Shown here: piece by piece, positions 1 to 64,000 of the stretch
Layout of the letters: every line of letters starts with the position of its first letter
Numbering within the stretch: the stretch's first letter is position 1
NCBI GenBank assembly: GCA_021773115.1
Contig: JAJFKS010000028.1
Location: forward strand, 186,001-250,000
DNA: 64,000 bases
Direction of reading: 5' to 3'
Source of the DNA: Woeseiaceae bacterium
Lineage (GTDB): Bacteria; Pseudomonadota; Gammaproteobacteria; Steroidobacterales; Woeseiaceae
Notes under the pieces: model-generated
Database searches by the model: none
What the model saw: only the letters and a program-made list of their open reading frames with translations
Told to the model about the DNA's origin: nothing
Made by a program: the position numbers and the translations under genes

Positions 1-306
1 TCGATGATCAGTGACAATGTATTTGTCGCGACGGTTTACATCGGCGAGGTCGAAGAGATGTTCAAAGCGGGTGATATAACTCGTGAGCACTTCGATTCGC
101 TGGCGATCGCGATCAATACCGGTACCAATATTCCGTCTGTGGCGACGCCAAACGGCCAGGCGGCATTTCTGTTCCTGCTGACATCGGCTCTGGCACCGCT
201 GATTCGCCTGTCGTACGGCAGGATGGTGGTGATGGCAATCCCCTACACAATCACAATGACAATCACCGGTCTGCTGGCGCTCTGGTTCGTGCCATCGTTC
301 ATCTAG
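1..306 (+). CDS. nhaB: Na+/H+ antiporter NhaB, C-terminal part (5' end outside window)
   Basis: The reading frame is open from the first base, so this is the 3' end of a gene that starts upstream. The roughly 100 visible residues match the C-terminus of NhaB, including [28 protein letters not shown] and a final pair of hydrophobic membrane segments. NhaB is an inner-membrane Na+/H+ antiporter that exports sodium, which fits a saline or alkaline habitat. It is not functionally related to the polysaccharide genes that follow and probably marks the conserved chromosomal edge of the variable locus. The next gene starts 12 bases after the stop. Confidence 0.93.
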
Positions 307-318
307 ACACGTGCTGAA

Positions 319-1356
319 GTGCCGGATATTGATTTTTGCCATCTGAATCTGGCCAAGCACTATCGTGGTGGCGAACGCCAGACTGAGATTTTGGTGCGGG
401 AACTTGCGTCTCGAGGGTACTCGCAGCGGCTGGTCGTTAAGCGTGGCAATAGCCTGAAAGACCGGTGTGCTGATATTCACGATCTGGATATTCGTGAAGT
501 GGCGTCGAACCCTGTCGCGGCTGCTTGGGCGGCGCGTGGTTCGCGCGTGGTGCACGCGCACGATGGCAGAACAGTGTACAGCGGACTGGTCGCAAATTAT
601 CTGTTTGGAATTCCTTATGTCATCACACGTCGGGTGGTTGCCCCACAAAAAGGCAAGGTCCTGCGCCGCTGGGCATATCGGCGCGCCGGGCAGATTGTGG
701 CGATATCAAACGCCGTCGTACGGTCAATTCAGAAACGCTTTGATTGGGACGAGGTGATCGTCATTCCGGATGCCCATTCGGGTTTCGTGGCGGATGCCCA
801 GGTTGTCGAAGCGATATGCGCTCGATACGCGGGCAAGACACTGATTGGCAATATCGGCGCGTTGGTAAATTCGCATAAAGGCCAGTCGACGATTATAGCA
901 GCAGCACGACGGGTCGCCGAGTCTCGGCCGGACTGGCAGTTCCTGCTCTGCGGAGACGGTGACGATGAAGACCGGTATCGAGACGAGATCGGTGATCTTG
1001 GCAACATTGAGCTGCTCGGCTGGGTGGAGAACGTCGGTGATTACCTGGCCAGTTTTGACGTGTTTTTGTATCCGTCGCTGCATGAGGCGCTGGGATCGAC
1101 GTTGCTGGATGCCATGCATTTTGGCTTACCGATTGTGGCGTCGAATGTGGATGGCATTCTGGATGTGGTTGAGGACGGCGTGAACGGCAAGCTTGTCGAG
1201 CCGCAGCAGCCGGATGCAATTATCGCGGCCATTGATCTGCTGCTTCAGGACGCGGAAAAGCTACAGACCATGCGGGCCGGTAATCGGGAAAAGGCTCAAA
1301 GCTATGATATCGGGCATATGGCGAATGCGTACCTGGCCGTCTATGAAGGACTCTGA
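319..1356 (+). CDS. GT4-family glycosyltransferase
   Basis: A 345-residue GT-B fold glycosyltransferase with a GTG start. The N-terminal domain carries HYRGGERQTEI near residue 14, a Gly-rich acceptor loop common in GT4 enzymes. The C-terminal domain (from about residue 170) carries IGNIGALVNSHKGQ, a LLCGDGDDED strand and, near residues 255-285, HEALGSTLLDAMHFGLPIV, the nucleotide-sugar binding E-x7-E motif with its second acid as Asp. It should transfer a hexose from a nucleotide sugar to a lipid-linked glycan on the cytoplasmic face of the inner membrane. Donor and acceptor cannot be told from sequence. It sits 12 bases after nhaB and about 90 bases before the dehydrogenase gene; no clear Shine-Dalgarno precedes the GTG. 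Confidence 0.85.
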   Translation: MPDIDFCHLNLAKHYRGGERQTEILVRELASRGYSQRLVVKRGNSLKDRCADIHDLDIREVASNPVAAAWAARGSRVVHAHDGRTVYSGLVANYLFGIPYVITRRVVAPQKGKVLRRWAYRRAGQIVAISNAVVRSIQKRFDWDEVIVIPDAHSGFVADAQVVEAICARYAGKTLIGNIGALVNSHKGQSTIIAAARRVAESRPDWQFLLCGDGDDEDRYRDEIGDLGNIELLGWVENVGDYLASFDVFLYPSLHEALGSTLLDAMHFGLPIVASNVDGILDVVEDGVNGKLVEPQQPDAIIAAIDLLLQDAEKLQTMRAGNREKAQSYDIGHMANAYLAVYEGL

Positions 1357-1444
1357 CTTGCGTCTCAAAGCCGCCTGCGACAAGCGACCGCGAAATTGCT
1401 CGCGAACTGTGCTATTTAAGCGCTGAGTTTTCACTGGACCTGCT

Positions 1445-2725
1445 ATGTCATTCAATATTAAAGAAATTCGTATCGGTATTATTGGGCTTGGTTATGTTGG
1501 CTTGCCGCTGGCGGTCGAGTTTGGGAAGAAGTATCCGACGGTTGGATTTGATATCAAGGCAGATCGTATCGCCGAGCTCTGGAAGGGCGAGGATTCGACA
1601 CTCGAGTGCTCAAGCGAAGAATTGGCGGAAGCCGTGCAGTTGACACTATCCTCAAATGAATCGGAACTGGAAGCATGTAATTTCTACATTGTGACGGTGC
1701 CAACTCCTATCGGCGACAGCAATCGTCCACTATTGACGCCGTTGAAATCGGCCAGTAGCACGCTCGGGCGCGTCATCAGGAAAGGCGACATCGTTGTTTA
1801 TGAGTCGACGGTTTATCCTGGTGCGACCGAGGAGTTTTGTGTCCCAATTGTTGAGAAAGAGTCCGGACTGCAGCTGAACAAGGATTTCTTCGTCGGTTAC
1901 AGCCCGGAACGAATCAACCCTGGCGACAAAGAACACCGGCTACCTTCGATACTGAAAGTAACGTCTGGATCTACGGACGAAGCGGCAACATTCATTGATT
2001 CCGTTTACGCTTCGATTATTACGGCTGGCACGCACAAAGTGTCAAGCATCAAGGTTGCCGAAGCTGCGAAAGTCATCGAGAACACTCAACGTGACGTGAA
2101 TATCGCGTTGATCAATGAGCTCGCGATGATATTTGAGCGAGTCGGCATTGATACGGAAGAGGTGTTGCAGGCGGCGGGCACAAAATGGAATTTTCTACCC
2201 TTCCGTCCGGGCCTGGTGGGTGGCCACTGTATTGGCGTTGATCCGTATTATCTGACCTACAAGGCACAACAGCTCGGTTACCACCCGCAAATGATTCTGG
2301 CAGGCCGCCGCATCAACGACAACATGTCATTGTATATTGCGTCGCAGATTGTGAAGCTCATGTTGAAACGCGGCATTCAGCCGCTGGGTTCGAGGGTTCT
2401 TATTCTCGGACTGGCGTTTAAGGAAAATTGTCCCGACGTCCGCAATACCAAGGTTGTCGATATCGTCACAGAGCTATCGTCCTATGGAGCGACAATCGAT
2501 GTGCATGATCCTTGGTGCGATGCGGCTGAGGCGAAGCGGGCCTACGACTTTGATTTGGTCGATGATCCGGAGAAGGACGCGTATGATGTCGTGATCATCG
2601 CCGTTGCGCACGATGAATTCAAGGCGATGGGCGCCGACGGTATGAGAAGCTTTGGTAAGAAGTCGTCAATACTGTATGACATTAAATACGTATTGCCTTC
2701 GGAGCAATCCGACGACCGACTGTAG
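1445..2725 (+). CDS. tviB: UDP-N-acetylhexosamine 6-dehydrogenase, TviB/WbpO type
   Basis: A 426-residue NAD-dependent nucleotide-sugar dehydrogenase. The Rossmann motif [13 protein letters not shown] starts at residue 11. The central domain has [13 protein letters not shown], and the catalytic cysteine lies in [17 protein letters not shown] near residue 260. The C-terminal domain has [19 protein letters not shown]. This motif set is typical of TviB/VipA/WbpO enzymes that oxidise UDP-GlcNAc or UDP-GalNAc to the uronic acid, rather than of Ugd, which is present separately at 45196. The following 4-epimerase gene supports a uronic acid branch. Exact substrate (GlcNAc or GalNAc) is inference. 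Confidence 0.85.
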
Positions 2726-2746
2726 GAACTCGCCCTGCGAGCGACA
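2721..2746 (+). repeat. REP-like palindromic element overlapping a stop codon
   Basis: The element begins TGTAGGAACTCGCCCTGCGA and continues GCGACA. It resembles the common gammaproteobacterial REP family built on TGTAGGAG with an inverted repeat. CTCGC and GCGAG can pair around a 3-base loop. Its TAG is the stop codon of the preceding dehydrogenase. A related element is at 7370 and a different REP-like type at 31097. Confidence 0.45.
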
Positions 2747-2757
2747 AGAGAGACCAA

Positions 2758-3783
2758 ATGAAAATACTCGTAACAGGCGCTGCCGGCTTTATTGGCTTTC
2801 ACACCGCCAAGCTACTGCTCGAGCGCGGCGATGATGTCGTCGGGCTCGACAATTTCAACGATTACTATGACGTGAGTCTGAAAGAATCACGGGCAAATGT
2901 CCTGTCGGATTACGACGCGTTCGATATGCATCGCACCGAGCTCGCGGATCGTGAATCTATCGAGTCGCTATTCGCGGAGCAGCAATTTGACAAGGTTGTG
3001 CATCTTGCGGCGCAAGCGGGTGTGCGTTACTCGATCGAGAACCCGCACTCGTATATCGAAAGCAATATCGTCGGTACGCTGCACATTCTGGAAGGTTGCC
3101 GACATAACAAAGTTCAGCACCTGACCTACGCATCGTCGAGTTCCGTTTACGGTGCCAACACGACCATGCCGTTTTCGATTCATCAGAATGTCGATCATCC
3201 ACTCGCTTTGTACGGTGCCACCAAAAAAGCGAACGAGTTGATGTGTCACACCTACTCAAACCTCTACAATTTGCCGACAACAGGCTTACGTTTTTTCACC
3301 GTATACGGTCCGTATGGGCGACCCGATATGGCTTTGTTCATGTTCACGAAGAATATTATCGAGGGCAAGCCGATCGATGTATTCAACTACGGCAAGCACC
3401 GTCGCGATTTCACCTATATTGACGATATTGTGCAGGGGGTTGTTCGTACAATGGACCATACGGCGACGCCTAACGAGAATTGGGATCCGGCCGACCCTGA
3501 TCCGGGCACAAGCAAAGCGCCATACCGTATTTACAACATTGGGAACCAACAGCCAGTCGAGTTGATGGATTACATTGGCGCCATCGAGAAATGCCTCGGC
3601 AAGACTGCAGAGAAGAATTTGTTGCCGTTGCAACCGGGTGATGTGCCAGATACCTGGGCCGACACAGAGGACCTTGCGAATGATGTCGGCTATCAGCCGA
3701 GCACTCCGGTCGAAGTCGGTGTAAAGCGCTTTGTTGAGTGGTATCTTGAGTTTTACAAGGATGAACTCAAACAAAGCGCATAA
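2758..3783 (+). CDS. NAD-dependent epimerase, probable UDP-glucuronate 4-epimerase
   Basis: A 341-residue extended short-chain dehydrogenase. It has the NAD motif [11 protein letters not shown] at residues 7-17, [12 protein letters not shown] near residue 31, a Ser-rich ASSSSVYG strand near 125 and catalytic YGATKKANE near 151. [16 protein letters not shown] and [12 protein letters not shown] are characteristic of the CapI/UDP-glucuronate 4-epimerase subfamily that forms UDP-galacturonate. It could also act on the N-acetylated uronic acid made by the preceding dehydrogenase, as TviC/WbpP-type enzymes do; the CapI-like motifs favour UDP-GlcA. It begins 32 bases after the dehydrogenase with AGAGAGA as ribosome binding site, so the two are probably co-transcribed. 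Confidence 0.85.
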
Positions 3784-3786
3784 GAA

Positions 3787-5316
3787 GTGGCCAAGAACTA
3801 CACCAACAGAGAACTCTCCGCCCGCTACCCGACCGACTTGCCTGCATGGAAGAAGCTGGCAACGCACTTTCGGGATGATATGCGCGACGCGACGCTTCGC
3901 GAATTATTCGCTCGGGACAAGAAGCGAGCGGGCAAATTTGAATTGCAGTCGGGCGACCTGACGCTCGACTATTCGAAGAATCACCTCACCGCCACGACGC
4001 GCAAGATGCTGACACAGCTTGCCAGACAGGCGGATGTACCCGCAGCGATCGAAGCCATGTTTGCTGGCGATGCGATCAACAAGACCGAGGGTCGGTCAGT
4101 ACTGCATGTCGCGCTTCGCGCCAAGATTGCGGATACTGTCGCACTGGAAACGCCAGGCGTTTCAGAGGTCTGGGAAGTTTTGACGAAGATGGAATCGTTC
4201 GTCGAGCGAGTTCACAGCGGTGAGATCAAGGGAAGTACCGGAAAAAAGCTAAGCGATATCGTCAATATTGGCATTGGTGGCTCGGACCTGGGGCCCGTCA
4301 TGGCGAGCCGCGCGCTTCGTACCTACTGGAAGGACGGCATGCGCTTTCACAGTGTGTCGAATGTCGATGGCACGCAATTGCACGACCTGATTCGGGAGCT
4401 TGACCCGGAATCGACATTGTTCGTTGTTTGTTCGAAAACCTTCACGACACTTGAAACGATGACAAATGCCAATGCGGCTCGGACGTGGATCATCGAGCAA
4501 CTCGATGAACTCGCTGTCCAATACCACTTCGTTGCCGCATCGACCAATCACGCCGCGATGGACGAATTTGGAATCCGCAGCGATTTCCGATTCGGATTTT
4601 GGGATTGGGTAGGGGGACGGTATTCGCTATGGTCGGCCGTCGGCTTGTCGCTCGCGCTTGTCGTTGGCATGGACTCGTTCAAGGCGGTATTGTCCGGTGG
4701 CCGTCGAATGGACCTGCATTTCAGACAGTCACCGCTCGACGAAAACATGCCAGTACTGCTGGCGTTAATCGGCATCTGGTACAATAATTTCTTCGGTGCT
4801 CAAAGCCAGGCGATCCTGCCCTACGACAACCGCCTGGATCGTTTTCCTGCCTATCTGCAGCAACTGCAAATGGAATCGAGTGGCAAGAGTGTGCGGATGG
4901 ATGGCAAGCCGGTTCGTTGCGATACGGGCATGATCATATGGGGCGAGGCCGGCAATAACGCTCAGCATTCCTTCTACCAATTGCTGCACCAGGGGACGCG
5001 CCTTGTCCCAGTGGATTTCCTGCTCTCCGAATCGTCGGCGCTCGCTACGGCCAATTGCGAAGCACAAGCGGAGGCCCTGATGAACGGTACGAGTGACGAT
5101 GACATCGAGCCGTATCGCGTCCATGCCGGTAACCGGCCGAGCAACACTATTCACTACAGGAAAATGACGCCGGAAGTGCTGGGGCAACTGATCGCACTCT
5201 ACGAGCACAAGGTTTTCATCGAAGGTGTGATCTGGGGCATCGACTCGTTTGACCAGTGGGGCGTCGAACTGGGCAAGCGGCTGGCGAACGAGAGGATTCT
5301 TTCACGGGGGGAGTAG
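3787..5316 (+). CDS. pgi: Glucose-6-phosphate isomerase
   Basis: Interconverts glucose 6-phosphate and fructose 6-phosphate, feeding both UDP-glucose and GDP-mannose synthesis. The 509-residue protein has the sugar-phosphate binding NIGIGGSDLGPVM near residue 158, family signature 1 DWVGGRYSLWSAVG near 270, HSFYQLLHQG near 396 and signature 2 FDQWGVELGK near 487 with the catalytic lysine. The GTG start lies 3 bases after the epimerase stop, and the N-terminal alignment (DYSKNHLTATT near residue 58) is as expected. It ends soon after signature 2 and lacks the roughly 30-residue tail of E. coli Pgi; shorter forms are known. Tight spacing places it in one operon with the epimerase and the unknown gene behind it. 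Confidence 0.95.
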   Translation: MAKNYTNRELSARYPTDLPAWKKLATHFRDDMRDATLRELFARDKKRAGKFELQSGDLTLDYSKNHLTATTRKMLTQLARQADVPAAIEAMFAGDAINKTEGRSVLHVALRAKIADTVALETPGVSEVWEVLTKMESFVERVHSGEIKGSTGKKLSDIVNIGIGGSDLGPVMASRALRTYWKDGMRFHSVSNVDGTQLHDLIRELDPESTLFVVCSKTFTTLETMTNANAARTWIIEQLDELAVQYHFVAASTNHAAMDEFGIRSDFRFGFWDWVGGRYSLWSAVGLSLALVVGMDSFKAVLSGGRRMDLHFRQSPLDENMPVLLALIGIWYNNFFGAQSQAILPYDNRLDRFPAYLQQLQMESSGKSVRMDGKPVRCDTGMIIWGEAGNNAQHSFYQLLHQGTRLVPVDFLLSESSALATANCEAQAEALMNGTSDDDIEPYRVHAGNRPSNTIHYRKMTPEVLGQLIALYEHKVFIEGVIWGIDSFDQWGVELGKRLANERILSRGE

Positions 5317-5318
5317 CA

Positions 5319-5942
5319 TTGGCTCGTAAGCGAGAAAAAGGTGGACCGACAGTCGCCGACATCAAGCGCCTGCTTAAACGCTACGAGTGCCCGGTTCCTT
5401 TCCAAGCGGTTCGCACCCTGTTTCTCGGCAATATCGCGGCGCCCGGCACGATGACACCGCCGATGCAGGTGGTTTCCAGTCTGTGGGGCGGCGAACTGCC
5501 GGTATTCGATTCCACGGAGGAGGTCAACGAATTGATGTCCGCGCTGGTTATGGGTCTGTGGAACCGGCTCGGTGAGCATCAGAAGCGCAAGAACCCGTTT
5601 CGCCTGAAGCGGATGCGTCCGCCGCAGGACGGCGAGAGCGTGGGTCGTTTTGCACAAGTCCGTGTTGAGGAATTGCGCGGTTTCGTCGATGGACTTTTCG
5701 GCGACCGGGAAGCCATCGAACTACCCGAGCGGGCGCACGAAGCGATGCAGCATTTGTCCGAACTGTTGTCATTCATGCAGGCGTATGTGCAGTTCTCCGA
5801 CGCCGCCGACATCGAACGCGATATGCAAAAAACGCAGCAGACCCTCGCCGAACTGTCGCGCATCGCGGAAACGGAGATCAACGCCCTGGTGCTGTCCTGC
5901 GTGCGTGCCCGGCGGCACGCGATGGAGATGCAGTCGGTGTAG
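5319..5942 (+). CDS. Uncharacterised conserved-looking protein downstream of pgi
   Basis: A 207-residue soluble, basic-then-acidic protein that I do not recognise. The start is taken as TTG two bases after the pgi stop, because a strong Shine-Dalgarno (GGGGGGAG) sits just upstream; an in-frame start further up would lie inside pgi. The N-terminus (ARKREKGGPTVADIKRLLKR) is rich in Lys/Arg. The middle has GMTPPMQVVSSLWGGELP-like text, and the C-terminal third (about 130-207) is predicted helical with heptad-like spacing, possibly a coiled coil. No signal peptide or membrane segment is visible. Base composition matches its neighbours. The convergent doc gene ends 6 bases beyond it. Confidence 0.7.
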   Translation: MARKREKGGPTVADIKRLLKRYECPVPFQAVRTLFLGNIAAPGTMTPPMQVVSSLWGGELPVFDSTEEVNELMSALVMGLWNRLGEHQKRKNPFRLKRMRPPQDGESVGRFAQVRVEELRGFVDGLFGDREAIELPERAHEAMQHLSELLSFMQAYVQFSDAADIERDMQKTQQTLAELSRIAETEINALVLSCVRARRHAMEMQSV

Positions 5943-5948
5943 TCGCCG

Positions 5949-6350
5949 TTACTTCACTGAGTTTTTCCGACGAATGTTTCCTCGAACCCAGGCCGCGAGT
6001 TCGTCCTCGGTCAGCGAACCCTCTGCCAAAGCCAAAATCGTCAAAACGTTTTCGGCGGGTGAGGATTGGAGCTGATAACCGTTCAGCATGAGAAAAAGAT
6101 CCGCAGTGACAAGCGCGGTGCGCTTGTCGCCATCCAGAAAGCCGTGATTCTTGGCAATGCCGTACGCATATGCAGCTGCCAGTTGCGCGACGTCGTCGCA
6201 ACCGTCATAGGATGCAAGGTTGCGCGGCCGCGCCAGCGCGGATCGTACGGCTCCAGGGTCTCTGATTCCGGTCAATCCTCCGTGCTCCGCAAGTTGCTCG
6301 TCGTGCAAAGCAAATACGACTTCGTCGAGGACCCAGACGAAGTCGGTCAT
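5949..6350 (-). CDS. doc: Doc/Fic-fold toxin of a type II toxin-antitoxin pair
   Basis: A 133-residue death-on-curing family protein. The core motif HGFLDGDKRTAL near residues 68-79 matches the Fic/Doc HxFxxGNKR loop, with Asp in place of Asn as in Doc proteins. Doc phosphorylates elongation factor Tu and stops translation until neutralised. The N-terminal helix has EQLAEHGGLTGIRDPGAVRSA, another Doc hallmark. Its ATG overlaps the end of the upstream antitoxin gene by 4 bases, so the two are translationally coupled. It converges with the unknown gene downstream of pgi. Confidence 0.9.
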   Translation of the reverse strand: MTDFVWVLDEVVFALHDEQLAEHGGLTGIRDPGAVRSALARPRNLASYDGCDDVAQLAAAYAYGIAKNHGFLDGDKRTALVTADLFLMLNGYQLQSSPAENVLTILALAEGSLTEDELAAWVRGNIRRKNSVK

Positions 6351-6568
6351 TTAGCCAATTCACGCAGTGCATCGCGATGCTTTGACTGGACCTCGCGTGC
6401 CAGCTCCATTTGTCGGCTGAATTCCGGGTTGTAAGGGCTCAAACGATAGCCGTCCGGTGTCTCGGTCAGGTAAACGGCATCGCCTTCCTTAACCCCCATA
6501 CGTTGCCGCACGTGCTTGGGCACGATCATCGCAACGGAATTGCCCACCTTGCGTAGCTTGAGTTCCAT
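6347..6568 (-). CDS. AbrB/MazE-type antitoxin paired with Doc
   Basis: A 73-residue swapped-hairpin DNA-binding protein. The N-terminal half (residues 3-45: LRKVGNSVAMIVPKHVRQ, then GVKEGDAVYLTETPDGYRL) is a typical SpoVT/AbrB fold. The C-terminal half is a charged helix (MELAREVQSKHRDALRELAK) that should wrap the toxin. It precedes doc with a 4-base overlap, the classical antitoxin-first order. It would autorepress from the AT-rich palindromic region just upstream (6588-6633). The antitoxin is AbrB-like rather than Phd-like, a combination seen in other Doc modules. Confidence 0.87.
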   Translation of the reverse strand: MELKLRKVGNSVAMIVPKHVRQRMGVKEGDAVYLTETPDGYRLSPYNPEFSRQMELAREVQSKHRDALRELAK

Positions 6569-6587
6569 GTCGAAGGCTCCGGTGTTA

Positions 6588-6599
6588 TTACAAATGTAA
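6588..6599. promoter_or_regulatory. Palindrome, candidate antitoxin operator
   Basis: TTACAAATGTAA forms two 5-base arms (TTACA/TGTAA) around AA, 20 bases upstream of the antitoxin ATG. A second partial copy of the half site (TGTAAT) follows at once. Its position between promoter and start codon fits autoregulation by the AbrB-type antitoxin; binding is inference. Confidence 0.45.
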
Positions 6600-6605
6600 T
6601 CTGTA

Positions 6606-6633
6606 ATTATACGTTTGTTATAACATTCGTCAA
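6606..6633 (-). promoter_or_regulatory. Sigma-70-type promoter of the antitoxin-doc operon
   Basis: On the minus strand TTGACG (6633-6628) and a perfect TATAAT (6611-6606) are separated by 16 bases. The -10 lies about 38 bases upstream of the antitoxin ATG. The spacer contains TTATAAC, which forms a loose inverted repeat with the -10 region, so repressor binding would block the promoter. Confidence 0.7.
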
Positions 6634-6716
6634 CCTACATTGCGGACTTGCCGTTGATGATGCGCGATAAATTGCCTTTCGATCGTTTGTTACCCGGCTC
6701 GATCCCGCAGCGCCCG

Positions 6717-6983
6717 CTATCTGGCCTTGAGCGGAAACTTCTCCGGATGCTCAATGGACTCGATATCCAAATCCACATCGAGATCAGGCCACCGAAAATG
6801 TCCCGGAGCAACTCGTTCGACACGAATAATTTCGCCAATCGGTGCATCTTTGAACCAAGGAAAATCGTTGTAGGAAAGAAATAATTCCCGCCCGTCGGCA
6901 AGCAGCCAAATCCCGTGGCTTGACACGTGCGTTATTTCAATATCTGAAGTGTGATTTCCATGCATTGATGAGCTCATTCTCAT
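6717..6983 (-). CDS. DUF2442 family protein
   Basis: An 88-residue protein with the DUF2442 core: a strand SSHGIWLLADGRELFL, then YNDFPWFKDAPIGEI and the C-terminal WPDLDVDLDIESIEHPEKF. The function of this family is not established. It overlaps the upstream DUF4160 gene by about 47 bases (about 29 if the internal ATG at 6965 is used), so the pair is translationally coupled. Genes of these two families often travel together in accessory regions and have been suggested to be toxin-antitoxin-like, but that is not proven. No membrane segment or signal peptide. Confidence 0.83.
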   Translation of the reverse strand: MRMSSSMHGNHTSDIEITHVSSHGIWLLADGRELFLSYNDFPWFKDAPIGEIIRVERVAPGHFRWPDLDVDLDIESIEHPEKFPLKAR

Positions 6984-7176
6984 GCGCCTCGACGATCTCT
7001 TTGATTTTAGTTAAATGTGGCAGCGAAAGCCCGTAGTTTCTTGCCAACTCGATAGTTGGTTCCAGCCAATACTTCGCTTCTCCGGCAGCGCAGTTCACGT
7101 GAACATGCATGCGTTCCTCTTCCCGAGAGAAAAAGAAAAAGCGGTAGCCGCGCTCTCTGAATATTGTCGGACTCAC
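6937..7176 (-). CDS. DUF4160 family protein
   Basis: A 79-residue protein with the DUF4160 pattern: MSPTIFRERGYRFFFFSREE, then MHVHVNCAAGEAKYWLEPT, then a helical C-terminus (ARNYGLSLPHLTKIKEIVE). The HVHV motif and the aromatic strand are family hallmarks. The function is unknown. It is the first gene of a two-gene unit with DUF2442 on the minus strand, directly upstream of the Doc module, making a small four-gene accessory island between pgi and the wzi genes. Confidence 0.83.
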   Translation of the reverse strand: MSPTIFRERGYRFFFFSREEERMHVHVNCAAGEAKYWLEPTIELARNYGLSLPHLTKIKEIVEAHENELINAWKSHFRY

Positions 7177-7369
7177 CGTCTTACTCTCAAGGCGGGTTCA
7201 ATAGATTGTCCGTTCAGAGATCGCATATCGCCCGCACCTTAAGCCGTCGGCGATTCAGCCGTCACGCACATATCTCGGCGTTTCATCAAAGAATGCATCG
7301 ACGAGGCGAAATCCCTCTAAATGGCATGGGCTGACGTCTCTCCCGGCACTTCGCTCCCACATTCCCCCT

Positions 7370-7398
7370 TGTAGGAGCCCGTCCAGCAGGCGACAATC
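7370..7398 (+). repeat. REP-like element upstream of the first wzi gene
   Basis: The segment starts TTGTAGGAGCCCGTCCAGCA and continues GGCGAC. It has the TGTAGGAGC head shared by gammaproteobacterial REP sequences and by the element at 2721. Its 3' end lies a few bases before the ATG at 7405, so it may form part of the leader. The rest of the 7177-7404 spacer shows no gene. Confidence 0.4.
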
Positions 7399-7404
7399 CC
7401 GCCC

Positions 7405-8883
7405 ATGACAAGCCCCGCCCATATACGGCTCATCGCAGCCGTTTTGTTTTTTACAGCCTCACTAGCCGTCGCAGGCCCCTACATCCCGGCCGGCGACCCG
7501 GTCCTCCGTCACGATATCCAGCGCCTGGCGGATGCGGGTGTCATCAAAGGACCCACGACAACCTGGCCGCTGGCCTGGGGACCGATCATCGCAGATCTGG
7601 GCGAGGCCGATGTCAGCGGCCTGTCGGCGTCTGTGCAGGCATCGATGCAACGAATTCAGCAACGTGCGAACTGGGAAACGCGTAGCGACGCACTCACCTT
7701 CAAAGCGAAAGTCGGCGCCGTCGACAATGTGACCCGGATTCGCGGCTTTCAGAACACGCCGCGTGGCAAAGCGGAGATCGAAGCAGGTGCAGGCTGGATC
7801 GGTGACTGGTTCGCCGCGGAAATCAACGTGCAGGGCGTCGATTCGGACCAGGACAGTGAGGAAGGCCGATTCGACAACAGTTTGCTCGGAGTCGTTTTCG
7901 GTAATTGGTCGATTGCGGCGTCGACGCAGGAGCGCTGGTGGGGACCGGGCTGGGATGGCAGCCTGATTCTGTCCAATAACGCCCGGCCGATCCCATCGCT
8001 AACAATCGACCGAATTTTCACGGATGCCTTCGAGACCCGCTGGCTGAGCTGGCTGGGACCCTGGGACTTCAGTGTCATGTTCGGCCAGCTGGAAAAAGAA
8101 CGTGCAGTGCCGAACGCTCAGTTCTTCGGTATGCGGTTCAACTTCCGGCCGATGCCGTCGCTGGAAATCGGCTTGTCACGAACCGCGCAGTGGTGTGGAG
8201 ACGGTCGACCCTGCGATGCAAGCACCTTCGTGGATCTGTTTCTCGGCAATGACAATATCGGCGATGCCGGCATTGGCGCCGACAACGAGCCTGGCAATCA
8301 GATGGCGGGCGTCGATTTCCGCTGGTCACCGTCGTTTTTCGATGTACCGCTTGCCGCCTACGGCCAATTCATTGGCGAGGACGAGGCGGGCGGATTTCCG
8401 AGCCGCTACCTGGTGCAGGTCGGTCTGGAAGGCTCGGGCCTGATGCGTGAGAGGTGGTCGTATCGCTGGTTTGCCGAGCTTGCCGGCACCAGTTGCGATT
8501 TCATCAGCGAGGACATCTTCAATTGCGGCTATCGGCAGGAAATCTACCGGTCCGGCTATACCTTTCGATCGCGGATCATCGGTCACGGCGCGGACAACGA
8601 TGCTCGCCTCGTGTCCGTGGGATGGCTGATGGTTGACGATAATGACAGCCAATGGCGTGCACTGCTGCGATTCGGGGATCTGAACCGCGGCGGGGCGCCA
8701 GACATTCAGCACAGCCTGACACCGACAGCGCAGGACATCGCCAGCCTGGACATATCCCACAGTCGCGTTTTCTCGTTTGGCGTCATCGATCTCGGCATCG
8801 GCCATGAAAACATCGACGATATCGCCAGTGGCAGCTCACTCTCCGACACAAGGTTTTATTTGCAGTGGCGAAGCTCCTACTAG
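7405..8883 (+). CDS. wzi: Capsule assembly Wzi-family outer-membrane protein (copy 1)
   Basis: A 492-residue predicted beta-barrel. An N-terminal signal peptide (hydrophobic run ending near VAGP, about residue 24) is followed by the Wzi N-terminal helix region PAGDPVLRHDIQRLADAG. Then come alternating amphipathic strands and the family motif RWWGPGWDGSLILSNNARP near residue 178, plus LSRTAQWCGDGRPC near 257. Wzi proteins are outer-membrane lectin-like barrels that help anchor or assemble surface polysaccharide. The gene overlaps the paralogous next gene by 19 bases. It heads the operon containing the SLBB export protein, the usual wzi-slbb-wzz order. Confidence 0.88.
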   Translation: MTSPAHIRLIAAVLFFTASLAVAGPYIPAGDPVLRHDIQRLADAGVIKGPTTTWPLAWGPIIADLGEADVSGLSASVQASMQRIQQRANWETRSDALTFKAKVGAVDNVTRIRGFQNTPRGKAEIEAGAGWIGDWFAAEINVQGVDSDQDSEEGRFDNSLLGVVFGNWSIAASTQERWWGPGWDGSLILSNNARPIPSLTIDRIFTDAFETRWLSWLGPWDFSVMFGQLEKERAVPNAQFFGMRFNFRPMPSLEIGLSRTAQWCGDGRPCDASTFVDLFLGNDNIGDAGIGADNEPGNQMAGVDFRWSPSFFDVPLAAYGQFIGEDEAGGFPSRYLVQVGLEGSGLMRERWSYRWFAELAGTSCDFISEDIFNCGYRQEIYRSGYTFRSRIIGHGADNDARLVSVGWLMVDDNDSQWRALLRFGDLNRGGAPDIQHSLTPTAQDIASLDISHSRVFSFGVIDLGIGHENIDDIASGSSLSDTRFYLQWRSSY

Positions 8884-10337
8884 CGCTGACAATCTTGCTG
8901 CCGGCAAGTCTGGCGGCCGCGCCGCTCGCAGCGCCCGGTGACCTGCTGCTGCGACACGATTTGCAGTTGCTGAACGACAGCGGCGCCATCGATATCCCGT
9001 TGACGGCATGGCCGATATCCAACGGCGATATTCGTGCGGCGCTGGACGACATCCGGGTCGATACCCTGTCAGCCGACGCGCTTTCGGCGTACGAGCGAAC
9101 GCACGATCGGGTCCGCTACGAGATGGATATCGACGCCGTTGCCGTTGGTTTCGGTCTGGCGGCGTCTTTGGAGCCCCGGTTTATTCGAACCTTCGAGAAC
9201 ACGCCCAGGGACGAAGGCGAAATCACTGCCCGTTTGTCATGGCTGGGCGATCGCTTTGCAGTGAACCTGTCGGCCACCGCTGCGGCAAACCCGTTCGATG
9301 GCGACGAATTCCGCCCGGACGGAACCTACATCGGCGTCGCACTGGGTAACTGGATGCTCACGGCTGGCTGGCAGGAGCGCTGGTGGGGGCCGAGCCGCGA
9401 TGGCAGTTTAATCCTGTCGACAAACGCCAGGCCTGCGCCGGGCATCACGATTCAGAGAAATGTGAGCGCGCCGTTCGAAAGCAAATGGCTGAGCTGGATC
9501 GGCCCGTGGACGCTTACCAGTTTTATGAGTGAATTGGACGACGAAAGGGTGATCAACGACGCATGGCTGTTTGGAATTCGTGGCAGCTTCAGGCCACCCA
9601 AAACCGGTCTGGAAATCGGCATTTCTCGAACTGCCCAGTGGTGCGGCGATGACCGGCCTTGCAGTTTTTCAACGTTTGGCGATTTGCTGGTCGGCAACGA
9701 CAACCGGGGTGTGAATGTTAGTCCTGAGGACGAGCCGGGGAACCAGCTTGGCGGTTTTGACATCCGGTGGACATTGCCGAGAAAGATCCCCATCGCCCTC
9801 TATATGCAGTGGATCGGCGAGGACAGCCGCGGTGGAGGCGGTGCAATAGGAGGCTGGACAAGGCAATTGGGCGCCGAACATTGGGGTATGATCGGTGCGC
9901 TCAGCCATCGTACGCACGTCGAGGTAACCGATGCGCTGGCCCGCGAAGGCGGGTTCGGATTCAGCGATACGATCCCTAATTTTTCCCATAATCATGCGAT
10001 ATATAGAACCGGCTATCGATATCAGGGACGCTCAATAGGGCACCCGGCCGACGGAGACAGCCTGTCTTACTCATTCGGGTCAACACTGGTACAATCCGCC
10101 GGTCATTCTTGGAGCATCTCGTTGCGGTACATGGAAATCAATCGAACAGGCGCGCCGGATATAAGGCACACACTCACGCCAACACCACAAGAACTGATCG
10201 ATCTGCAAATCTCGCACCAGCGCCAGACGCGATACGGGCGGGTCTTCGCGGGCCTCGGCTACAGCCAACTCGACGATCAGGTATCCGGCGTCTCGACGTC
10301 GGATGTCGCAGCCTTCGTACGATGGAGTTCGCGATGA
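8865..10337 (+). CDS. Capsule assembly Wzi-family outer-membrane protein (copy 2)
   Basis: A 490-residue paralog of the preceding gene, with the same order of motifs: signal peptide (ending near ASLAAAPLAA), GDLLLRHDLQLLNDSG, RWWGPSRDGSLILSTNARP, a WLSWIGPW strand and ISRTAQWCGDDRPC. By eye the two proteins share the barrel core but are well diverged, so the duplication is old. The start (GTG, 8865) lies inside the end of copy 1. Its stop overlaps the SLBB gene start as ATGA. It probably forms a second outer-membrane barrel for polysaccharide attachment; whether the two work together or on different glycans is unknown. Confidence 0.86.
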   Translation: MAKLLLALTILLPASLAAAPLAAPGDLLLRHDLQLLNDSGAIDIPLTAWPISNGDIRAALDDIRVDTLSADALSAYERTHDRVRYEMDIDAVAVGFGLAASLEPRFIRTFENTPRDEGEITARLSWLGDRFAVNLSATAAANPFDGDEFRPDGTYIGVALGNWMLTAGWQERWWGPSRDGSLILSTNARPAPGITIQRNVSAPFESKWLSWIGPWTLTSFMSELDDERVINDAWLFGIRGSFRPPKTGLEIGISRTAQWCGDDRPCSFSTFGDLLVGNDNRGVNVSPEDEPGNQLGGFDIRWTLPRKIPIALYMQWIGEDSRGGGGAIGGWTRQLGAEHWGMIGALSHRTHVEVTDALAREGGFGFSDTIPNFSHNHAIYRTGYRYQGRSIGHPADGDSLSYSFGSTLVQSAGHSWSISLRYMEINRTGAPDIRHTLTPTPQELIDLQISHQRQTRYGRVFAGLGYSQLDDQVSGVSTSDVAAFVRWSSR

Positions 10338-13036
10338 TAAGCCGCTCCGGACGGGCGGCGCTTGCGATAGTCCTGGCTCTGCTGGCCTCAGTCTCTCTCG
10401 CACAAGGCATTCAATTATCCCCGGCCCAACAGCAGATGCTGAACTCGCTGCCGCCCGCGCAACGGCAACAGGCGATGGACGCGATTCGACAGCTTGAGTC
10501 GCAACAGGCCAAAGGTGGTCAGCAATCCATTAACGAAGCCGTAACACGATCAGCGCCGTCCGTTGATCCGGACACCATCGATCAGGTTTTGGGTGCGGTC
10601 GAGGCGACGGCACAAGCGCGCAGCCGGCTAGTGATTAATTTTTCAACCGCTGCATCGGTGACCAACGAGCCGGTACTTCAGAATTTGCGGGGCAGTCACC
10701 TGTTTGTACTCGACGACTCGGGCGTGTTGTCGTTGGACGGGCTTGAGATGATTCCGTTGCTGGGCTTATCTGAAAGGGACATCAACCGTCGGCTGTCAGC
10801 AGAGCCCAGTCTTTCCATGTTCAATATCGATGCCCGAATACTGGGTCAGGTACCGATTGGCATCGAGGCGCTGGAACCGTTTGGCTACGATGTGTTCGAT
10901 GCTCGCGATGCAAGTTTCGATGCACCGGGCAGCGGGCCGGTACCACCCGACTATGTGCTGGGACCGGGGGATTCGGTTCGGGTGCAATTGTTCGGCAACG
11001 TAAATGGAATATACGAGCATGAAGTCTCGCGCGACGGCGTTTTAAACCTCCCGGAGATTGGGCCGGTGACTGTAGCCGGTATGCCGTTTTCTGAATTCCG
11101 CAAAGACATCAATCAGCGCGTTCAACAAATGCTCATAGGCACACAAGTCAGTGTGACCATGGGGCAGCTTCGAACCATTCGTGTATTCGTACTGGGAGAT
11201 GTCAACGGGCCAGGCTCGTATGTTGTGGGTGGATTATCAACCATCAGTAGCGCTTTGTACCGCAGCGGTGGCGTTAACACGATAGGCTCGCTGCGCAACA
11301 TTCAATTGAAGAGAAACGGGCGCATTGTTTCAACACTGGATGCATACGACCTGCTCATCCGCGGCGACACCTCAGGTGACAGTCGCCTGCAACCAGGCGA
11401 TGTGATTTTCGTCCCGCCAATCGGTACGACCGTCTCCATCGGTGGGGCTGTAAACCGACCGGCCATTTACGAAGTCAAACGCCTGACCACGGCCGCGGAC
11501 CTCGCAGGTCTGGCCGGTGGACTAAAGCCAGAGGCGTTCCCCGCGGGTTCTCGCTTGGAGCGCATCGGCGAAAATGGCGAAAGAACAGTGCTGGCTGTAA
11601 ACCTTAACCACGAGTCGGCGAACGCCATTCGCATTCGAGCGGGCGATACCTTGCTGGTGCCGGAGGTCTTGCCTGAAGTAGGGAACGCAGTCGTACTTGC
11701 CGGCCATGTTCATCGACCGGGTGAATATCCATGGCGGCCGGGCATGCGTCTCAGCGACCTGATTCCTTCCAGCGAGGAACTCAAACCCGGCGTCGATACG
11801 GGATACGTTTTGATTCGTCGCGAAAACCAAAGAGGGGAACCCCTGGAAGCGATCTCCGCGAGCCTTACAGACGCACTATCAGCACCGCGATCACCCGATG
11901 ATGTGCAACTGATGTCAGGCGATACGGTGAACGTATTCAGTCTCGCGTTGGGTCGGCGGAGAATCGTCGAGCCTTTGCTTGAGGAGCTGCAGACACAGTC
12001 GACGATTGACGCCCCGGTCCGGAAGGTCGAAATCTCCGGCAATGTGCGCGCGCCGGGTGCTTACCCACTTGAAGACGGGATGCGCGTTAGCGACCTGATT
12101 CAAGCGGGCGGTAACCTGTCTGAGAATGCTTATGCGCTCGAGGCGGAGCTGACTCGATACTCCGTTAATTCAGCAGGCGAACGCGAATCAGTTACTCAGA
12201 AGATCGACTTGTACGCTATTCGCAACGGGGACGAATCTGCGGACGTGATACTGCAGGAACACGACTACCTGATCGTGAACCGTATTCCGGAGTGGGACAC
12301 AATCTGGACCGTTAATTTGGAGGGCGAAGTCGTATTCCCGGGTGAATACCGGGTACACAGGGGAGAGACGCTTTCGGAAGTTCTGCAGCGCGCCGGTGGA
12401 TTAACGGCAGCGGCGTTTCCGGATGGCGCAGTGTTTCTTCGCGAATCGCTGAAGGAAAGGGAACAGGAACAAATTGAGACGCTGGCGCGGAGGATGGAAT
12501 CGGATCTCGCATCGCTTTCCTTGCAAGCGGCAGATTCGGGTGGATCCGAAACGCTGAGTACCGGGCGTACGCTTCTCGATCAGTTGCGAGGCACCGAGGC
12601 GGTCGGGCGGCTTGTCATCGATTTGCATCAGGAAATCGGATCGGCAGCCGAAGCAGTTGAGGTTCGTGACGGCGACCGGCTGTTAGTGCCAACAATGACA
12701 CAGGTGGTGACAGTTCTCGGCGAGACACAGCAAAATACCTCGCATTTTTATAAGCGCGACTTGTCGCGGGATGACTATATCAACCTCAGTGGTGGACTGA
12801 CCCGGCGTGCCGACAAAAAACTTATCTACATCGTTCGCGCTAACGGCGCAGTTGTCGCCGGCAATCGTTCGAAGTGGTTTGGGCGGCGCGGCAAGACGGA
12901 TGTTCGACCTGGCGACACGATCGTGGTGCCGCTGGATACGGATCGAATCAGGCCGTTGACGTTCTGGGGCAATGTGACGCAGATCTTGTATCAAGGTGCG
13001 ATTGCTGTGGCGGCGATCAAGACGTTCAACAACTAG
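10334..13036 (+). CDS. Large multi-SLBB polysaccharide export protein (Wza/OtnA type)
   Basis: A 900-residue periplasmic/outer-membrane export protein. The ATG at 10334 is chosen because it overlaps the previous stop and has GGAG 6-7 bases upstream. A signal peptide (about 25 residues, ending near SLAQG) is followed by a Gln-rich helix. A Poly_export domain starts near residue 203 (PDYVLGPGDSVRVQLFGN). Then come at least five SLBB-like repeats marked by GDVNGPGSY, GGAVNRPAIYEV, AGHVHRPGEYPW, SGNVRAPGAYP and EGEVVFPGEYRVH, and a hydrophobic C-terminal helix. It should form the outer-membrane channel for Wzy-dependent polysaccharide. The wzi-slbb-wzz order resembles the Vibrio otnA-otnB region. 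A 25-codon 3' stub of a homolog is at 18040. Confidence 0.9.
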   Translation: MISRSGRAALAIVLALLASVSLAQGIQLSPAQQQMLNSLPPAQRQQAMDAIRQLESQQAKGGQQSINEAVTRSAPSVDPDTIDQVLGAVEATAQARSRLVINFSTAASVTNEPVLQNLRGSHLFVLDDSGVLSLDGLEMIPLLGLSERDINRRLSAEPSLSMFNIDARILGQVPIGIEALEPFGYDVFDARDASFDAPGSGPVPPDYVLGPGDSVRVQLFGNVNGIYEHEVSRDGVLNLPEIGPVTVAGMPFSEFRKDINQRVQQMLIGTQVSVTMGQLRTIRVFVLGDVNGPGSYVVGGLSTISSALYRSGGVNTIGSLRNIQLKRNGRIVSTLDAYDLLIRGDTSGDSRLQPGDVIFVPPIGTTVSIGGAVNRPAIYEVKRLTTAADLAGLAGGLKPEAFPAGSRLERIGENGERTVLAVNLNHESANAIRIRAGDTLLVPEVLPEVGNAVVLAGHVHRPGEYPWRPGMRLSDLIPSSEELKPGVDTGYVLIRRENQRGEPLEAISASLTDALSAPRSPDDVQLMSGDTVNVFSLALGRRRIVEPLLEELQTQSTIDAPVRKVEISGNVRAPGAYPLEDGMRVSDLIQAGGNLSENAYALEAELTRYSVNSAGERESVTQKIDLYAIRNGDESADVILQEHDYLIVNRIPEWDTIWTVNLEGEVVFPGEYRVHRGETLSEVLQRAGGLTAAAFPDGAVFLRESLKEREQEQIETLARRMESDLASLSLQAADSGGSETLSTGRTLLDQLRGTEAVGRLVIDLHQEIGSAAEAVEVRDGDRLLVPTMTQVVTVLGETQQNTSHFYKRDLSRDDYINLSGGLTRRADKKLIYIVRANGAVVAGNRSKWFGRRGKTDVRPGDTIVVPLDTDRIRPLTFWGNVTQILYQGAIAVAAIKTFNN

Positions 13037-13067
13037 GATCGAACAGGGAACTGGGGCAGAATTGAAT

Positions 13068-13701
13068 ATGCGAGCCGAAGTGCGTGATCGTGATGACCTG
13101 ATTGATCTGGGCGTAATTGCCAGCATCATATGGCAGTCGAAAATCATGATTGTCGTGATTACCGGTATTCTCGCTGTCGCTTCGGTTGTCTATGCGCTGT
13201 CACTTTCCGATCAGTACAGGGCTACAGTAACCGTCGTTCCTACGGAATCTACAGGCATATCGTCTTTGGGTCGACTGGCTGGGCAGTTTGGCGGTCTGGC
13301 TTCGTTTGCGGGCATAAATTTAGCCAGTGATTCTGGTGCTAATTAAGACTGTCATGGCGATGGAAATGGTCAAGACCTGGGATTTTTTGGATACATTTAT
13401 TAGAGAAAATAATATTGAGGTTGCTGTTTTCGCGGCAACAGGGTGGGACAGAGTTACTGATAAACCCGTCATAGACAATGATCTATACGATAGTGCTGCA
13501 AATGAGTGGGTTCGTGATTTCGATCCGAGCAAGGGCGAGTCGGCGAACCCAAGTAGCTGGGAGCTCTATGAAGTGATGCGGGACAGAGTTTCAGTCAGCC
13601 AGAACGCGAATACAGGATTAATCACACTGAGCGTCGAATTCTACTCTCCGATTATTGCCAAAGAATGGGTGGAAAAGCTTGTTGCGGCGGATCTATTGTA
13701 G
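13068..13701 (+). pseudogene. wzz: Broken chain-length determinant (wzz) copy 1: frameshift plus 3' truncation
   Basis: The first 92 codons (ATG 13068) encode a Wzz N-terminus: DLIDLGVIASIIWQSK, a membrane helix near residues 25-45, then GRLAGQFGGLASFAGINLAS. The frame then ends at TAA 13344-13346. Homology continues in another frame (KTVMAMEMVKTWDFLDTFI onward) up to EFYSPIIAKEWVEKLVAADL, where the gene stops at 13701. Removing one T near 13342 restores one continuous frame aligned to the intact wzz at 18146. The distal third, including the second membrane helix, is absent and the next gene starts at the stop codon. It therefore carries two independent disabling lesions. It follows the SLBB gene by 31 bases, the normal wza-wzz arrangement. 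Confidence 0.9.
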
Positions 13702-14639
13702 TGAAAGATGGGCGATTCGCGGAATCTTCCGGCATCGATAGATTTGCTCATTTGCGCCAAAATTATCCTGTAAAAATATTCAGCGATATTCGTTGCACTC
13801 TGGGTGAGGGGCCCGCATGGGATGAACCCTCGAAATCCCTTTTATGGGTGGATATCAAGGGCAAGAAAATATTTGCGGCGACTGCGGATGGATTAATTAC
13901 CAACACCTGGACTACATCCGCTCAACCGAGCGCAGTTATTCTGGCACATTCTGGAAACAAGCTCGTGCCGGCCGGACAGGAGGTTCTGGAGTTATGTAGT
14001 GTGTCCGGCGAAATGAAGTCGTACGTGCAATTGATCGGCGAGCCTTCTAACAATCGTTGTAACGATGCGAAGTGCGACCCCAAAGGAAATCTGTGGATTG
14101 GGACCATGGACGATGGTGAAAAGGGACGAACAGGGCGCTTATGGCGAATAGACTCAAACGGAGAAGGAAAGGTGTTTCTTGACGGTATTGGCGTGGCAAA
14201 TACATTGGCTTGGGACACGGCTCGCAGTCGGTTCTATTGTGCCGATTCAATGATTGGCGACCTATATATGTTTGATTATGATGCGGAGAATTCGTGCATA
14301 GCCAGCCGTAAGTTATTTTTGTCCAAAGACGATGCGCCGGGCGCGCCCGATGGCTCGGCGATAGATGAAGAAGGGTATTTATGGAATGCACGTTGGGATG
14401 GCGGATGTGTGATCAGGATTTCACCAGATGGTGAGTTGGATCGCATCATCGAGATGCCGGTGCGCCACCCGACGTCGTGTGCTTTTGGCGGCGAGAATAT
14501 GAAGACCTTATATGTTACGTCTGCAGCGGTGGATTCGTCTGCTGTTGCCGACAGCGCTGACTTGGGCGGAGCCGTATTTAGTATCGACGTCGACGTGGCG
14601 GGATCTCGGATACCTCCTTACAAGTGGCGAATCAGTTGA
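13701..14639 (+). CDS. SMP-30/gluconolactonase-family lactonase
   Basis: A 312-residue six-bladed propeller protein. Family motifs in order: CTLGEGPAWDE near residue 33 (metal-binding Glu), NNRCNDAKCDPKGNLWIGTM near 115 (metal Asn), ANTLAWDTARSRFYCADS, GAPDGSAIDEEGYLWNA with the catalytic Asp region, and a C-terminal PTSCAFGGENMKTLYVTSA. Relatives hydrolyse sugar lactones to aldonic acids using a divalent metal. The GTG at 13701 overlaps the broken wzz stop; a TTG at 13752 would fit the family N-terminus better, so the start is uncertain. It leads a five-gene unit (GT2, cytidylyltransferase, 2-hydroxyacid dehydrogenase, SDR), suggesting a role in making an acidic sugar. That role is inference. 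Confidence 0.85.
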   Translation: MKDGRFAESSGIDRFAHLRQNYPVKIFSDIRCTLGEGPAWDEPSKSLLWVDIKGKKIFAATADGLITNTWTTSAQPSAVILAHSGNKLVPAGQEVLELCSVSGEMKSYVQLIGEPSNNRCNDAKCDPKGNLWIGTMDDGEKGRTGRLWRIDSNGEGKVFLDGIGVANTLAWDTARSRFYCADSMIGDLYMFDYDAENSCIASRKLFLSKDDAPGAPDGSAIDEEGYLWNARWDGGCVIRISPDGELDRIIEMPVRHPTSCAFGGENMKTLYVTSAAVDSSAVADSADLGGAVFSIDVDVAGSRIPPYKWRIS

Positions 14640-14675
14640 GTTTGAAAGAGTCTGAATTAGGGGCAAGGTTCTAAA

Positions 14676-15614
14676 GTGGAAGTATCCATTGTTATTCGAA
14701 CGTATAACGAACAGCTTCACCTACCGGAATTGCTCGATGCTATTTCGCGGCAGAAGGTCGACTTCGACTTTGAAACGGTAATTGTCGACTCGGGATCAAC
14801 TGATAATACTCTGGATATTGCGAATAAATTCGGTTGCCGAATTACGCATATTCCGAAACGGGAGTTCACGTTTGGACGGTCGTTGAATATCGGTTGTGAA
14901 TTTGCGGGCGGGAAAGTGTTGGTATTTATCAGCGGGCATTGCATACCTTGTGAGGTCGACTGGTTGTCCAAGCTCACTGCTCCAGTTCGAGACGGGACCG
15001 CGAAGTACTCGTACGGTCGGCAAGTTGGCAGAGACACAACGAAATTTAGCGAGGGCGAGGTATTTTCAAAATATTACCCGGAGGGGGGCAAGGTGTTGCA
15101 AGAGGGATTCTTTTGTAATAACGCCAACGCCGCCGTGTCCTGCACGGAGTGGGCGCAGCACCGGTTCGATGAGTCTCTCACAGGTCTTGAAGATCTCAAG
15201 CTCGCGAAGACCATTGTTGAGAAAGGGAATCCAATCGCCTATGTGGCTGAAGCGCCAGTCTTTCATATACACGACGAGTCCTGGCATCAGGTTCGAGTGC
15301 GTTATGAGCGAGAGGCGCTTGCATTGCGTAAAATCATGCCCGAAGTTCACGTCGGGTTTGCAGATTTCTTGCGTTATTTTTTCAGCGGCGTTTTTCATGA
15401 TTTTGGCATTGCGCTTGAGCAAAGAATGCTCTTCAAGCGCGCAGGTGAGATAATCGCGTTTCGCTGGATGCAATTTTGGGGCACGTATCGCGGAAATCTT
15501 GAGCATCGGCAGGTCTCTGCAAAGCAGCGTGAAGAGTATTTCTACCCAAAACCAAAGGGGAGACAAAATAATGAGCAAACGGATCGTCGCTCTTCTACCT
15601 ATGAAAGCTCATAG
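14676..15614 (+). CDS. GT2-family glycosyltransferase
   Basis: A 312-residue GT-A fold enzyme. It begins VSIVIRTYNEQLHLPELL and has VDSGSTDNTLD near residue 38, which binds the nucleotide. At the usual DxD position it has FISGHCIPCEVDWL, a Ser/His variant also seen in some GT2 subfamilies. Later ESLTGLEDLKLAKTIVEKG supplies the catalytic acid region, and HIHDESWHQVRVRYEREA follows. The start is GTG with a GGGGCAAGG-type site upstream. The gene overlaps the next one by 44 bases. Because it sits in the cytidylyltransferase unit it may add that unit's sugar, but GT2 enzymes normally use UDP/GDP/dTDP donors, so the donor is open. Confidence 0.85.
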   Translation: MEVSIVIRTYNEQLHLPELLDAISRQKVDFDFETVIVDSGSTDNTLDIANKFGCRITHIPKREFTFGRSLNIGCEFAGGKVLVFISGHCIPCEVDWLSKLTAPVRDGTAKYSYGRQVGRDTTKFSEGEVFSKYYPEGGKVLQEGFFCNNANAAVSCTEWAQHRFDESLTGLEDLKLAKTIVEKGNPIAYVAEAPVFHIHDESWHQVRVRYEREALALRKIMPEVHVGFADFLRYFFSGVFHDFGIALEQRMLFKRAGEIIAFRWMQFWGTYRGNLEHRQVSAKQREEYFYPKPKGRQNNEQTDRRSSTYESS

Positions 15615-16257
15615 TGAGCGCGTGCCGGGCAAGAACTTCCGTCCAATGGCGGGGAAGCCGTTAGTTAGATGGATATTGGATGCTCTACTCGACGTTGACG
15701 TTATTACGAAGGTCGTGATTAATACCGATGCTCGCGAGCTTCTTGAGGAAATCGGAGTGGTGGATTCTGATCGTGTGTCTATTCGGGATCGGAAACCGGA
15801 ACTTTGTGGCGACATGGTGAGCATGAATCTCATTCTGGAGGATGATATTACGGCGACGGATGCAGACTTGTACTTGATGACACATACAACTAACCCGCTG
15901 ATTTCTGCTGCGACAATAAGGACCGCGATCGATTGTATTGACGTCAATGAAGGGGCGGATTCGCTATTCTCTGTGAATAGGATCCAGACCCGCTTTTATC
16001 GGGAAGATGGCGAAGCCGTTAATCACGACCCCGACAATCTGATACGCACTCAAGACCTGGAACTCTGGTTTGAGGAGAATTCCTGTCTATATTTATTCAC
16101 TAAAGAGAGTTTCGCGGAAACCGGAGCACGAATTGGCAGGGACCCGATGATGTATGAAACTCCGCCCTTGGAGTCTCTCGATATCGACGAACCACATGAT
16201 TGGTTTGTCGGCGAAGCGGTTCTTGAGAAACGGGAGCGTGAAGCGATGCAATCATGA
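15571..16257 (+). CDS. Acylneuraminate cytidylyltransferase-family enzyme (CMP-sugar synthetase)
   Basis: A 228-residue nucleotidyltransferase with the CTP-binding loop LLPMKAHSERVPGKNFRPMAGKPL at its N-terminus, NTDARELL near residue 49 and LYLMTHTTNPLISAATI near residue 95. Later it has the metal-binding SLDIDEPHDWFVGEAVL. This is the NeuA/KdsB-like family that activates keto-sugar acids as CMP derivatives. The start at 15571 has AGGGGAGA eight bases upstream; an earlier in-frame start would lie deep in the GT2 gene. No NeuB, NeuC, PseB-I or KDO-8-P synthase gene is present, so the substrate is probably not a standard sialic acid made here. Its stop overlaps the next gene as ATGA. Confidence 0.87.
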   Translation: MSKRIVALLPMKAHSERVPGKNFRPMAGKPLVRWILDALLDVDVITKVVINTDARELLEEIGVVDSDRVSIRDRKPELCGDMVSMNLILEDDITATDADLYLMTHTTNPLISAATIRTAIDCIDVNEGADSLFSVNRIQTRFYREDGEAVNHDPDNLIRTQDLELWFEENSCLYLFTKESFAETGARIGRDPMMYETPPLESLDIDEPHDWFVGEAVLEKREREAMQS

Positions 16258-17186
16258 AGATTCTTATTACATGCCCGCCGATGATTCGAATGATCGGCGA
16301 CTTGAATTACCTGTTCGACGGATCGGATGTCGACGTCCATTGTCCGGATGTTGTTCAGACACTGTCTGAGGATGAGCTGATTCAGCTGGTTCCAAAGTTC
16401 GATGGCTGGATTATTGGTGATGATCCGGCAACTGCGGCAGTGTTCGAAGCAGGTAAAGCGGGAACCCTGAAGGCGGCGGTGAAGTGGGGTATTGGCGTCG
16501 ATAATATTGACCTGAAAGCGGCGAAAAGTCTGGGGATTCCAATTAGCAATACGCCGATGATGTTCGGAGGTGAGGTTGCCGATATTGCGATGTCATACGT
16601 CATCGCGCTTGCGCGTGAGACTTTCGCTATTCACGCTGGTGTGACCGTCGGAGAATGGCCGAAACCACGGGGTATATCACTGGCCGGTCGAACAATGGGT
16701 TTGGTTGGATTTGGCGACATCGGTCGAAATGTGGCACGCCGAGCACAAGCTGCGGACATGCGAGTCATAGCTTACGACCCACACTATGAACCAGTCGACG
16801 GTCTGGGCCGTGTTGAATCCTGCGTCTGGCCAGAACGACTGGGCGAGTGCGATTTCCTGGTGTTTACCTGCGCCTTGAATTCTGGAAATTTTCATATGTT
16901 GAACAATGACGTGCTTGAACAGGCGAAGCCGAATATCCGAATAGTTAATGTGGCGCGCGGTGGGCTCATAGACGAAGGCGCATTGATCGGTGGTTTGGAG
17001 TCCGGCAAGATTCATTCCGTCGCTTTGGATGTTTTCGAAGTCGAGCCATTGGCCGAGGACTCGCCTCTGAGGGCGTATCCAAGGAATGTCTTTGGCTCAC
17101 ACAACGGTTCAAACACCTCCGATGCTGTCACAAGAGCTAGCGAGCGTGCCGTTTCGATCTTGCTGAAGGCTCTGGGACGAGCATGA
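16254..17186 (+). CDS. D-isomer-specific 2-hydroxyacid dehydrogenase
   Basis: A 310-residue NAD-dependent dehydrogenase of the phosphoglycerate-dehydrogenase family. It shows KWGIGVDNIDLKAAKSLGI near residue 80, GGEVADIAMSYVIALAR near 103, the NAD motif GLVGFGDIGRNVARRA near 145, the catalytic Arg in NVARGGLIDEGAL near 230, the Glu in DVFEVEPL near 258 and the His in GSHNGSNTSD near 280. Such enzymes interconvert 2-keto and D-2-hydroxy acids. Overlaps of 4 bases on both sides couple it to the cytidylyltransferase and the SDR. It probably acts on the sugar acid of this unit; it is too short for a SerA with regulatory domain. Confidence 0.88.
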   Translation: MKILITCPPMIRMIGDLNYLFDGSDVDVHCPDVVQTLSEDELIQLVPKFDGWIIGDDPATAAVFEAGKAGTLKAAVKWGIGVDNIDLKAAKSLGIPISNTPMMFGGEVADIAMSYVIALARETFAIHAGVTVGEWPKPRGISLAGRTMGLVGFGDIGRNVARRAQAADMRVIAYDPHYEPVDGLGRVESCVWPERLGECDFLVFTCALNSGNFHMLNNDVLEQAKPNIRIVNVARGGLIDEGALIGGLESGKIHSVALDVFEVEPLAEDSPLRAYPRNVFGSHNGSNTSDAVTRASERAVSILLKALGRA

Positions 17187-17929
17187 ATAATCGGGCAGCA
17201 GTCATTACAGGAAGCGCCGGTTCGATCGGCCGTGCATTATGCAAAGTATTTAAAGCTGCTGGATACAAGGTCATCGGGGTAGATATCAAAGATCAAGATG
17301 GCGTCGAGGCCGACGAGTGGTTGCATGGAGATCTAATGCGATTTGTTGCGGATGACGAGTATCGCGACCGGATGCTCGGGGCGATCAAGGCGGCCTCTGG
17401 CGACGCTAAAATCGGTGTTCTTTGTAATAATGCAGCCGAGCAACGACTTGCCAGAACTGAAGATGTTTCGATCAATGACTGGCAGGTTTCGCTGGACGTA
17501 AACCTGACCGCCCCGTTTCTTCTGGCACAGGGTCTTTTGAAGGATTTGGAAAATGCTGGTGGATCCGTTGTTAATATTGCGAGTATTCACGCTCGCCTGA
17601 CAAAACCCGAATTTGTTGCCTACGCGACTTCTAAAAGTGGACTAGTCGGCTTGACAAAAGCGTTGGCCGTCGATCTTGGTGGTCGCGTTCGGGTCAATGC
17701 GATATGTCCCGCCGCCATTGATACGCCGATGCTTCGAGAGGGATTCGAAGGAAGAAGTTTGAGCGACCTGGATTCATTGCGGCTCTGCCACCCAGCAGGC
17801 CGAATCGGGCAGCCGGAAGAGGTAGCCGAACTCGCTCTTTGGCTCGCGAGCCCGCGGGCGTCGTTCGTATCAGGCGCGTGCTACGAAATTGATGGAGCCA
17901 TTAGCTCGAGACTGCACGATCCGGCCTAG
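17183..17929 (+). CDS. Short-chain dehydrogenase/reductase of the CMP-sugar unit
   Basis: A 248-residue classical SDR. It has the cofactor motif TGSAGSIGRALC at residues 8-19, acidic VDIKDQDG after the second strand (suggesting NAD preference), LCNNAAEQ near 78, catalytic Ser in NIASIHA near 132 and YATSKSGLVGLTKAL near 147. The C-terminus has RIGQPEEVAELALWLASPRA and ends EIDGAISSRLHDPA. It is the last gene of the five-gene unit and overlaps the 2-hydroxyacid dehydrogenase by 4 bases. A degenerate copy of its last ~38 codons lies at 19102-19245 behind the second wzz, showing that a homologous operon once stood there. Confidence 0.9.
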   Translation: MNNRAAVITGSAGSIGRALCKVFKAAGYKVIGVDIKDQDGVEADEWLHGDLMRFVADDEYRDRMLGAIKAASGDAKIGVLCNNAAEQRLARTEDVSINDWQVSLDVNLTAPFLLAQGLLKDLENAGGSVVNIASIHARLTKPEFVAYATSKSGLVGLTKALAVDLGGRVRVNAICPAAIDTPMLREGFEGRSLSDLDSLRLCHPAGRIGQPEEVAELALWLASPRASFVSGACYEIDGAISSRLHDPA

Positions 17930-18039
17930 TTAAGGGTAAGTATGCGGACGGGCTTGGTACAAGATGACGGACCGAATAGCTTGATCTAGCCATTTCAATT
18001 GCCCACAATTCGCTAATGTTATCTTCCGCCCAAATGCTA

Positions 18040-18117
18040 CCGGTGGTTATTTGGACCGGTGTCACGAAGAGTTTTTATCAAGTGGTGATTGCGGTTACGG
18101 CCGTTAAATCGTTCTAA
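18040..18117 (+). pseudogene. 3' stub of a second SLBB export gene
   Basis: The 25 codons before TAA 18115-18117 read PVVIWTGVTKSFYQVVIAV and TAVKSF. They align without gaps to the C-terminus of the intact SLBB protein ending at 13036 (PLTFWGNVTQILYQGAIAV, AAIKTF), with about half of the residues identical. The spacing from its stop to the following wzz (28 bases) nearly equals that of the intact pair (31 bases). Upstream an in-frame stop at 17977 and the absence of further homology show that the rest of the gene has been deleted. Confidence 0.82.
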
Positions 18118-18145
18118 AAAAAGAGATTTATTGCGAGTCAATTAG

Positions 18146-19102
18146 ATGACCGAACAACAACAAGAGCGGCTAGCGGCTCCATACGACGATGAGATCGATC
18201 TCCGTGAACTGTTTCGCATCCTCTGGGCAGGGAAGTGGTTGATCAGTGGATTAACCTTCGTTGCTGCAGTTATAGCTGTCATCGTTGCGCTGATGATGCC
18301 CGATATTTACAGGGCAGAGGCTTTATTGGCGCCGAATGATCAGGAGGGCAGCGGCGGTTTGTCAGTTTTGGCTGCTAAGTACGGCGGTTTGGCCAGTCTT
18401 GCCGGGGTAAATCTGGACGGTGGTTCAGCGGACAAAGTCGCGTTGGGGCTTGAGATTCTGAAATCTAGAAAATTCATCTCTGAATTTATTGAACGGCATG
18501 ACATCTTGGTTCCGTTGATGGCCGCCGATGGTTGGGATGAAGAAACTGGTGATCTCAAGATTGACGCCGATGACTATGATGTCACAGCTAAGAGATGGGT
18601 AAGAGATGTAAGCCCGCCGAAAAAGCCAATTCCTTCGACGCAGGAAGCGTACAGAGTATTCATCAATATCTTTTCCGTCGGTCAGGATATAAAATCAGGA
18701 TTTGTGAACGTTGAGGTTGAGCACTATTCGCCAACTGTTGCTAAGCAGTGGGTCGATTGGCTAGTTGATGATCTTAACGCATTCATAATGCAGCAGGATG
18801 TGGCCGAAGCTGAGCAAGCAATCGAGTATCTTAATAAGCAAATCGCAAATACTTCCCTCGCTGAATTGCAAAACGTATTTTTTCGATTGATTGAAGAACA
18901 AACAAAAACGGTGATGTTGGCGAAAGTCTCAAACGAATATTTATTAAAGACACTGGACCCAGCAGTTGCTCCTGAACTAAAAGCTAAGCCAATGCGGACA
19001 CTAATAGTCATATTGGCGACAATGTTGGGCGGATTTTTGGGAGTAGTCGTTCAACTTATTCGGCCAAACAGTGCCACTTTAAGAGAAAGAAGCGCAAGAT
19101 AA
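18146..19102 (+). CDS. wzz: Chain-length determinant protein Wzz (intact copy)
   Basis: A 318-residue polysaccharide co-polymerase of the inner membrane. It has IDLRELFRILWAGKWLISG near residue 13, a first membrane helix at about 30-52, a long periplasmic domain with SVLAAKYGGLASLAGVNLDGG near 72 and EVEHYSPTVAKQWVDWLVDDL near 190, and helical AEQAIEYLNKQIAN. The second membrane helix at about 288-310 (TLIVILATMLGGFLGVVVQ) is preceded by a Pro-containing linker. It lacks a kinase domain, so it is a Wzz rather than a Wzc. It is the functional counterpart of the broken wzz at 13068 and is flanked by two gene stubs (SLBB and SDR). Confidence 0.92.
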   Translation: MTEQQQERLAAPYDDEIDLRELFRILWAGKWLISGLTFVAAVIAVIVALMMPDIYRAEALLAPNDQEGSGGLSVLAAKYGGLASLAGVNLDGGSADKVALGLEILKSRKFISEFIERHDILVPLMAADGWDEETGDLKIDADDYDVTAKRWVRDVSPPKKPIPSTQEAYRVFINIFSVGQDIKSGFVNVEVEHYSPTVAKQWVDWLVDDLNAFIMQQDVAEAEQAIEYLNKQIANTSLAELQNVFFRLIEEQTKTVMLAKVSNEYLLKTLDPAVAPELKAKPMRTLIVILATMLGGFLGVVVQLIRPNSATLRERSAR

Positions 19103-19245
19103 TGCGTGGGCTGGTGTTAGATTTCTCTCAGTCCGAAGTGTCGGCTTTGGCACTCTTATTAGCCTCAGATGATGCGCGCTTTATTTGCGGAGCTGACCAT
19201 CAACTTGATGGAGGAATAAGTGGACGATTGCATGATCCGGTTTGA
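19102..19245 (+). pseudogene. 3' stub of a second SDR gene
   Basis: A 47-codon frame starts as TAATG on the wzz stop. Its last ~37 residues (SEVSALALLLASDDARFICG, ADHQLDGGISGRLHDPV) align with the end of the SDR at 17183 (EEVAELALWLASPRASFVSG, ACYEIDGAISSRLHDPA). The SDR cofactor and catalytic parts are missing, so it cannot be a working enzyme. It marks the 3' end of a second operon of the same type, from which everything between wzz and the SDR tail was lost. Confidence 0.82.
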
Positions 19246-19271
19246 TGTAAGTTCGCCGCCAGCATAAATCT

Positions 19272-19299
19272 CGTCTCTTAGGCCATCGTCGTAGAGACG
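19272..19299 (+). terminator. Weak stem-loop after the SDR stub
   Basis: CGTCTCT (19272-19278) and AGAGACG (19293-19299) form a perfect 7-bp stem with a 14-base loop, 27 bases after the stub's stop. There is no T tract behind it, so it is at best a weak or Rho-assisted terminator or an old operon-end relic. Confidence 0.22.
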
Positions 19300-19351
19300 G
19301 GTCATTAGCAGTGCCCACGAAGTTAATTGACATATTGATACGGAATGCTCA

Positions 19352-20290
19352 GTGAATCTAACCTATAAATTCCTCGATCCCGCGGCAATCATCGATACTG
19401 AGGACTTTAAAGTCGTACAAGCCTTTGTGCACGACACAGGGCGTCGTAATATCGGGTGGCACTACATCATAGATCTGACCTGGATATACTCTCGTGCTCG
19501 TCTTTGGCCAGCTGGGATACGTGTGCTGGATGCTGGTGGCGGCAGAGGGCCGGCGCAGTTTTTACTCGCTGAAATGGGCTTCGACATTGTCAACATCGAC
19601 TTGATGCACACGCAACCAGACTATTCATACACCAGCCGCTATGGCACGAAAAGAGAAGGGCTTGAAAGCAACGTTGAGACTCGTTATCTCAAGCATATCT
19701 TGAATTTCGGCCGTTATCTAAAGCTTCTCAAACAAGCGCGGAAGGCCATGATGGAATCGTCCCTGATGAGAGCGACCACGACGAAAGCCTATGCAACGCG
19801 GCACGAGTGTTGGCGCAAGGCGAACGGATATGCTGCACGGCCAGTTGGACGAATCCAGTGGCTTGCTGGCAACCTGTGTCAAGTACCCGAAATGAAAACC
19901 GCGTCGTTCGATGCCGTAGTATCATTATCGTCATTGGAACATATCCCTATCGAGCGTCTGCCAGAGGCCCTAGAAGAGATGCAGCGCTTGGTTAGGCCCG
20001 AAGGCTGTTGGGCGGTTACGACATCGGGCACCGAGCGAGCGGAGACTTGGTATCACGATTCGTCGCTTGGTTACTGCTTTAGCGAAGGGGATCTCGTTAA
20101 GTTATTCCACGCACACCCTGATGACAAAGCTAGTGCTGCGGATATTTTGAGCAAGTATCGCACTTCTCGTTACCTCAAAGACAATCTGGCATTTAATTAC
20201 CGGCTATCTGGACAGAATGGAATGCCGTGGGCTAAATGGAATCCCGTTTATATCCCTGTTGGTATCACCGAGTCACCCTTATGCGGATGA
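19352..20290 (+). CDS. Class I SAM-dependent methyltransferase
   Basis: A 312-residue protein with the SAM-binding motif VLDAGGGRGPAQFLLAEMG near residue 64, IVNIDLMH near 87 and a second motif FDAVVSLSSLEHIPIERLP near 187, followed by EEMQRLVRPEGCWAVTTS. An insert of roughly 70 basic residues (about 100-170) separates the first two motifs. It likely methylates a sugar or a sugar acid of the surface glycan, or caps a chain. The start is GTG 19352. It is the last gene with host-like composition before the AT-rich block. Confidence 0.8.
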   Translation: MNLTYKFLDPAAIIDTEDFKVVQAFVHDTGRRNIGWHYIIDLTWIYSRARLWPAGIRVLDAGGGRGPAQFLLAEMGFDIVNIDLMHTQPDYSYTSRYGTKREGLESNVETRYLKHILNFGRYLKLLKQARKAMMESSLMRATTTKAYATRHECWRKANGYAARPVGRIQWLAGNLCQVPEMKTASFDAVVSLSSLEHIPIERLPEALEEMQRLVRPEGCWAVTTSGTERAETWYHDSSLGYCFSEGDLVKLFHAHPDDKASAADILSKYRTSRYLKDNLAFNYRLSGQNGMPWAKWNPVYIPVGITESPLCG

Positions 20291-20369
20291 GGTTTACCAG
20301 GGAATCCTTGAGTGTAGCCCGGCAAGGAATCATGGCAGTGAAGAATCACCTCGTGTATTTATCTCACCA

Positions 20370-21557
20370 ATGAAAAAACTAAGGATCGGCATAGTGGGCC
20401 TCCCGTTTTGGGAGATCATGCAAGAACCTCTGGATACTTTGGTTGGAAACCGGGTGCGCTCATGGGCATTGTTCGACCAGCTAACTGGTTACGGAATGGA
20501 TACCTTTCTTTTTGTGGAAGCAAATGCAAAAGTCGATCCTCAGATCCTATCCGCACATGAAAATAATTTCATCCGTGACGAGCAGGAGTTTATTCAGAAG
20601 GCAAAAACGGAATTTGACTATGTGCTTTTATGTTCTACAAAAATTGAAACTATGGTTGTACTTCAACCGTGGATTCAAAAGATATCTCACTCAAAAATGA
20701 TAGGGGCATTTTGTTACCACAATACCCGTATGGCAAAGGCCATGACTTTCAAAAAATTATTTGATCAAATCGTCGCGGCTGCGTTTGTGTCTCCGGTGCA
20801 TCAAATGAATTGGAAGAAACAAAAATGGGCGGCACCTACATTTCAGCTGACCACAGGTCAATCACAACAGCTTGATCTTGTCAAAGAGGGCGACAAGGAT
20901 ACTGTCTTCGTTGGCGAGATCAGATCATTGGATAAGTTGAAATTGATTTGTGACATTGCGGAGGCGTGCTCAGACAGAACGCACTATGTGGTTTGCCCAA
21001 AGATATTGGAACAACAGAAAGGCAATTTGGTGCACCTGGATTTTCTTAAGATGGAAGTAGCTGCACGTCGTCCTGCTCTTGAGGAATTTCTCCGTATGCA
21101 CAAGTGTAGTTTGCCAGAGAACCTCGTGCTTGATGTAGTACCTATTGGCGAAGAGCAAGTCTTGATGGACAAAGTGGGAATTGCCCTAGATTTCTCATGG
21201 AATGACCGTTACGATTTGGAGAACTCCAAGGTGTCCCGATACTTGGCATATGGTTTGATACCTATTGTAGAAATGCCCTCTCCTTCGCACCGATACCTTG
21301 ATCTCTTCGGAGTTGGAAGTAAGGTGGAATATGGAGAAAGTCCGCAGGTCTGGGTTGATACCATTAAGAATGTGCCTTTATTAGATTTACCCAAAAGAAA
21401 TAACTTGCGAAGAAAGGCAGGAGAATTCTTTGGATGGGATAAGGTCGCGTTTGAAATGGCTTCCATTATTTACGCTTTGGAAATGAAGAAAAGTCTTGAA
21501 GAATCTTTACTTCAGAAGCTTATTCGCAAAGTGGTCAAGACATTTAGAAACAAGTAA
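20370..21557 (+). CDS. GT-B-type glycosyltransferase-like protein
   Basis: A 395-residue protein. I take the ATG at 20370 (MKKLRIGIVGLPFWEIMQEPL) because upstream codons overlap the methyltransferase end and look non-coding. The N-terminal Rossmann-like half and a C-terminal half with VVPIGEEQVLMDKVGIALDF, SKVSRYLAYGLIPIVEMPSP and FGVGSKVEYGESPQVWVDTI resemble GT4/GT1 enzymes, where the SRYLAYGLPIV segment lies at the donor site. A clear E-x7-E motif is missing, so assignment to a numbered family is open. It opens the AT-rich block and its TAA overlaps the next ATG by one base. Confidence 0.65.
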   Translation: MKKLRIGIVGLPFWEIMQEPLDTLVGNRVRSWALFDQLTGYGMDTFLFVEANAKVDPQILSAHENNFIRDEQEFIQKAKTEFDYVLLCSTKIETMVVLQPWIQKISHSKMIGAFCYHNTRMAKAMTFKKLFDQIVAAAFVSPVHQMNWKKQKWAAPTFQLTTGQSQQLDLVKEGDKDTVFVGEIRSLDKLKLICDIAEACSDRTHYVVCPKILEQQKGNLVHLDFLKMEVAARRPALEEFLRMHKCSLPENLVLDVVPIGEEQVLMDKVGIALDFSWNDRYDLENSKVSRYLAYGLIPIVEMPSPSHRYLDLFGVGSKVEYGESPQVWVDTIKNVPLLDLPKRNNLRRKAGEFFGWDKVAFEMASIIYALEMKKSLEESLLQKLIRKVVKTFRNK

Positions 21558-22813
21558 TGGGGGATAAGCTTAAAATAGCGGTAATTGGTTCAGGAATTTC
21601 GGGTATATCGGTTGCCCGTATGTTGTCCGATAGTTGTGATATTACCGTTTTTGAAGGTGCTGAGAGGATCGGTGGACTGATCAAGTGCAAGGATGTAGAC
21701 GGCAATTTGTATCATCAGGTCGGTGGGCACGTATTTAATTCTAAAAATCAGAATGTTTTAGATTGGTTTTGGTCCTTTTTTGATAAAGATCTGGAGTTCG
21801 TCAAAGCGACACGTTATGCCAAGATTTGGCTAAACGGGTTGTTGATTGGTTACCCGATCGAAAATCACATCTATCAGCTTGAACCTGTACTGGTTGAAAA
21901 GATCATCGGCGAGCTTCTTGAGATCAAGAATGCACCAAGTGTTCAGCCGCCGGGGAATTTCTGCGAATTTCTATTAAACACGTTTGGCCAAACCCTTTTT
22001 GATGTCTATTTCAAACCATACAATAATAAATTGTGGGGACAGTCTCTCGAGGACATTCCGTTGGAATGGTTGGAGGGAAAACTTCCTATGCCTGATATTA
22101 CTGAAGTGATCTTGAGTAACATAAAAAGGGAAGAAGAAAGCGATATGGTTCACGCTACTTTCTTTTACCCGAAAAAAGGGGGCTCCCAATTCATAGTGAA
22201 TCGGCTGGCTGAAGGTCTTGAAATTAAAACATCTGCAAGGATTGGACGCATAACGAGTAAAGCTACCGGAGTTGACGTGGGCGGCGAATATTTTGACCGG
22301 GTTGTTTATACCGGCGATGTAAGAAAGCTATCATCTATGTTGGCCGGATTTGATGTAACAGTTACTTCCGCGGCTAAACAAAACCAGCACTGGAAATCAA
22401 GAGCTACTTCAAACGTTTTCTGCGCGATGGACGCGAACGAGCTGTCATGGATGTATCTCCCGGAAGAGAATACTAAAGCACACAGGGTCATATATACAGG
22501 TAACTTCAGTCCGTCCAATAACAAAGCGGGCCAGCATACATGTGTCGTTGAATTTTCCGGAGAAGTTGAACTGGCTGAGATGTTGGAGCAGATAAAATCG
22601 TTACCAGGAAATCTGCGTCCTTTGGCTAGTAATTTCGAGGCGAATTCGTACATCATCCATGAGGCAGACACTAAAGAGAAAATAGACATGTTACGTGCGG
22701 CACTGGAAAAGAAACACGTGTACTTGCTGGGTCGTTTTGCAGAATGGGAGTATTACAACATGGACAAATGTATTGAGTCAGGGTTCAGGCTCAGAGACCA
22801 AATTTTGGCTTAA
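21557..22813 (+). CDS. FAD-dependent UDP-galactopyranose mutase-like oxidoreductase
   Basis: A 418-residue flavoprotein with the FAD motif VIGSGISGISVARMLSD at residues 8-24, FEGAERIGGLIKC near 34 and HQVGGHVFNSKNQNVLDWF near 55, the His-rich signature shared with Glf-type mutases. It also has YFKPYNNKLWGQSLEDIP near 153 and a C-terminal LLGRFAEWEYYNMDKCIESG. The last motif is typical of UDP-galactopyranose mutases and relatives of the protoporphyrinogen-oxidase group found in O-antigen clusters. It may convert a UDP-pyranose to the furanose form, but it is not canonical Glf, so the substrate is uncertain. AT-rich like its neighbours. Confidence 0.72.
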   Translation: MGDKLKIAVIGSGISGISVARMLSDSCDITVFEGAERIGGLIKCKDVDGNLYHQVGGHVFNSKNQNVLDWFWSFFDKDLEFVKATRYAKIWLNGLLIGYPIENHIYQLEPVLVEKIIGELLEIKNAPSVQPPGNFCEFLLNTFGQTLFDVYFKPYNNKLWGQSLEDIPLEWLEGKLPMPDITEVILSNIKREEESDMVHATFFYPKKGGSQFIVNRLAEGLEIKTSARIGRITSKATGVDVGGEYFDRVVYTGDVRKLSSMLAGFDVTVTSAAKQNQHWKSRATSNVFCAMDANELSWMYLPEENTKAHRVIYTGNFSPSNNKAGQHTCVVEFSGEVELAEMLEQIKSLPGNLRPLASNFEANSYIIHEADTKEKIDMLRAALEKKHVYLLGRFAEWEYYNMDKCIESGFRLRDQILA

Positions 22814-22877
22814 CTACACAAAATGATCGGGAAACTGTTTTCTGAGTAATATAAAAGCGCTACGTAGAAAGATCTGG

Positions 22878-22908
22878 AATTCCCCCACATTCACAACGTG
22901 GGGGAATT
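22878..22908 (+). repeat. Perfect 11-bp inverted repeat at the 5' end of wzx
   Basis: AATTCCCCCAC (22878-22888) and GTGGGGGAATT (22898-22908) pair perfectly with a 9-base loop. The stem ends two bases before the TTG at 22911. It lies in sequence that also reads as the likely true N-terminus of the flippase (WNSPTFTTWGNFLVNS), so it may be a coding coincidence, or a translation-controlling hairpin. Confidence 0.6.
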
Positions 22909-22910
22909 TC

Positions 22911-24314
22911 TTGGTCAATAGCCTCAAGCTTTTGGTTATTACTCCAATCATTCTTGTGAATTTCAACATCGACCAAGTAGCCATCTGGTACCTGTTTCTT
23001 ACCATTCTCACTTTGAGTAATCTAGCGGATCTAGGCTTTTCGCCTACCTTTTCGCGATTGGTTTCTTTCGTCTACGGAGGCATCAGCTCATTTGATAAAA
23101 TGGGCCAAAAAACAGCGGGAAAAGAAAGGGTTGTTGATTGGAGTTTCTTAGGCAGACTCTATGCCAATCTGGGAAGCGTTTATGCCATTCTCTGCGTCAT
23201 CGCGCTTCTGCTAGTTACCACCTTGGGCACCTGGAGTTTAGTGACACCTATAAACAGAACGGCGAATCCTGATGAATTTTGGGCAGCATGGTTCGTGGTC
23301 TGTGCCATTGTTACCGCCAACTTCCTTGGTAAAAGGTTTGAAAGCTGTTTGATGGGTATGAACTACGTGTCTTTGGTAAACAGGTGGAACATTTTTTTCA
23401 ATGTTTGTTCGGTCATAGCTTCCATTACGGTGGTCTTGCTTGGCGGTAAAATTCTGTCACTCGTTGTCATTCTTTTGCTTTTCTCTTTGATGAATATTTT
23501 TCGAAACTGGTACTTGTTAACTCGGAAAGTGGAGGGTGGCGTATTTCGAGGTTTCAAAACATTTGGCTATGATAAAGATATATTAAGGCATGCATGGTCT
23601 CCGGCCTGGAGGTCTGGACTAGGCATTTTAGGATCTACCGGTATCGTACAAGCAACCGGTATAATCTATTCTCAAGTGGCTGACAGTCAACTTCTTGCAT
23701 CCTATTTACTTACTTTGAAGCTAATCACATCATGTGCGGTATTCTCTCAGGCACCGTTCTATTCCAAACTACCTGTTTTTGCCCGGCTTCGGTCCCAGGG
23801 CGAAGTGGAAACGCTATCCAACCAGAGCAAAAGGGCAATGCGCATTGCTCTATTTGTTTTCGTTTTCGCCACTTTTTCAGTGGCTCTTTTTGGGAATGCA
23901 TTGCTTGATTTGATAGATTCTGAAGTAAAAATTCTAGGTCTTGGCATATGGGTAAGTATGAGTATTGTTTGGTTTCTTGAAAGGCATCATGCTATGCACG
24001 CGCAAATTTACAGCACCACTAACCATATACCTTTTTACATTCCAATAATTATTAGTGGGATTATTAATCTCTGCTTGATCCTATTATTGATCGACAATCT
24101 ACAGATTTGGGCCTTTCCGATCGCACATGGTATATCAAATCTGCTGATCAACAATTGGTGGAATGTTAAGATCTCTCTTAAGTCGATCGATGAAGGCTTT
24201 ATTGAATATTTTAGGGAAAGTGCATTATTGCCTACGCTGGCATTTGGTCTTGTTTGTTTTGTTTTGCTTTATACACCGATTCCTGAAGTGCTTCACTCAT
24301 TTGTAGAAAGTTAA
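22911..24314 (+). CDS. wzx: Wzx-type polysaccharide flippase
   Basis: A 467-residue polytopic membrane protein with about 12 hydrophobic segments, of the MOP/MATE-like flippase superfamily that moves lipid-linked repeat units across the inner membrane. The start used is TTG 22911, but homologous-looking sequence extends upstream in frame to about 22842 (LSNIKALRRKIWNSPTFTTW). An ATG at 22823 would join that frame if one T of the TTTT run at 22838-22841 were absent. The gene may therefore be frameshifted at its 5' end, or start at CTG 22842. Typical motifs are NLADLGFSPTFSRLVSF near residue 37 and FERHHAMHAQIYSTTNH-like text late in the protein. AT-rich composition; next gene 32 bases downstream. 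Confidence 0.85.
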   Translation: MVNSLKLLVITPIILVNFNIDQVAIWYLFLTILTLSNLADLGFSPTFSRLVSFVYGGISSFDKMGQKTAGKERVVDWSFLGRLYANLGSVYAILCVIALLLVTTLGTWSLVTPINRTANPDEFWAAWFVVCAIVTANFLGKRFESCLMGMNYVSLVNRWNIFFNVCSVIASITVVLLGGKILSLVVILLLFSLMNIFRNWYLLTRKVEGGVFRGFKTFGYDKDILRHAWSPAWRSGLGILGSTGIVQATGIIYSQVADSQLLASYLLTLKLITSCAVFSQAPFYSKLPVFARLRSQGEVETLSNQSKRAMRIALFVFVFATFSVALFGNALLDLIDSEVKILGLGIWVSMSIVWFLERHHAMHAQIYSTTNHIPFYIPIIISGIINLCLILLLIDNLQIWAFPIAHGISNLLINNWWNVKISLKSIDEGFIEYFRESALLPTLAFGLVCFVLLYTPIPEVLHSFVES

Positions 24315-24346
24315 TAGGACCCTGCCCTCTTGAGACAGTTGATAAC

Positions 24347-25156
24347 ATGACGGATTTCGGCAATAGACATAGAATATTTACCCGGTTAGCGAAGCTATCG
24401 GATTCTTGGTACGGTTTAGCTGCATCAGGATTGATCTTGCGAAGAAACGAACGGCTTTTAGAAGCGTTCGGAAATAAACACGCGGGGGAAAGGTGTTTCA
24501 TTATTGGAAATGGGCCTAGCCTTAACAAATTAGATCTAACGAAATTGACACAAGAGTTTACATTTGGTGTCAATGCCATTTATACCAATTATGAACGGAT
24601 GCAATTTTACCCTACCTATTATGTGGTGGAAGATACATTTGTAGCCGAGGATAGATCCGAGGAAATTAATAACTACAAAGAAAGTATCAAGTTCTTCGGC
24701 AATTACCTGAAGTATTGCTTGAAACAAGACGACCATTCTCTATTACTGAACGTGATCTTCAATTACAGTGAATACGAAGATTTTCCGCATTTTAGTGAAA
24801 ATGCGTTAAGAAGAGTCTGGGTTGGTGGATCAGTTACTTACATTTGTTTACAGCTTGCGTACTTTATGGGCTTTAAGGAGGTTTACATGATCGGCTTCGA
24901 TCATTCGTATGAGATCCCCGAAGAAGCCATCGTTGAAGGCAACGATATCACTTCAGTGCATGATGATCCCAACCATTTTGCACCTGAATATTTTGGAAAA
25001 GGAAAACGTTGGCACTTGCCACGGGTTGAAAGGATGGAACAAGGATTTGCAAAAGCCAGGAAGCACTTTGAAAGGAATAAAAGAAGTGTATTCAATGCCA
25101 CTGCGGGTGGCCATTTGGAAGTGTTTGAACGCCGACAATTTGAAAAATTATTTTAA
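24347..25156 (+). CDS. DUF115/Maf-like protein (copy 1), candidate sialyltransferase-like glycosyltransferase
   Basis: A 269-residue soluble protein with CFIIGNGPSLNKLDLTKL near residue 49, GVNAIYTNYERMQFYPTYYV near 74, WVGGSVTYICLQLAYFMGF near 165 and a conserved VYMIGFDHSY strand near 180. The GNGPSL motif and overall plan match DUF115, the domain of Maf proteins that transfer nonulosonic acids to flagellin, related in fold to GT42 sialyltransferases. Some annotations call such proteins MptE-like. It lies between wzx and wzy, and a paralog is at 29229. A glycosyltransferase role, perhaps using the CMP-sugar made by the 15571 gene product, is inference. Confidence 0.72.
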   Translation: MTDFGNRHRIFTRLAKLSDSWYGLAASGLILRRNERLLEAFGNKHAGERCFIIGNGPSLNKLDLTKLTQEFTFGVNAIYTNYERMQFYPTYYVVEDTFVAEDRSEEINNYKESIKFFGNYLKYCLKQDDHSLLLNVIFNYSEYEDFPHFSENALRRVWVGGSVTYICLQLAYFMGFKEVYMIGFDHSYEIPEEAIVEGNDITSVHDDPNHFAPEYFGKGKRWHLPRVERMEQGFAKARKHFERNKRSVFNATAGGHLEVFERRQFEKLF

Positions 25157-25168
25157 TAGAGAGTCAAC

Positions 25169-25231
25169 ATGGAAGATATTCTTCAGATGCTACAGAAAGA
25201 AAAACCAATGTTTCAGATAAAGGAAATTTGA
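25169..25231 (+). pseudogene. Probable 5' stub of a truncated gene
   Basis: A 20-codon frame, MEDILQMLQKEKPMFQIKEI, starts 12 bases after the DUF115 gene with AGAGAG as ribosome binding site and has the AT-rich composition of its neighbours. It stops at TGA 25229-25231, just where base composition changes to a non-coding, GC-richer stretch. The most likely reading is a gene start cut off by a deletion or recombination join. The product cannot be named from so short a piece. Confidence 0.4.
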
Positions 25232-25520
25232 AGCCGGCAAGGTAATCATCTCCATCGCTTGATGTAACTGGGAAAGTTTAGCCGAATCATGTTTTACGTT
25301 AGGGCCATTGCGAGCACGGTTACAATCTCGTACAACACACCATCCGACTTGCCATCAATATTGTCTACGGGAGGTTGATCTCCTCAGCCCCGGTACATGC
25401 GCAGCCGTGGCGCAAATTCAATGAGCGTTGGGGATGCAGCGATGTACAATAGCGCCCTCAAACTCTGCAAGCCAAATGAATCAAAATGGAGAAAAGCCAG
25501 TTATGTCAGGAACCAGATAG
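25232..25520. other. Non-coding junction sequence
   Basis: About 290 bases without a convincing gene between the stub and the next glycosyltransferase. Composition is closer to the host than to the AT-rich genes on both sides. Short frames occur (for example about 44 codons ending near 25529) but none has a recognisable motif. I read it as a recombination scar or leftover DNA between two imported gene groups. Confidence 0.5.
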
Positions 25521-26414
25521 GTGTCTGAAGCTATGAAAGCATCTGTACTGATCAACAATTACAATTACGGACAATACCTGAATGCATGTATTGATTCTGT
25601 TTTGCGCCAGGTCGAATCAGATGTCGAAGTCATCGTTTATGACGATGGGTCAACAGATGATTCAGCTGAACGTATATGTGCGTACGGAGACGAGATTAAG
25701 GGCATCTTGGCTGAGAATTTTGGCAAGTTTCCATCTTACAATCAGGGTCGGGGCATTCATCAGGCCTTTTTACAAAGCAAGGGTGATGTGATTTTCCTGT
25801 TGGACAGTGACGACGTTTTTCATGCCAACAAAGTGTCCAGGGTTTTGCAGGAATTCGACGCCGACTTTGATGTGATCATGGTCCAGCACAAATTCAGGGA
25901 GATTGACGAATCCGGAGAGCCGACAGGATTCATCCGAAACAATATCTTGTTGCCTTCAAACTACTTGTCAGCCATTCGGATGACGGGACGTTTGGAGTGC
26001 CTTTTCATGCAAACGTCTGCGTTAGCGTTTAGGAGAACCTACCTGGATAAGGTATTGCCTTTGCCCGTTGAAGACGATTTTGAAAAAGTGTGGCCGGACG
26101 TAAGATTGACAAGACAAGCCGTTTTTCATGGCACGATCAAAACGATTAATACATGTCTTGCTGATTACCGTGTTCACGGCAGCAATGATTCTGACAAGGT
26201 AAAGGACCGCGCTTATTTTGAGAGCTTTCTTGCACAGCAATACGCGTTTTACAACAACTTAGCCCGTGAATTCAATAATCCTCAGTTACCTTTCAAGCGG
26301 GGAAGACGTTTTGAGCTGATCGGTAAGCTGAAAATCGTCCTAAGCATGCTGTTGTCAAAGAATAGCTTTTCTGTCAAATGGAGTTTCGTCAATAAATTGG
26401 CCCTGAGAAGATGA
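25521..26414 (+). CDS. GT2-family glycosyltransferase
   Basis: A 297-residue GT-A enzyme. Motifs: ASVLINNYNYGQYLNACIDS at the N-terminus, VIVYDDGSTDDSAE near residue 38 and the metal-binding DxD in FLLDSDDVFHANKV near 90. Later come QTSALAFRRTYLDKVLPLP near 160 and VWPDVRLTRQA near 190. It should transfer a hexose or deoxyhexose in repeat-unit assembly at the cytoplasmic membrane face. The GTG at 25521 has AGGA nine bases upstream; ATG 25533 (MKASVLINNYN) is an equally good start. It overlaps the polymerase gene by 4 bases and shares its AT-rich composition. Confidence 0.88.
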   Translation: MSEAMKASVLINNYNYGQYLNACIDSVLRQVESDVEVIVYDDGSTDDSAERICAYGDEIKGILAENFGKFPSYNQGRGIHQAFLQSKGDVIFLLDSDDVFHANKVSRVLQEFDADFDVIMVQHKFREIDESGEPTGFIRNNILLPSNYLSAIRMTGRLECLFMQTSALAFRRTYLDKVLPLPVEDDFEKVWPDVRLTRQAVFHGTIKTINTCLADYRVHGSNDSDKVKDRAYFESFLAQQYAFYNNLAREFNNPQLPFKRGRRFELIGKLKIVLSMLLSKNSFSVKWSFVNKLALRR

Positions 26415-27706
26415 GTCTGCCGGCCATTCCGAAGTGGACCATCTTCTTTTATTTTTTTCTAACCTTTTTGGGCACCGAGCTGTCCAAACAAACAGGATTC
26501 TTTTCAATCAGGATTCTGTCCTTTGTGCCTGCCACATTTTATATCGTGGTTCACTCACGTGCATTTCTGAAAAAAAATGTGCTGGTTCCGAAGAATGTAG
26601 GACTCTTCGTTTTAATTGTTTCCTATTTGTTGCTGCATGTCAGGGCCGCCTCATTAATAGGGGAAACAATGACGTATGTCGTTTATTCCTTTTTAGCGCT
26701 ATTTATCCACGCTACCTTTTGGTATCTGGTCAGCATTAATATAAGGAGTCAACCTGATTTGGATAGGGTGCTGAGGTATCTGTTCGGTGGACTAATGTTT
26801 TGCTTCGTGGTCGTCGTTCTAATCCCCATGAATTACATTGGAACATTTGAGATTGGGGGCCACTATAATCTGGGCGATATAAATACGCCGGTTTATGTCC
26901 CTTTCATCAATTCAACATTGGAACCACCGTTACTTACTTCCATTGCCTGCATGATCGCCATTGTGGTGCTGGGTTATAAGTTTCGTTTGAAGCGATTCAG
27001 GGTCAAAAGCAATGTCAATATGGCCAACTTAGCCTGGTGCTTGGTCATCTTGGCGCTGGGACTGATGGAACTGGTGCTTATTAACCGACGTGGCCCCATG
27101 GTGATCACCTTCCTGTTGTTTGCTATGACGTATTTCTCAGGACTGTCATACCGAACAAAGCTTATTTATCTCATACCTCTACTGTCCTTGGTCCCGGTAT
27201 TTTGGGGGCTCATAGTGGAGCTTATTCTTCCATTAATTCAAAGTGATCTGGCAGGATCATTGGTTGCGCGAACTGATGAGGATAACGTCCGGAGCGCAAC
27301 GGGTCGGATCTTGCAATGGGGCATCGCCATTCGGTATATCATGCATCCGTCTGTATCGGTCGAGTATTTGCTGGGCGTAGGGAACCTAGATGAATATTTG
27401 ACTCTGGGCGCATACGGCCATGCGCATAATTCGTTCTTTCAGCTTTTTATTCAAGTAGGTTTGGTTGGCACCGTTCTCAACAGCATTTTGATCGTTGTTT
27501 GCCTCCACCACTGCAAAATGGCGAACCGTAAAAGCTTCCTGTCTTTTAGAGTATTGATCCTGACTGGCTTATTCATGCTTATTCTGTTGCTTTCAACAAC
27601 GGAATCGTTGTTTATGGGTTCCTATTTTTCACATCTATTCTTTATTACATTGGCAATCTTGTTGATTCGATCCGGAAAGCTGTCCAACGAGTTGAAAGGC
27701 AATTAA
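26411..27706 (+). CDS. wzy: Wzy-type O-antigen/capsule polymerase
   Basis: A 431-residue protein with about ten to eleven predicted membrane segments and a large loop near residues 280-345. MELVLINRRGPMVITFLLF near 220 and GAYGHAHNSFFQLFIQVGLV near 337 match the O-antigen ligase/polymerase (Wzy_C) pattern, where the Arg and His residues are functionally important. Its position beside wzx and repeat-unit glycosyltransferases favours Wzy over the WaaL ligase. It is the last gene of the AT-rich block; its start overlaps the GT2 gene as ATGA. Confidence 0.83.
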   Translation: MSLPAIPKWTIFFYFFLTFLGTELSKQTGFFSIRILSFVPATFYIVVHSRAFLKKNVLVPKNVGLFVLIVSYLLLHVRAASLIGETMTYVVYSFLALFIHATFWYLVSINIRSQPDLDRVLRYLFGGLMFCFVVVVLIPMNYIGTFEIGGHYNLGDINTPVYVPFINSTLEPPLLTSIACMIAIVVLGYKFRLKRFRVKSNVNMANLAWCLVILALGLMELVLINRRGPMVITFLLFAMTYFSGLSYRTKLIYLIPLLSLVPVFWGLIVELILPLIQSDLAGSLVARTDEDNVRSATGRILQWGIAIRYIMHPSVSVEYLLGVGNLDEYLTLGAYGHAHNSFFQLFIQVGLVGTVLNSILIVVCLHHCKMANRKSFLSFRVLILTGLFMLILLLSTTESLFMGSYFSHLFFITLAILLIRSGKLSNELKGN

Positions 27707-28287
27707 ATATCCTCTGTTAGCTATGAGCGAGGCTCGAGTTTATGGACGGACAAGTTGATCAGAGAGCGAGGTGTGAGCGGGGGAAACTGGGAGAAAGTTG
27801 GTCGTTGCCACAAAAACATTACGCACATGGACGGACTAGTTCTGATAATTGGCCCGTCGACTAAATCGGGCTCAGCTCACGGGATAGAGGAGCGTTGCGA
27901 CATTGAATTTGAGCAGATTGGATGTGATCATGATTAGATCCACATACTGCGTGCAGCGTACCCAAAGGTGTCGCCTGGGCAAATAGTAGGGTTATTCAAT
28001 AGTCTTACGGCGCGGGTGATATTTCGAGGAAGGCCGAGCGTGATGAGATTGTTATGTGGCGGGCTGTTTTGGACTGATAGTTATTATGTCGCGGCCGACC
28101 GGAGCGGGGCGAATGGAAGGTGGTAGAGCGGTACGTAAAAAAATTAAGGCAAGCCACACGAAGAGCTGCGGTAGCTCGATCTTTTCTGATGCCCCGTGCT
28201 CTTGGCGTGGGGTTGCCCATTAGTGCGCTAACCAATAATTAGTTGTTGTATTCTAAGATGTTACCCCTCCATCACAGGTTCTAAATA
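27707..28287. other. 581-bp gap without a recognisable gene
   Basis: No frame here looks like a real protein; the longest are about 60-75 codons without motifs or good ribosome binding sites. Composition shifts back toward the host value. At 28163-28177 GAGCT-GCGGT-AGCTC forms a small hairpin whose loop region contains GCGGTAGC, the core of the RfaH-recruiting ops element, but the flanks do not match. At 27864-27877 there is a 14-base near match to part of the 74-bp repeats at 32102 and 34345. The last ~40 bases should hold the leader of the next gene. Confidence 0.5.
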
Positions 28288-29229
28288 ATGAAAACTGATG
28301 TTAAATATTCGATTGGTGAGCGAATTGAACAGACAATCCGCAAGTCGGTCGTCGGGCGCAATTTGTCACGTATGCGGAAAAGCTCCCCCTTCTTATACGC
28401 GTCGTTGCGAAATGTTTACTCAAAGCTGTTTCGCATTCGGTCGCAGCACGGGTTGGCGCGTTATCAAGTCCGCTCGATGAATCGATTCTTAAATTGGGTG
28501 CCCGCAGATATTTTGCAACAAAGTGTTTTGGAGATCGGTTCTGATTTGGATGCCAAAGTAATAAGGGAGCTGCGTGCGAAGGGTTGTAGCAATTTGGTTG
28601 GCGTTAATCCCGCGTTTACAGATGAGGAGTTGATACAAATAACTCCTAGCCTCCCAGAAGGGTGTGCGCTTGCGCGGTCTGATATGCGATCGACTGGCTT
28701 GGCTGATGCGAGTTTTGGGGCGATCTTCAGTGTGTCGGTATTTGAACACTTGCTAGACTTTGACCGATGTCTCATGGAAATGCATCGCATTTTGGTTCCG
28801 GGTGGTATCGTTTATGCCGATTTCGGCCCCATATGGTCATCCAGCATTGGGCATCATGTATTTGCAAATGTCGATGGTGTGCAGGCCCGACACTGGGATC
28901 CAAAACTCAATCCGCTGGAAAATTTCTCGCACTTGCTCGGTTCGCCCGATGAGATGCGTGCTTCTCTGACTGGGCGAGTTTCAGATTCCATGTGTGAGGC
29001 TATCGCGGAGTGGGTATATACCGGCGATGATATTAATCGCCTGTTTTTTGAGGACTATGTTCGATTGATCGAGGCATCTCCATTTGAACTGGTGCACATG
29101 GATGTGGATCGTGAGCATGTGCCCGAGCGGGTGCTTTCGGATTTGCGGGCTCGTTGCCCAGGGTACGATCAGTTCGACGTGCGAAATGTCGAGCTGGTGT
29201 TGAAGAAGTGTGAAACCAATAGAGTTTAG
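28288..29229 (+). CDS. SAM-dependent methyltransferase
   Basis: A 313-residue protein. SVLEIGSDLDAKVIRELRAKG near residue 79 is the SAM-binding strand-loop and LVGVNPAFTDEEL follows. Methyltransferase motifs FGAIFSVSVFEHLLDFDRC near 151 and EMHRILVPGGIVYADFGPIW complete the Methyltransf_11-type domain. A roughly 65-residue N-terminal extension rich in Arg/Lys may bind membrane or partner proteins. It could methylate a sugar of the glycan. Its stop overlaps the next start, so it is coupled to the second DUF115 gene. Confidence 0.8.
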   Translation: MKTDVKYSIGERIEQTIRKSVVGRNLSRMRKSSPFLYASLRNVYSKLFRIRSQHGLARYQVRSMNRFLNWVPADILQQSVLEIGSDLDAKVIRELRAKGCSNLVGVNPAFTDEELIQITPSLPEGCALARSDMRSTGLADASFGAIFSVSVFEHLLDFDRCLMEMHRILVPGGIVYADFGPIWSSSIGHHVFANVDGVQARHWDPKLNPLENFSHLLGSPDEMRASLTGRVSDSMCEAIAEWVYTGDDINRLFFEDYVRLIEASPFELVHMDVDREHVPERVLSDLRARCPGYDQFDVRNVELVLKKCETNRV

Positions 29230-30041
29230 TGATGCGAATAAGAATGGGAGAGATCACGCCAACTCGTTTATACGAAGCTGTAGCGCGACGTGTCGGGGAC
29301 ATCCCGGATGCGCTAGCCTGGAGGCGATCTGCACTTGCGAGTCGCAATCGCGAGCTTTTGGAGCATTATCGGAATATTCATCGGGAGAAGCGATGCGTCA
29401 TTATGGCGAATGGCCCCAGCCTTGCAGGCATGGACTTGTCCTGCCTGCAAAATGTTCATACTTTCAGTATGAACAGAGCCTATCTGCTTTATGAACAGTG
29501 GGGTTTCACGCCGAGTTATTTCGTTTGCATCAATGAACTGGTGATAGACCAATTCGCTGAGGACATCGCGAAATTGTCGCTGCCAAAGTTTTTGAACTAC
29601 AACAGACGTCAGCTTTTCGTTGGTACAGGGAACGATGACTCGCAAATGTTTTTGCGTCTTGGGTTAAATCTCAATGACCGGTTTAGTGGCGAAGTGACAA
29701 GGGCCATTTCAAGTGGTGGAACGGTAACTTTCGCTTGTCTGCAACTCGCATATTTCATGGGGTTTGACGAGGTGGTGCTTATTGGACTTGATCATAATTT
29801 TGTTGAGAAAGGCGTGCCAAATACCACTGAGGTTCGTTCATCCGAGAAGGATGAAAGCCATTGCCATCCAGAGTATTTCCCAAAGGGTATCAAATGGCAG
29901 CTTCCTGATTTGTATCGGTCTGAGTTAGCTTATGCTTTGGCGCGACAGGCTTTCGAGGCGGATGGTCGTAAGGTTCTCGATGCTACTGTAGGTGGTAAGT
30001 GCGATGTATTTCCAAAGGTTAATTTCCGCGACCAGTTTTAA
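29229..30041 (+). CDS. DUF115/Maf-like protein (copy 2), candidate sialyltransferase-like glycosyltransferase
   Basis: A 270-residue homolog of the 24347 product, with the same motif order: CVIMANGPSLAGMDLSCL near residue 56, FSMNRAYLLYEQWGFTPSYF near 80, ISSGGTVTFACLQLAYFMGF near 158 and VVLIGLDHNFVE near 180, ending with DVFPKVNFRDQF. Its composition is host-like rather than AT-rich, so the two copies came by different routes and are not a recent duplication. A GTG (29229) and ATG codons at 29232 and 29244 are possible starts. As with copy 1, a CMP-sugar transferase role is inferred from DUF115 kinship to Maf and GT42 enzymes. Confidence 0.72.
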   Translation: MMRIRMGEITPTRLYEAVARRVGDIPDALAWRRSALASRNRELLEHYRNIHREKRCVIMANGPSLAGMDLSCLQNVHTFSMNRAYLLYEQWGFTPSYFVCINELVIDQFAEDIAKLSLPKFLNYNRRQLFVGTGNDDSQMFLRLGLNLNDRFSGEVTRAISSGGTVTFACLQLAYFMGFDEVVLIGLDHNFVEKGVPNTTEVRSSEKDESHCHPEYFPKGIKWQLPDLYRSELAYALARQAFEADGRKVLDATVGGKCDVFPKVNFRDQF

Positions 30042-30074
30042 CTATTTGCAACAATAAAAGAGAAAGGTTTTTGT

Positions 30075-31070
30075 ATGACTTGTAAAGTAGTAGTAACGGG
30101 CGGGGCCGGTATGATTGGTTCTAACTTAGTTAAGCGGCTCTTGTCATTAGGACATGAGGTGATTGTCGTAGACAATCTGTGGCGAGGGCGGTTGGATTAT
30201 CTAAAGGATGATGCGGGCCGGGATGTTCTCGACATGGGGCGCTATTTCCATGAGATAGACCTGAAGGTTCCGGGCGCTATTGATGGGTTGCTGGATGGAG
30301 TAGATTATGTATTCCATTTGGCGGATATTGTGGCGGGCATCGGTTATGTATTCAAGAATCAGGGGAGTTTATTCCGCGAGAATTTCTTGATTAATTCCAA
30401 CGTAATTGATTCGGTTCGCCGTCACCCCGTTAAGGGATATATCTATGCGGGAACGGCTTGTAGCTTTCCTGCGGACAAACAGTCTGGCGTTGACGCGGCA
30501 CCGCTTAAGGAGTCTGATCAATATCCAGCTAGCCCAGAGTCTGCCTATGGTTGGAGCAAGCTCATGGGTGAATACGAGGCTATGCTGATGGAGCAGGAGA
30601 CTGGTATTCCGGTCTCGATTTTAACCTTGCACAATGTTTATGGTGGGCCAGCTGATATCAGCCCTGTGACCAGCCAGGTGATACCTTCCTTGATTCGAAA
30701 AGCGATCGGCTCGCCCGACGAAGAGTTTGTAGTGTGGGGTAGTGGGAAACAGGGCCGTGCTTTTGTGCATGTGAATGATGTAGTGGATGCTTTAGTGCTA
30801 ACGATGGCAAAGGGCTTGGGTAATGGGCTCATCCAGATTGGGCCGAATATTTGTACCTCGATTCGGGAGATCGCTGAAATCGTGGTGTCTATCTCGGGTA
30901 AGCCCATAAATATTCAGTTCGATACTAGCAAGCCTGAGGGGGATCGTGGCCGCTGCGCCGATTACTCGCGCGCACAAGAGGTGCTAGGGTGGGCACCCAA
31001 GGTGGATATGCGCACGGGATTGACCGATCTTTACCAGTGGATTGAAAAACGAATCCTGGGTGCGGCGTAA
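30075..31070 (+). CDS. NAD-dependent sugar epimerase/dehydratase
   Basis: A 331-residue extended SDR with TGGAGMIGSNLVKRLLSLG at residues 8-26, VDNLWRGRLDYL near 35, YAGTACSFPADK near 125 and catalytic YGWSKLMGEYEAML near 157, where Tyr and Lys are intact. LHNVYGGPADISPVTSQVIP and QGRAFVHVNDVVDAL mark the substrate side. The ACSFP-type loop recalls the GDP-mannose 3,5-epimerase and GDP-fucose-synthase neighbourhood of the family more than RmlB or GalE. Substrate unassigned. A good AGAGAAAGG site precedes the ATG. Confidence 0.8.
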   Translation: MTCKVVVTGGAGMIGSNLVKRLLSLGHEVIVVDNLWRGRLDYLKDDAGRDVLDMGRYFHEIDLKVPGAIDGLLDGVDYVFHLADIVAGIGYVFKNQGSLFRENFLINSNVIDSVRRHPVKGYIYAGTACSFPADKQSGVDAAPLKESDQYPASPESAYGWSKLMGEYEAMLMEQETGIPVSILTLHNVYGGPADISPVTSQVIPSLIRKAIGSPDEEFVVWGSGKQGRAFVHVNDVVDALVLTMAKGLGNGLIQIGPNICTSIREIAEIVVSISGKPINIQFDTSKPEGDRGRCADYSRAQEVLGWAPKVDMRTGLTDLYQWIEKRILGAA

Positions 31071-31096
31071 TCTATCTGTGGGTACCTGAATAAACT

Positions 31097-31124
31097 CGTC
31101 ATGCCCGTGAAAGCGGGAAACCAG
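31097..31124 (+). repeat. REP-like palindrome (CCCGNGAAAGCGGG type)
   Basis: CGTCATGCCCGTGAAAGCGG continues GAAACCAG. This closely follows the widespread bacterial palindrome GTCATTCCCGCGAAAGCGGGAATCC, with CCCG and CGGG as stem. It lies in the 83-bp spacer before the WecG-type gene and differs from the TGTAGGAG type at 2721 and 7370. Confidence 0.5.
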
Positions 31125-31153
31125 CTAGTCCGTTTAATCGGGTCGCGTGGTTC

Positions 31154-32068
31154 GTGGCATCTACAAAACTAGGTTTCTTAGATTCCCGTTTATTGAGTAG
31201 GATAAAAAGGATGTTTTCAACCCATGCTTATTCAGCCGAAGATGGTGCTGGAGCCAAAAGGCAGTATTTCAACTTCGCTGGGACTGGTATTGAGGCGCTG
31301 ACTTATGATGATATGGAGGTGCGCATAGACCAGTGGCTAGGTAACAAGACGGGTAGGTCACATCACATTGCTTGCCTCAACGCTTTTTGCGTGTCTCTTG
31401 CTATCGGCGATAGTCGATTACGGGAAATATACAATAGTTCTGACATCGCCGGTCCGGATGGTATGCCTTTCGTCAAGTGGATCAGATTATTCATGAATCT
31501 GCATTGTGATCGGTTTGCAGCGCCCGATATTGTGCTGCATCTGGCGGAAAGAGCCCGGGATAAGGGATATACATTTTACCTATACGGTGGCGCGCCGGAT
31601 GTTCTGGAGAAAATGAAGGTGTTTCTGTTGAAACGATTTCCGCATATCAATATTGTAGGTGCAAATTCACCGCCTTTTCGAGCGCTTAGTGTATTAGAGG
31701 ACGACGCAATCTGCGCTGAAATCAACGTGCTGAAGCCGGATATTATTTTGGTCGGACTCGGCACACCAAAACAAGATTACTGGATTGATGAGCATTTGGA
31801 GAAAATCAGGGGTTCGGTGATCGTCGCGAGCGGCGCAACTTTCGATTTTTTCGGGGGGCGCATCAAAATGGCACCCCAGTGGGTGCGCTCCTCTGGTTTC
31901 GAGTGGTTGTATCGTCTACTGAGCCGCGATTTTAAAAGGTTGTGGAAACGTTATACCTATTACAACTTACGATTTTTATTCAGATTCCTAATGCAGTTAT
32001 CAGGGTTTCACGGCGCAAATATGGCGCGCAGAGTTAGGCCAGAGGATCCTGTAAACAAATCTGTGTAA
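31154..32068 (+). CDS. WecG/TagA/CpsF-family glycosyltransferase (GT26)
   Basis: A 304-residue protein with a roughly 45-residue N-terminal extension before the GT26 domain. Motifs: HHIACLNAFCVSLAIGDSRL near residue 75, the catalytic-Asp region DIAGPDGMPFVKW near 97, YTFYLYGGAPDVLEKM near 137, GANSPPFRAL, PDIILVGLGTPKQDYWI near 197 and GATFDFFGGRIKMAPQWVR near 232. GT26 enzymes add ManNAcA, ManNAc or glucose to a lipid-linked GlcNAc, usually the second sugar of a repeat unit. WecB (49983) can provide UDP-ManNAc and the TviB-like enzyme an oxidised HexNAc, which fits. The start is GTG. Confidence 0.9.
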   Translation: MASTKLGFLDSRLLSRIKRMFSTHAYSAEDGAGAKRQYFNFAGTGIEALTYDDMEVRIDQWLGNKTGRSHHIACLNAFCVSLAIGDSRLREIYNSSDIAGPDGMPFVKWIRLFMNLHCDRFAAPDIVLHLAERARDKGYTFYLYGGAPDVLEKMKVFLLKRFPHINIVGANSPPFRALSVLEDDAICAEINVLKPDIILVGLGTPKQDYWIDEHLEKIRGSVIVASGATFDFFGGRIKMAPQWVRSSGFEWLYRLLSRDFKRLWKRYTYYNLRFLFRFLMQLSGFHGANMARRVRPEDPVNKSV

Positions 32069-32101
32069 TCAGGTCTAATACTCTCAGCAGCCGCTAACCC
32101 T

Positions 32102-32175
32102 GGCTGCTTAAGCGACAGGCTCGGATCCACTTATGGAATCGGGTTTAGCTGTCGAAAGAAACCGGGGCACCTCTT
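32102..32175 (+). repeat. 74-bp direct repeat, left copy, upstream of gmd
   Basis: By direct comparison this segment matches 34345-34418 without gaps at about 64 of 74 positions. It includes the common core GGATCCACTTAT and AATCGGGTTTAGCTGTC. The two copies bracket gmd-fcl. A short open frame runs through it but the differences do not look coding. Function unknown; it may be a recombination scar or a shared leader element. Confidence 0.8.
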
Positions 32176-32292
32176 GCCTTAGGCGGGGCGTTATCCAACT
32201 GGATGCTGTAGTGAGCGCCGGGCTTGTGTGTGCCATAATCCGGACCGTTGTTAGGATACTAATTCACTTTTCTTTTGTGATTCAGGATTGAT

Positions 32293-33378
32293 ATGAAGAT
32301 TGCTTTAATTACAGGCATCACCGGCCAAGATGGATCCTATCTAGCTGAGTATTTGTTGAACAAAGGCTATGAAGTACACGGCATTAAGCGACGGGCGTCG
32401 TCTTTCAATACAGATCGCATAGATCACCTCTATTTGGATCCGCATGAGGCGGGTGTAAAGATGCACCTGCACTACGGGGACATGACGGACGCGACGAATC
32501 TTATTCGCATTATTCAGGAGGTGCAGCCGGATGAAATATATAATCTCGCTGCACAAAGCCATGTGCAGGTGTCTTTTGAGATGCCTGAATACACCGCCAA
32601 TTCTGATGCGTTGGGAACCCTTCGTGTCTTGGAGGCGATTCGCATTTTGGGCATGGAAAAGAAGACGCGTATCTACCAGGCATCAACATCTGAGATGTTT
32701 GGCAAAGTGCAGGAAGTGCCTCAATCTGAGACAACGCCGTTCTACCCTCGTTCACCGTATGGTGCCGCCAAGGTGTATGCCTACTGGATTACCGTGAACT
32801 ATCGCGAAGCTTATGGCATGCATGCGTCCAACGGCATCCTGTTTAATCATGAGTCGCCGGTACGTGGGGAAACGTTTGTGACACGAAAGATCACTCGTGC
32901 TCTGGCTCGTATCAAGATGGGGCTGCAAGACAGGTTGCATATTGGCAACCTCGATTCACTGCGTGACTGGGGTCATGCGAAAGATTATGTGGATGCTATG
33001 TGGTTGGTGCTGCAGCAGGATCAGCCCGATGATTATGTTATTGCGACCGGTAAGCAGTATTCAGTGCGACAGTTTATTGAGTTCGGCGCGGCCGAACTTG
33101 GCATGGATATCGGGTGGCAGGGCAGTGGTATTGATGAGGTGGCTTTCGACCGCAATACCGGTAAGCGAGTCGTTGCCGTTGATGGGCGCTATTTCCGGCC
33201 AACAGAAGTAGAGACGCTGCTTGGTGACCCGAGCAAGGCGAAGCGGGTGTTGGGTTGGGAGCCGAAAATCTCTGTTGAAGAGTTAGTGCGTGAAATGGTG
33301 GCCGCAGATTATGAGAATGCCAAGCGCGACGCTCTCGTTAAAGAAGCTGGCTATCAAACTTTTGACCACAACGAATAA
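32293..33378 (+). CDS. gmd: GDP-mannose 4,6-dehydratase
   Basis: Converts GDP-D-mannose to GDP-4-keto-6-deoxy-D-mannose, the first step to GDP-L-fucose. The 361-residue protein has the NADP motif [15 protein letters not shown] at residues 7-21, [16 protein letters not shown] near 32, [13 protein letters not shown] near 82, the catalytic STSEMFG near 129 and [22 protein letters not shown] near 154, [17 protein letters not shown] near 183 and [10 protein letters not shown] near 252. All catalytic residues are visible. Twelve bases separate it from fcl. GDP-mannose is supplied by ManC (46524) and ManB (47942). Confidence 0.97.
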
Positions 33379-33390
33379 CGAGGCTTATAT

Positions 33391-34302
33391 ATGAGCTCAA
33401 TATTCGTTGCAGGTCACAATGGGCTGGTGGGCTCGGCCATTGTTCGTCGATTGGCACTTGATAGTATTGAGGCCGTTGTTGCCGAACGGGCTGCACTGGA
33501 TCTAGGTGATCCGCAGGCTGTTGACGGGTGGTTTTCCGCCAATAAGATAGATCAGGTTTACCTGGCCGCCGCGAAAGTTGGTGGTATTCATGCCAACGAT
33601 ACCTATCCCGCAGAGTTTCTTCGCGACAACTTGGTGATACAAACCAATGTCATTCATTCGGCGTGGAAGCATGGCGTCAAGAAGCTGGTGTTCTTAGGCT
33701 CGTCCTGCATCTACCCGCGGTTAGCCCCTCAACCGATGCCCGAAGACAGCCTGCTGACCGGACCACTTGAATCAACCAATGAGTGGTATGCGATTGCCAA
33801 AATCGTCGGTATCAAGATGTGCCAGGCGTATCGCAAGCAATACGGGTTTGATGCGATATCGCTGATGCCCACCAATCTTTACGGCACGGGCGATAATTTT
33901 GATCTAAATAACTCCCACGTGTTGCCAGCGTTGCTGCGAAAGTTTCATGAAGCCAAAGAGCAGGGCGCAGAGTCAGTGGACGTGTGGGGCAGTGGCACGC
34001 CGCGGCGCGAGTTTTTACACGTCGATGATTTAGCAGATGCCTGCGTGTTTCTGATGAATACTTACAGCAGCGCCGACATCGTGAATGTCGGCTGGGGAGA
34101 GGACGTCAGCATTCTTGAGCTGGCGGAACTCATCAAGGACGTTGTGGGTTTTAAGGGCGAGCTGGTGTTTGATGCGTCGAAACCTGATGGCACGCCTCGC
34201 AAGCTCCTCGATACCTCACGTCTGACAGCACTGGGGTGGCAACCTTCTATATCGCTTCGTACGGGTGTTGAGGGTACTTACGCCTGGTATCGATCCCGGT
34301 AG
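33391..34302 (+). CDS. fcl: GDP-L-fucose synthase
   Basis: NADPH-dependent epimerase-reductase that turns GDP-4-keto-6-deoxymannose into GDP-L-fucose. The 303-residue protein has the cofactor motif [14 protein letters not shown] at residues 8-21, [12 protein letters not shown] near 65, [18 protein letters not shown] near 105 with the catalytic Cys/Ser, [20 protein letters not shown] near 131 with Tyr and Lys, [12 protein letters not shown] and [19 protein letters not shown]. It follows gmd directly and the pair is bracketed by a 74-bp direct repeat, suggesting that they moved as a cassette. Confidence 0.97.
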
Positions 34303-34344
34303 GACATCAGGTTCGTATCGTTGTTCCATTCCTTGAATCACCCC

Positions 34345-34418
34345 GGCTGCTTAAATTACAGGCTTGGATCCACTTATAGAATCGGGTTTAGCTGTCCAAA
34401 GAAATGGGACCACCTCTT
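34345..34418 (+). repeat. 74-bp direct repeat, right copy, downstream of fcl
   Basis: Second copy of the element at 32102-32175, same orientation, about 86% identical by eye. It ends 20 bases before the ATG of the sugar transferase at 34439, so here it forms most of that gene's leader. Both copies precede the first gene of a unit, so a shared 5' regulatory role is possible; nothing proves it. Confidence 0.8.
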
Positions 34419-34438
34419 CGTGTCGACCGAGAATCTAA

Positions 34439-35161
34439 ATGACCAATAAATGGGAACCAGGAGAAGCTTTTCCGTACAAGGCACCTTCCGATGAAATTAG
34501 AGAAAAATACGCTCATATCTTTGAACTGGAAGGCCCTTTGAAGAACCGAGTCTTCAAGACGGTTTTCGACAAGGTCGTGGCCGTTTGTCTTTTGGTAGCT
34601 GCAGCGCCGGTCTTACTTTTGGTCAAGATCGCGTACCTAATAGAAGGATGGATGACCCCCGAAAATGCCGGGCCGATGTTCTTTCACTACAATGCCATAA
34701 GCGCTGGCGAGATCATTCCCAAATACAAGATTCGCCTGATAAAGATCAAGTACATTGACCAAGAAGCCGCCAAGCGCGGCGATTGGCACGCTTTCTCGGC
34801 GGAATGGACCGAGGAAAGCAGAACAAGAGTTGGGCATTTCGTGAAGAGGTTTTACCTCGATGAGTTGCCACAGTTCTACAGCGTCCTGATTGGAGATATG
34901 AGTATTGTTGGACCGAGACCGTTGGCTGTACACCATTACGAGCGCGATCTAGCACAGGGGAATGTCACCAGGTCACTACTCAAAGGTGGGCTGCTTGGTC
35001 TGGGGCACGTGAACAAGGGGACTGTGGAAATGGGTAATCCGGTCTATGAGTATGAGTACATCGATCAGTACTTGAAGCGATCGTCGCTCGGTCTTTTGTG
35101 GCTTGATATTAAGATAATTGGGCGGGGAACTAAGGTAATGGTCAAGGGGCAAGGACTATAA
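34439..35161 (+). CDS. Initiating sugar-phosphate transferase (PglC/WcaJ-like, monotopic)
   Basis: A 240-residue phosphoglycosyltransferase of the bacterial sugar transferase family without the multi-span N-terminus of WcaJ/WbaP. One hydrophobic re-entrant helix lies at about residues 45-70. [20 protein letters not shown] followed by PRP near residue 140 carries the conserved Asp-Glu catalytic pair and the product-binding motif. The usual KFRSM-type motif after the helix reads KIRLIK, and the C-terminal part ([16 protein letters not shown]) departs from the PGVTGW consensus. It would transfer a sugar 1-phosphate to undecaprenyl phosphate. A degenerate rml operon follows. Confidence 0.83.
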
Positions 35162-35164
35162 CGG

Positions 35165-35872
35165 ATGTCGTTCGGCGTTTGAGCGCCTTCTGGGAGATGG
35201 CAGCCAACGGGGAGTATCCATAGGTTATGCCGTGCAACCCGATCCCGGTGGACTGGCTCAAGCGTTGCTTATTGGCGAGGAATTCGTTGCGGGTGACCCG
35301 GTGGCGCTGGTTCTAGCGATAACATTTTCGACGGTCACGGACTGCCCGAGCAGTTGGGTTCAGCATCTCAGCAGGAATCTGGGGCGACGGTTTTTGCTTA
35401 TTATGTTGATGATCCGGAGCGATACGGTGTTGTGCACTTCGACGCAGATAAAAAAGCTATCGGTATCGAAGAAAAACCCTGCCAGCTGAAATCGATCTAT
35501 GCGGTCACCGGGTTGTACTTTTACAATAGTCAGGTTACCGAGATTGCGAAAGCCCTCAAGCCGTCGTTGAGGGGACAACTTGAGATCACCGATCTGAACA
35601 GGGTCTACCTTGAGCAGGGCTTGCCGCCCGTCGAGTTAATGGGGCGCGGTGTCGCTTGGCTGGACACCGGCACGCATGAATCCCTTATGGAAGCCGCAAA
35701 TTTCATTGAGATCATTCAACGCAGGCAAGGGCTGAAAATGTCGTGTCAGGAAGTGATCGCATACAAACTCGGATACATCAATGTGGCGCAAGTTGAGTTC
35801 TTAGCTTCCGGGTTGAAGCAAAACGAATACGGCAAGTACCTGCTAAAAATGCTGAACGACGAGATTTGCTAG
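35165..35872 (+). pseudogene. rmlA: rmlA copy 1: 5'-truncated and frameshifted
   Basis: The sequence encodes a glucose-1-phosphate thymidylyltransferase lacking roughly the first 64 residues. It starts at [20 protein letters not shown] just behind the sugar transferase stop, so the nucleotide-binding [11 protein letters not shown] loop is gone. Near 35319-35321 a G is missing (CTAGCGAT for CTAGGCGAT), shifting the frame after DPVALVL. Downstream the other frame continues to the normal end ([14 protein letters not shown]). The intact homolog is at 41729. Function is lost on both counts. Confidence 0.93.
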
Positions 35873-36247
35873 TGAAGTTTGTCGAGACGCGCCTGCCGGG
35901 CGTCATTCGGATCGAGCCGGCGGTTCACGATGATGATCGCAGCTTCTTCATGGAAACTTGGCAATCTCGACGCTTCACCGAGAACGGAATCGATGCTGAC
36001 CTCGTTCAGGATAATTTCAGCCATTCCTCAAAAGACACCTTGCGTGGCATTCATTACCAAGTTGAACAATCGCAGGGTAAAATTGTGCGAGTCGTTAGAG
36101 GAGAAGTCTTCGACGTGGCCGTTGATTTGAGGAAATCATCCCCGCAGTACGGGCAGTGGGTCGGTGAACTGCTTTCGGCCGAAAACAAGCATCAGTTATG
36201 GGTGCCGCCCGGTTTCGGGCATGGGTTCCCCGTACTGAGTGAAACGG

Positions 36248-36274
36248 TGTCACCGGCAGTGTAAAACTGACCCC
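36248..36274 (+). repeat. Left terminal inverted repeat of the IS21-family element
   Basis: Matches the complement of 38181-38207 at 23 of 27 positions, including TGTCA at the tip and TAAAACTGACCCC. It begins immediately after the ACGG target duplication. Confidence 0.92.
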
Positions 36275-36337
36275 CTAACGGCAAGATAAAATTGCCCCCC
36301 CTGTAAAGTACGCGCATCGGCAAGAACGGGGCGCGAG

Positions 36338-38178
<1,841 letters not shown>

Positions 38179-38180
38179 AA

Positions 38181-38207
38181 GGGGTCAGTTTTATGTTGCC
38201 GTTGACA
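38181..38207 (-). repeat. Right terminal inverted repeat of the IS21-family element
   Basis: Complement begins TGTCAACGGCAACATAAAAC and pairs with 36248-36274. It is followed directly by the second ACGG copy and by rmlC codons (GCA GAG TTC). Confidence 0.92.
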
Positions 38208-38380
38208 ACGGCAGAGTTCGAATATAAGTGCACCGACTACGATGCACCTGTGTTCGAGCGCTCGATACGCTGGGACGATCCGGAAATAAATATTAAATGG
38301 CCATTGGCCGATGGTGAGTCGCCGACGCTGTCTTCGAAAGATGCTGCTGCGCCGTTCTTCAAGGACGCTGAAACCTACGC

Positions 38381-39247
38381 ATGAAAACGCTGGTAATCGG
38401 TTGTAATGGTCAACTGGGTCATTCACTCGTGGATACAGTACCGGAAGGTACGGACATTATCGGTCTCGACCTGCCCGAGCTGGACATTACAGATGCTGCC
38501 GGTGTTCTTGAGACTTGCCGGGAGATACGCCCCGATCTGATCGTCAATGCGGCCGCTTACACGGCGGTGGACAAGGCCGAATCCGACGCAGCACTGGCGG
38601 CCGTTGTAAATGCCGAGGGGCCGAGGAATATAGCGTTGGCTGCGGCCGATCTGGGCGCCAGGATCATTCATATTTCGACAGACTTTGTATTTGATGGCAC
38701 GGCGTCGAATCCCTACAAACCTGATGCTCCGACCAATCCGCTGAGTGTTTATGGGCAGACGAAGCGTGACGGTGAACTGGCCGTACTGGAAGAAGCGCCG
38801 GACGTTGCAATAGTGATACGAACCTCCTGGCTGTACAGCAAGACCGGCAGTAACTTCGTCAAGACCATGTTGCGCCTGATGAGCGAGCGGGACGAGCTTG
38901 GCGTGGTGGCGGACCAGATTGGTACTCCAACTTGGGCGAACTCACTGGCAGATGCGGTCTGGGCGTTTGCTGGTGCGTCGGGGTGCAGCGGCATATACCA
39001 TTGGGCCGATAGGGGTGAAACAAGCTGGCAGGAATTCGCGATTGCAATTCAGGACGAGGCGATCTCGCTGGCCCTGTTGGAGAATGCAATTCCAATACGT
39101 CCGATAAAGACCGAGGACTACCCGACGGCCGCCAAGCGACCTGCGTACAGCGTGTTGGACTGTTCATCTGCGCAAGAGGCGATTAAGATGCAGCCCGCAG
39201 AATGGCGGACCAATCTCCGCCAGATGCTCAAAGGAATGGCTGAATAA
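38381..39247 (+). CDS. rmlD: dTDP-4-dehydrorhamnose reductase (copy 1, intact)
   Basis: A 288-residue NADPH-dependent reductase for the last step of dTDP-L-rhamnose synthesis. It has GCNGQLGHSLVDTVP at residues 7-21, GLDLPELDITD near 28, NAAAYTAVDKAESD near 54, ISTDFVFDG near 94 and catalytic YGQTKRDGELAVLE near 123. Later IRTSWLYSKTGSNFVKTML. It overlaps the rmlC 3' end as ATGA. It is the only gene of the first rml operon without a visible lesion and matches the length of the 43164 copy. Since upstream rmlA and rmlC are broken, expression is uncertain. Confidence 0.95.
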   Translation: MKTLVIGCNGQLGHSLVDTVPEGTDIIGLDLPELDITDAAGVLETCREIRPDLIVNAAAYTAVDKAESDAALAAVVNAEGPRNIALAAADLGARIIHISTDFVFDGTASNPYKPDAPTNPLSVYGQTKRDGELAVLEEAPDVAIVIRTSWLYSKTGSNFVKTMLRLMSERDELGVVADQIGTPTWANSLADAVWAFAGASGCSGIYHWADRGETSWQEFAIAIQDEAISLALLENAIPIRPIKTEDYPTAAKRPAYSVLDCSSAQEAIKMQPAEWRTNLRQMLKGMAE

Positions 39248-40361
39248 ATGGCAAATCTACTGGTGACCGGTGGCACCGGATTCATAGGCGCTAATTTCGT
39301 GCAGTATTGGGCTCGCCAATATCCACAGGACAGACTGGTTGTACTGGATGCTTTGACTTACGCCGGTAATTTGGCGAGCTTGCAATCGCTTTCGGGAAAT
39401 GACCAGTATCGATTTGTGAAAGGCGATATCGTCGATCGGGACGCAATTGAGGCGCTACTCCGGGAAGAGAAAATCGACACGATCGTACATTTCGCGGCCG
39501 AGTCCCATGTTGATCGCTCTATATCCGGGCCCGCCACCTTCATCGATACCAATATTGTAGGCACACACAGTCTTTATACAGGCCGCTCGTAGCGTGTGGA
39601 TCGACAGCGATGGCGCGCCGGCCAGTCAGCGTTTTCACCATGTTTCCACTGATGAGGTATACGGATCGTTGCAGAAGGGCGACCCTGGGTTTTCTGAAAA
39701 GACACCGTACGCGCCCAATTCGCCGTATTCTGCGAGCAAGGCCGCGTCTGATCATCTGGTTCGCGCCTACCATCACACATACGGCTTGCAGATCACCACC
39801 AGCAATTGTTCCAACAACTACGGCCCGTACCAGTTTCCGGAGAAGCTCATCCCGTTAATGATTGTCAATGCTCTGGATGGCAAGGCATTGCCTGTTTACG
39901 GTGACGGATCGAACATTCGTGACTGGTTGTTTGTTGAGGACCACGTAGGCGGTATCGATCTTGTCCTGAAAAAGGGCAGAATCGGCGAAACATACAATAT
40001 TGGCGGTAATGAAGGACACGCAAACCTCGATATCGTCAATCCAGTATGTGCTTGTCTTGATTTGGAATTCGAGAAAGACCCGCAACTCAGCACGAGATTT
40101 CCTAATGCGCCCACCGCCAGTGGCCAGAGCAGTTCATCCCTAATCGAATTCGTGCAGGATCGCCCAGGCCACGACTGGCAATACGCCATCGATCCGGCCA
40201 AAGCAACGGGCGAACTCGGTTTCTCGCCCACCCACAATTTTGCAAGCGGCCTTCAAGCGACAGTAGCCTGGATGATTTCAAACGAATCATGGTGGCGGTC
40301 AATACTGGATCACAGTTACCGGGACTGGATTCGAACGCAATACGGTGCGCGAAGCTCGTAA
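39248..40361 (+). pseudogene. rmlB: rmlB copy 1, frameshifted
   Basis: dTDP-glucose 4,6-dehydratase split by one extra base. The first 114 codons (TGGTGFIGANFVQYWARQYP, HFAAESHVDRSISGP, TNIVGTHSL) end at TAG 39590-39592. The rest continues from 39594 in another frame with STDEVYG, YSASKAASDHLVRAY and the normal C-terminus. Deleting one base in CTTTATACAGG near 39576 restores HSLLQAARSVWID, matching the intact copy at 44031. The catalytic Asp-Glu and Tyr-Lys lie after the shift, so the product is inactive unless the shift is suppressed or a sequencing error. Confidence 0.93.
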
Positions 40362-40413
40362 GGATCGTTCGAATTTCGCAAGAGTGTCGAATAGCTTTAC
40401 AAGTGGGTACGGA

Positions 40414-40443
40414 TTACCAAATTTGATAAATATGGTCTATTAT
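40414..40443 (+). promoter_or_regulatory. Candidate sigma-70 promoter upstream of the wecA-like gene
   Basis: TTACCA (40414-40419) and TATTAT (40438-40443) are separated by 18 bases, about 80 bases before ATG 40524. The surrounding 160-bp spacer is AT-rich compared with the genes and separates the decayed rml operon from the next unit. Confidence 0.35.
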
Positions 40444-40523
40444 TCACAGAAGTTAACGTCAACCCATTCTTCACAGAGACGTTCCTGATAATCTCAGTCC
40501 GCAAATAAGCCCAATAAAGAGCG

Positions 40524-41630
40524 ATGAAAGACTACCCACTAATGGCCGCGATCATGATTTCGTTCATCGTCACGGTCGCATTCCTGCTCGCGCTGCGACC
40601 GGTTGCCGTTTCCGTTGGATTGGTCGACCGCCCCGGGGGGCGCAAATTGCACGTCGGAGACGTGCCGATCATTGGCGGTATCGCGATGTTCATCGGCATA
40701 ATCGGCGGATTCGTTGTTCTCGGTGCGGCCAATAGCGTTACGTTCGGTCTGGCATTTGCATTTTTTCTTCTGGTTGCCATCGGTGCACTCGATGATAAGT
40801 ACGCGGTGGCGGCATTTGTCCGGGTATTGGTTCAAATTGCGGCGGTGCTGATCATGACGTTCGGTACCCAATTGTATTTGCAGAGTATTGGCGACCCGTT
40901 CGGTCTTGGTGCCATTCATCTCGGGCCTTTCGCGCTCGCTGCGACGCTGATCATCGCGCTGACAGTGATAAACGCATACAACCTCGTGGACGGCGTTGAC
41001 GGATTGGCGGGTGCGCTCGCTCTGATTGCATTGATTGCGGTGTCGGTCGTTGGTGGCATGAGCGCCATTTCAACTTCGATTGCGCTGATTGTTGCCGGAT
41101 CGACCGTCGGTTTTCTGCTCTTTAATTTCCCGGTAGCGGCCAATCGGCCGGTGCGAACCTTTATGGGCGATGCCGGCAGCACCTTGCTGGGATTTACGGT
41201 TTTCTGGGCAACGCTCGCGGTCAGCCAGGGCGAGGAAGCGGCCATTTCACCAGTAGTTGGTTTGTGGTTTGCGTCCATTCCGGTTTATGACAGTCTCACC
41301 TGTATTGTTCGTCGTGTAATGGCTGGTAAGTCGCCCTTTAAACCGGGCCGCGACCACTTCCATCACACGCTGCTGCGCGGCGGTTTTAGGGTTCGCCAAA
41401 AACTTGGCATATTGGGCGGGCTACAAGCGCTTTACGCCTGCTTTGCTGTTGTGTCCCATAAATTCGGGATGCCGGACTTCGCTCTTTTCGGAATCTGGTG
41501 CGGGCTTGGCCTTACGCAGCGATTGGTGATAAGAGCGGTATCTCGGCGACATCGGCTGTATATGATTCGGAAACTTCGTGCCGGAGAACTGGGTCCTTAT
41601 CGCACGGCAAGAGTGCGGGCACCGCGCTGA
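40524..41630 (+). CDS. wecA: WecA/MraY-family undecaprenyl-phosphate sugar-1-phosphate transferase
   Basis: A 368-residue polytopic membrane enzyme (about ten or eleven helices). Family motifs: LVDRPGGRKLHVGDVPIIGG near residue 34, LDDKYAV with the Asp pair near 90, NAYNLVDGVDGLAGALAL near 152, FMGDAGSTLLGF near 215 and the C-terminal cytoplasmic HIS loop GRDHFHHTLLRGG near 275. It starts repeat-unit synthesis by moving GlcNAc-1-phosphate (or a related HexNAc) to undecaprenyl phosphate. Its substrate also serves WecB and the GT26 enzyme. It stands alone between two rml operons with its own candidate promoter. Confidence 0.92.
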   Translation: MKDYPLMAAIMISFIVTVAFLLALRPVAVSVGLVDRPGGRKLHVGDVPIIGGIAMFIGIIGGFVVLGAANSVTFGLAFAFFLLVAIGALDDKYAVAAFVRVLVQIAAVLIMTFGTQLYLQSIGDPFGLGAIHLGPFALAATLIIALTVINAYNLVDGVDGLAGALALIALIAVSVVGGMSAISTSIALIVAGSTVGFLLFNFPVAANRPVRTFMGDAGSTLLGFTVFWATLAVSQGEEAAISPVVGLWFASIPVYDSLTCIVRRVMAGKSPFKPGRDHFHHTLLRGGFRVRQKLGILGGLQALYACFAVVSHKFGMPDFALFGIWCGLGLTQRLVIRAVSRRHRLYMIRKLRAGELGPYRTARVRAPR

Positions 41631-41689
41631 CCGAATAAAGGCCGCCCGGTTGGCGTACTTGTTACCGGCGCAATCCCGCCGAACATCTG

Positions 41690-41695
41690 TATAAT
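41690..41695 (+). promoter_or_regulatory. -10 element (TATAAT) upstream of the intact rml operon
   Basis: TATAAT in the context ATCTGTATAATCTCGCG, 33 bases before the rmlA GTG. No convincing -35 is seen at 16-18 bases. Nearly the same context (TTCTGTATAATCCCGG) occurs upstream of ugd at 45158, suggesting a shared promoter style. Confidence 0.5.
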
Positions 41696-41728
41696 CTCGC
41701 GATCGCAAGCTTACGTCTGGAATACTAC

Positions 41729-42619
41729 GTGTCGACTTCGGTTCAAAAAGGCATCATTCTGGCGGGCGGCTCTGGCTCGCGATTGCACCCGCTGACGCTC
41801 TCCGTCAGCAAACAACTCATGCCGGTGTACGACAAGCCGATGATTTACTACCCGCTGTCGATTCTAATGCTCGCCGGGATCAGGGACATCCTGGTTATCA
41901 CCACTCCAGAAGACCAAGGTGCTTTTGTGCGGTTGCTTGGAGATGGCAGCAAATGGGGTCTGACGATCAACTTTGCGGTTCAGCCAGATCCCGGCGGTCT
42001 CGCCCAGGCATTCTTGATTGGCGAGAACTTTGTGGCTGGTGATGCAGTTGCGCTGATACTTGGTGACAACATATTTTACGGCCACGGCTTGCCCGAGCAG
42101 CTTCGGGCGGCTGCGAATCAGGAATCCGGTGCAACGGTCTTCGCCTACCACGTTGACGATCCACAACGATATGGCGTCGTTGAGTTCGACGCTCGCAGAA
42201 AAGCGATCGGCATCGATGAAAAACCCAGCCAGCCGAAATCGAACTACGCTGTCACGGGATTGTACTTCTACGATCAGCAGGTGACTGATTTGGCGAAGGC
42301 GCTGAAACCCTCAGCGCGCGGCGAGCTCGAGATTACCGATCTCAATCGTGTTTATCTTGAGCAGGGCGAGTTACACGTCGAACTCATGGGCCGCGGTGTT
42401 GCGTGGCTGGATACGGGGACGCATGAGTCATTGATGGAGGCGGCGAACTTCATAGAAGTGATTCAACGTCGTCAGGGGCTGAAGATTTCATGCCCGGAGG
42501 AAATCGCTTACAAGCTTGGATACATTGACGCCAGTCAGGTCGAGGCAATTGCCAACGGATTCAAGCAGAATGAATACGGCAAGTACCTGCTGAAGATGCT
42601 GCGCGACAAGGTTTATTGA
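41729..42619 (+). CDS. rmlA: Glucose-1-phosphate thymidylyltransferase (intact copy)
   Basis: Forms dTDP-glucose from dTTP and glucose 1-phosphate, the first step to dTDP-L-rhamnose. The 296-residue protein has [20 protein letters not shown] near residue 10, [18 protein letters not shown] near 34, [13 protein letters not shown] near 82, [15 protein letters not shown] near 107 with the metal-binding Asp, [19 protein letters not shown] near 162 and [18 protein letters not shown] near 220. The start is GTG. It leads a tight four-gene operon rmlA-C-D-B; the order matches the decayed operon at 35165. Confidence 0.97.
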
Positions 42620-43167
42620 TGCAGTTTATTGAGACCGGCATTCCGGGTGTGATCCGCATCGTGCCGGCAGTGCACGGTGACGAGCGCGGCCATTTCATGG
42701 AAACCTGGCACGCGAAATGTTTTGCCGACGCCGGCATCGACGCAGAGTTTGTGCAGGACAATTCCAGCCTTTCGTCAAAAGCGACCTTGCGTGGAATGCA
42801 CTACCAGATTCAACAGCCGCAGGGAAAACTGGTACGGGTCGTCTCAGGCGAGGTACTCGATGTCGTTGTCGATATGAGACGGTCCTCACCGTATTTTGGC
42901 CAGTGGCTTGGTGAGGTCCTGTCGGCCAGCAACAGGCACCAGCTGTGGGTGCCGCCGGGTTTTGCACATGGCTTCCTGGTGCTCAGCGACACCGCAGAGT
43001 TTGCATACAAGTGCACGGATTACTATGCGCCGCAATTCGAACGCTCAGTTCGCTGGGACGACCCGGATATCGGTATTGACTGGCCCCTGGGCAACGGAGA
43101 GCAACCGTTGTTATCCGCAAAGGATGCGGCCGCAGGCTCCTTCAGGGACGCCGAAACCTACTCATGA
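42619..43167 (+). CDS. rmlC: dTDP-4-dehydrorhamnose 3,5-epimerase (intact copy)
   Basis: A 182-residue cupin that epimerises C3 and C5 of dTDP-4-keto-6-deoxyglucose. It shows IPGVIRIVPAVHGDERGHFM near residue 9, DNSSLSSKATLRGMHYQIQQ near 47 with the active-site His, WVPPGFAHGFLVLSD near 112 and YKCTDYYAPQFERSVRWDDP near 133 with the catalytic Tyr. ATG 42619 overlaps the rmlA stop (TGATG). Same length as the reconstructed rmlC of copy 1. Confidence 0.97.
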   Translation: MQFIETGIPGVIRIVPAVHGDERGHFMETWHAKCFADAGIDAEFVQDNSSLSSKATLRGMHYQIQQPQGKLVRVVSGEVLDVVVDMRRSSPYFGQWLGEVLSASNRHQLWVPPGFAHGFLVLSDTAEFAYKCTDYYAPQFERSVRWDDPDIGIDWPLGNGEQPLLSAKDAAAGSFRDAETYS

Positions 43168-44030
43168 AGGCCCTGGTACTGGGTTGCAACGGTCAACTCG
43201 GCCGCGCACTGGCTGATACTGCCCCAGCCGGCGCGGAATATGTTGGCCTGGATCTCCCCGAGCTCGACATCACCGATCAAGACAGTCTATTGAAAAGCTG
43301 TCAACGCGTTGCACCCACACACATTATTAATGCCGCCGCGTACACGGCCGTCGATTTGGCCGAATCGGATATTGAGCTCGCAACCGCTGTAAATGTCGAT
43401 GGCGCACGAAACGTTGCCGTGGCATCGAAAAAACTCGGTGCCAGGCTGATCCATATATCAACCGATTTCGTGTTTGACGGCACGGCATCGACACCGTATA
43501 CCGCCGACGCCGAAACAAATCCGCTGAGTGTCTACGGCCGCACCAAGCGGGATGGCGAGCTGGCAGTGCTTGCAACGATCCCGGAGCACGCTGTCATCGT
43601 GCGCACGGCCTGGCTCTACAGCAAGACCGGCAAGAACTTTGTGAAAACGATGCTGCATTTAATGCAGTCCCGCGATGAGCTCAGCGTGGTGGCGGACCAG
43701 TTTGGCTCACCGACGTGGGCCGAGTCATTGGCGGTTGCCCTCTGGGGATTGGCGGCTGTACCGGACTGTTGTGGCGTGTTTCACTGGACAGATGCCGGCG
43801 AGACAAGCTGGTACGAATTTGCGGTGACCATCCAGGAGGAGGCGTTGTCATTGGGCTTGCTGCAATCTTCAATCCCGGTTCACGCGATTCGTACCGAGGA
43901 TTATCCGACTCCTGCTGCTCGACCCGCCTATAGTGTGTTGGACAGCTCCAACACGTCTGCGGTGCTCGGCATACGTCCGGCACCCTGGCGCGTCAACCTG
44001 CGACAAATGCTTAAGGGAATGACTACGTAA
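43164..44030 (+). CDS. rmlD: dTDP-4-dehydrorhamnose reductase (copy 2)
   Basis: A 288-residue reductase. GCNGQLGRALADTAP at residues 7-21 binds NADPH, NAAAYTAVDLAESD near 54, ISTDFVFDGTASTPY near 94, and YGRTKRDGELAVLA near 123 holds the catalytic Tyr and Lys. It overlaps rmlC as ATGA and is followed at once by rmlB. It is the better placed of the two rmlD genes, since the whole operon around it is intact. Confidence 0.97.
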   Translation: MKALVLGCNGQLGRALADTAPAGAEYVGLDLPELDITDQDSLLKSCQRVAPTHIINAAAYTAVDLAESDIELATAVNVDGARNVAVASKKLGARLIHISTDFVFDGTASTPYTADAETNPLSVYGRTKRDGELAVLATIPEHAVIVRTAWLYSKTGKNFVKTMLHLMQSRDELSVVADQFGSPTWAESLAVALWGLAAVPDCCGVFHWTDAGETSWYEFAVTIQEEALSLGLLQSSIPVHAIRTEDYPTPAARPAYSVLDSSNTSAVLGIRPAPWRVNLRQMLKGMTT

Positions 44031-45137
44031 ATGGCAAGATTGCTCGTCACCGGCGGCGCCGGGTTTATCGGTGCGAACTTCGTACATTATTGGACGGCTC
44101 AGTATCCCGAGGATCGGGTCGTGGTGCTCGACGCGCTGACTTACGCCGGCAACCGCGCGAGTCTCGAAGCGGTTGCGGATTGCAAACAATATCGATTCGT
44201 CAACGAAAGCATCGTTAACGAAGACGTTGTCTGTGAACTGTTGCGCGAAGAGCGGATCGATACACTTGTCCATTTCGCCGCTGAATCGCATGTCGATCGT
44301 TCGATCAGCGGCCCGGCGGCTTTCATCAATACCAATATTGTCGGCACGCACAATTTGTTGCAGGCTGCCCGCAGCGTGTGGCTGGATAGCGATGATGCAC
44401 CGGCGAGCCACCGCTTTCATCACGTTTCAACGGATGAAGTTTACGGTTCGCTTGGCCCGTCGGATCCTGGCTTCTCCGAAACAACACCCTATGCCCCCAG
44501 TTCACCTTACTCCGCAAGCAAAGCCGCATCGGATCACCTGGTACGTGCCTACCACCACACCTACGGTCTGCAGGTCACTACGAGCAATTGTTCGAACAAC
44601 TACGGCCCGTACCAATTCCCCGAAAAACTGATTCCGCTGATGATCGTCAATGCACTGGATGGCAAACCGCTACCGGTTTACGGCGATGGCTCAAACATAC
44701 GTGACTGGCTTTATGTCGCGGATCACGTACGCGCGATTGACCTTGTTATCAAACGAGGGGAAGTGGGCGAAACCTATAATGTCGGTGGCAATGAGGAACG
44801 CGCCAATATCGATATTGTGAATACCATTTGTGAAGCGATTGACGCCGCATTCGCTGCTGATCCTGGTCTGGCGGCCCGCTTTCCCGACGCACCGGCTGCC
44901 GGGGGCAGGGACAGCGCTTCGTTGATCACGTCGGTAAAGGATCGACCAGGCCATGACTGGCGCTATGCCATTGATGCGAGTCGGGCGCAGCGTGAGCTTG
45001 GCTTTTCCCCGCAGCATGATTTCATCGGTGGCCTTCAGAATACAATCAACTGGATGCTGGATAATGAAGCCTGGTGGCGCGCCGTCATGGATGGCAGCTA
45101 TCGGGACTGGGTCGCGAAACACTACGCCGTCGACTGA
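44031..45137 (+). CDS. rmlB: dTDP-glucose 4,6-dehydratase (intact copy)
   Basis: A 368-residue SDR that makes dTDP-4-keto-6-deoxyglucose. TGGAGFIGANFVHYWTAQYP at residues 7-26 binds NAD, HFAAESHVDRSISGP near 83, the catalytic VSTDEVYGSLG near 132 and YSASKAASDHLVRAYHHTYG near 160, NCSNNYGPYQFPEKLIPLMI near 183 and DGSNIRDWLYVADHVRAI near 217. It starts directly after the rmlD stop. Its stop codon overlaps the -35 candidate of the ugd promoter. Confidence 0.97.
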   Translation: MARLLVTGGAGFIGANFVHYWTAQYPEDRVVVLDALTYAGNRASLEAVADCKQYRFVNESIVNEDVVCELLREERIDTLVHFAAESHVDRSISGPAAFINTNIVGTHNLLQAARSVWLDSDDAPASHRFHHVSTDEVYGSLGPSDPGFSETTPYAPSSPYSASKAASDHLVRAYHHTYGLQVTTSNCSNNYGPYQFPEKLIPLMIVNALDGKPLPVYGDGSNIRDWLYVADHVRAIDLVIKRGEVGETYNVGGNEERANIDIVNTICEAIDAAFAADPGLAARFPDAPAAGGRDSASLITSVKDRPGHDWRYAIDASRAQRELGFSPQHDFIGGLQNTINWMLDNEAWWRAVMDGSYRDWVAKHYAVD

Positions 45138-45163
45138 AACACATCGCATGCCTTCTGTATAAT
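45134..45163 (+). promoter_or_regulatory. Candidate sigma-70 promoter of ugd-manC-manB
   Basis: CTGAAA (45134-45139) and a perfect TATAAT (45158-45163) with 18 bases between. The -10 lies 33 bases before the ugd ATG and the context resembles the rmlA -10 at 41690. Confidence 0.55.
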
Positions 45164-45195
45164 CCCGGTAATCCTGAACTTAAAATAAGACGAAT

Positions 45196-46524
45196 ATGAG
45201 ACTCACAATTTTTGGATCCGGTTACGTTGGCCTTGTCACAGGCGCCTGCATGGCCGAGATGGGCAACCACGTCGTCTGCTATGACATCGATGAGGACAAA
45301 ATTGCCCGCCTGAAAAACGGCGACGTTCCAATATACGAACCCGGCCTGGAGGCATATATTGCTCGAAACGTCGAGGCAGGCCGCCTGGTGTTCACAACAG
45401 ATGCGAAGAAAGCCGTTGACCACGGCCTGTTCCAGTTCATTTCAGTAGGTACGCCGCCGGACGAGGACGGTTCGGCCGATCTGAAACATGTGTTGGCCGT
45501 CGCTCGCTCGATTGGCGAGCACATGGACGACTACCGCATCATCGTCGACAAGTCGACCGTCCCGGTGGGTACCGCCGACAAAGTCAAAGCGGAAGTACAA
45601 CAAAGCCTGAATGGCCGCGGCAAGTCAGTTGAGTTTGATGTTGTATCGAATCCGGAGTTTCTGAAAGAGGGCGCGGCCATCAGCGACTTCATGAAGCCGG
45701 ACAGAATCATCGTCGGTACCGATAACCCCAGAACGACGGAATTATTGAAATCTCTATACGAGCCATTCAATCGTAACCATGATCGTGTGATTAGCATGGA
45801 TGTACGATCGGCCGAACTGACCAAGTACGCGGCGAACGCGATGCTCGCAACCAAGATCAGTTTCATGAATGAACTTGCGAATATCGCCGAGCGATTCGGA
45901 GCCGATATTGAAAATGTCCGACTCGGCATAGGGTCAGATCCGCGTATTGGTTATCACTTTATTTATCCGGGCGCCGGATACGGTGGCTCATGCTTCCCGA
46001 AGGATGTGCAGGCACTGGCGAAATCGGCAGCCGACGAGGGATACGATGCGGTACTTTTGAAGGCTGTAGAAGACGTCAATCTGCGGCAAAAACGACGCAT
46101 GGTCGAGAAGCTCAATGCGCATTACAACGGCGATCTTAAGGGTAAGACGATCGCCCTGTGGGGCCTGTCATTTAAGCCACGAACCGACGACATGCGGGCC
46201 GCGCCAAGTCGTGTGATTATGGAGGCACTTTGGGATGCCGGTGCGAGTGTTCGCGCGTATGACCCGGAGGCCATGGAAGAGGCGGCACGCATCTACCCGG
46301 CTCAGGATGGACTGGAGCTGTGCAAGACGGCGTACGACGCCATTCACGGCGCGGATGCGCTTGTTATCATCACCGAGTGGCAGGAATTTCGCAGCCCCGA
46401 CTTCGTCCTTATGAAAAATGAGCTTGCCGACAGGGTTGTGTTCGACGGCCGCAACCTCTACGAACCGGATACGCTCGAGGCGTTAGGCCTCAGTTACTAT
46501 GCGATAGGGAGAGGGCGGACCTAG
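45196..46524 (+). CDS. ugd: UDP-glucose 6-dehydrogenase
   Basis: Oxidises UDP-glucose to UDP-glucuronate with two NAD+. The 442-residue protein has [19 protein letters not shown] at residues 4-22, [17 protein letters not shown] near 86, [13 protein letters not shown] near 116, [11 protein letters not shown] near 152, the catalytic Cys in [16 protein letters not shown] near 257 and [19 protein letters not shown] near 318. It feeds the UDP-glucuronate 4-epimerase-like enzyme at 2758. The last base of its stop is shared with the manC GTG. Confidence 0.96.
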
Positions 46525-47945
46525 TGGCGATCGTCCCGGTCATTTTGTCAGGTGGTTCGGGTACGCGACTGTGGCCGGCGTCGCGATCAATGTACCCAAA
46601 GCAGTTATTACCCCTGGTGGGCGAGCTGACCATGCTTCAGGCGACCGCATCACGAATTCGTGGGCTGGCGGATACGGCCGATACCTGTTTGATTGTCTGC
46701 AATGAAACGCATCGCTTTTCTGTCACCGAGCAAATGGCGGCACTTGGGATGCGTTTCCGAATAATTCTCGAACCCGAGGGCCGTAACACAGCGCCTGCTG
46801 TTGCCTTAGCTGCGCTGGAGGCGCTTGGCGATGACCCGGATGCAGTGCTTCTAATTATGGCCGCCGATCATGTCATCAAAGACGTCGCCGCATTTCAGCG
46901 CGCCGTGACAAGCGGGCAGTCGGCAGCAGAGCAGGGGCGGCTGGTGACATTTGGCATCCTGCCGACGCACGCAGAAACGGGCTACGGTTATGTTCAGGCG
47001 ACGACGAGCGGCGGCAAGCCTGTGCCGGTCACAGCGTTTGTTGAAAAACCCGATGCAGCTACGGCGCAATCCTACCTGGACGATGGCAGCTACTTTTGGA
47101 ACAGCGGCATGTTCCTGTTCCGTGCCGATACGTTTCTCGAAGAACTTCGACAGCAGTCGCCGGAGATGCTGGCCATCTGTCGCGACAGCATGGCCAGAAA
47201 AACGTTGGACGGCGATTTCATCAGACCCGATGCAGACGCCTTTGCGACTTGTCCGTCGGACTCAATCGACTACGCGGTCATGGAAAAGTCAGGCAATTCG
47301 TCCATGGTGCCGCTGGACGCAGGCTGGTCCGACGTGGGTTCCTGGGCGGCACTGCGCGATGTTTGCGAGCGTGATGCAGAAGGCAACTTTCTCAACGGTG
47401 ATGCCTTGCTGCACAACTGTAAAAATACCTTTGTGCAGGCGGAAAGCCGGTTGGTGGCCGCCGTTGGTCTCGACAACGTGATCATCGTCGAAACGAAAGA
47501 TGCGGTGCTGGTGGCCGACAATACCCAGTCACAGGATGTGAAGGCGTTGGTCGAGCGCCTCAAGGAAACCGACCGAGGTGAAACGAAACTGCATCGCCAG
47601 GTTTTCAGGCCCTGGGGTAGCTACGACAGTCTTGAAAATGCCGAGAATTTTCAGGTGAAGCGCCTCATCGTAAAGCCCGGCGCGGTGTTGTCATTGCAAA
47701 AACATGCACATCGGTCCGAGCACTGGGTTGTTGTACGGGGCAAGGCCCGAGTCACGCGCAACGATGAGGAATTCGACCTCAACGTCAATGAATCGACCTA
47801 CATCTCGATGGGAGACATTCACCGAATCGCCAACCCCTTTGATGAGCCCGTGCATATTATCGAAGTGCAATGCGGCGACTATCTGGGCGAGGACGATATC
47901 ATTCGCCTTGAAGACAACTATGGCCGCGAAGGGACGAATACATGA
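46524..47945 (+). CDS. manC: Mannose-1-phosphate guanylyltransferase / mannose-6-phosphate isomerase
   Basis: A 473-residue bifunctional enzyme of the ManC/AlgA/CpsB type. The N-terminal nucleotidyltransferase domain has [20 protein letters not shown] near residue 7, [14 protein letters not shown] near 84, MAADHVIKD near 112 and [14 protein letters not shown] near 172. The C-terminal cupin carries [20 protein letters not shown] near 391 with metal-binding His residues and [13 protein letters not shown] near 427. It makes fructose 6-phosphate into mannose 6-phosphate and mannose 1-phosphate into GDP-mannose, feeding Gmd. The GTG start overlaps ugd; its end overlaps manB by 4 bases. Confidence 0.97.
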
Positions 47946-49288
47946 TTGAAATAACGAGCTTCAAAGCCTACGACATTCGTGGGCAAATTCCGAACCAGAT
48001 CAATGCCGATATTTGTTATCGAATTGGCAATGCAACCGGTGCCTTCCTGGATGCGAAAACAATGGTCGTCGGTCGTGATATGCGCCTGACCAGTTCCGAA
48101 TTCGCCGACGCCGTTATCAAAGGCCTCACCGATGCGGGTATCGAGGTCTTCGATATCGGCCTGTGCGGGACCGAGATGGTGTATTTCGCAACGTCACACC
48201 TTGGCGCCGATGGTGGGATTATGGTGACGGCCAGCCACAATCCAGCGGACTACAATGGTTTGAAACTGGTGCGCGAACAGGCCAGACCGATCAGTGCTGA
48301 TTCCGGACTAGTCGATATTCGAATCCTGGCGGAGGCGGATGAACGGGTACTTGCAGATGGTGGCAAACGCAACAGTGTTGATGTGCTGGACCAATACATT
48401 CAGCACATGCTGACCTATGTGGATGTGTCGAGTCTCAAACCGCTGAAACTGGTCATGAACCCGGGTAACGGCTGTGCGGGTATTGCATCGGATGCACTCG
48501 AGGCTCATCTGCCGTTCGAACTCATCAAAGTGCACAACGAACCCGACGGTACCTTTCCGAATGGCATCCCGAATCCGATGCTGGAGGAGAATCAAGCAGT
48601 TACCGCGAGCGCGGTGAATGAGCACAAGGCTGACATGGGCATTGCCTGGGACGGTGATTTCGACCGGTGCTTTCTGTTTGACGAGAACGGTACGTTTATC
48701 GAGGGTTACTACATTGTCGGCTTGCTGGCAGAAAGTATCCTGAAGAAGCACCCTGGAGAGAAAATCGTTCATGATCCGCGCATGACCTGGAATACCCTGG
48801 ACATTGTTAAGGCCGCCGGCGGTGAGGCGGTGCAGAGCAAGTCCGGTCATTCCTTTATCAAAGAGAAAATGCGCGAAGTTGACGGTATCTATGGCGGCGA
48901 AATGAGTGCGCATCATTACTTCCGCGATTTCTCGTACGCGGATAGCGGCATGATTCCGTGGTTGCTGGTGGCGGAGTTGATCTCAACGTCCGGCGCGTCG
49001 CTGTCTGAGCTCGTCGGCGAACGCATGCGAATGTACCCTGCAAGCGGTGAGATCAATCGTAAGGTCAAAGATGCCGTTGCCACGCTGCAGAAGTTACACG
49101 AGCATTACGCAGCGGATGCATTGCAGGTCAATGATCTTGACGGATTCAGTTTCGAATTTGCCACATGGCGATTCAATATCCGCATGTCGAATACGGAGCC
49201 GGTGGTACGGCTGAATATTGAGACGCGAGCGGACGCTGCGCTATTGCGCGAAAAAACCGATGAAATACTGGCCGTCATGGCCGAATAG
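47942..49288 (+). CDS. manB: Phosphomannomutase
   Basis: A 448-residue alpha-D-phosphohexomutase converting mannose 6-phosphate to mannose 1-phosphate. [15 protein letters not shown] near residue 7, the active-site serine in [17 protein letters not shown] near 95, the metal-binding loop [17 protein letters not shown] near 236, [19 protein letters not shown] near 318 and the phosphate-binding [14 protein letters not shown] near 417 give all four domains. Some homologs (AlgC, CpsG) also act on glucose phosphates. It completes the ugd-manC-manB operon and converges with the small minus-strand gene at 49318. Confidence 0.96.
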
Positions 49289-49319
49289 ACGCACAGCCAA
49301 AGCGGATCGATTATGCGTC
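49288..49319. terminator. Inverted repeat between convergent manB and the small OMP gene
   Basis: GACGCA (49288-49293) and TGCGTC (49314-49319) are perfect complements flanking the 29-base spacer and touching both stop codons. There is no T tract on either strand and the loop is 20 bases, so a terminator role is only possible. Confidence 0.22.
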
Positions 49320-49857
49320 AGGGCAACAGCTGGTCGAGACTGATCTTGAACTGAACGAAAACGATACCGCTGATCGTCGGATCATCCAGTTTCGCATTGG
49401 TCGTGCTTTCCACAGCCTGACGCGGTAAGTAGGTCAGATTAAATCCGACCTTATCGTTACCGACACTGAGACTGGGCAGGATACCGGGAAACGGCTCGTT
49501 GTTATTGGCGTCCTCGCGCGTCATGACGAATGCGTTGAGTCCGGCCGTGACGTAGAAGCCTGAGAATCGTTCGGTTTCAAACAGGCTGCGGTGCAGGCCC
49601 GCACCGACCATGTATGACATCTGGTCGGCGCTATCGCGAAATCCATTGATCATTGCGATTTTTCTCCATGCCGAGCGACGCTCAAACGCATATTCAAGGC
49701 CGACGCCGAAATTATTCTCGTTCCAGTCGTAGGTTGAATCGATGTGATAGGACTTGCCGTTGAGTACCGCGCTGAAATTTCCGGCCTGGGCCGATGTCGA
49801 GAGCAGCAACAGCGACAGAGCCGCGGCGGTCCAAGCTGTCCGGATAATGGTTCGCAT
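49318..49857 (-). CDS. Small outer-membrane beta-barrel-type protein, unassigned
   Basis: A 179-residue secreted protein. A clear signal peptide (TAAALSLLLLSTSAQAG, cleavage near residue 25) is followed by short alternating strands typical of an eight-stranded barrel (YDWNENNFGVGLEYAFE, MSYMVGAGLHRSLF, GFYVTAGLNAFVM, LPSLSVGNDKVGFNLTYLP) and an aromatic-containing C-terminus. The size and strand pattern recall PagP-like or OmpW-like small barrels, but I see no PagP catalytic motif. It lies 125 bases downstream of wecB on the same strand; a link to lipid A or polysaccharide is inference. Confidence 0.65.
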   Translation of the reverse strand: MRTIIRTAWTAAALSLLLLSTSAQAGNFSAVLNGKSYHIDSTYDWNENNFGVGLEYAFERRSAWRKIAMINGFRDSADQMSYMVGAGLHRSLFETERFSGFYVTAGLNAFVMTREDANNNEPFPGILPSLSVGNDKVGFNLTYLPRQAVESTTNAKLDDPTISGIVFVQFKISLDQLLP

Positions 49858-49982
49858 GCAAAAAAACTTGCAAACCCTATGCCAGCCCAGGCCCCGTAAG
49901 GGCGCGCGCCCCGCAGCACAGTTCAGCGGCGCGGTTTTTGGGTGTTGACCGCCTTAATTGTAAAGAATTCCGATACCCGGGT

Positions 49983-51080
49983 TCAGCCTGGGAGTGCGCG
50001 CTTTTTTAGTGCGGCGACTGCACGCTGTGCCGTTTTTCCATCCCACTTGTCCGGGCGAACACCGCTGGGCCAGTCATTTGACAAAACACGCGATAAATTG
50101 TCGGCCAGGTTGTCCGCTCGAACCAGCTTGTTGGTCCCTTGCGAAATCGTAATTGGTCGTTCGGTGTTTTCACGCATCGTGAGGCACGGAATATTCAGGT
50201 AGGTTGTTTCCTCCTGTAGACCGCCCGAATCAGTGATGACCAGTCGGGCGCCGGTAACAACGTTCATGAATTGCACATAGGACAATGGTTCGAGCAACGT
50301 AACGCCGGGAGCAGACTCCAGCGTATCCTTAAGCCCGAATTTCTTGAGGCTGTTGATCGTTCGCGGGTGTGCGACAAAGACGACCGGCAGTTTTTTCGCG
50401 ATTGAAACCAGTTCATTAACGATCGGCTGAAGCGTTTCGCGAGCGTCAACATTGGACGGCCGGTGCAACGTTACCAGCGCATATTCACCCTGCGTTAGTC
50501 CAAAGCGGTCGCGTGCATCCGACGCCTCAATCCTGTCACGTAACATTTCGAATGAATCAATCATTATATTGCCAATTAGATCGATCTTATCGGCGCTAAC
50601 CCCTGCTGCGATAAGATTCTCGTCAGCATCCGGCGACGGCGTCCACAGCACGTCCGAAATTGAGTCGGTAACCAGCCGGTTAATTTCTTCCGGCATTTTT
50701 CTGTCGCCGCTGCGCAGTCCGGCTTCGAGGTGGACGACCGGGATCCAGAGTTTCGCGCCGACCATCGCGCATGCCGCCGTTGAATTGACGTCGCCGACGA
50801 CAACAATCCAGTCGGGGCGCTCGCTGAGGCATAGCTTTTCGTACCCGATCATTACATTGCCTGTTTGCTCGGCATGGCTGCCACTGCCAATGCCCAAATG
50901 GAAGTCAGGGGCCGGGACACGCAAGTCCTGCAATATTGCGTCGGACATGTTGCGGTCGTAGTGCTGGCCGGTATGTACCAATATGGGTGTCGCCCAGTCA
51001 GTTGCTCGCAGTGCGTGATACAAAGGCGCCACTTTCATGAAATTGGGTCGTGCGGCTGCAATGAGGTGAATATTGATCAA
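49983..51080 (-). CDS. wecB: UDP-N-acetylglucosamine 2-epimerase (non-hydrolysing)
   Basis: Interconverts UDP-GlcNAc and UDP-ManNAc in the cytoplasm. The protein, about 365 residues from the TTG at 51080 (INIHLIAAARPNFMKVAPLY), shows LVHTGQHYDRNMSD near residue 35, VVVGDVNSTAACAM near 80, HLEAGLRSGDRKMPEEINR near 98 with catalytic acids, TLHRPSNVD near 200 and ITDSGGLQEETTYLNIPCLT near 275. A further TTG at 51122 adds 14 residues without homology, so I prefer 51080. It has no NeuC-type hydrolysing features that I can see. The product could serve the GT26 enzyme at 31154. Confidence 0.94.
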   Translation of the reverse strand: MINIHLIAAARPNFMKVAPLYHALRATDWATPILVHTGQHYDRNMSDAILQDLRVPAPDFHLGIGSGSHAEQTGNVMIGYEKLCLSERPDWIVVVGDVNSTAACAMVGAKLWIPVVHLEAGLRSGDRKMPEEINRLVTDSISDVLWTPSPDADENLIAAGVSADKIDLIGNIMIDSFEMLRDRIEASDARDRFGLTQGEYALVTLHRPSNVDARETLQPIVNELVSIAKKLPVVFVAHPRTINSLKKFGLKDTLESAPGVTLLEPLSYVQFMNVVTGARLVITDSGGLQEETTYLNIPCLTMRENTERPITISQGTNKLVRADNLADNLSRVLSNDWPSGVRPDKWDGKTAQRAVAALKKRALPG

Positions 51081-51228
51081 CTTGGGTACCGGAGCAGGGC
51101 GGAATCGAGCGGAGTATAGCAACGATACAGGCTACAGCCGCTACGATGAATGTCCCATTTTGATTGAGACGGACAACACATCCAAACGCCGCATAAGGCG
51201 ATATGCTGTTGATATTATGTCTATGTAG

Positions 51229-51245
51229 TGAATGTTAGTCATTCA
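51229..51245. promoter_or_regulatory. Palindrome in the divergent wecB / sugar-transferase spacer
   Basis: TGAATG and CATTCA flank TTAGT. The palindrome sits in the AT-rich 227-bp spacer between divergent genes, about 60 bases before ATG 51308, where a regulator could act. A TAGAAT possible -10 follows at about 51274. No regulator gene is adjacent. Confidence 0.3.
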
Positions 51246-51307
51246 TTTGTAACCGATTTATTCTCGTTATGCAGTAGAATACCCGCCCACCGCGGAACAC
51301 ATAAAAA

Positions 51308-52705
51308 ATGCCCATTCGGTCAATTAAAAGTCAGATACGGACGCCACTGCTATTGATGGGCGGCCTTGAAGTCGCGATCCTGTTTTCGTCCCTGTATGTC
51401 GCCGGCGCCATTGTCTTCGGCAGTTATTCAGAGTGTCTGCGATTGCTCGGACCCGTTGCGCCGAAAGCAGCCGTTATTTCAGTTGTCGCCGTTCTGAGCC
51501 TGTCGGCCATGGGTCTGTATCAGTTCCACCAGCGGCTGTACTTCAGTGAATCGGTGGCTCGGATTCTGGTCGGACTGATGTTTACGTGTCTCGGCCTGGC
51601 AATATTCTATTATTTGTTTCCAGCCGCGCATATTGATCGTGATGTAGCGATCGTAGCGATCGGCTATGTGCTCGTACTTCTTCTTTTAGTCCGATATATT
51701 TTTTTTCGCACGGTTGACCATCATATTTTCAGGCGGCAAACACTGATCTACGGTGCCGGAAAACGCGCCACGAGCATTGGCGAAATTCGTCGCCGGGCGG
51801 ATCGGCGTGGTTTCAAGATCGTGGGCCAGATCGCCGCGGCTGGCGATCACAATATGGACGACCGTGAGGAGCTGGCAGAAAACGGGAAATCAATCAGCGA
51901 ATTGGCCATTGAAAAGGGTGCCGATGAAATCGTCGTCGCGATGGACGATCGCCGTGGAAATATCCCCGTTCGCGATCTCCTGGACGCAAGGTTGCAAGGC
52001 ATCGATGTGATCGACCTGCTGGAATTCCTGGAACGGGAAACCGGCAAAATTCGCGTCGACCTAGTCAGCCCGGGATGGCTAATATTCTCGCCAGGGTTTC
52101 GGCGTTCTCGACTTCGCCAGTTTGCCAAGCGGCTTCTCGACATTGGTGTCAGCGGTTCGCTGCTGCTGGTTGGCTGGCCCGTAATGTTATTGGCCGCACT
52201 GGCGATAAAGATCGAGGACGGATTGACCGCGCCTATATTCTATAAACAATGCAGGACTGGACGCGGCAACATGCCTTTCAATGTGCTGAAATTTCGCAGT
52301 ATGCGTCAGGACGCGGAGATGGACGGCAAGGCCGTCTGGGCCAGCAAGAACGACAATCGCGTAACCCGCGTGGGAAATTTCTTGCGCAACACTCGATTGG
52401 ATGAATTGCCGCAGGTTCTCAATGTGCTGGGTGGTCAGATGAGCATCGTGGGTCCAAGGCCGGAGAGGCCCGAATTCGTATCGGAGTTACAAGAGAATAT
52501 TCCGTATTACTCGGAGCGACATGTGGTTAAGCCTGGGGTAACCGGTTGGGCGCAGTTGAAGTATTCGTACGGTGCGTCGGAAGAGGACGCGATCGAAAAA
52601 CTGCAATACGACCTGTACTACATCAAGAACCAGACGCTGTTGCTCGATGTCTTGATTATATTGCAGACAGTGGAAATCGTGTTGTGGGGCAAGGGCGCGC
52701 GTTAG
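51308..52705 (+). CDS. XrtA-associated sugar transferase (TIGR03013 type)
   Basis: A 465-residue initiating phosphoglycosyltransferase. The N-terminal half has about four membrane helices, followed by a nucleotide-binding-like CoA_binding_3 region with YGAGKRATSIGEIRRRADRR near residue 149. The C-terminal catalytic domain has FAKRLLDIGVSGSLLL near 274, FNVLKFRSMRQDAEMDGKAV near 323, NTRLDELPQVLNVLGGQMSI near 359 and HVVKPGVTGWAQLKYSYGAS near 405. The layout matches the sugar transferase found in exosortase (XrtA/PEP-CTERM) exopolysaccharide loci. It would load the first sugar phosphate on undecaprenyl phosphate for the downstream operon. Confidence 0.9.
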   Translation: MPIRSIKSQIRTPLLLMGGLEVAILFSSLYVAGAIVFGSYSECLRLLGPVAPKAAVISVVAVLSLSAMGLYQFHQRLYFSESVARILVGLMFTCLGLAIFYYLFPAAHIDRDVAIVAIGYVLVLLLLVRYIFFRTVDHHIFRRQTLIYGAGKRATSIGEIRRRADRRGFKIVGQIAAAGDHNMDDREELAENGKSISELAIEKGADEIVVAMDDRRGNIPVRDLLDARLQGIDVIDLLEFLERETGKIRVDLVSPGWLIFSPGFRRSRLRQFAKRLLDIGVSGSLLLVGWPVMLLAALAIKIEDGLTAPIFYKQCRTGRGNMPFNVLKFRSMRQDAEMDGKAVWASKNDNRVTRVGNFLRNTRLDELPQVLNVLGGQMSIVGPRPERPEFVSELQENIPYYSERHVVKPGVTGWAQLKYSYGASEEDAIEKLQYDLYYIKNQTLLLDVLIILQTVEIVLWGKGAR

Positions 52706-52769
52706 TGAAAAGTTATTTCAAACCAGGGCACTACAATTTCAACGTGACGATACTTAGATACCTGATCCA

Positions 52770-54806
52770 ATGAACACAATCGGTGCAATAGGTTATGCGT
52801 CGGTCGGGACATTATATGCCCTCCTTACCGTCTTGTTGCTAACTACGTGGCGCGGCCACCGGATCGGCGTTTATCTGATATTGGCCAGTCTCGCGAGTGC
52901 TCTCTGGGGCTTTTTGCTGGCAGCACAAATGTCGATGGTTACATTATATCCGTCGTTGGTGGCTATCGTCGAAGTCTCCCGCGCAACGATCTGGATACTT
53001 TTTCTTGTGCAGCTTGTTTCGCAAATTGGTATAAGTCGACTCCTCAGGTTTCTTGCAGTTGCAATCTGTGTGGTTTTCACGGCGAGTGTTGTTTATCAGA
53101 TTGTTCGTGGGTCGCTGAATTCGTTTCAGATCGCGAATCTGGGGGCTACGATAATTCCCGGCGGTCTTGCCATGGCGTTGCTCGGTCTGGTTCTCATTGA
53201 GCAGCTGTATCGAAATGCGCCAACTAGCGCCCGGTGGTCGCTCGAGCCTCTTGTTCTGGGTGTCGGCGGAATTTTTTCCTACGATCTGTTTCTCTACTCA
53301 CAAGGCGTGCTTCTTAATGCGATAGACGCAACTACCTGGTCGGCTCGCGGCCTGGTTAATTTATTGTTCGTGCCATTGATAGCTATCGCTGCGCGTCGTA
53401 ATACCGACTGGGAAATGCGAATTTTTGTCTCTCGACATGTCGTATTCTATTCGACGACGCTGATCGCGACTGGACTGTATTTGCTGCTAATGAGTTTTGG
53501 CGGATACCTTATTGTTCGATTCGGAGGCTCTTGGGGCGGTGTCGCGCAAATCGTGTTTTTCGCCGGTGCCGTCGTCGTTCTGATGACATTGCTGTTTTCC
53601 AGTACGCTGCGAGCCCGGCTAAAGGTATTTCTTAACAAGCATTTCTTCCATAACAAATATGACTATCGTGATGAATGGCTTCGTCTAGTGTCAACACTGG
53701 CCTCTTTTGACCAAAGTTCGGCCCAGGACGTTGCTATCAAGGCCCTGGCGCAAGTTGTCGACAGTCCATCCGGTGCGATCTGGGTTCGTGATTCGGCCAG
53801 CTCTGTTTTTCGATCGGCGGCCCGAATGGGTACTGCAGATCAATTCCCGGATCTGGCGCCAGATGATCCGATCATTCATTTTATAGAGAGCGATATGTGG
53901 CTGGTTGATCTCGACGAGTACAAACGAGAGCCTGAGCGCTATGGCAACATGCATTTACCCAACTGGCTTATTGATCGGCCCAGCTCTTGGCTTCTGGTTC
54001 CATTACAGTCATCGGGTATCCTGCTGGGCGTCATACTTCTCGACAAAGCCGTCGGTCCCCCGAGGCTCAATTACGAGGATCGGGACTTGTTGAAAACGGT
54101 CGGCAGCCATATCGCTGTGCACCTGGCGCAGGCGACATCTGACAGTTTGCTCGCCGAGGCTCGCCAGTTTGAGGCCTACAATCGTACGACGGCGTTTCTC
54201 ATGCACGACCTGAATAACCTGATAGCGCAACAGTCATTGATTGTTGCCAATGCGGAAAAGCACAAACGCAACCCTGAGTTTGTCGATGACGCCATCGGTA
54301 CGATTGCTGGTTCTGTCGAACGTATGAAGCGTGTGATGAAACATTTGAAGACGGCGGACAAGGAGCGTTCGCTGAAACCAACAGAGCTTAAGTTCATCAT
54401 ATCGGCGGCACTTGACCGTTGTGCCGCCGATACGCCGGTCCCGACTCTGGACCTCAACGACGTTGACGTCCGTTTGGCCGTAAATGCTGAGGAATTCACT
54501 ATGGTATTGGCTCACATCGTAAAAAATGCGCAGGATGCCTGCCGCGACGATGGAACTGTGACGGTAACGCTGGGACATTCTGACGATACTTCCAGTATCA
54601 CGGTGGTCGACGATGGAGTCGGTATGAGCGCGGAATTCATTAGAGATCGCCTGTTTCGTCCATTCGACTCGACCAAAGGCAATCAGGGCATGGGTATAGG
54701 CGCCTATCAGGCCCGGGAGTTTGCGAGAAAAATGGGCGGCGACCTTACCGTCGAAAGCGTTCCGGGGCAGGGGACGCGAGTGTCAATTACCCTGCCCGTG
54801 CGGTGA
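52770..54806 (+). CDS. prsK: XrtA/PEP-CTERM system histidine kinase PrsK
   Basis: A 678-residue membrane sensor kinase. About eight to nine N-terminal membrane helices (residues 1-285) are followed by a GAF-like domain (about 310-455), the dimerisation helix with the phosphorylated His in FLMHDLNNLIAQQSLIVANA near 474, and a HATPase_c domain: HIVKNAQDACRDDG near 585, VVDDGVGMS near 613, FRPFDSTKGNQGMGIGAYQA near 628. This plan and the HDLNN motif are characteristic of PrsK, the kinase of XrtA loci. Its usual partner PrsR, a sigma-54-type response regulator, is not adjacent. Confidence 0.93.
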   Translation: MNTIGAIGYASVGTLYALLTVLLLTTWRGHRIGVYLILASLASALWGFLLAAQMSMVTLYPSLVAIVEVSRATIWILFLVQLVSQIGISRLLRFLAVAICVVFTASVVYQIVRGSLNSFQIANLGATIIPGGLAMALLGLVLIEQLYRNAPTSARWSLEPLVLGVGGIFSYDLFLYSQGVLLNAIDATTWSARGLVNLLFVPLIAIAARRNTDWEMRIFVSRHVVFYSTTLIATGLYLLLMSFGGYLIVRFGGSWGGVAQIVFFAGAVVVLMTLLFSSTLRARLKVFLNKHFFHNKYDYRDEWLRLVSTLASFDQSSAQDVAIKALAQVVDSPSGAIWVRDSASSVFRSAARMGTADQFPDLAPDDPIIHFIESDMWLVDLDEYKREPERYGNMHLPNWLIDRPSSWLLVPLQSSGILLGVILLDKAVGPPRLNYEDRDLLKTVGSHIAVHLAQATSDSLLAEARQFEAYNRTTAFLMHDLNNLIAQQSLIVANAEKHKRNPEFVDDAIGTIAGSVERMKRVMKHLKTADKERSLKPTELKFIISAALDRCAADTPVPTLDLNDVDVRLAVNAEEFTMVLAHIVKNAQDACRDDGTVTVTLGHSDDTSSITVVDDGVGMSAEFIRDRLFRPFDSTKGNQGMGIGAYQAREFARKMGGDLTVESVPGQGTRVSITLPVR

Positions 54807-54858
54807 TTGAAACATAATCTGGAACGCGTACCGCGGACCACTGTGAACAACGTCACAT

Positions 54859-55018
54859 ATTGATAACTGCCTGTTTTTAGGTATCAATCACGTAAGCTTG
54901 CTGGTGTAAACTCGCTTGGTTAGTTTGGGTATTTTCTCACACATTTGACGGGCTAACGGGTGCGTCAGTAGCTATTGTTTACTGAAAAATCAAGGTACTC
55001 AGCATACAATTGATAACT
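54859..55018 (+). promoter_or_regulatory. Repeated ATTGATA sites upstream of prsT
   Basis: ATTGATA (54859-54865) and TATCAAT (54882-54888) form a perfect 7-bp inverted repeat with 16 bases between. The direct copy ATTGATAACT recurs at 55009-55018, 24 bases before the prsT ATG. The arrangement suggests a dimeric regulator binding in the 235-bp leader. A convincing sigma-70 or sigma-54 promoter could not be placed. Confidence 0.42.
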
Positions 55019-55041
55019 CAGTCGAATAGACGGAAGCAGTA

Positions 55042-57858
55042 ATGAAGCCGATCCTGGAGTCCTCTATGGCAGTAACTTTTCGTTTTCACCTGGTTGCCGC
55101 CATCGTGATGTTGATAACGGTGGCTGGCTGCGGCTTGGCGCTTAGTGTTGATGACAAGCTGGACCGGGCTCAGAAAGCCTATGAAGAGAGTGATTTTCGC
55201 GCTGCGATCATCGACTCGAAGGATGTGTTAATTAAGGAGCCCGATAACCTGAGGGGGCGCTTGCTGCTTGGTCGTGCGTCGTTGAGGGTTGAAGACGCAG
55301 CGTCAGCGCGAAAGGAACTAAGCCGTGCCGTAGAGTTAGGCGCAGATATCTCGGATGTGGCCATCGATCTGGGTCGGGCGATGTTGTGGTTGCGTCAGTT
55401 CGATCAGGTGCTTGAGGAAATAAATCCAGACGACGCGAAGTCGGATGCGGATCGTTGGCAGATCTATCAGTTGCGAGGTGAAGCCCTGTTGGGATTGAAC
55501 CGCCCACAAGAAGCAAGAGAGTTATTTTCTAAAATACTGGTGTCTGACGACAGCAATGTTGAGGCGCAGTTGGGCATCGTGTCGAGTTACGTCCGCGAAC
55601 GTAATTACCTGCAGGCGCGCGCGACGTTGGATCAGATAATTTCGGCAAACGGAGATGTGATCGATCCATGGCTGGCATCGGGAGAGCTGTATTTCGAGAC
55701 GGGCAATGCAAAGCTCGCCGAAACGCATTTTAGCCATGCGCTGGAATTGGCCGAGCAACAGAATCATGGACGCGCACAAATCAGGGCTTTGACCGGTCTT
55801 GGTGATGCGCTACTGGCACAGAACGAGACGGATCGCGCCCGATCGATCGCCGAAAATCTCATCGGCCTGGCGCCTAATTCGCCCAGTGCGATGCATCTTA
55901 CTGCTCGCGTCGCATATATCGATGAAGACTGGGTAAAGGCTGAGCGGCTATTGCAGAGTGTTCTGAAAGGTGCGCCGAACTTCCGACCAGCACAACTATT
56001 ACTCGGCGCGGTGCATCTGCGAAATGGCAACCTTGGGCAGGCCGAAATGTATCTTTCTGCGGTCGTTGCCGCGGTTCCGGATAATAGCGACGCTCGAAAT
56101 CTTTTGGCACGGACTCGCCTCCGACAGCAGGATGCCAGAGCTGCTCAGGAGTTGTTGCAGCCGATGCTAGACGGTGTGAATCCAAACGCAGGATCCCTTG
56201 CGATCGCAGCTCAAGCAAGTCTCGGTCAGGGAGATTTCGATCAGGCGGCTGAGTATTTGCGGCGAGCTGTTGAGGCTAATCCGGAGAATGTTTCGGCACA
56301 GCTTGATCTCGCAGCTGCGTATATGATGGTCGGTCGACTCCCGGAAGCGAAGCAAATACTTGATACGGTGGATTTCACCGGCGACGACGCCGACCATTAT
56401 CGTGGCGATATCCTATCTGTAATGTCGCTGGTACGAGGAGGGAATACCGTCGCCGGACTTGCAATGGCGCGTGGCCTTAAAGAACAGTGGCCGGGAAATG
56501 CTCGTGTATTCATGTTGATCGGTTCGCTTGAGATGCTTAGTAATGATGCGGCTGCCGCGCGCCTTAGTTTCGAGGAAGCGCTGAAGATATCGCCGAGCGA
56601 TATCTTGCCAATCCGCTTTTTGGCAGCCGCCGAAGAAGCGGCAGGCAATTTCCCTGCCGCGACGAAGCGCTATCTCGAAATCATAGAAATCGAACCGAAT
56701 GATATGGTAGCGATCATGGGGCTCGCGCGTTTGTCCGCACGTGTTGAAGATACCGAGGGCGCGCGTCACTGGCTTGAGCGGGCGATCGCAGCGGAACCAG
56801 AGGCTTTTTCTTCGAGACGGGTTCTTGGACAATTGCTGCTGTCGCAGAGCGAATTCGAAAGCGCAAAGCAACTTGCTGAAGAGACAATAGCTATAGCGAG
56901 CAATAACGCCGACGCGTACCGATTGCTGGGAAGCGCGCAACTCAGTTTGCGCAATCCTGATGAAGCAAGCAAGAGTTTCGCCAGGGCTGTAGCGCTGGAT
57001 CCGGACAAACCGGAACATCGTATTGCGCTCGCTCGCGCGCAAAATGCAGCCGGCAACCAAAAGGCAGCGCAGGATACAATCGTCGCGGCCTACGAATACA
57101 ATCCGAAGGACATTCCGACTGCATTGCTGCTGGCTGCCGTTAGAGCAAACAATGGAGAAACTACGGCGGCTATGAAAATAGCCAACGATCTTGAGAAAGC
57201 ACATCCAGACAGTAGCGCACCACTGTCTCTGCAGGGAGAACTCTTATTGCGAAGTGGAAGGATGGTGGAGGCCGCAGCCAAGTATGAAAAAGTTCTCGAA
57301 ATTGAAAACTCGCCGCGACTCGCTGCACGAGCGTATCAAGTGCGTAAGGCTGCCGGACTAAGTGATCCTGTTCGTCCGCTTATCCGACATCTGAACGAGA
57401 ATCCTCTGAATACGGAGGTCCGGATATATCTGGCGCAACATTATCAGGTTGCTGGCGATAATCAGTCGGCGATCGATGAGTTTCAGAAAGTCGTCAGCAC
57501 AGCGCCAGACAATTACATTGCATTGAATAATCTGGCTTGGACGTATCTCCTCGTTAATGACAAGCGGGCGGAGGAGATTGCCAGACGTGCTTATGCAGTG
57601 GCACCAAACCACGGTTTTGTAATCGATACTTTGGGTTGGATCTTGATTCAGAAGGGCGAGCTCGATGACGGTGTCAGCATGCTGCGCAAAGCAGCGATCT
57701 CGGCAGAAGGTAATTCCAATATTCGTTATCACCTGGCCGTTGGCTTGTCTAAACAGGGGAATAAATCGGAAGCACTTGGAATTTTGGAGAGTATCCTTAG
57801 CAACGAGGACAGTTTCGCGAGTCGCGAAAATGCAGAAAAATTAATGGCTGAATTATGA
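55042..57858 (+). CDS. prsT: XrtA/PEP-CTERM system TPR-repeat lipoprotein PrsT
   Basis: A 938-residue periplasmic lipoprotein. After a signal sequence the lipobox TVAGC lies near residue 32 (or 24 if the start is ATG 55066). The rest is a solenoid of more than twenty TPR-like repeats, such as AQKAYEESDFRAAIID, AEMYLSAVVAAVPDNSDARN, AAEYLRRAVEANPENVSAQL and AIDEFQKVVSTAPDNYIALN, ending with LNNLAWTYLLVNDKRAEEIA and ILIQKGELDDG. This is the standard XrtA-locus TPR protein, thought to scaffold polysaccharide assembly across the periplasm. Its end overlaps the next gene as ATGA. Confidence 0.94.
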   Translation: MKPILESSMAVTFRFHLVAAIVMLITVAGCGLALSVDDKLDRAQKAYEESDFRAAIIDSKDVLIKEPDNLRGRLLLGRASLRVEDAASARKELSRAVELGADISDVAIDLGRAMLWLRQFDQVLEEINPDDAKSDADRWQIYQLRGEALLGLNRPQEARELFSKILVSDDSNVEAQLGIVSSYVRERNYLQARATLDQIISANGDVIDPWLASGELYFETGNAKLAETHFSHALELAEQQNHGRAQIRALTGLGDALLAQNETDRARSIAENLIGLAPNSPSAMHLTARVAYIDEDWVKAERLLQSVLKGAPNFRPAQLLLGAVHLRNGNLGQAEMYLSAVVAAVPDNSDARNLLARTRLRQQDARAAQELLQPMLDGVNPNAGSLAIAAQASLGQGDFDQAAEYLRRAVEANPENVSAQLDLAAAYMMVGRLPEAKQILDTVDFTGDDADHYRGDILSVMSLVRGGNTVAGLAMARGLKEQWPGNARVFMLIGSLEMLSNDAAAARLSFEEALKISPSDILPIRFLAAAEEAAGNFPAATKRYLEIIEIEPNDMVAIMGLARLSARVEDTEGARHWLERAIAAEPEAFSSRRVLGQLLLSQSEFESAKQLAEETIAIASNNADAYRLLGSAQLSLRNPDEASKSFARAVALDPDKPEHRIALARAQNAAGNQKAAQDTIVAAYEYNPKDIPTALLLAAVRANNGETTAAMKIANDLEKAHPDSSAPLSLQGELLLRSGRMVEAAAKYEKVLEIENSPRLAARAYQVRKAAGLSDPVRPLIRHLNENPLNTEVRIYLAQHYQVAGDNQSAIDEFQKVVSTAPDNYIALNNLAWTYLLVNDKRAEEIARRAYAVAPNHGFVIDTLGWILIQKGELDDGVSMLRKAAISAEGNSNIRYHLAVGLSKQGNKSEALGILESILSNEDSFASRENAEKLMAEL

Positions 57859-58484
57859 AAAAAAAGCTAATAGAATTGTCATTGTTGTTGCTTCTATCGT
57901 CTGCACTCGGATCATGTGCGTCCGGGCGACCGAGTTACAAAGCATCGGAGGTATCGGAGACACCGGCGGCCGCCCAGTCTTCCGAATATTCGATCGGGCC
58001 CGGCGATTCACTTGAAATTTTTGTGTGGGACCATGCAGATCTTTCTACGGATGTGCAGGTACGTCCGGACGGCAAGATATCGACTCCCTTGGTCGAAGAC
58101 CTGCAGGCCGCTGGTCGCACACCAACACAGCTCGCGCGAGACGTTGAAAAAGTGCTTCAAGAATATGTTCGATCACCGGTAGTGACGGTCATCATGCAGG
58201 GTTTCGTTGGTGAAGGTTCTCAACAAATTCGAGTGGTAGGCCAGGCTGTATCGCCGAGCGCACTGCAGTTCAAACAAGGCACGACAGTGCTGGACGTGAT
58301 GATTGCAGTGGGAGGTCTATCCGAGTTTGCGGCAGGTAACAAAGCGAAGGTTGTGCGCAGGACGGCGGATGGAGAGGTCGAAATCAAGGTAAAGCTTAGG
58401 GACCTGCTCAATGACGGCGATATTTCGCAAAACATCAAAATGATGCCGGGTGACGTATTGATTATTCCGCAGTCATTCTTCTAG
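57855..58484 (+). CDS. XrtA-type polysaccharide export lipoprotein (Wza/EpsE-like)
   Basis: A 209-residue outer-membrane export protein. The signal peptide ends in a lipobox LGSC near residue 20. The Poly_export domain starts YSIGPGDSLEIFVWDHADLS near 46 and continues VQVRPDGKISTPLVEDLQAA. One SLBB domain follows (IRVVGQAVSPSALQFKQGTT, VLDVMIAVGGLSEFAAGN) and the end reads MPGDVLIIPQSFF. It is much shorter than the 900-residue export protein at 10334, so the two serve different polysaccharides. It overlaps prsT and precedes the chain-length gene by 9 bases. Confidence 0.93.
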   Translation: MKKKLIELSLLLLLSSALGSCASGRPSYKASEVSETPAAAQSSEYSIGPGDSLEIFVWDHADLSTDVQVRPDGKISTPLVEDLQAAGRTPTQLARDVEKVLQEYVRSPVVTVIMQGFVGEGSQQIRVVGQAVSPSALQFKQGTTVLDVMIAVGGLSEFAAGNKAKVVRRTADGEVEIKVKLRDLLNDGDISQNIKMMPGDVLIIPQSFF

Positions 58485-58493
58485 GGCACCGGA

Positions 58494-60086
58494 ATGAATC
58501 TTCAGGAAATTATTGCTCAGACCCTTAACCACCTGCGGGGCATGTGGCGCTACCGCTGGCATTTGGTAATTATCGCCTGGGCAATTGCCATCCCTGGATG
58601 GTTCGCGGTTTACAAAATGCCTGACGTTTACGAAGCGTCTGCGAAGGTCTCAGTGGACACCAACAGTTTGTTACCGGCATTAACTGCAGGTCTCACCGCA
58701 AGCGAAAACCTGAATGACGAAGTTGATCTGGTTAGCAAAGCAATGTTAACACGGCCCAACTTGGCCGAAGTTGCGCGGCAGACGGACCTCGATTTGCGTG
58801 CCGAGACGCCGCAACAGCTGGAAAACCTTATTACCGGCTTGCAAGAGCGAGTGGAGATAAAGGGCGGGCGCGACAGAATATTCACGATTTCGTACAAAGA
58901 CAAAAACAAAGAAAAAGCAACTGAGGTCGTTGCCGCATTATTGAACACCTTTGTTGAGTCCTCGCTTGGCGCACAGGGCGATGATGCAGATATGACTTCT
59001 AGAGCCATTAAATCGGAAATCGATGATCATGAGCAGCGCCTCGTGAAGGCAGAGGCCGATCTTGCCGAGTTTAAGAAGCGGAATCTTGGGTTCATGCCGG
59101 ATGATGGCGCGGATTACTATACTCGTTTGCAGTCGGCTTTGAGTAATGCAGCGGAATCCGAGCGGCAAATCAGGCAGCTTCGAGAGCGTCGCGACGAAAT
59201 TGCGCGGCAACTTGAGGGCGAAGAGCCGGTTTTTGGCTTTATGCCATCGACGCCGGCACAAGCCGCGGCCGGCTGCAGCAAGGCCGCGAATGTCGGTCAG
59301 TTGCAGTCTCAGCTGTCGGCTCTTCAAGTCGATTTCACCGACCGCCACCCTCGCATTGTGATGCTAAAGAACACGATTGCACAATTGGAAGAGCAGTGTG
59401 CGCAGGAGCGGGCTGCCATGGGCGGTGCCGTTCCCGTCGTAAGCCCGGAAACGAATTCTCTGGACGCAAATCCGGTCTATCAGAATTTGCGCCTGCAACT
59501 GAGTAACACAAACGTCGAATTGGCCGCATTGTCAGAAGAATTCGATTCCAGACAGCGCCTGGTTGCTCAACTCCGCGCCGATGTTGACAAGATTGCGGTT
59601 GTAGAAACAGAACTCAAGAAATTGAACCGTGACTATGGAGTAGTCGAATCTCGACACCAGGAACTGTTGAGGCGATGGGAGACGCTGCAATCCAAGAAGC
59701 GACTCGATCCGGTTACCGAAACCGTACAATTTAATATTCTCGAACCGCCGTTCGCTCAGGCTGCCCCGGTTGAGCCCAATCGTCCTCTGCTGCTGGTTGC
59801 GGTCCTGATTTTGGCGCTGGGTGCAGGTGGAGCTGTTGCGTTCGGACTTAACGAGTTGAAGCTCGTATTTTTTAACCGGCGTACGCTTGCGAGAGTCGTT
59901 GGCGTTCCCGTTTTGGGCAGTGTGAGTATGATTATGTCGCCGGACGATGTAGCGGATCGGCACCGTAGAACGATCGCATGGACGGGGGCGAATCTTGCGT
60001 TGCTATTGCTCGGGGTCGTGGTTATCGCACTTGCGAGCCCCATTTCCCAAATGATGCGTGGTCTGATAGGGGGTGGAATCCAGTGA
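58494..60086 (+). CDS. XrtA-type chain-length determinant protein
   Basis: A 530-residue inner-membrane Wzz-like protein. A first membrane helix at about residues 22-42 is followed by YEASAKVSVDTNSLLPALTA near 44 and a long periplasmic coiled coil (about 165-400, with EIDDHEQRLVKAEADLAEFK and LRERRDEIARQLEGEEP). A Cys-containing loop lies near 258. The GNVR-like end PPFAQAAPVEPNRPLLLVAV near 420 leads into a second membrane helix, and a further helix lies near 500-520. It lacks a kinase domain; the kinase is the next gene, overlapping by 4 bases. The size and pairing match XrtA-locus proteins. Confidence 0.93.
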   Translation: MNLQEIIAQTLNHLRGMWRYRWHLVIIAWAIAIPGWFAVYKMPDVYEASAKVSVDTNSLLPALTAGLTASENLNDEVDLVSKAMLTRPNLAEVARQTDLDLRAETPQQLENLITGLQERVEIKGGRDRIFTISYKDKNKEKATEVVAALLNTFVESSLGAQGDDADMTSRAIKSEIDDHEQRLVKAEADLAEFKKRNLGFMPDDGADYYTRLQSALSNAAESERQIRQLRERRDEIARQLEGEEPVFGFMPSTPAQAAAGCSKAANVGQLQSQLSALQVDFTDRHPRIVMLKNTIAQLEEQCAQERAAMGGAVPVVSPETNSLDANPVYQNLRLQLSNTNVELAALSEEFDSRQRLVAQLRADVDKIAVVETELKKLNRDYGVVESRHQELLRRWETLQSKKRLDPVTETVQFNILEPPFAQAAPVEPNRPLLLVAVLILALGAGGAVAFGLNELKLVFFNRRTLARVVGVPVLGSVSMIMSPDDVADRHRRTIAWTGANLALLLLGVVVIALASPISQMMRGLIGGGIQ

Positions 60087-60982
60087 GTAAGATTCAGGAA
60101 GCGCTACGCCGTTTGCAAAAAGGGGGCGGTCAGCCGCCAAAGACGCATGGCGCCGACGCTACGTTGACCCATAGGCGACTGCCGGAATCTGTAATTCCAA
60201 TTGTGCGGAAAAAGAAAATCGCAATTGATGGAGAAAAGTTTCACCTCGATGAGTCGCAACTGATTCGCCGCGGGTTACTGGCGCCTCTCGATCACGCGAT
60301 CCCGGTAGCGGACGAGTTTCGCCGTATAAAACGGCCGTTGATTGACAACGCGACGAAGCATAGCGAAAAGCATGAGGATCATATGAACCTCATTTTAGTC
60401 GCGAGTGCTTGCCCCGGCGCCGGGAAGACTTTTTGCTCGGTGAACCTGGCAGCGAGCATCTCTCTTGAGCGTGAGTTAAACGTGTTGCTGGTCGATGCGG
60501 ATGTCGCGAAACCACACATCAGCGATGCCTTCGGGCTTTCGGACCGGCGCGGGCTGATCGATATACTCGAGGATGAGACTATATCTATTGCGGAAGTTCT
60601 TGTGCGTACTGACTTGAATGACATCCAGGTATTGCCGGCAGGGCGAAAGCACAATCAGTCGACCGAGCTCCTCGCAAGCGAGCGTATGGAGGAGGTCATG
60701 CATGAGTTGGCAACACGTTACGCGGACCGGCTGATCGTACTGGATTCACCGCCATTGCTGGTAACCAGCGAAGCACAGGTTCTTGCAACTCAAGTCGGGC
60801 AAATTGCGCTGGTCGTTGAAACCGGTAAAACGACAAATCAGGATATTCAGGAAGCGTTGGAGTTGCTGGACCGCGACAAGGCGATTAATTTGATTCTTAA
60901 TAAGAGCCTGTACTCGCAAACAAACGGCTACTATGGCGGGAGATACGGATATGGTACTTACGGTTTTAACGAAGATCAGTAG
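60083..60982 (+). CDS. XrtA-associated tyrosine autokinase (BY-kinase)
   Basis: A 299-residue cytoplasmic bacterial tyrosine kinase that partners the preceding chain-length protein. The GTG at 60083 (SKIQEALRRLQKGG) is chosen because it overlaps the previous stop and matches the family N-terminus. Walker A is ACPGAGKTFCSVNLA near residue 113, Walker A' VLLVDADVAKPH near 135 and Walker B LIVLDSPPLLVTSE near 216. The last 25 residues hold six tyrosines in a YY-GG-YGYGTYG-like cluster, the autophosphorylation tail. It probably cycles phosphorylation to control exopolysaccharide export. It overlaps the next gene by about 30 bases. Confidence 0.94.
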   Translation: MSKIQEALRRLQKGGGQPPKTHGADATLTHRRLPESVIPIVRKKKIAIDGEKFHLDESQLIRRGLLAPLDHAIPVADEFRRIKRPLIDNATKHSEKHEDHMNLILVASACPGAGKTFCSVNLAASISLERELNVLLVDADVAKPHISDAFGLSDRRGLIDILEDETISIAEVLVRTDLNDIQVLPAGRKHNQSTELLASERMEEVMHELATRYADRLIVLDSPPLLVTSEAQVLATQVGQIALVVETGKTTNQDIQEALELLDRDKAINLILNKSLYSQTNGYYGGRYGYGTYGFNEDQ

Positions 60983-62378
60983 GAGATTCAATCTATCTGG
61001 ATTTATCTTGCTCTGTTTGCTTCAATCAGCATCATTGGCTGCGGAATTGGGTGGAGGGATAAGTGTCGGTGCTTCGCACACTGATAACGTATTCTTGGCG
61101 GTATCCCCTAATGAGGTTGACGATGTCGTATATCAGGCATCACCATTCCTGACATTTCTTCATGAATCACCACAATTGAACGCAAGTTTAGACTATGGGT
61201 TCGACTGGTATCGCTATTCGGATCTGAGTGCAACGTCAAAATATCATCGAGGCGAAGCAAGTCTTGCATCCCGGTTGTGGGAAGACAGCCTTACGACAGA
61301 GATTGGTTTTCGCCGTAGCCAAACTCTCAAAGACCCTCAGAATGTGATTCCAATCGGAGCCCTGCCGCTTTCCGGAAATATAATAGACCAGGATGAGTGG
61401 TGGTTTAACCCGCAATTCAGCAGGAAAATCGGTAGCGCGGTAACTATCGATGCTGGATACGAGTTTTCAAAAATCGGGTTTGGTGATCCTGTGATTCAGG
61501 ACAATGATAATCAATCAGGCCAGTTGGCGATTAACAATTATTCAGCCGGCGAAGGTCTAACTTGGGCACTGCGTTACGATTGGCGGCGCACTGAATACGA
61601 AATTTCGGCGCCGTGGGAATTCCAGCGAGCGGCCGCAGAGCTGGGGGTTTGGGCAAGTTCCTCGACCCGGGTATTCGGATCTGGCGGCGTGGAATCTGCG
61701 TGGGATAATCCCGTCGATCCGGCTTTGGACGAATCATTTTGGGAAGTGGGATTTGCCTATACGCCGAGCGATAGTCTTTCCGCTGAGTTCGCAATTGGGG
61801 ATCGGAGTTTTGGCTCATCTTGGCGCGGGAGTCTCGACTACGAGTTCAGGCGCGGCAGTACTTCGCTCAGTTATGATGAGTCCCCCACAACGACAGGATT
61901 CGATAGAAACAGTGCGGCTCGGCCGATACTGGATTCGGGTAGCTTTGGCGAATTCCTTGACCAACCCGGTAGTTCAGAACGATTCCTGTCCAAGCAGTTT
62001 CAATGGACACTTGACCTCGAGTTTCGACGCTCCGCCTTCAATCTCTCTGTTTTTGACGAAAGTCGATCAGGTCGAATAAGCGCGGATGGCATTGCTGGCG
62101 AAGATCAATCGCAATCCGGTGCTACCGCGTTATTTTCATGGCGGGCAGGCGTAAGAACGGAGTTTGCGTTTATGACATCCGTAGTTGAGCGAGAGACTGG
62201 CTTAGGGGAAGGGTCGAGGTTTACCAGCGCTGGCATCGACATCACATATCGCGTCGGAACACGCAGCGACATTTCTCTCGGCTACACTTATAGCGATCAG
62301 CAACCGAACATTAATAGCGTTGCCACTGAGGACTATGTCGCCAATGTTGTCTCGCTATTTTTCACCTATACGATGTAA
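60951..62378 (+). CDS. XrtA-locus outer-membrane beta-barrel protein (TIGR03016 type)
   Basis: A 475-residue protein from ATG 60951. A signal peptide (FILLCLLQSASLAAE, cleavage near residue 28) precedes GGGISVGASHTDNVFLAVSP. Then come many amphipathic strands with aromatic ends (LDYGFDWYRYSDL, WWFNPQFSRKIG, VDPALDESFWEVGFAYTPSD, WTLDLEFRRSAFNLSVFD), and the chain ends with an aromatic SLFFTYTM. The position between kinase and deacetylase matches the TIGR03016 outer-membrane protein of XrtA loci, a candidate exopolysaccharide porin. It overlaps the kinase gene by 32 bases. Confidence 0.88.
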   Translation: MVLTVLTKISRRFNLSGFILLCLLQSASLAAELGGGISVGASHTDNVFLAVSPNEVDDVVYQASPFLTFLHESPQLNASLDYGFDWYRYSDLSATSKYHRGEASLASRLWEDSLTTEIGFRRSQTLKDPQNVIPIGALPLSGNIIDQDEWWFNPQFSRKIGSAVTIDAGYEFSKIGFGDPVIQDNDNQSGQLAINNYSAGEGLTWALRYDWRRTEYEISAPWEFQRAAAELGVWASSSTRVFGSGGVESAWDNPVDPALDESFWEVGFAYTPSDSLSAEFAIGDRSFGSSWRGSLDYEFRRGSTSLSYDESPTTTGFDRNSAARPILDSGSFGEFLDQPGSSERFLSKQFQWTLDLEFRRSAFNLSVFDESRSGRISADGIAGEDQSQSGATALFSWRAGVRTEFAFMTSVVERETGLGEGSRFTSAGIDITYRVGTRSDISLGYTYSDQQPNINSVATEDYVANVVSLFFTYTM

Positions 62379-62390
62379 GGTGATCCCAAG

Positions 62391-63245
62391 TTGTCAATGA
62401 ACACGTCGCAAGTGCATGCGATGACCTGCGATGTAGAAGACTATTTTCAGGTCTCTGCCTTCGACGGCATCGTAGCCAAAAGTCGCTGGAGCGACTTCGA
62501 GTGTCGAATTCCCAGAAATATCGACAAGGCGCTGCAACTCTTTTCGGACCATAACGCAAAAGCGACGTTTTTTACGCTCGGTTGGGTCGCAAGTCACTAC
62601 CCGGATGTTATCCGGCGTATTGTCGGCGAAGGCCATGAACTCGCAAGTCACGGAATGGTTCATCAAAGGGTTTGGTCGCAGACGGCCGATGAATTCCGGG
62701 AGGATGCCGGCGCCGCTCGAAAACTCCTTGAAGACACGGGCGGCGTGGCGGTCATTGGATACCGGGCTGCGAGCTGGTCCATCGATCACAGGACTCCCTG
62801 GGCTCACGAAATTCTCGCCGAAACAGGTTACCGGTACAGCTCAAGCGTATACCCGGTCTCGCATGATCACTATGGTGTACCCGATGCGCCGCGAAATCCC
62901 TATGTCATTGATGGACCAGGCATTGTCGAAATACCTCCGAGTACCGCGCGCTTTGTTGGGCGAAATATTCCTGTGAGCGGGGGCGGCTATTTTCGTTTGT
63001 TTCCGTTGAGCCTCTCGCAATACTTTATTAGGAAACATCAGAGAACGGAGTCATACCCCTATATCTTCTATTTTCACCCGTGGGAACTCGATCCGGATCA
63101 ACCGCGATTCGATAATGCGCCGGTCAAAGCCCGATTCCGACATTACCTCAATCTGGAAAAGTTCGAAAAACGTTTGTCCGAACTTTTGCGGACGCACCGT
63201 TGGGGACGTATGGATGAGATCTATCTCGATGGTGAGAAAACGTGA
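62391..63245 (+). CDS. XrtA-system polysaccharide deacetylase (NodB/DUF3473)
   Basis: A 284-residue deacetylase. MTCDVEDYFQVSAF near residue 11 has the catalytic Asp, and FFTLGWVASHYPDVIRRI and HELASHGMVHQRVW near 83 supply the His-x3-His metal site. GYRAASWSIDHRTPWAHEIL near 122 and the DUF3473 end YPYIFYFHPWELDPDQPR near 225 complete the family pattern. It probably removes N-acetyl groups from the exopolysaccharide. The TTG at 62391 has AAGG about 10 bases upstream; ATG 62397 is the alternative. The stop overlaps the next GTG. Confidence 0.93.
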   Translation: MSMNTSQVHAMTCDVEDYFQVSAFDGIVAKSRWSDFECRIPRNIDKALQLFSDHNAKATFFTLGWVASHYPDVIRRIVGEGHELASHGMVHQRVWSQTADEFREDAGAARKLLEDTGGVAVIGYRAASWSIDHRTPWAHEILAETGYRYSSSVYPVSHDHYGVPDAPRNPYVIDGPGIVEIPPSTARFVGRNIPVSGGGYFRLFPLSLSQYFIRKHQRTESYPYIFYFHPWELDPDQPRFDNAPVKARFRHYLNLEKFEKRLSELLRTHRWGRMDEIYLDGEKT

Positions 63246-64000
63246 CCGAAGTATCGCGAGCAACGGATGCTCAACGAACTGACTGGGATCAATTCGTTGA
63301 TTCGTCAGAGCATGCTGAGTCGTATCATCCCTACGAATGGCGAAAGGTTTTTGAGCGAGTATTTGCACACAATTGCATATACCTGATTGCCCGGGATACA
63401 ACAGGGAACGTCAACGGAATCCTCCCTTTGGTGCAGTTAAAGAGTCGCCTTTTCGGAAATTTCCTGGTTTCCATACCGTGTTTCAATTACTGCGGTACTT
63501 TGACTTCAAATGATAATGTGCGACAGGCATTAATATCGGAGGCGTGGCGAGTTGCTGAATCGGTGGGTGCCAGTCACGTTGAGCTTCGGCATCGGGCCGG
63601 GGTGACGCTGGATCTTCCGTTTCGCGACGACAAAGTTTCTATGCAATTGGCATTGCCAGATTCCAGCGATGAGCTATGGAGAGAATTCACGTCGAAGCTG
63701 CGGGCTCAGATTCGTCGACCGAGTAAGGACGGCGCTGTGGCCGATGAAGGCGGAATTGAACTCCTGGATGAGTTCTACGCTGTATTCTCGCGGAACATGC
63801 GTGACCTGGGTACACCGGTTTACCCCAAAGATCTTTTCCGGGAAATGTGCGAGTCGTTTCCGGAGACCACGCGTATTTTTATCGTTCGAATCGACGGTAA
63901 ATCTTGCGCAGCGGGAATTACCTACGGATTTCGTGATCGACTCGAAATTCCATCGGCGTCTGCCTTGCGGGAATACAATCGATCATCGGTGAATATGCTG
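63242..64000 (+). CDS. FemAB-like XrtA-associated acyltransferase, 3' end outside window
   Basis: An open frame from GTG 63242 to the last base, about 253 residues visible. It reads RTDWDQFVDSSEHAESYHPY near residue 11, EWRKVFERVFAHNCIYLIAR near 31, GILPLVQLKSRLFGNFLVSI near 58, LRAQIRRPSKDG near 155 and YAVFSRNMRDLGTPVYPKDL near 180, followed by IFIVRIDGKSCAAGITYGF. This is the GNAT-like FemAB/TIGR03019 family of exosortase loci. The function is unproven; relatives transfer amino acids or acyl groups. It continues the operon by 4-base overlap; XrtA itself would be expected further downstream. Confidence 0.9.
   Translation, partial: MTEVSRATDAQRTDWDQFVDSSEHAESYHPYEWRKVFERVFAHNCIYLIARDTTGNVNGILPLVQLKSRLFGNFLVSIPCFNYCGTLTSNDNVRQALISEAWRVAESVGASHVELRHRAGVTLDLPFRDDKVSMQLALPDSSDELWREFTSKLRAQIRRPSKDGAVADEGGIELLDEFYAVFSRNMRDLGTPVYPKDLFREMCESFPETTRIFIVRIDGKSCAAGITYGFRDRLEIPSASALREYNRSSVNML

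What the first reader, a model, noticed from the sequence alone, without database searches (positions are those of the whole stretch)
13701..17929. Unassigned pathway to a CMP-activated acidic sugar
A tightly overlapping unit combines a lactonase (SMP-30), a GT2, a NeuA/KdsB-like cytidylyltransferase, a D-2-hydroxyacid dehydrogenase and an SDR. None of the usual nonulosonic or KDO synthesis genes (NeuB, NeuC, PseB-I, KdsA) is in the window. A lactonase plus two dehydrogenases upstream of CTP activation suggests that the sugar acid is built oxidatively from an aldonolactone rather than by PEP condensation. I know of no characterised pathway with this set.
Basis: inference. Interest (0 to 1): 0.78.

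Follow-up and report, generated by a model that had tools for sequence, protein, structure and literature searches.

The report
Conserved cassette for a CMP-activated acidic sugar
Five overlapping genes look like a shared bacterial assembly line, apparently not yet described, that may oxidise an ordinary sugar into an acidic keto-sugar, tag it with CMP and pass it to a surface polysaccharide, by a route unlike the one that makes sialic acids and Kdo.

Summary
The five genes are there, overlapping on one strand: SMP-30 lactonase, GT2, NeuA-like cytidylyltransferase (CMP enzyme), D-2-hydroxyacid dehydrogenase (HADH), SDR. The genome has no NeuB; its other CTP_transf_3 enzyme is KdsB. In 85 loci picked by the CMP enzyme alone (80 labelled, 11 phyla), GT2 lies close in 77, HADH in 77, the same SDR in 47. 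SMP-30 is present in 20, an unrelated UlaG-like metallo-beta-lactamase-fold protein in 30 (fused to GT2 in 8), both in none. Six Verrucomicrobiota loci have an HpcH/HpaI aldolase instead and none of the other partners (four with full flanks). The GT2 has SGHC where DXD is expected. MptE-like/DUF115 proteins lie near 37 of 49 such loci but 0 of 20 gmd controls. Best reading: aldose to aldonolactone to aldonate to 2-ketoaldonate to CMP-ulosonate to glycan. The module is well supported; each reaction and the sugar are inferred. The cassette also sits in the Legionella longbeachae capsule locus, whose anionic component is unresolved. I found no description of it in the listings and passages I saw.

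The parts
13068..13701 (+). damaged wzz (chain-length regulator) copy: reading frame broken near 13340 and 3' part missing up to the lactonase start
   Evidence: PF02706 on the first part; in a congener (L054) an intact wzz 3' end is followed directly by the lactonase
13701..14639 (+). SMP-30/gluconolactonase-type lactonase (aldonolactone to aldonate, inferred)
   Evidence: PF08450 248.9 bits; E23, R106, N108, N154, D204 (numbered from 13740) conserved in the 14-row alignment; best solved relatives 7plb and regucalcin
14676..15614 (+). GT2 glycosyltransferase with SGHC in place of DXD; proposed transferase of the CMP-sugar
   Evidence: PF00535; GT-A model pLDDT 88.5, Foldseek TarS/RmlT/TarP; motif counts
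15571..16257 (+). NeuA-like cytidylyltransferase (CTP + ulosonic acid to CMP-ulosonate, inferred)
   Evidence: PF02348; nearest solved: CMP-Kdn/CMP-Neu5Ac synthetases; conserved D204-x-D206
16254..17186 (+). NAD-type D-2-hydroxyacid dehydrogenase (aldonate to 2-ketoaldonate, inferred)
   Evidence: PF02826/PF00389; R235, E264, H283, GxGxxG and D175 conserved
17183..17929 (+). classical SDR (aldose 1-dehydrogenase, inferred)
   Evidence: PF13561; N107, S134, Y147, K151 conserved; glucose 1-dehydrogenases among the best solved relatives
18146..19102 (+). intact wzz
   Evidence: PF02706 and PF13807
19352..20290 (+). SAM methyltransferase; its family sits near the CMP enzyme in 5 of 85 loci
   Evidence: PF08241; family f17 in L050, L058, L083, L084, L088; 48% identical to the L050 member
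24347..25156 (+). MptE-like/DUF115 (Maf-type) protein, candidate ulosonate transferase
   Evidence: PF01973 56.2 bits; enrichment near cassettes
29229..30041 (+). MptE-like/DUF115 paralogue (39% identical to the first)
   Evidence: PF01973 48.3 bits

Best explanation
The five genes are one cassette, apparently moved between lineages, for a CMP-activated ulosonic (2-keto) sugar acid that is neither Kdo nor a nonulosonic acid. Inferred steps: the SDR oxidises C1 of an aldose to the aldonolactone (NAD); the lactonase opens it to the aldonate; the D-2-hydroxyacid dehydrogenase oxidises the C2-OH to give the 2-ketoaldonate (a hex-2-ulosonic acid if the sugar is a hexose); this closes to a hemiketal, and the NeuA-like enzyme joins its anomeric OH to CMP. 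The GT2, whose DXD is replaced by SGHC, and/or a nearby Maf-type DUF115 protein transfers the residue into the O-antigen or capsule. Shown: gene content, conservation, intact catalytic residues, lactonase swapping, the aldolase variant, no NeuB in the genome. Inferred: every reaction, the direction of both dehydrogenases and the identity of the sugar.
For: Constant set around the CMP enzyme: GT2 77/85, HADH 77/85, SDR at 40% identity or more 47/85; the 80 labelled loci span 11 phyla. Lactonase slot: SMP-30 in 20/85 within 10 kb or UlaG-like MBL in 30/85 (HxHxDH in 29 of 30), both in 0/85; among 60 core loci with fuller flanks 17, 22 and 0 both, Fisher p 7e-5, or 11, 22 and 0 both, p 0.0035, when limited to 3.5 kb. 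The SMP-30 gene abuts or overlaps a SDR gene on the same strand in 8 of 20 loci. HpcH/HpaI aldolase within 0.8 kb of the CMP enzyme in 6/85 loci, in none of which GT2, HADH, SDR or a lactonase was matched; those CMP enzymes are 61-65% identical to the window's and fall inside the family tree. Genome: NeuB 0 hits, control 9 of 14; separate KdsB and KdsA. NeuB-like sequence in 1 and KdsA in 1 of 85 loci. SGHC in 74 of 77 cassette-type GT2s with letters at the motif, His in 77 of 77; no His at motif positions 2-4 in 22 other GT2-like proteins with letters there. DUF115 near 37/49 loci with 9 kb flanks against 0/20 gmd-centred controls; 8/11 in loci that I labelled gammaproteobacterial.
Against: No biochemistry. 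22 of 66 fuller-flank loci have no recognised lactonase or aldolase within 10 kb and 27 of 66 lack the close SDR, so lactonase and SDR are less constant than GT2/CMP/HADH. Seven of the 20 SMP-30 genes lie 4.8-9.6 kb from the CMP enzyme and may be unrelated. SDRs of the Rhodobacterales loci are only about 30% identical to the window's. In Thalassovita the SDR and SMP-30 follow kpsF-kdsB-kdsA, which could mean that they act on Kdo there. In the congener contig L054 the HADH frame holds one internal stop. Two of the six aldolase loci have short flanks (L097, L116), and all six are Verrucomicrobiota. For two of the four MBL proteins searched, 'metal-dependent hydrolase' scores above UlaG. Members of the HADH family usually run as reductases on keto acids (recalled). 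Substrates cannot be read from sequence. The loci are related, so p-values overstate independence.
Confidence: 0.55

Rival explanations
1. Same kind of module, but the product is a 3-deoxy (KDG-like) or otherwise modified hexulosonic or hexulosaric acid: the cytidylyltransferase takes a 2-keto-3-deoxy acid, and the dehydrogenases and lactonase prepare or oxidise a precursor with a dehydratase encoded elsewhere.
For: The aldolase of the variant loci is of the HpaI/GarL/RhmA type, which with pyruvate would give 2-keto-3-deoxy acids. The E. coli K3 antigen is reported to contain a 4-deoxy-2-hexulosonic acid (a title cited in PMC10433991), so deoxy-hexulosonic acids occur in capsules.
Against: Among the neighbour families found in 4 or more loci I saw no sugar-acid dehydratase; 10 of their representatives were searched in Pfam, most others were read by eye, one had no Pfam hit, and no dehydratase was sought in the genome. 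HpaI-type aldolases can also use hydroxypyruvate (recalled), giving non-deoxy products.
Confidence: 0.22
2. The cytidylyltransferase activates Kdo or a nonulosonic acid made by enzymes elsewhere; the dehydrogenases and lactonase belong to side modifications.
For: Closest solved relatives are CMP-Kdn, CMP-Neu5Ac and CMP-Pse synthetases. In Thalassovita, kpsF-kdsB-kdsA adjoins an SDR and SMP-30. KdsA exists in the genome.
Against: No NeuB in a 99.56% complete genome; a separate true KdsB; KdsA in 1 and NeuB-like sequence in 1 of 85 loci; the aldolase partner; scores far below the PseF and KdsB cut-offs.
Confidence: 0.12
3. The enzyme cytidylylates a non-sugar (a phosphonate or small hydroxy acid), with HADH supplying a D-glycerate- or lactate-like unit.
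For: Some NeuA-like enzymes cytidylylate phosphonates (recalled); HADH is nearest to phosphoglycerate dehydrogenase and glyoxylate reductase.
Against: No phosphonate family appeared in the listed hits of the family searches, though PEP mutase itself was not sought. The lactonase slot and the aldolase fit sugar acids better.
Confidence: 0.06
4. Unrelated polysaccharide genes that happen to be neighbours.
For: Lactonase and SDR vary between loci.
Against: 75 of 75 co-directional GT2/CMP/HADH sets across phyla; neither lactonase family occurs in the 20 control loci.
Confidence: 0.03

Closest known systems
CMP-nonulosonic acid pathways (NeuB-NeuA, LegI-LegF, PseI-PseF)
   Same: NeuA-like CTP:ulosonate cytidylyltransferase fold and motifs; Maf/DUF115-type proteins nearby
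   Different: no PEP-condensing NeuB in the genome; lactonase and two NAD-type dehydrogenases, or an HpcH aldolase, instead
CMP-Kdo pathway (KpsF/KdsD-KdsA-KdsC-KdsB)
   Same: CMP activation of a 2-keto sugar acid
   Different: the genome has its own KdsA and KdsB elsewhere; this enzyme scores 34.3 bits against a cut-off of 255 for its best KdsB model
Non-phosphorylative sugar oxidation (SDR aldose dehydrogenase plus SMP-30 lactonase, as in xylonate and fuconate catabolism; recalled)
   Same: the SDR-lactonase pair that would turn an aldose into an aldonate
   Different: no aldonate dehydratase seen among the recurrent neighbours; followed by HADH and CTP activation inside a glycan locus, so probably biosynthetic
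E. coli K3 capsule with a 4-deoxy-2-hexulosonic acid (Dengler 1988, title only)
   Same: a C6 ulosonic acid as a capsule component
   Different: PMC10433991 says it lacked information to assign a gene cluster to K3 (passage); no link to this cassette was shown

Membership tests
CMP-nonulosonic acid pathway | NeuB-type PEP condensation enzyme (PF03102) | tested here: not met
   0 hits in own genome, control 9 of 14; NeuB-like match in 1 of 85 loci, at the locus edge (L114)
CMP-nonulosonic acid pathway | cytidylyltransferase passes a curated model (PseF, NeuA) | tested here: not met
   four models listed, all far below cut-off; best PseF 66.7 against 205.7
CMP-Kdo pathway | enzyme is KdsB | tested here: not met
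   TIGR00466 kdsB not among the hits of this protein, whereas the C18 protein scores 252.5 against 155.2
Cytidylyltransferase PF02348 superfamily | Pfam gathering score, nucleotide-binding N terminus and C-terminal DxD | tested here: met
   70.8 against 22.6 bits; R17, K21, N22, D204, D206 invariant in 31 rows; fold match to 9t4z
GT2 glycosyltransferases | GT-A fold and Glycos_transf_2 domain | tested here: met
   PF00535; model and Foldseek
GT2 glycosyltransferases | metal-binding DXD | tested here: not met
   SGHC at the motif position in 74 of 77
SMP-30/gluconolactonase | PF08450 with metal ligands E, N, D | tested here: met
D-2-hydroxyacid dehydrogenases | Arg-Glu-His catalytic set and GxGxxG | tested here: met
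   R235, E264, H283
D-2-hydroxyacid dehydrogenases | acts on an aldonate C2 (needed by the proposal) | not testable with these tools
   needs an enzyme assay
Classical SDR | TGxxxGxG, N-S-Y-K | tested here: met
Oxidative CMP-ulosonate pathway (proposed) | CTP + 2-ketoaldonate to CMP-ulosonate | not testable with these tools
   needs an enzyme assay

The most novel reading that the evidence does not exclude
A whole unrecognised class of nucleotide sugars, CMP-hex-2-ulosonates (2-ketoaldonates), is made in members of at least 11 phyla by stepwise NAD oxidation of a free aldose (SDR, then one of two unrelated lactonases, then a 2-hydroxyacid dehydrogenase) or, in some Verrucomicrobiota, by a one-step HpaI-type aldolase; and a GT2 clade with SGHC in place of DXD, plus short Maf-type DUF115 proteins, use these CMP donors.
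Probability: 0.4. Interest if true: 0.88.

Novelty: new variant of a known kind. Interest (0 to 1): 0.77.

Why it matters
The known CMP-ulosonic acids (Kdo, sialic, legionaminic, pseudaminic) are built by PEP condensation (recalled). A widespread cassette that reaches a CMP-activated acidic sugar by oxidation would be a second solution to that problem and predicts an acidic residue in many surface glycans. It makes an open question testable: the Legionella longbeachae capsule is highly anionic with unresolved chemistry, and its authors ask what confers the charge (PMC11419355, abstract and passages); its locus carries this cassette about 13 kb from the capsule export genes. The authors also mention HPLC peaks that might be phosphosugars, which would be another source of charge. 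The finding also offers several uncharacterised enzyme clades and a GT2 clade with an unusual motif.

Tried and rejected
NulO or Kdo product: rejected as the leading reading. Phage or viral origin: no match in viral contigs (98 pattern matches, none a relative) or phage records. Literature: all ten searches; others returned nothing; of the others I saw the listings only (all of 34, 53 and 78; 20 of 1,578 papers in 35, 15 of 114, 10 of 11, 10 of 128). None of what I saw describes this gene set as a pathway; the library holds open-licence PMC papers only. Five papers were opened, passages only: PMC10433991, PMC13171606, PMC7729866, PMC11419355, PMC11339370. A link to E. coli K3 was looked for in the first two and not found. 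GDP-fucose genes co-occur (gmd-like family in 23 and a GDP-fucose-synthase-like family in 18 of 85 loci, names read from sequence), but gmd is common anyway (88 of 185 class genomes), so I do not propose fucose as the substrate. Structure models gave folds, not substrates.

19 of 85 loci have short flanks and were left out of the 66-locus counts. Partner thresholds were mine (GT2 38% within 1.5 kb, HADH 45% within 2 kb, SDR 40% within 4.5 kb of the CMP enzyme). The DUF115 profile was built from the two window proteins only. In the tree one row (L073) was badly trimmed by my script and has a branch of length 10, the bootstrap had not settled, and only 34 of 91 inner branches are well supported. 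The cassette-type GT2 profile was built from the cassette GT2s, so the score split at 200 bits leans towards them. L049, L052 and L053 were fetched and not examined beyond one tblastn for L049.
Full report
OBSERVATION. The five ORFs lie as described, all on the + strand, with 4-44 base overlaps after the lactonase. Pfam assigns SMP-30 (PF08450), GT2 (PF00535), CTP_transf_3 (PF02348), D-2-hydroxyacid dehydrogenase (PF02826/PF00389) and SDR (PF13561/PF00106), all above curated cut-offs. None of the NCBIfam models listed reaches its cut-off (for the SDR the best 25 of 212 are listed), so the enzymes are unassigned at the level of function. Catalytic residues are intact: SMP-30 E23/R106/N108/N154/D204, HADH R235/E264/H283 with a D175 that fits NAD, SDR N107/S134/Y147/K151, cytidylyltransferase R17/K21/N22 and D204-x-D206 (the roles of these residues are recalled from the families).

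GENOME. The window lies on contig 21 of a 4.41 Mb assembly, 99.56% complete. It holds no NeuB family member (the control rings in 9 of 14 genomes), two CTP_transf_3 proteins, of which the other is a true KdsB (252.5 bits against 155.2), and one DAHP_synth_1 protein, a true KdsA (404 against 314).

DISTRIBUTION. The cytidylyltransferase is patchy: 2 of 73 genomes of the genus including this one, 3 of 369 sampled from the class at 63% identity or more including this one (G000, G115, G232), 3 of 398 from the phylum at E<=1e-50 including this one and one of 43% (G668). Of 65 plasmid records with a match, three of Rhodobacterales are at 63-66%. Searching plasmids with the GT2 instead (31 records, 15 listed), the listed ones at 49% or more are those three plus Pararhizobium, which has a fragment of the close cytidylyltransferase after its GT2 and a complete more distant one nearby. 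No viral or phage match.

NEIGHBOURHOOD. I pooled L054-L133 with L042-L044, L050 and L051 (85 loci, all chosen by the cytidylyltransferase only). GT2 lies close in 77, HADH in 77, a SDR at 40% identity or more in 47, and GT2, CMP and HADH share a strand in 75 of 75 loci where both partners were matched. 66 loci have at least 2.2 kb upstream and 3 kb downstream; of these 60 have GT2 and HADH, and 39 the SDR.

LACTONASE SLOT. A protein family of about 258 residues stands just before GT2, or is fused to its N terminus (8 of 85), in 30 of 85 loci. Pfam calls it Lactamase_B_2 (two members searched); in NCBIfam all four members searched hit L-ascorbate 6-phosphate lactonase UlaG (55-67 bits, cut-off 306), and for two of them a generic metal-dependent hydrolase model scores higher. 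HxHxDH is present in 29 of 30. SMP-30 occurs in 20 of 85 within 10 kb (13 within 3.5 kb). The two never co-occur in the 85; in the 60 core loci there are 17 SMP-30, 22 MBL, 0 both, p 7e-5; limited to 3.5 kb 11, 22, 0, p 0.0035. On the cytidylyltransferase tree the labels are interleaved (SMP-30: 19 changes, at least 10 forced by well-supported branches; MBL: 15, at least 11); part of this comes from loci with short flanks, but it suggests repeated swaps. 22 of the 66 loci have neither lactonase nor aldolase within 10 kb; I cannot say what serves there. In 8 of the 20 SMP-30 loci the gene abuts or overlaps a SDR gene on the same strand (some overlaps come from over-long ORF calls), which fits consecutive oxidation and lactone opening.

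ALDOLASE VARIANT. In 6 of 85 loci (L097, L113, L116, L117, L125, L131; all Verrucomicrobiota) an HpcH/HpaI aldolase lies within 0.8 kb of the cytidylyltransferase, and no GT2, HADH, SDR or lactonase was matched; L097 and L116 have only 2.1 and 0.3 kb downstream, so for them absence is weak. Four of 66 fuller-flank loci are of this kind, none with HADH (p 7e-6). Their cytidylyltransferases are 61-65% identical to the window's and fall inside the family tree in more than one place. A more distant case, Acuticoccus (44%), has HpcH-CMP-HADH. My reading: the aldolase makes the ulosonic acid in one step where the cassette uses three. That is the strongest hint that lactonase, HADH and SDR together supply a 2-keto sugar acid. 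Whether it is 3-deoxy depends on the aldolase's donor, which I cannot tell.

TRANSFERASES. The GT2 model (pLDDT 88.5) has a GT-A fold like TarS, RmlT and TarP. Where these families carry DXD (recalled), 74 of 77 cassette-type GT2s with letters there have SGHC and all 77 a His; of 47 other GT2-like matches from the same and control loci 22 have letters there and none has His at motif positions 2-4. A DXD holds the metal that grips a diphosphate (recalled), so its loss fits a CMP donor but does not prove it. MptE-like/DUF115 proteins were found in 37 of 49 loci with 9 kb on both sides, against 0 of 20 gmd-centred control loci of the window's class (p 2e-9), and near 8 of 11 loci that I labelled gammaproteobacterial by title; in the aldolase loci they are close in 5 of 6. 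Maf proteins of this superfamily are reported to use CMP-activated Neu5Ac and Kdo (PMC11339370, abstract and passages). The window has two such genes.

CYTIDYLYLTRANSFERASE. Sequence and fold place it with CMP-Kdn, CMP-Neu5Ac and CMP-Pse synthetases (model pLDDT 86, low around residues 141-170).

LOCUS HISTORY. A wzz copy directly before the lactonase is damaged: its frame breaks near 13340 and its 3' part is missing up to the lactonase start; an intact wzz follows the cassette at 18146. In a congener (L054, the reverse complement of G813's contig) an intact wzz 3' end runs straight into the lactonase, followed by GT2, CMP, HADH and the start of the SDR; the HADH frame there holds one internal stop, which may be an assembly fault or decay. 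So wzz-lactonase-GT2-CMP-HADH-SDR is the arrangement of the genus, and the window's first wzz has decayed.

LEGIONELLA LINK. L057 is from L. longbeachae NCTC11477. The cassette there (GT2-CMP-HADH-SDR with a DUF115 gene before it; an SMP-30 gene 8.7 kb away on the other strand) is on the same contig, about 13 kb away, as a run of ORFs that read as CtrB/KpsE-, ABC permease-, ABC ATPase- and BexD-like genes; only BexD was tested by family (PF02563), the others I name from the sequence. [quoted passage not shown] pneumophila at its 30% cut-off (PMC11419355, passages). That llo3163 is the cassette's HADH is my inference.

MECHANISM AND CONFIDENCE. Aldose -(SDR, NAD)-> aldonolactone -(SMP-30 or MBL)-> aldonate -(HADH, NAD)-> 2-ketoaldonate -(CTP)-> CMP-ulosonate -(GT2 and/or DUF115)-> glycan. 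That the module makes a CMP-activated acidic sugar outside the NulO and Kdo pathways I hold at about 0.85; this exact chemistry at about 0.55. A precedent for C6 ulosonic acids in capsules is the E. coli K3 antigen, known to me here only by the title of a 1988 paper in a reference list.

Noticed in passing
13068-13701 and 18146-19102: Two wzz copies flank the cassette; the first is damaged (frame break, missing 3' part), the second intact.
   Followed up: yes
35354-45137: Two sets of dTDP-rhamnose-type genes (rfbA/rfbD/rfbB-like); in the first set (35354-35872, 38381-39247, 39594-40361) two look truncated, and it is interrupted by an IS21-like istA/istB pair at 36338-38178. Names read from sequence, no family search.
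   Followed up: no
51308-63245: A second polysaccharide locus that reads as a PEP-CTERM/XrtA-type exopolysaccharide system (sugar transferase, PrsK-like kinase, TPR protein, export, chain length, tyrosine kinase, deacetylase). Names from reading only.
   Followed up: no
7405-10337: Two tandem, similar outer-membrane (capsule-assembly, Wzi-like) proteins overlap by 19 bases. Names from reading only.
   Followed up: no
L046:12001-17209: Pararhizobium has a cassette-type GT2 followed by only a fragment of the close cytidylyltransferase, while a complete but more distant CMP-HADH pair sits a few kb upstream.
   Followed up: partly
L042:4900-9136: Thalassovita plasmid: kpsF-kdsB-kdsA-SDR-SMP30 in one block upstream of the GT2-CMP-HADH trio; possible link between Kdo genes and the SDR-lactonase pair.
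   Followed up: partly
L047 and L048: Enterobacter and E. coli capsule plasmids carry a distant relative (about 30%) of the cytidylyltransferase with an inositol-monophosphatase-like protein and a NeuB-like protein.
   Followed up: no
L070, L075, L085, L104, L106, L115, L119, L132: Natural fusions of an UlaG-like metallo-beta-lactamase-fold domain to a GT2 domain (551-595 residues).
   Followed up: partly
L054:2985-3929: In the congener's contig the HADH frame of the cassette holds one internal stop.
   Followed up: partly
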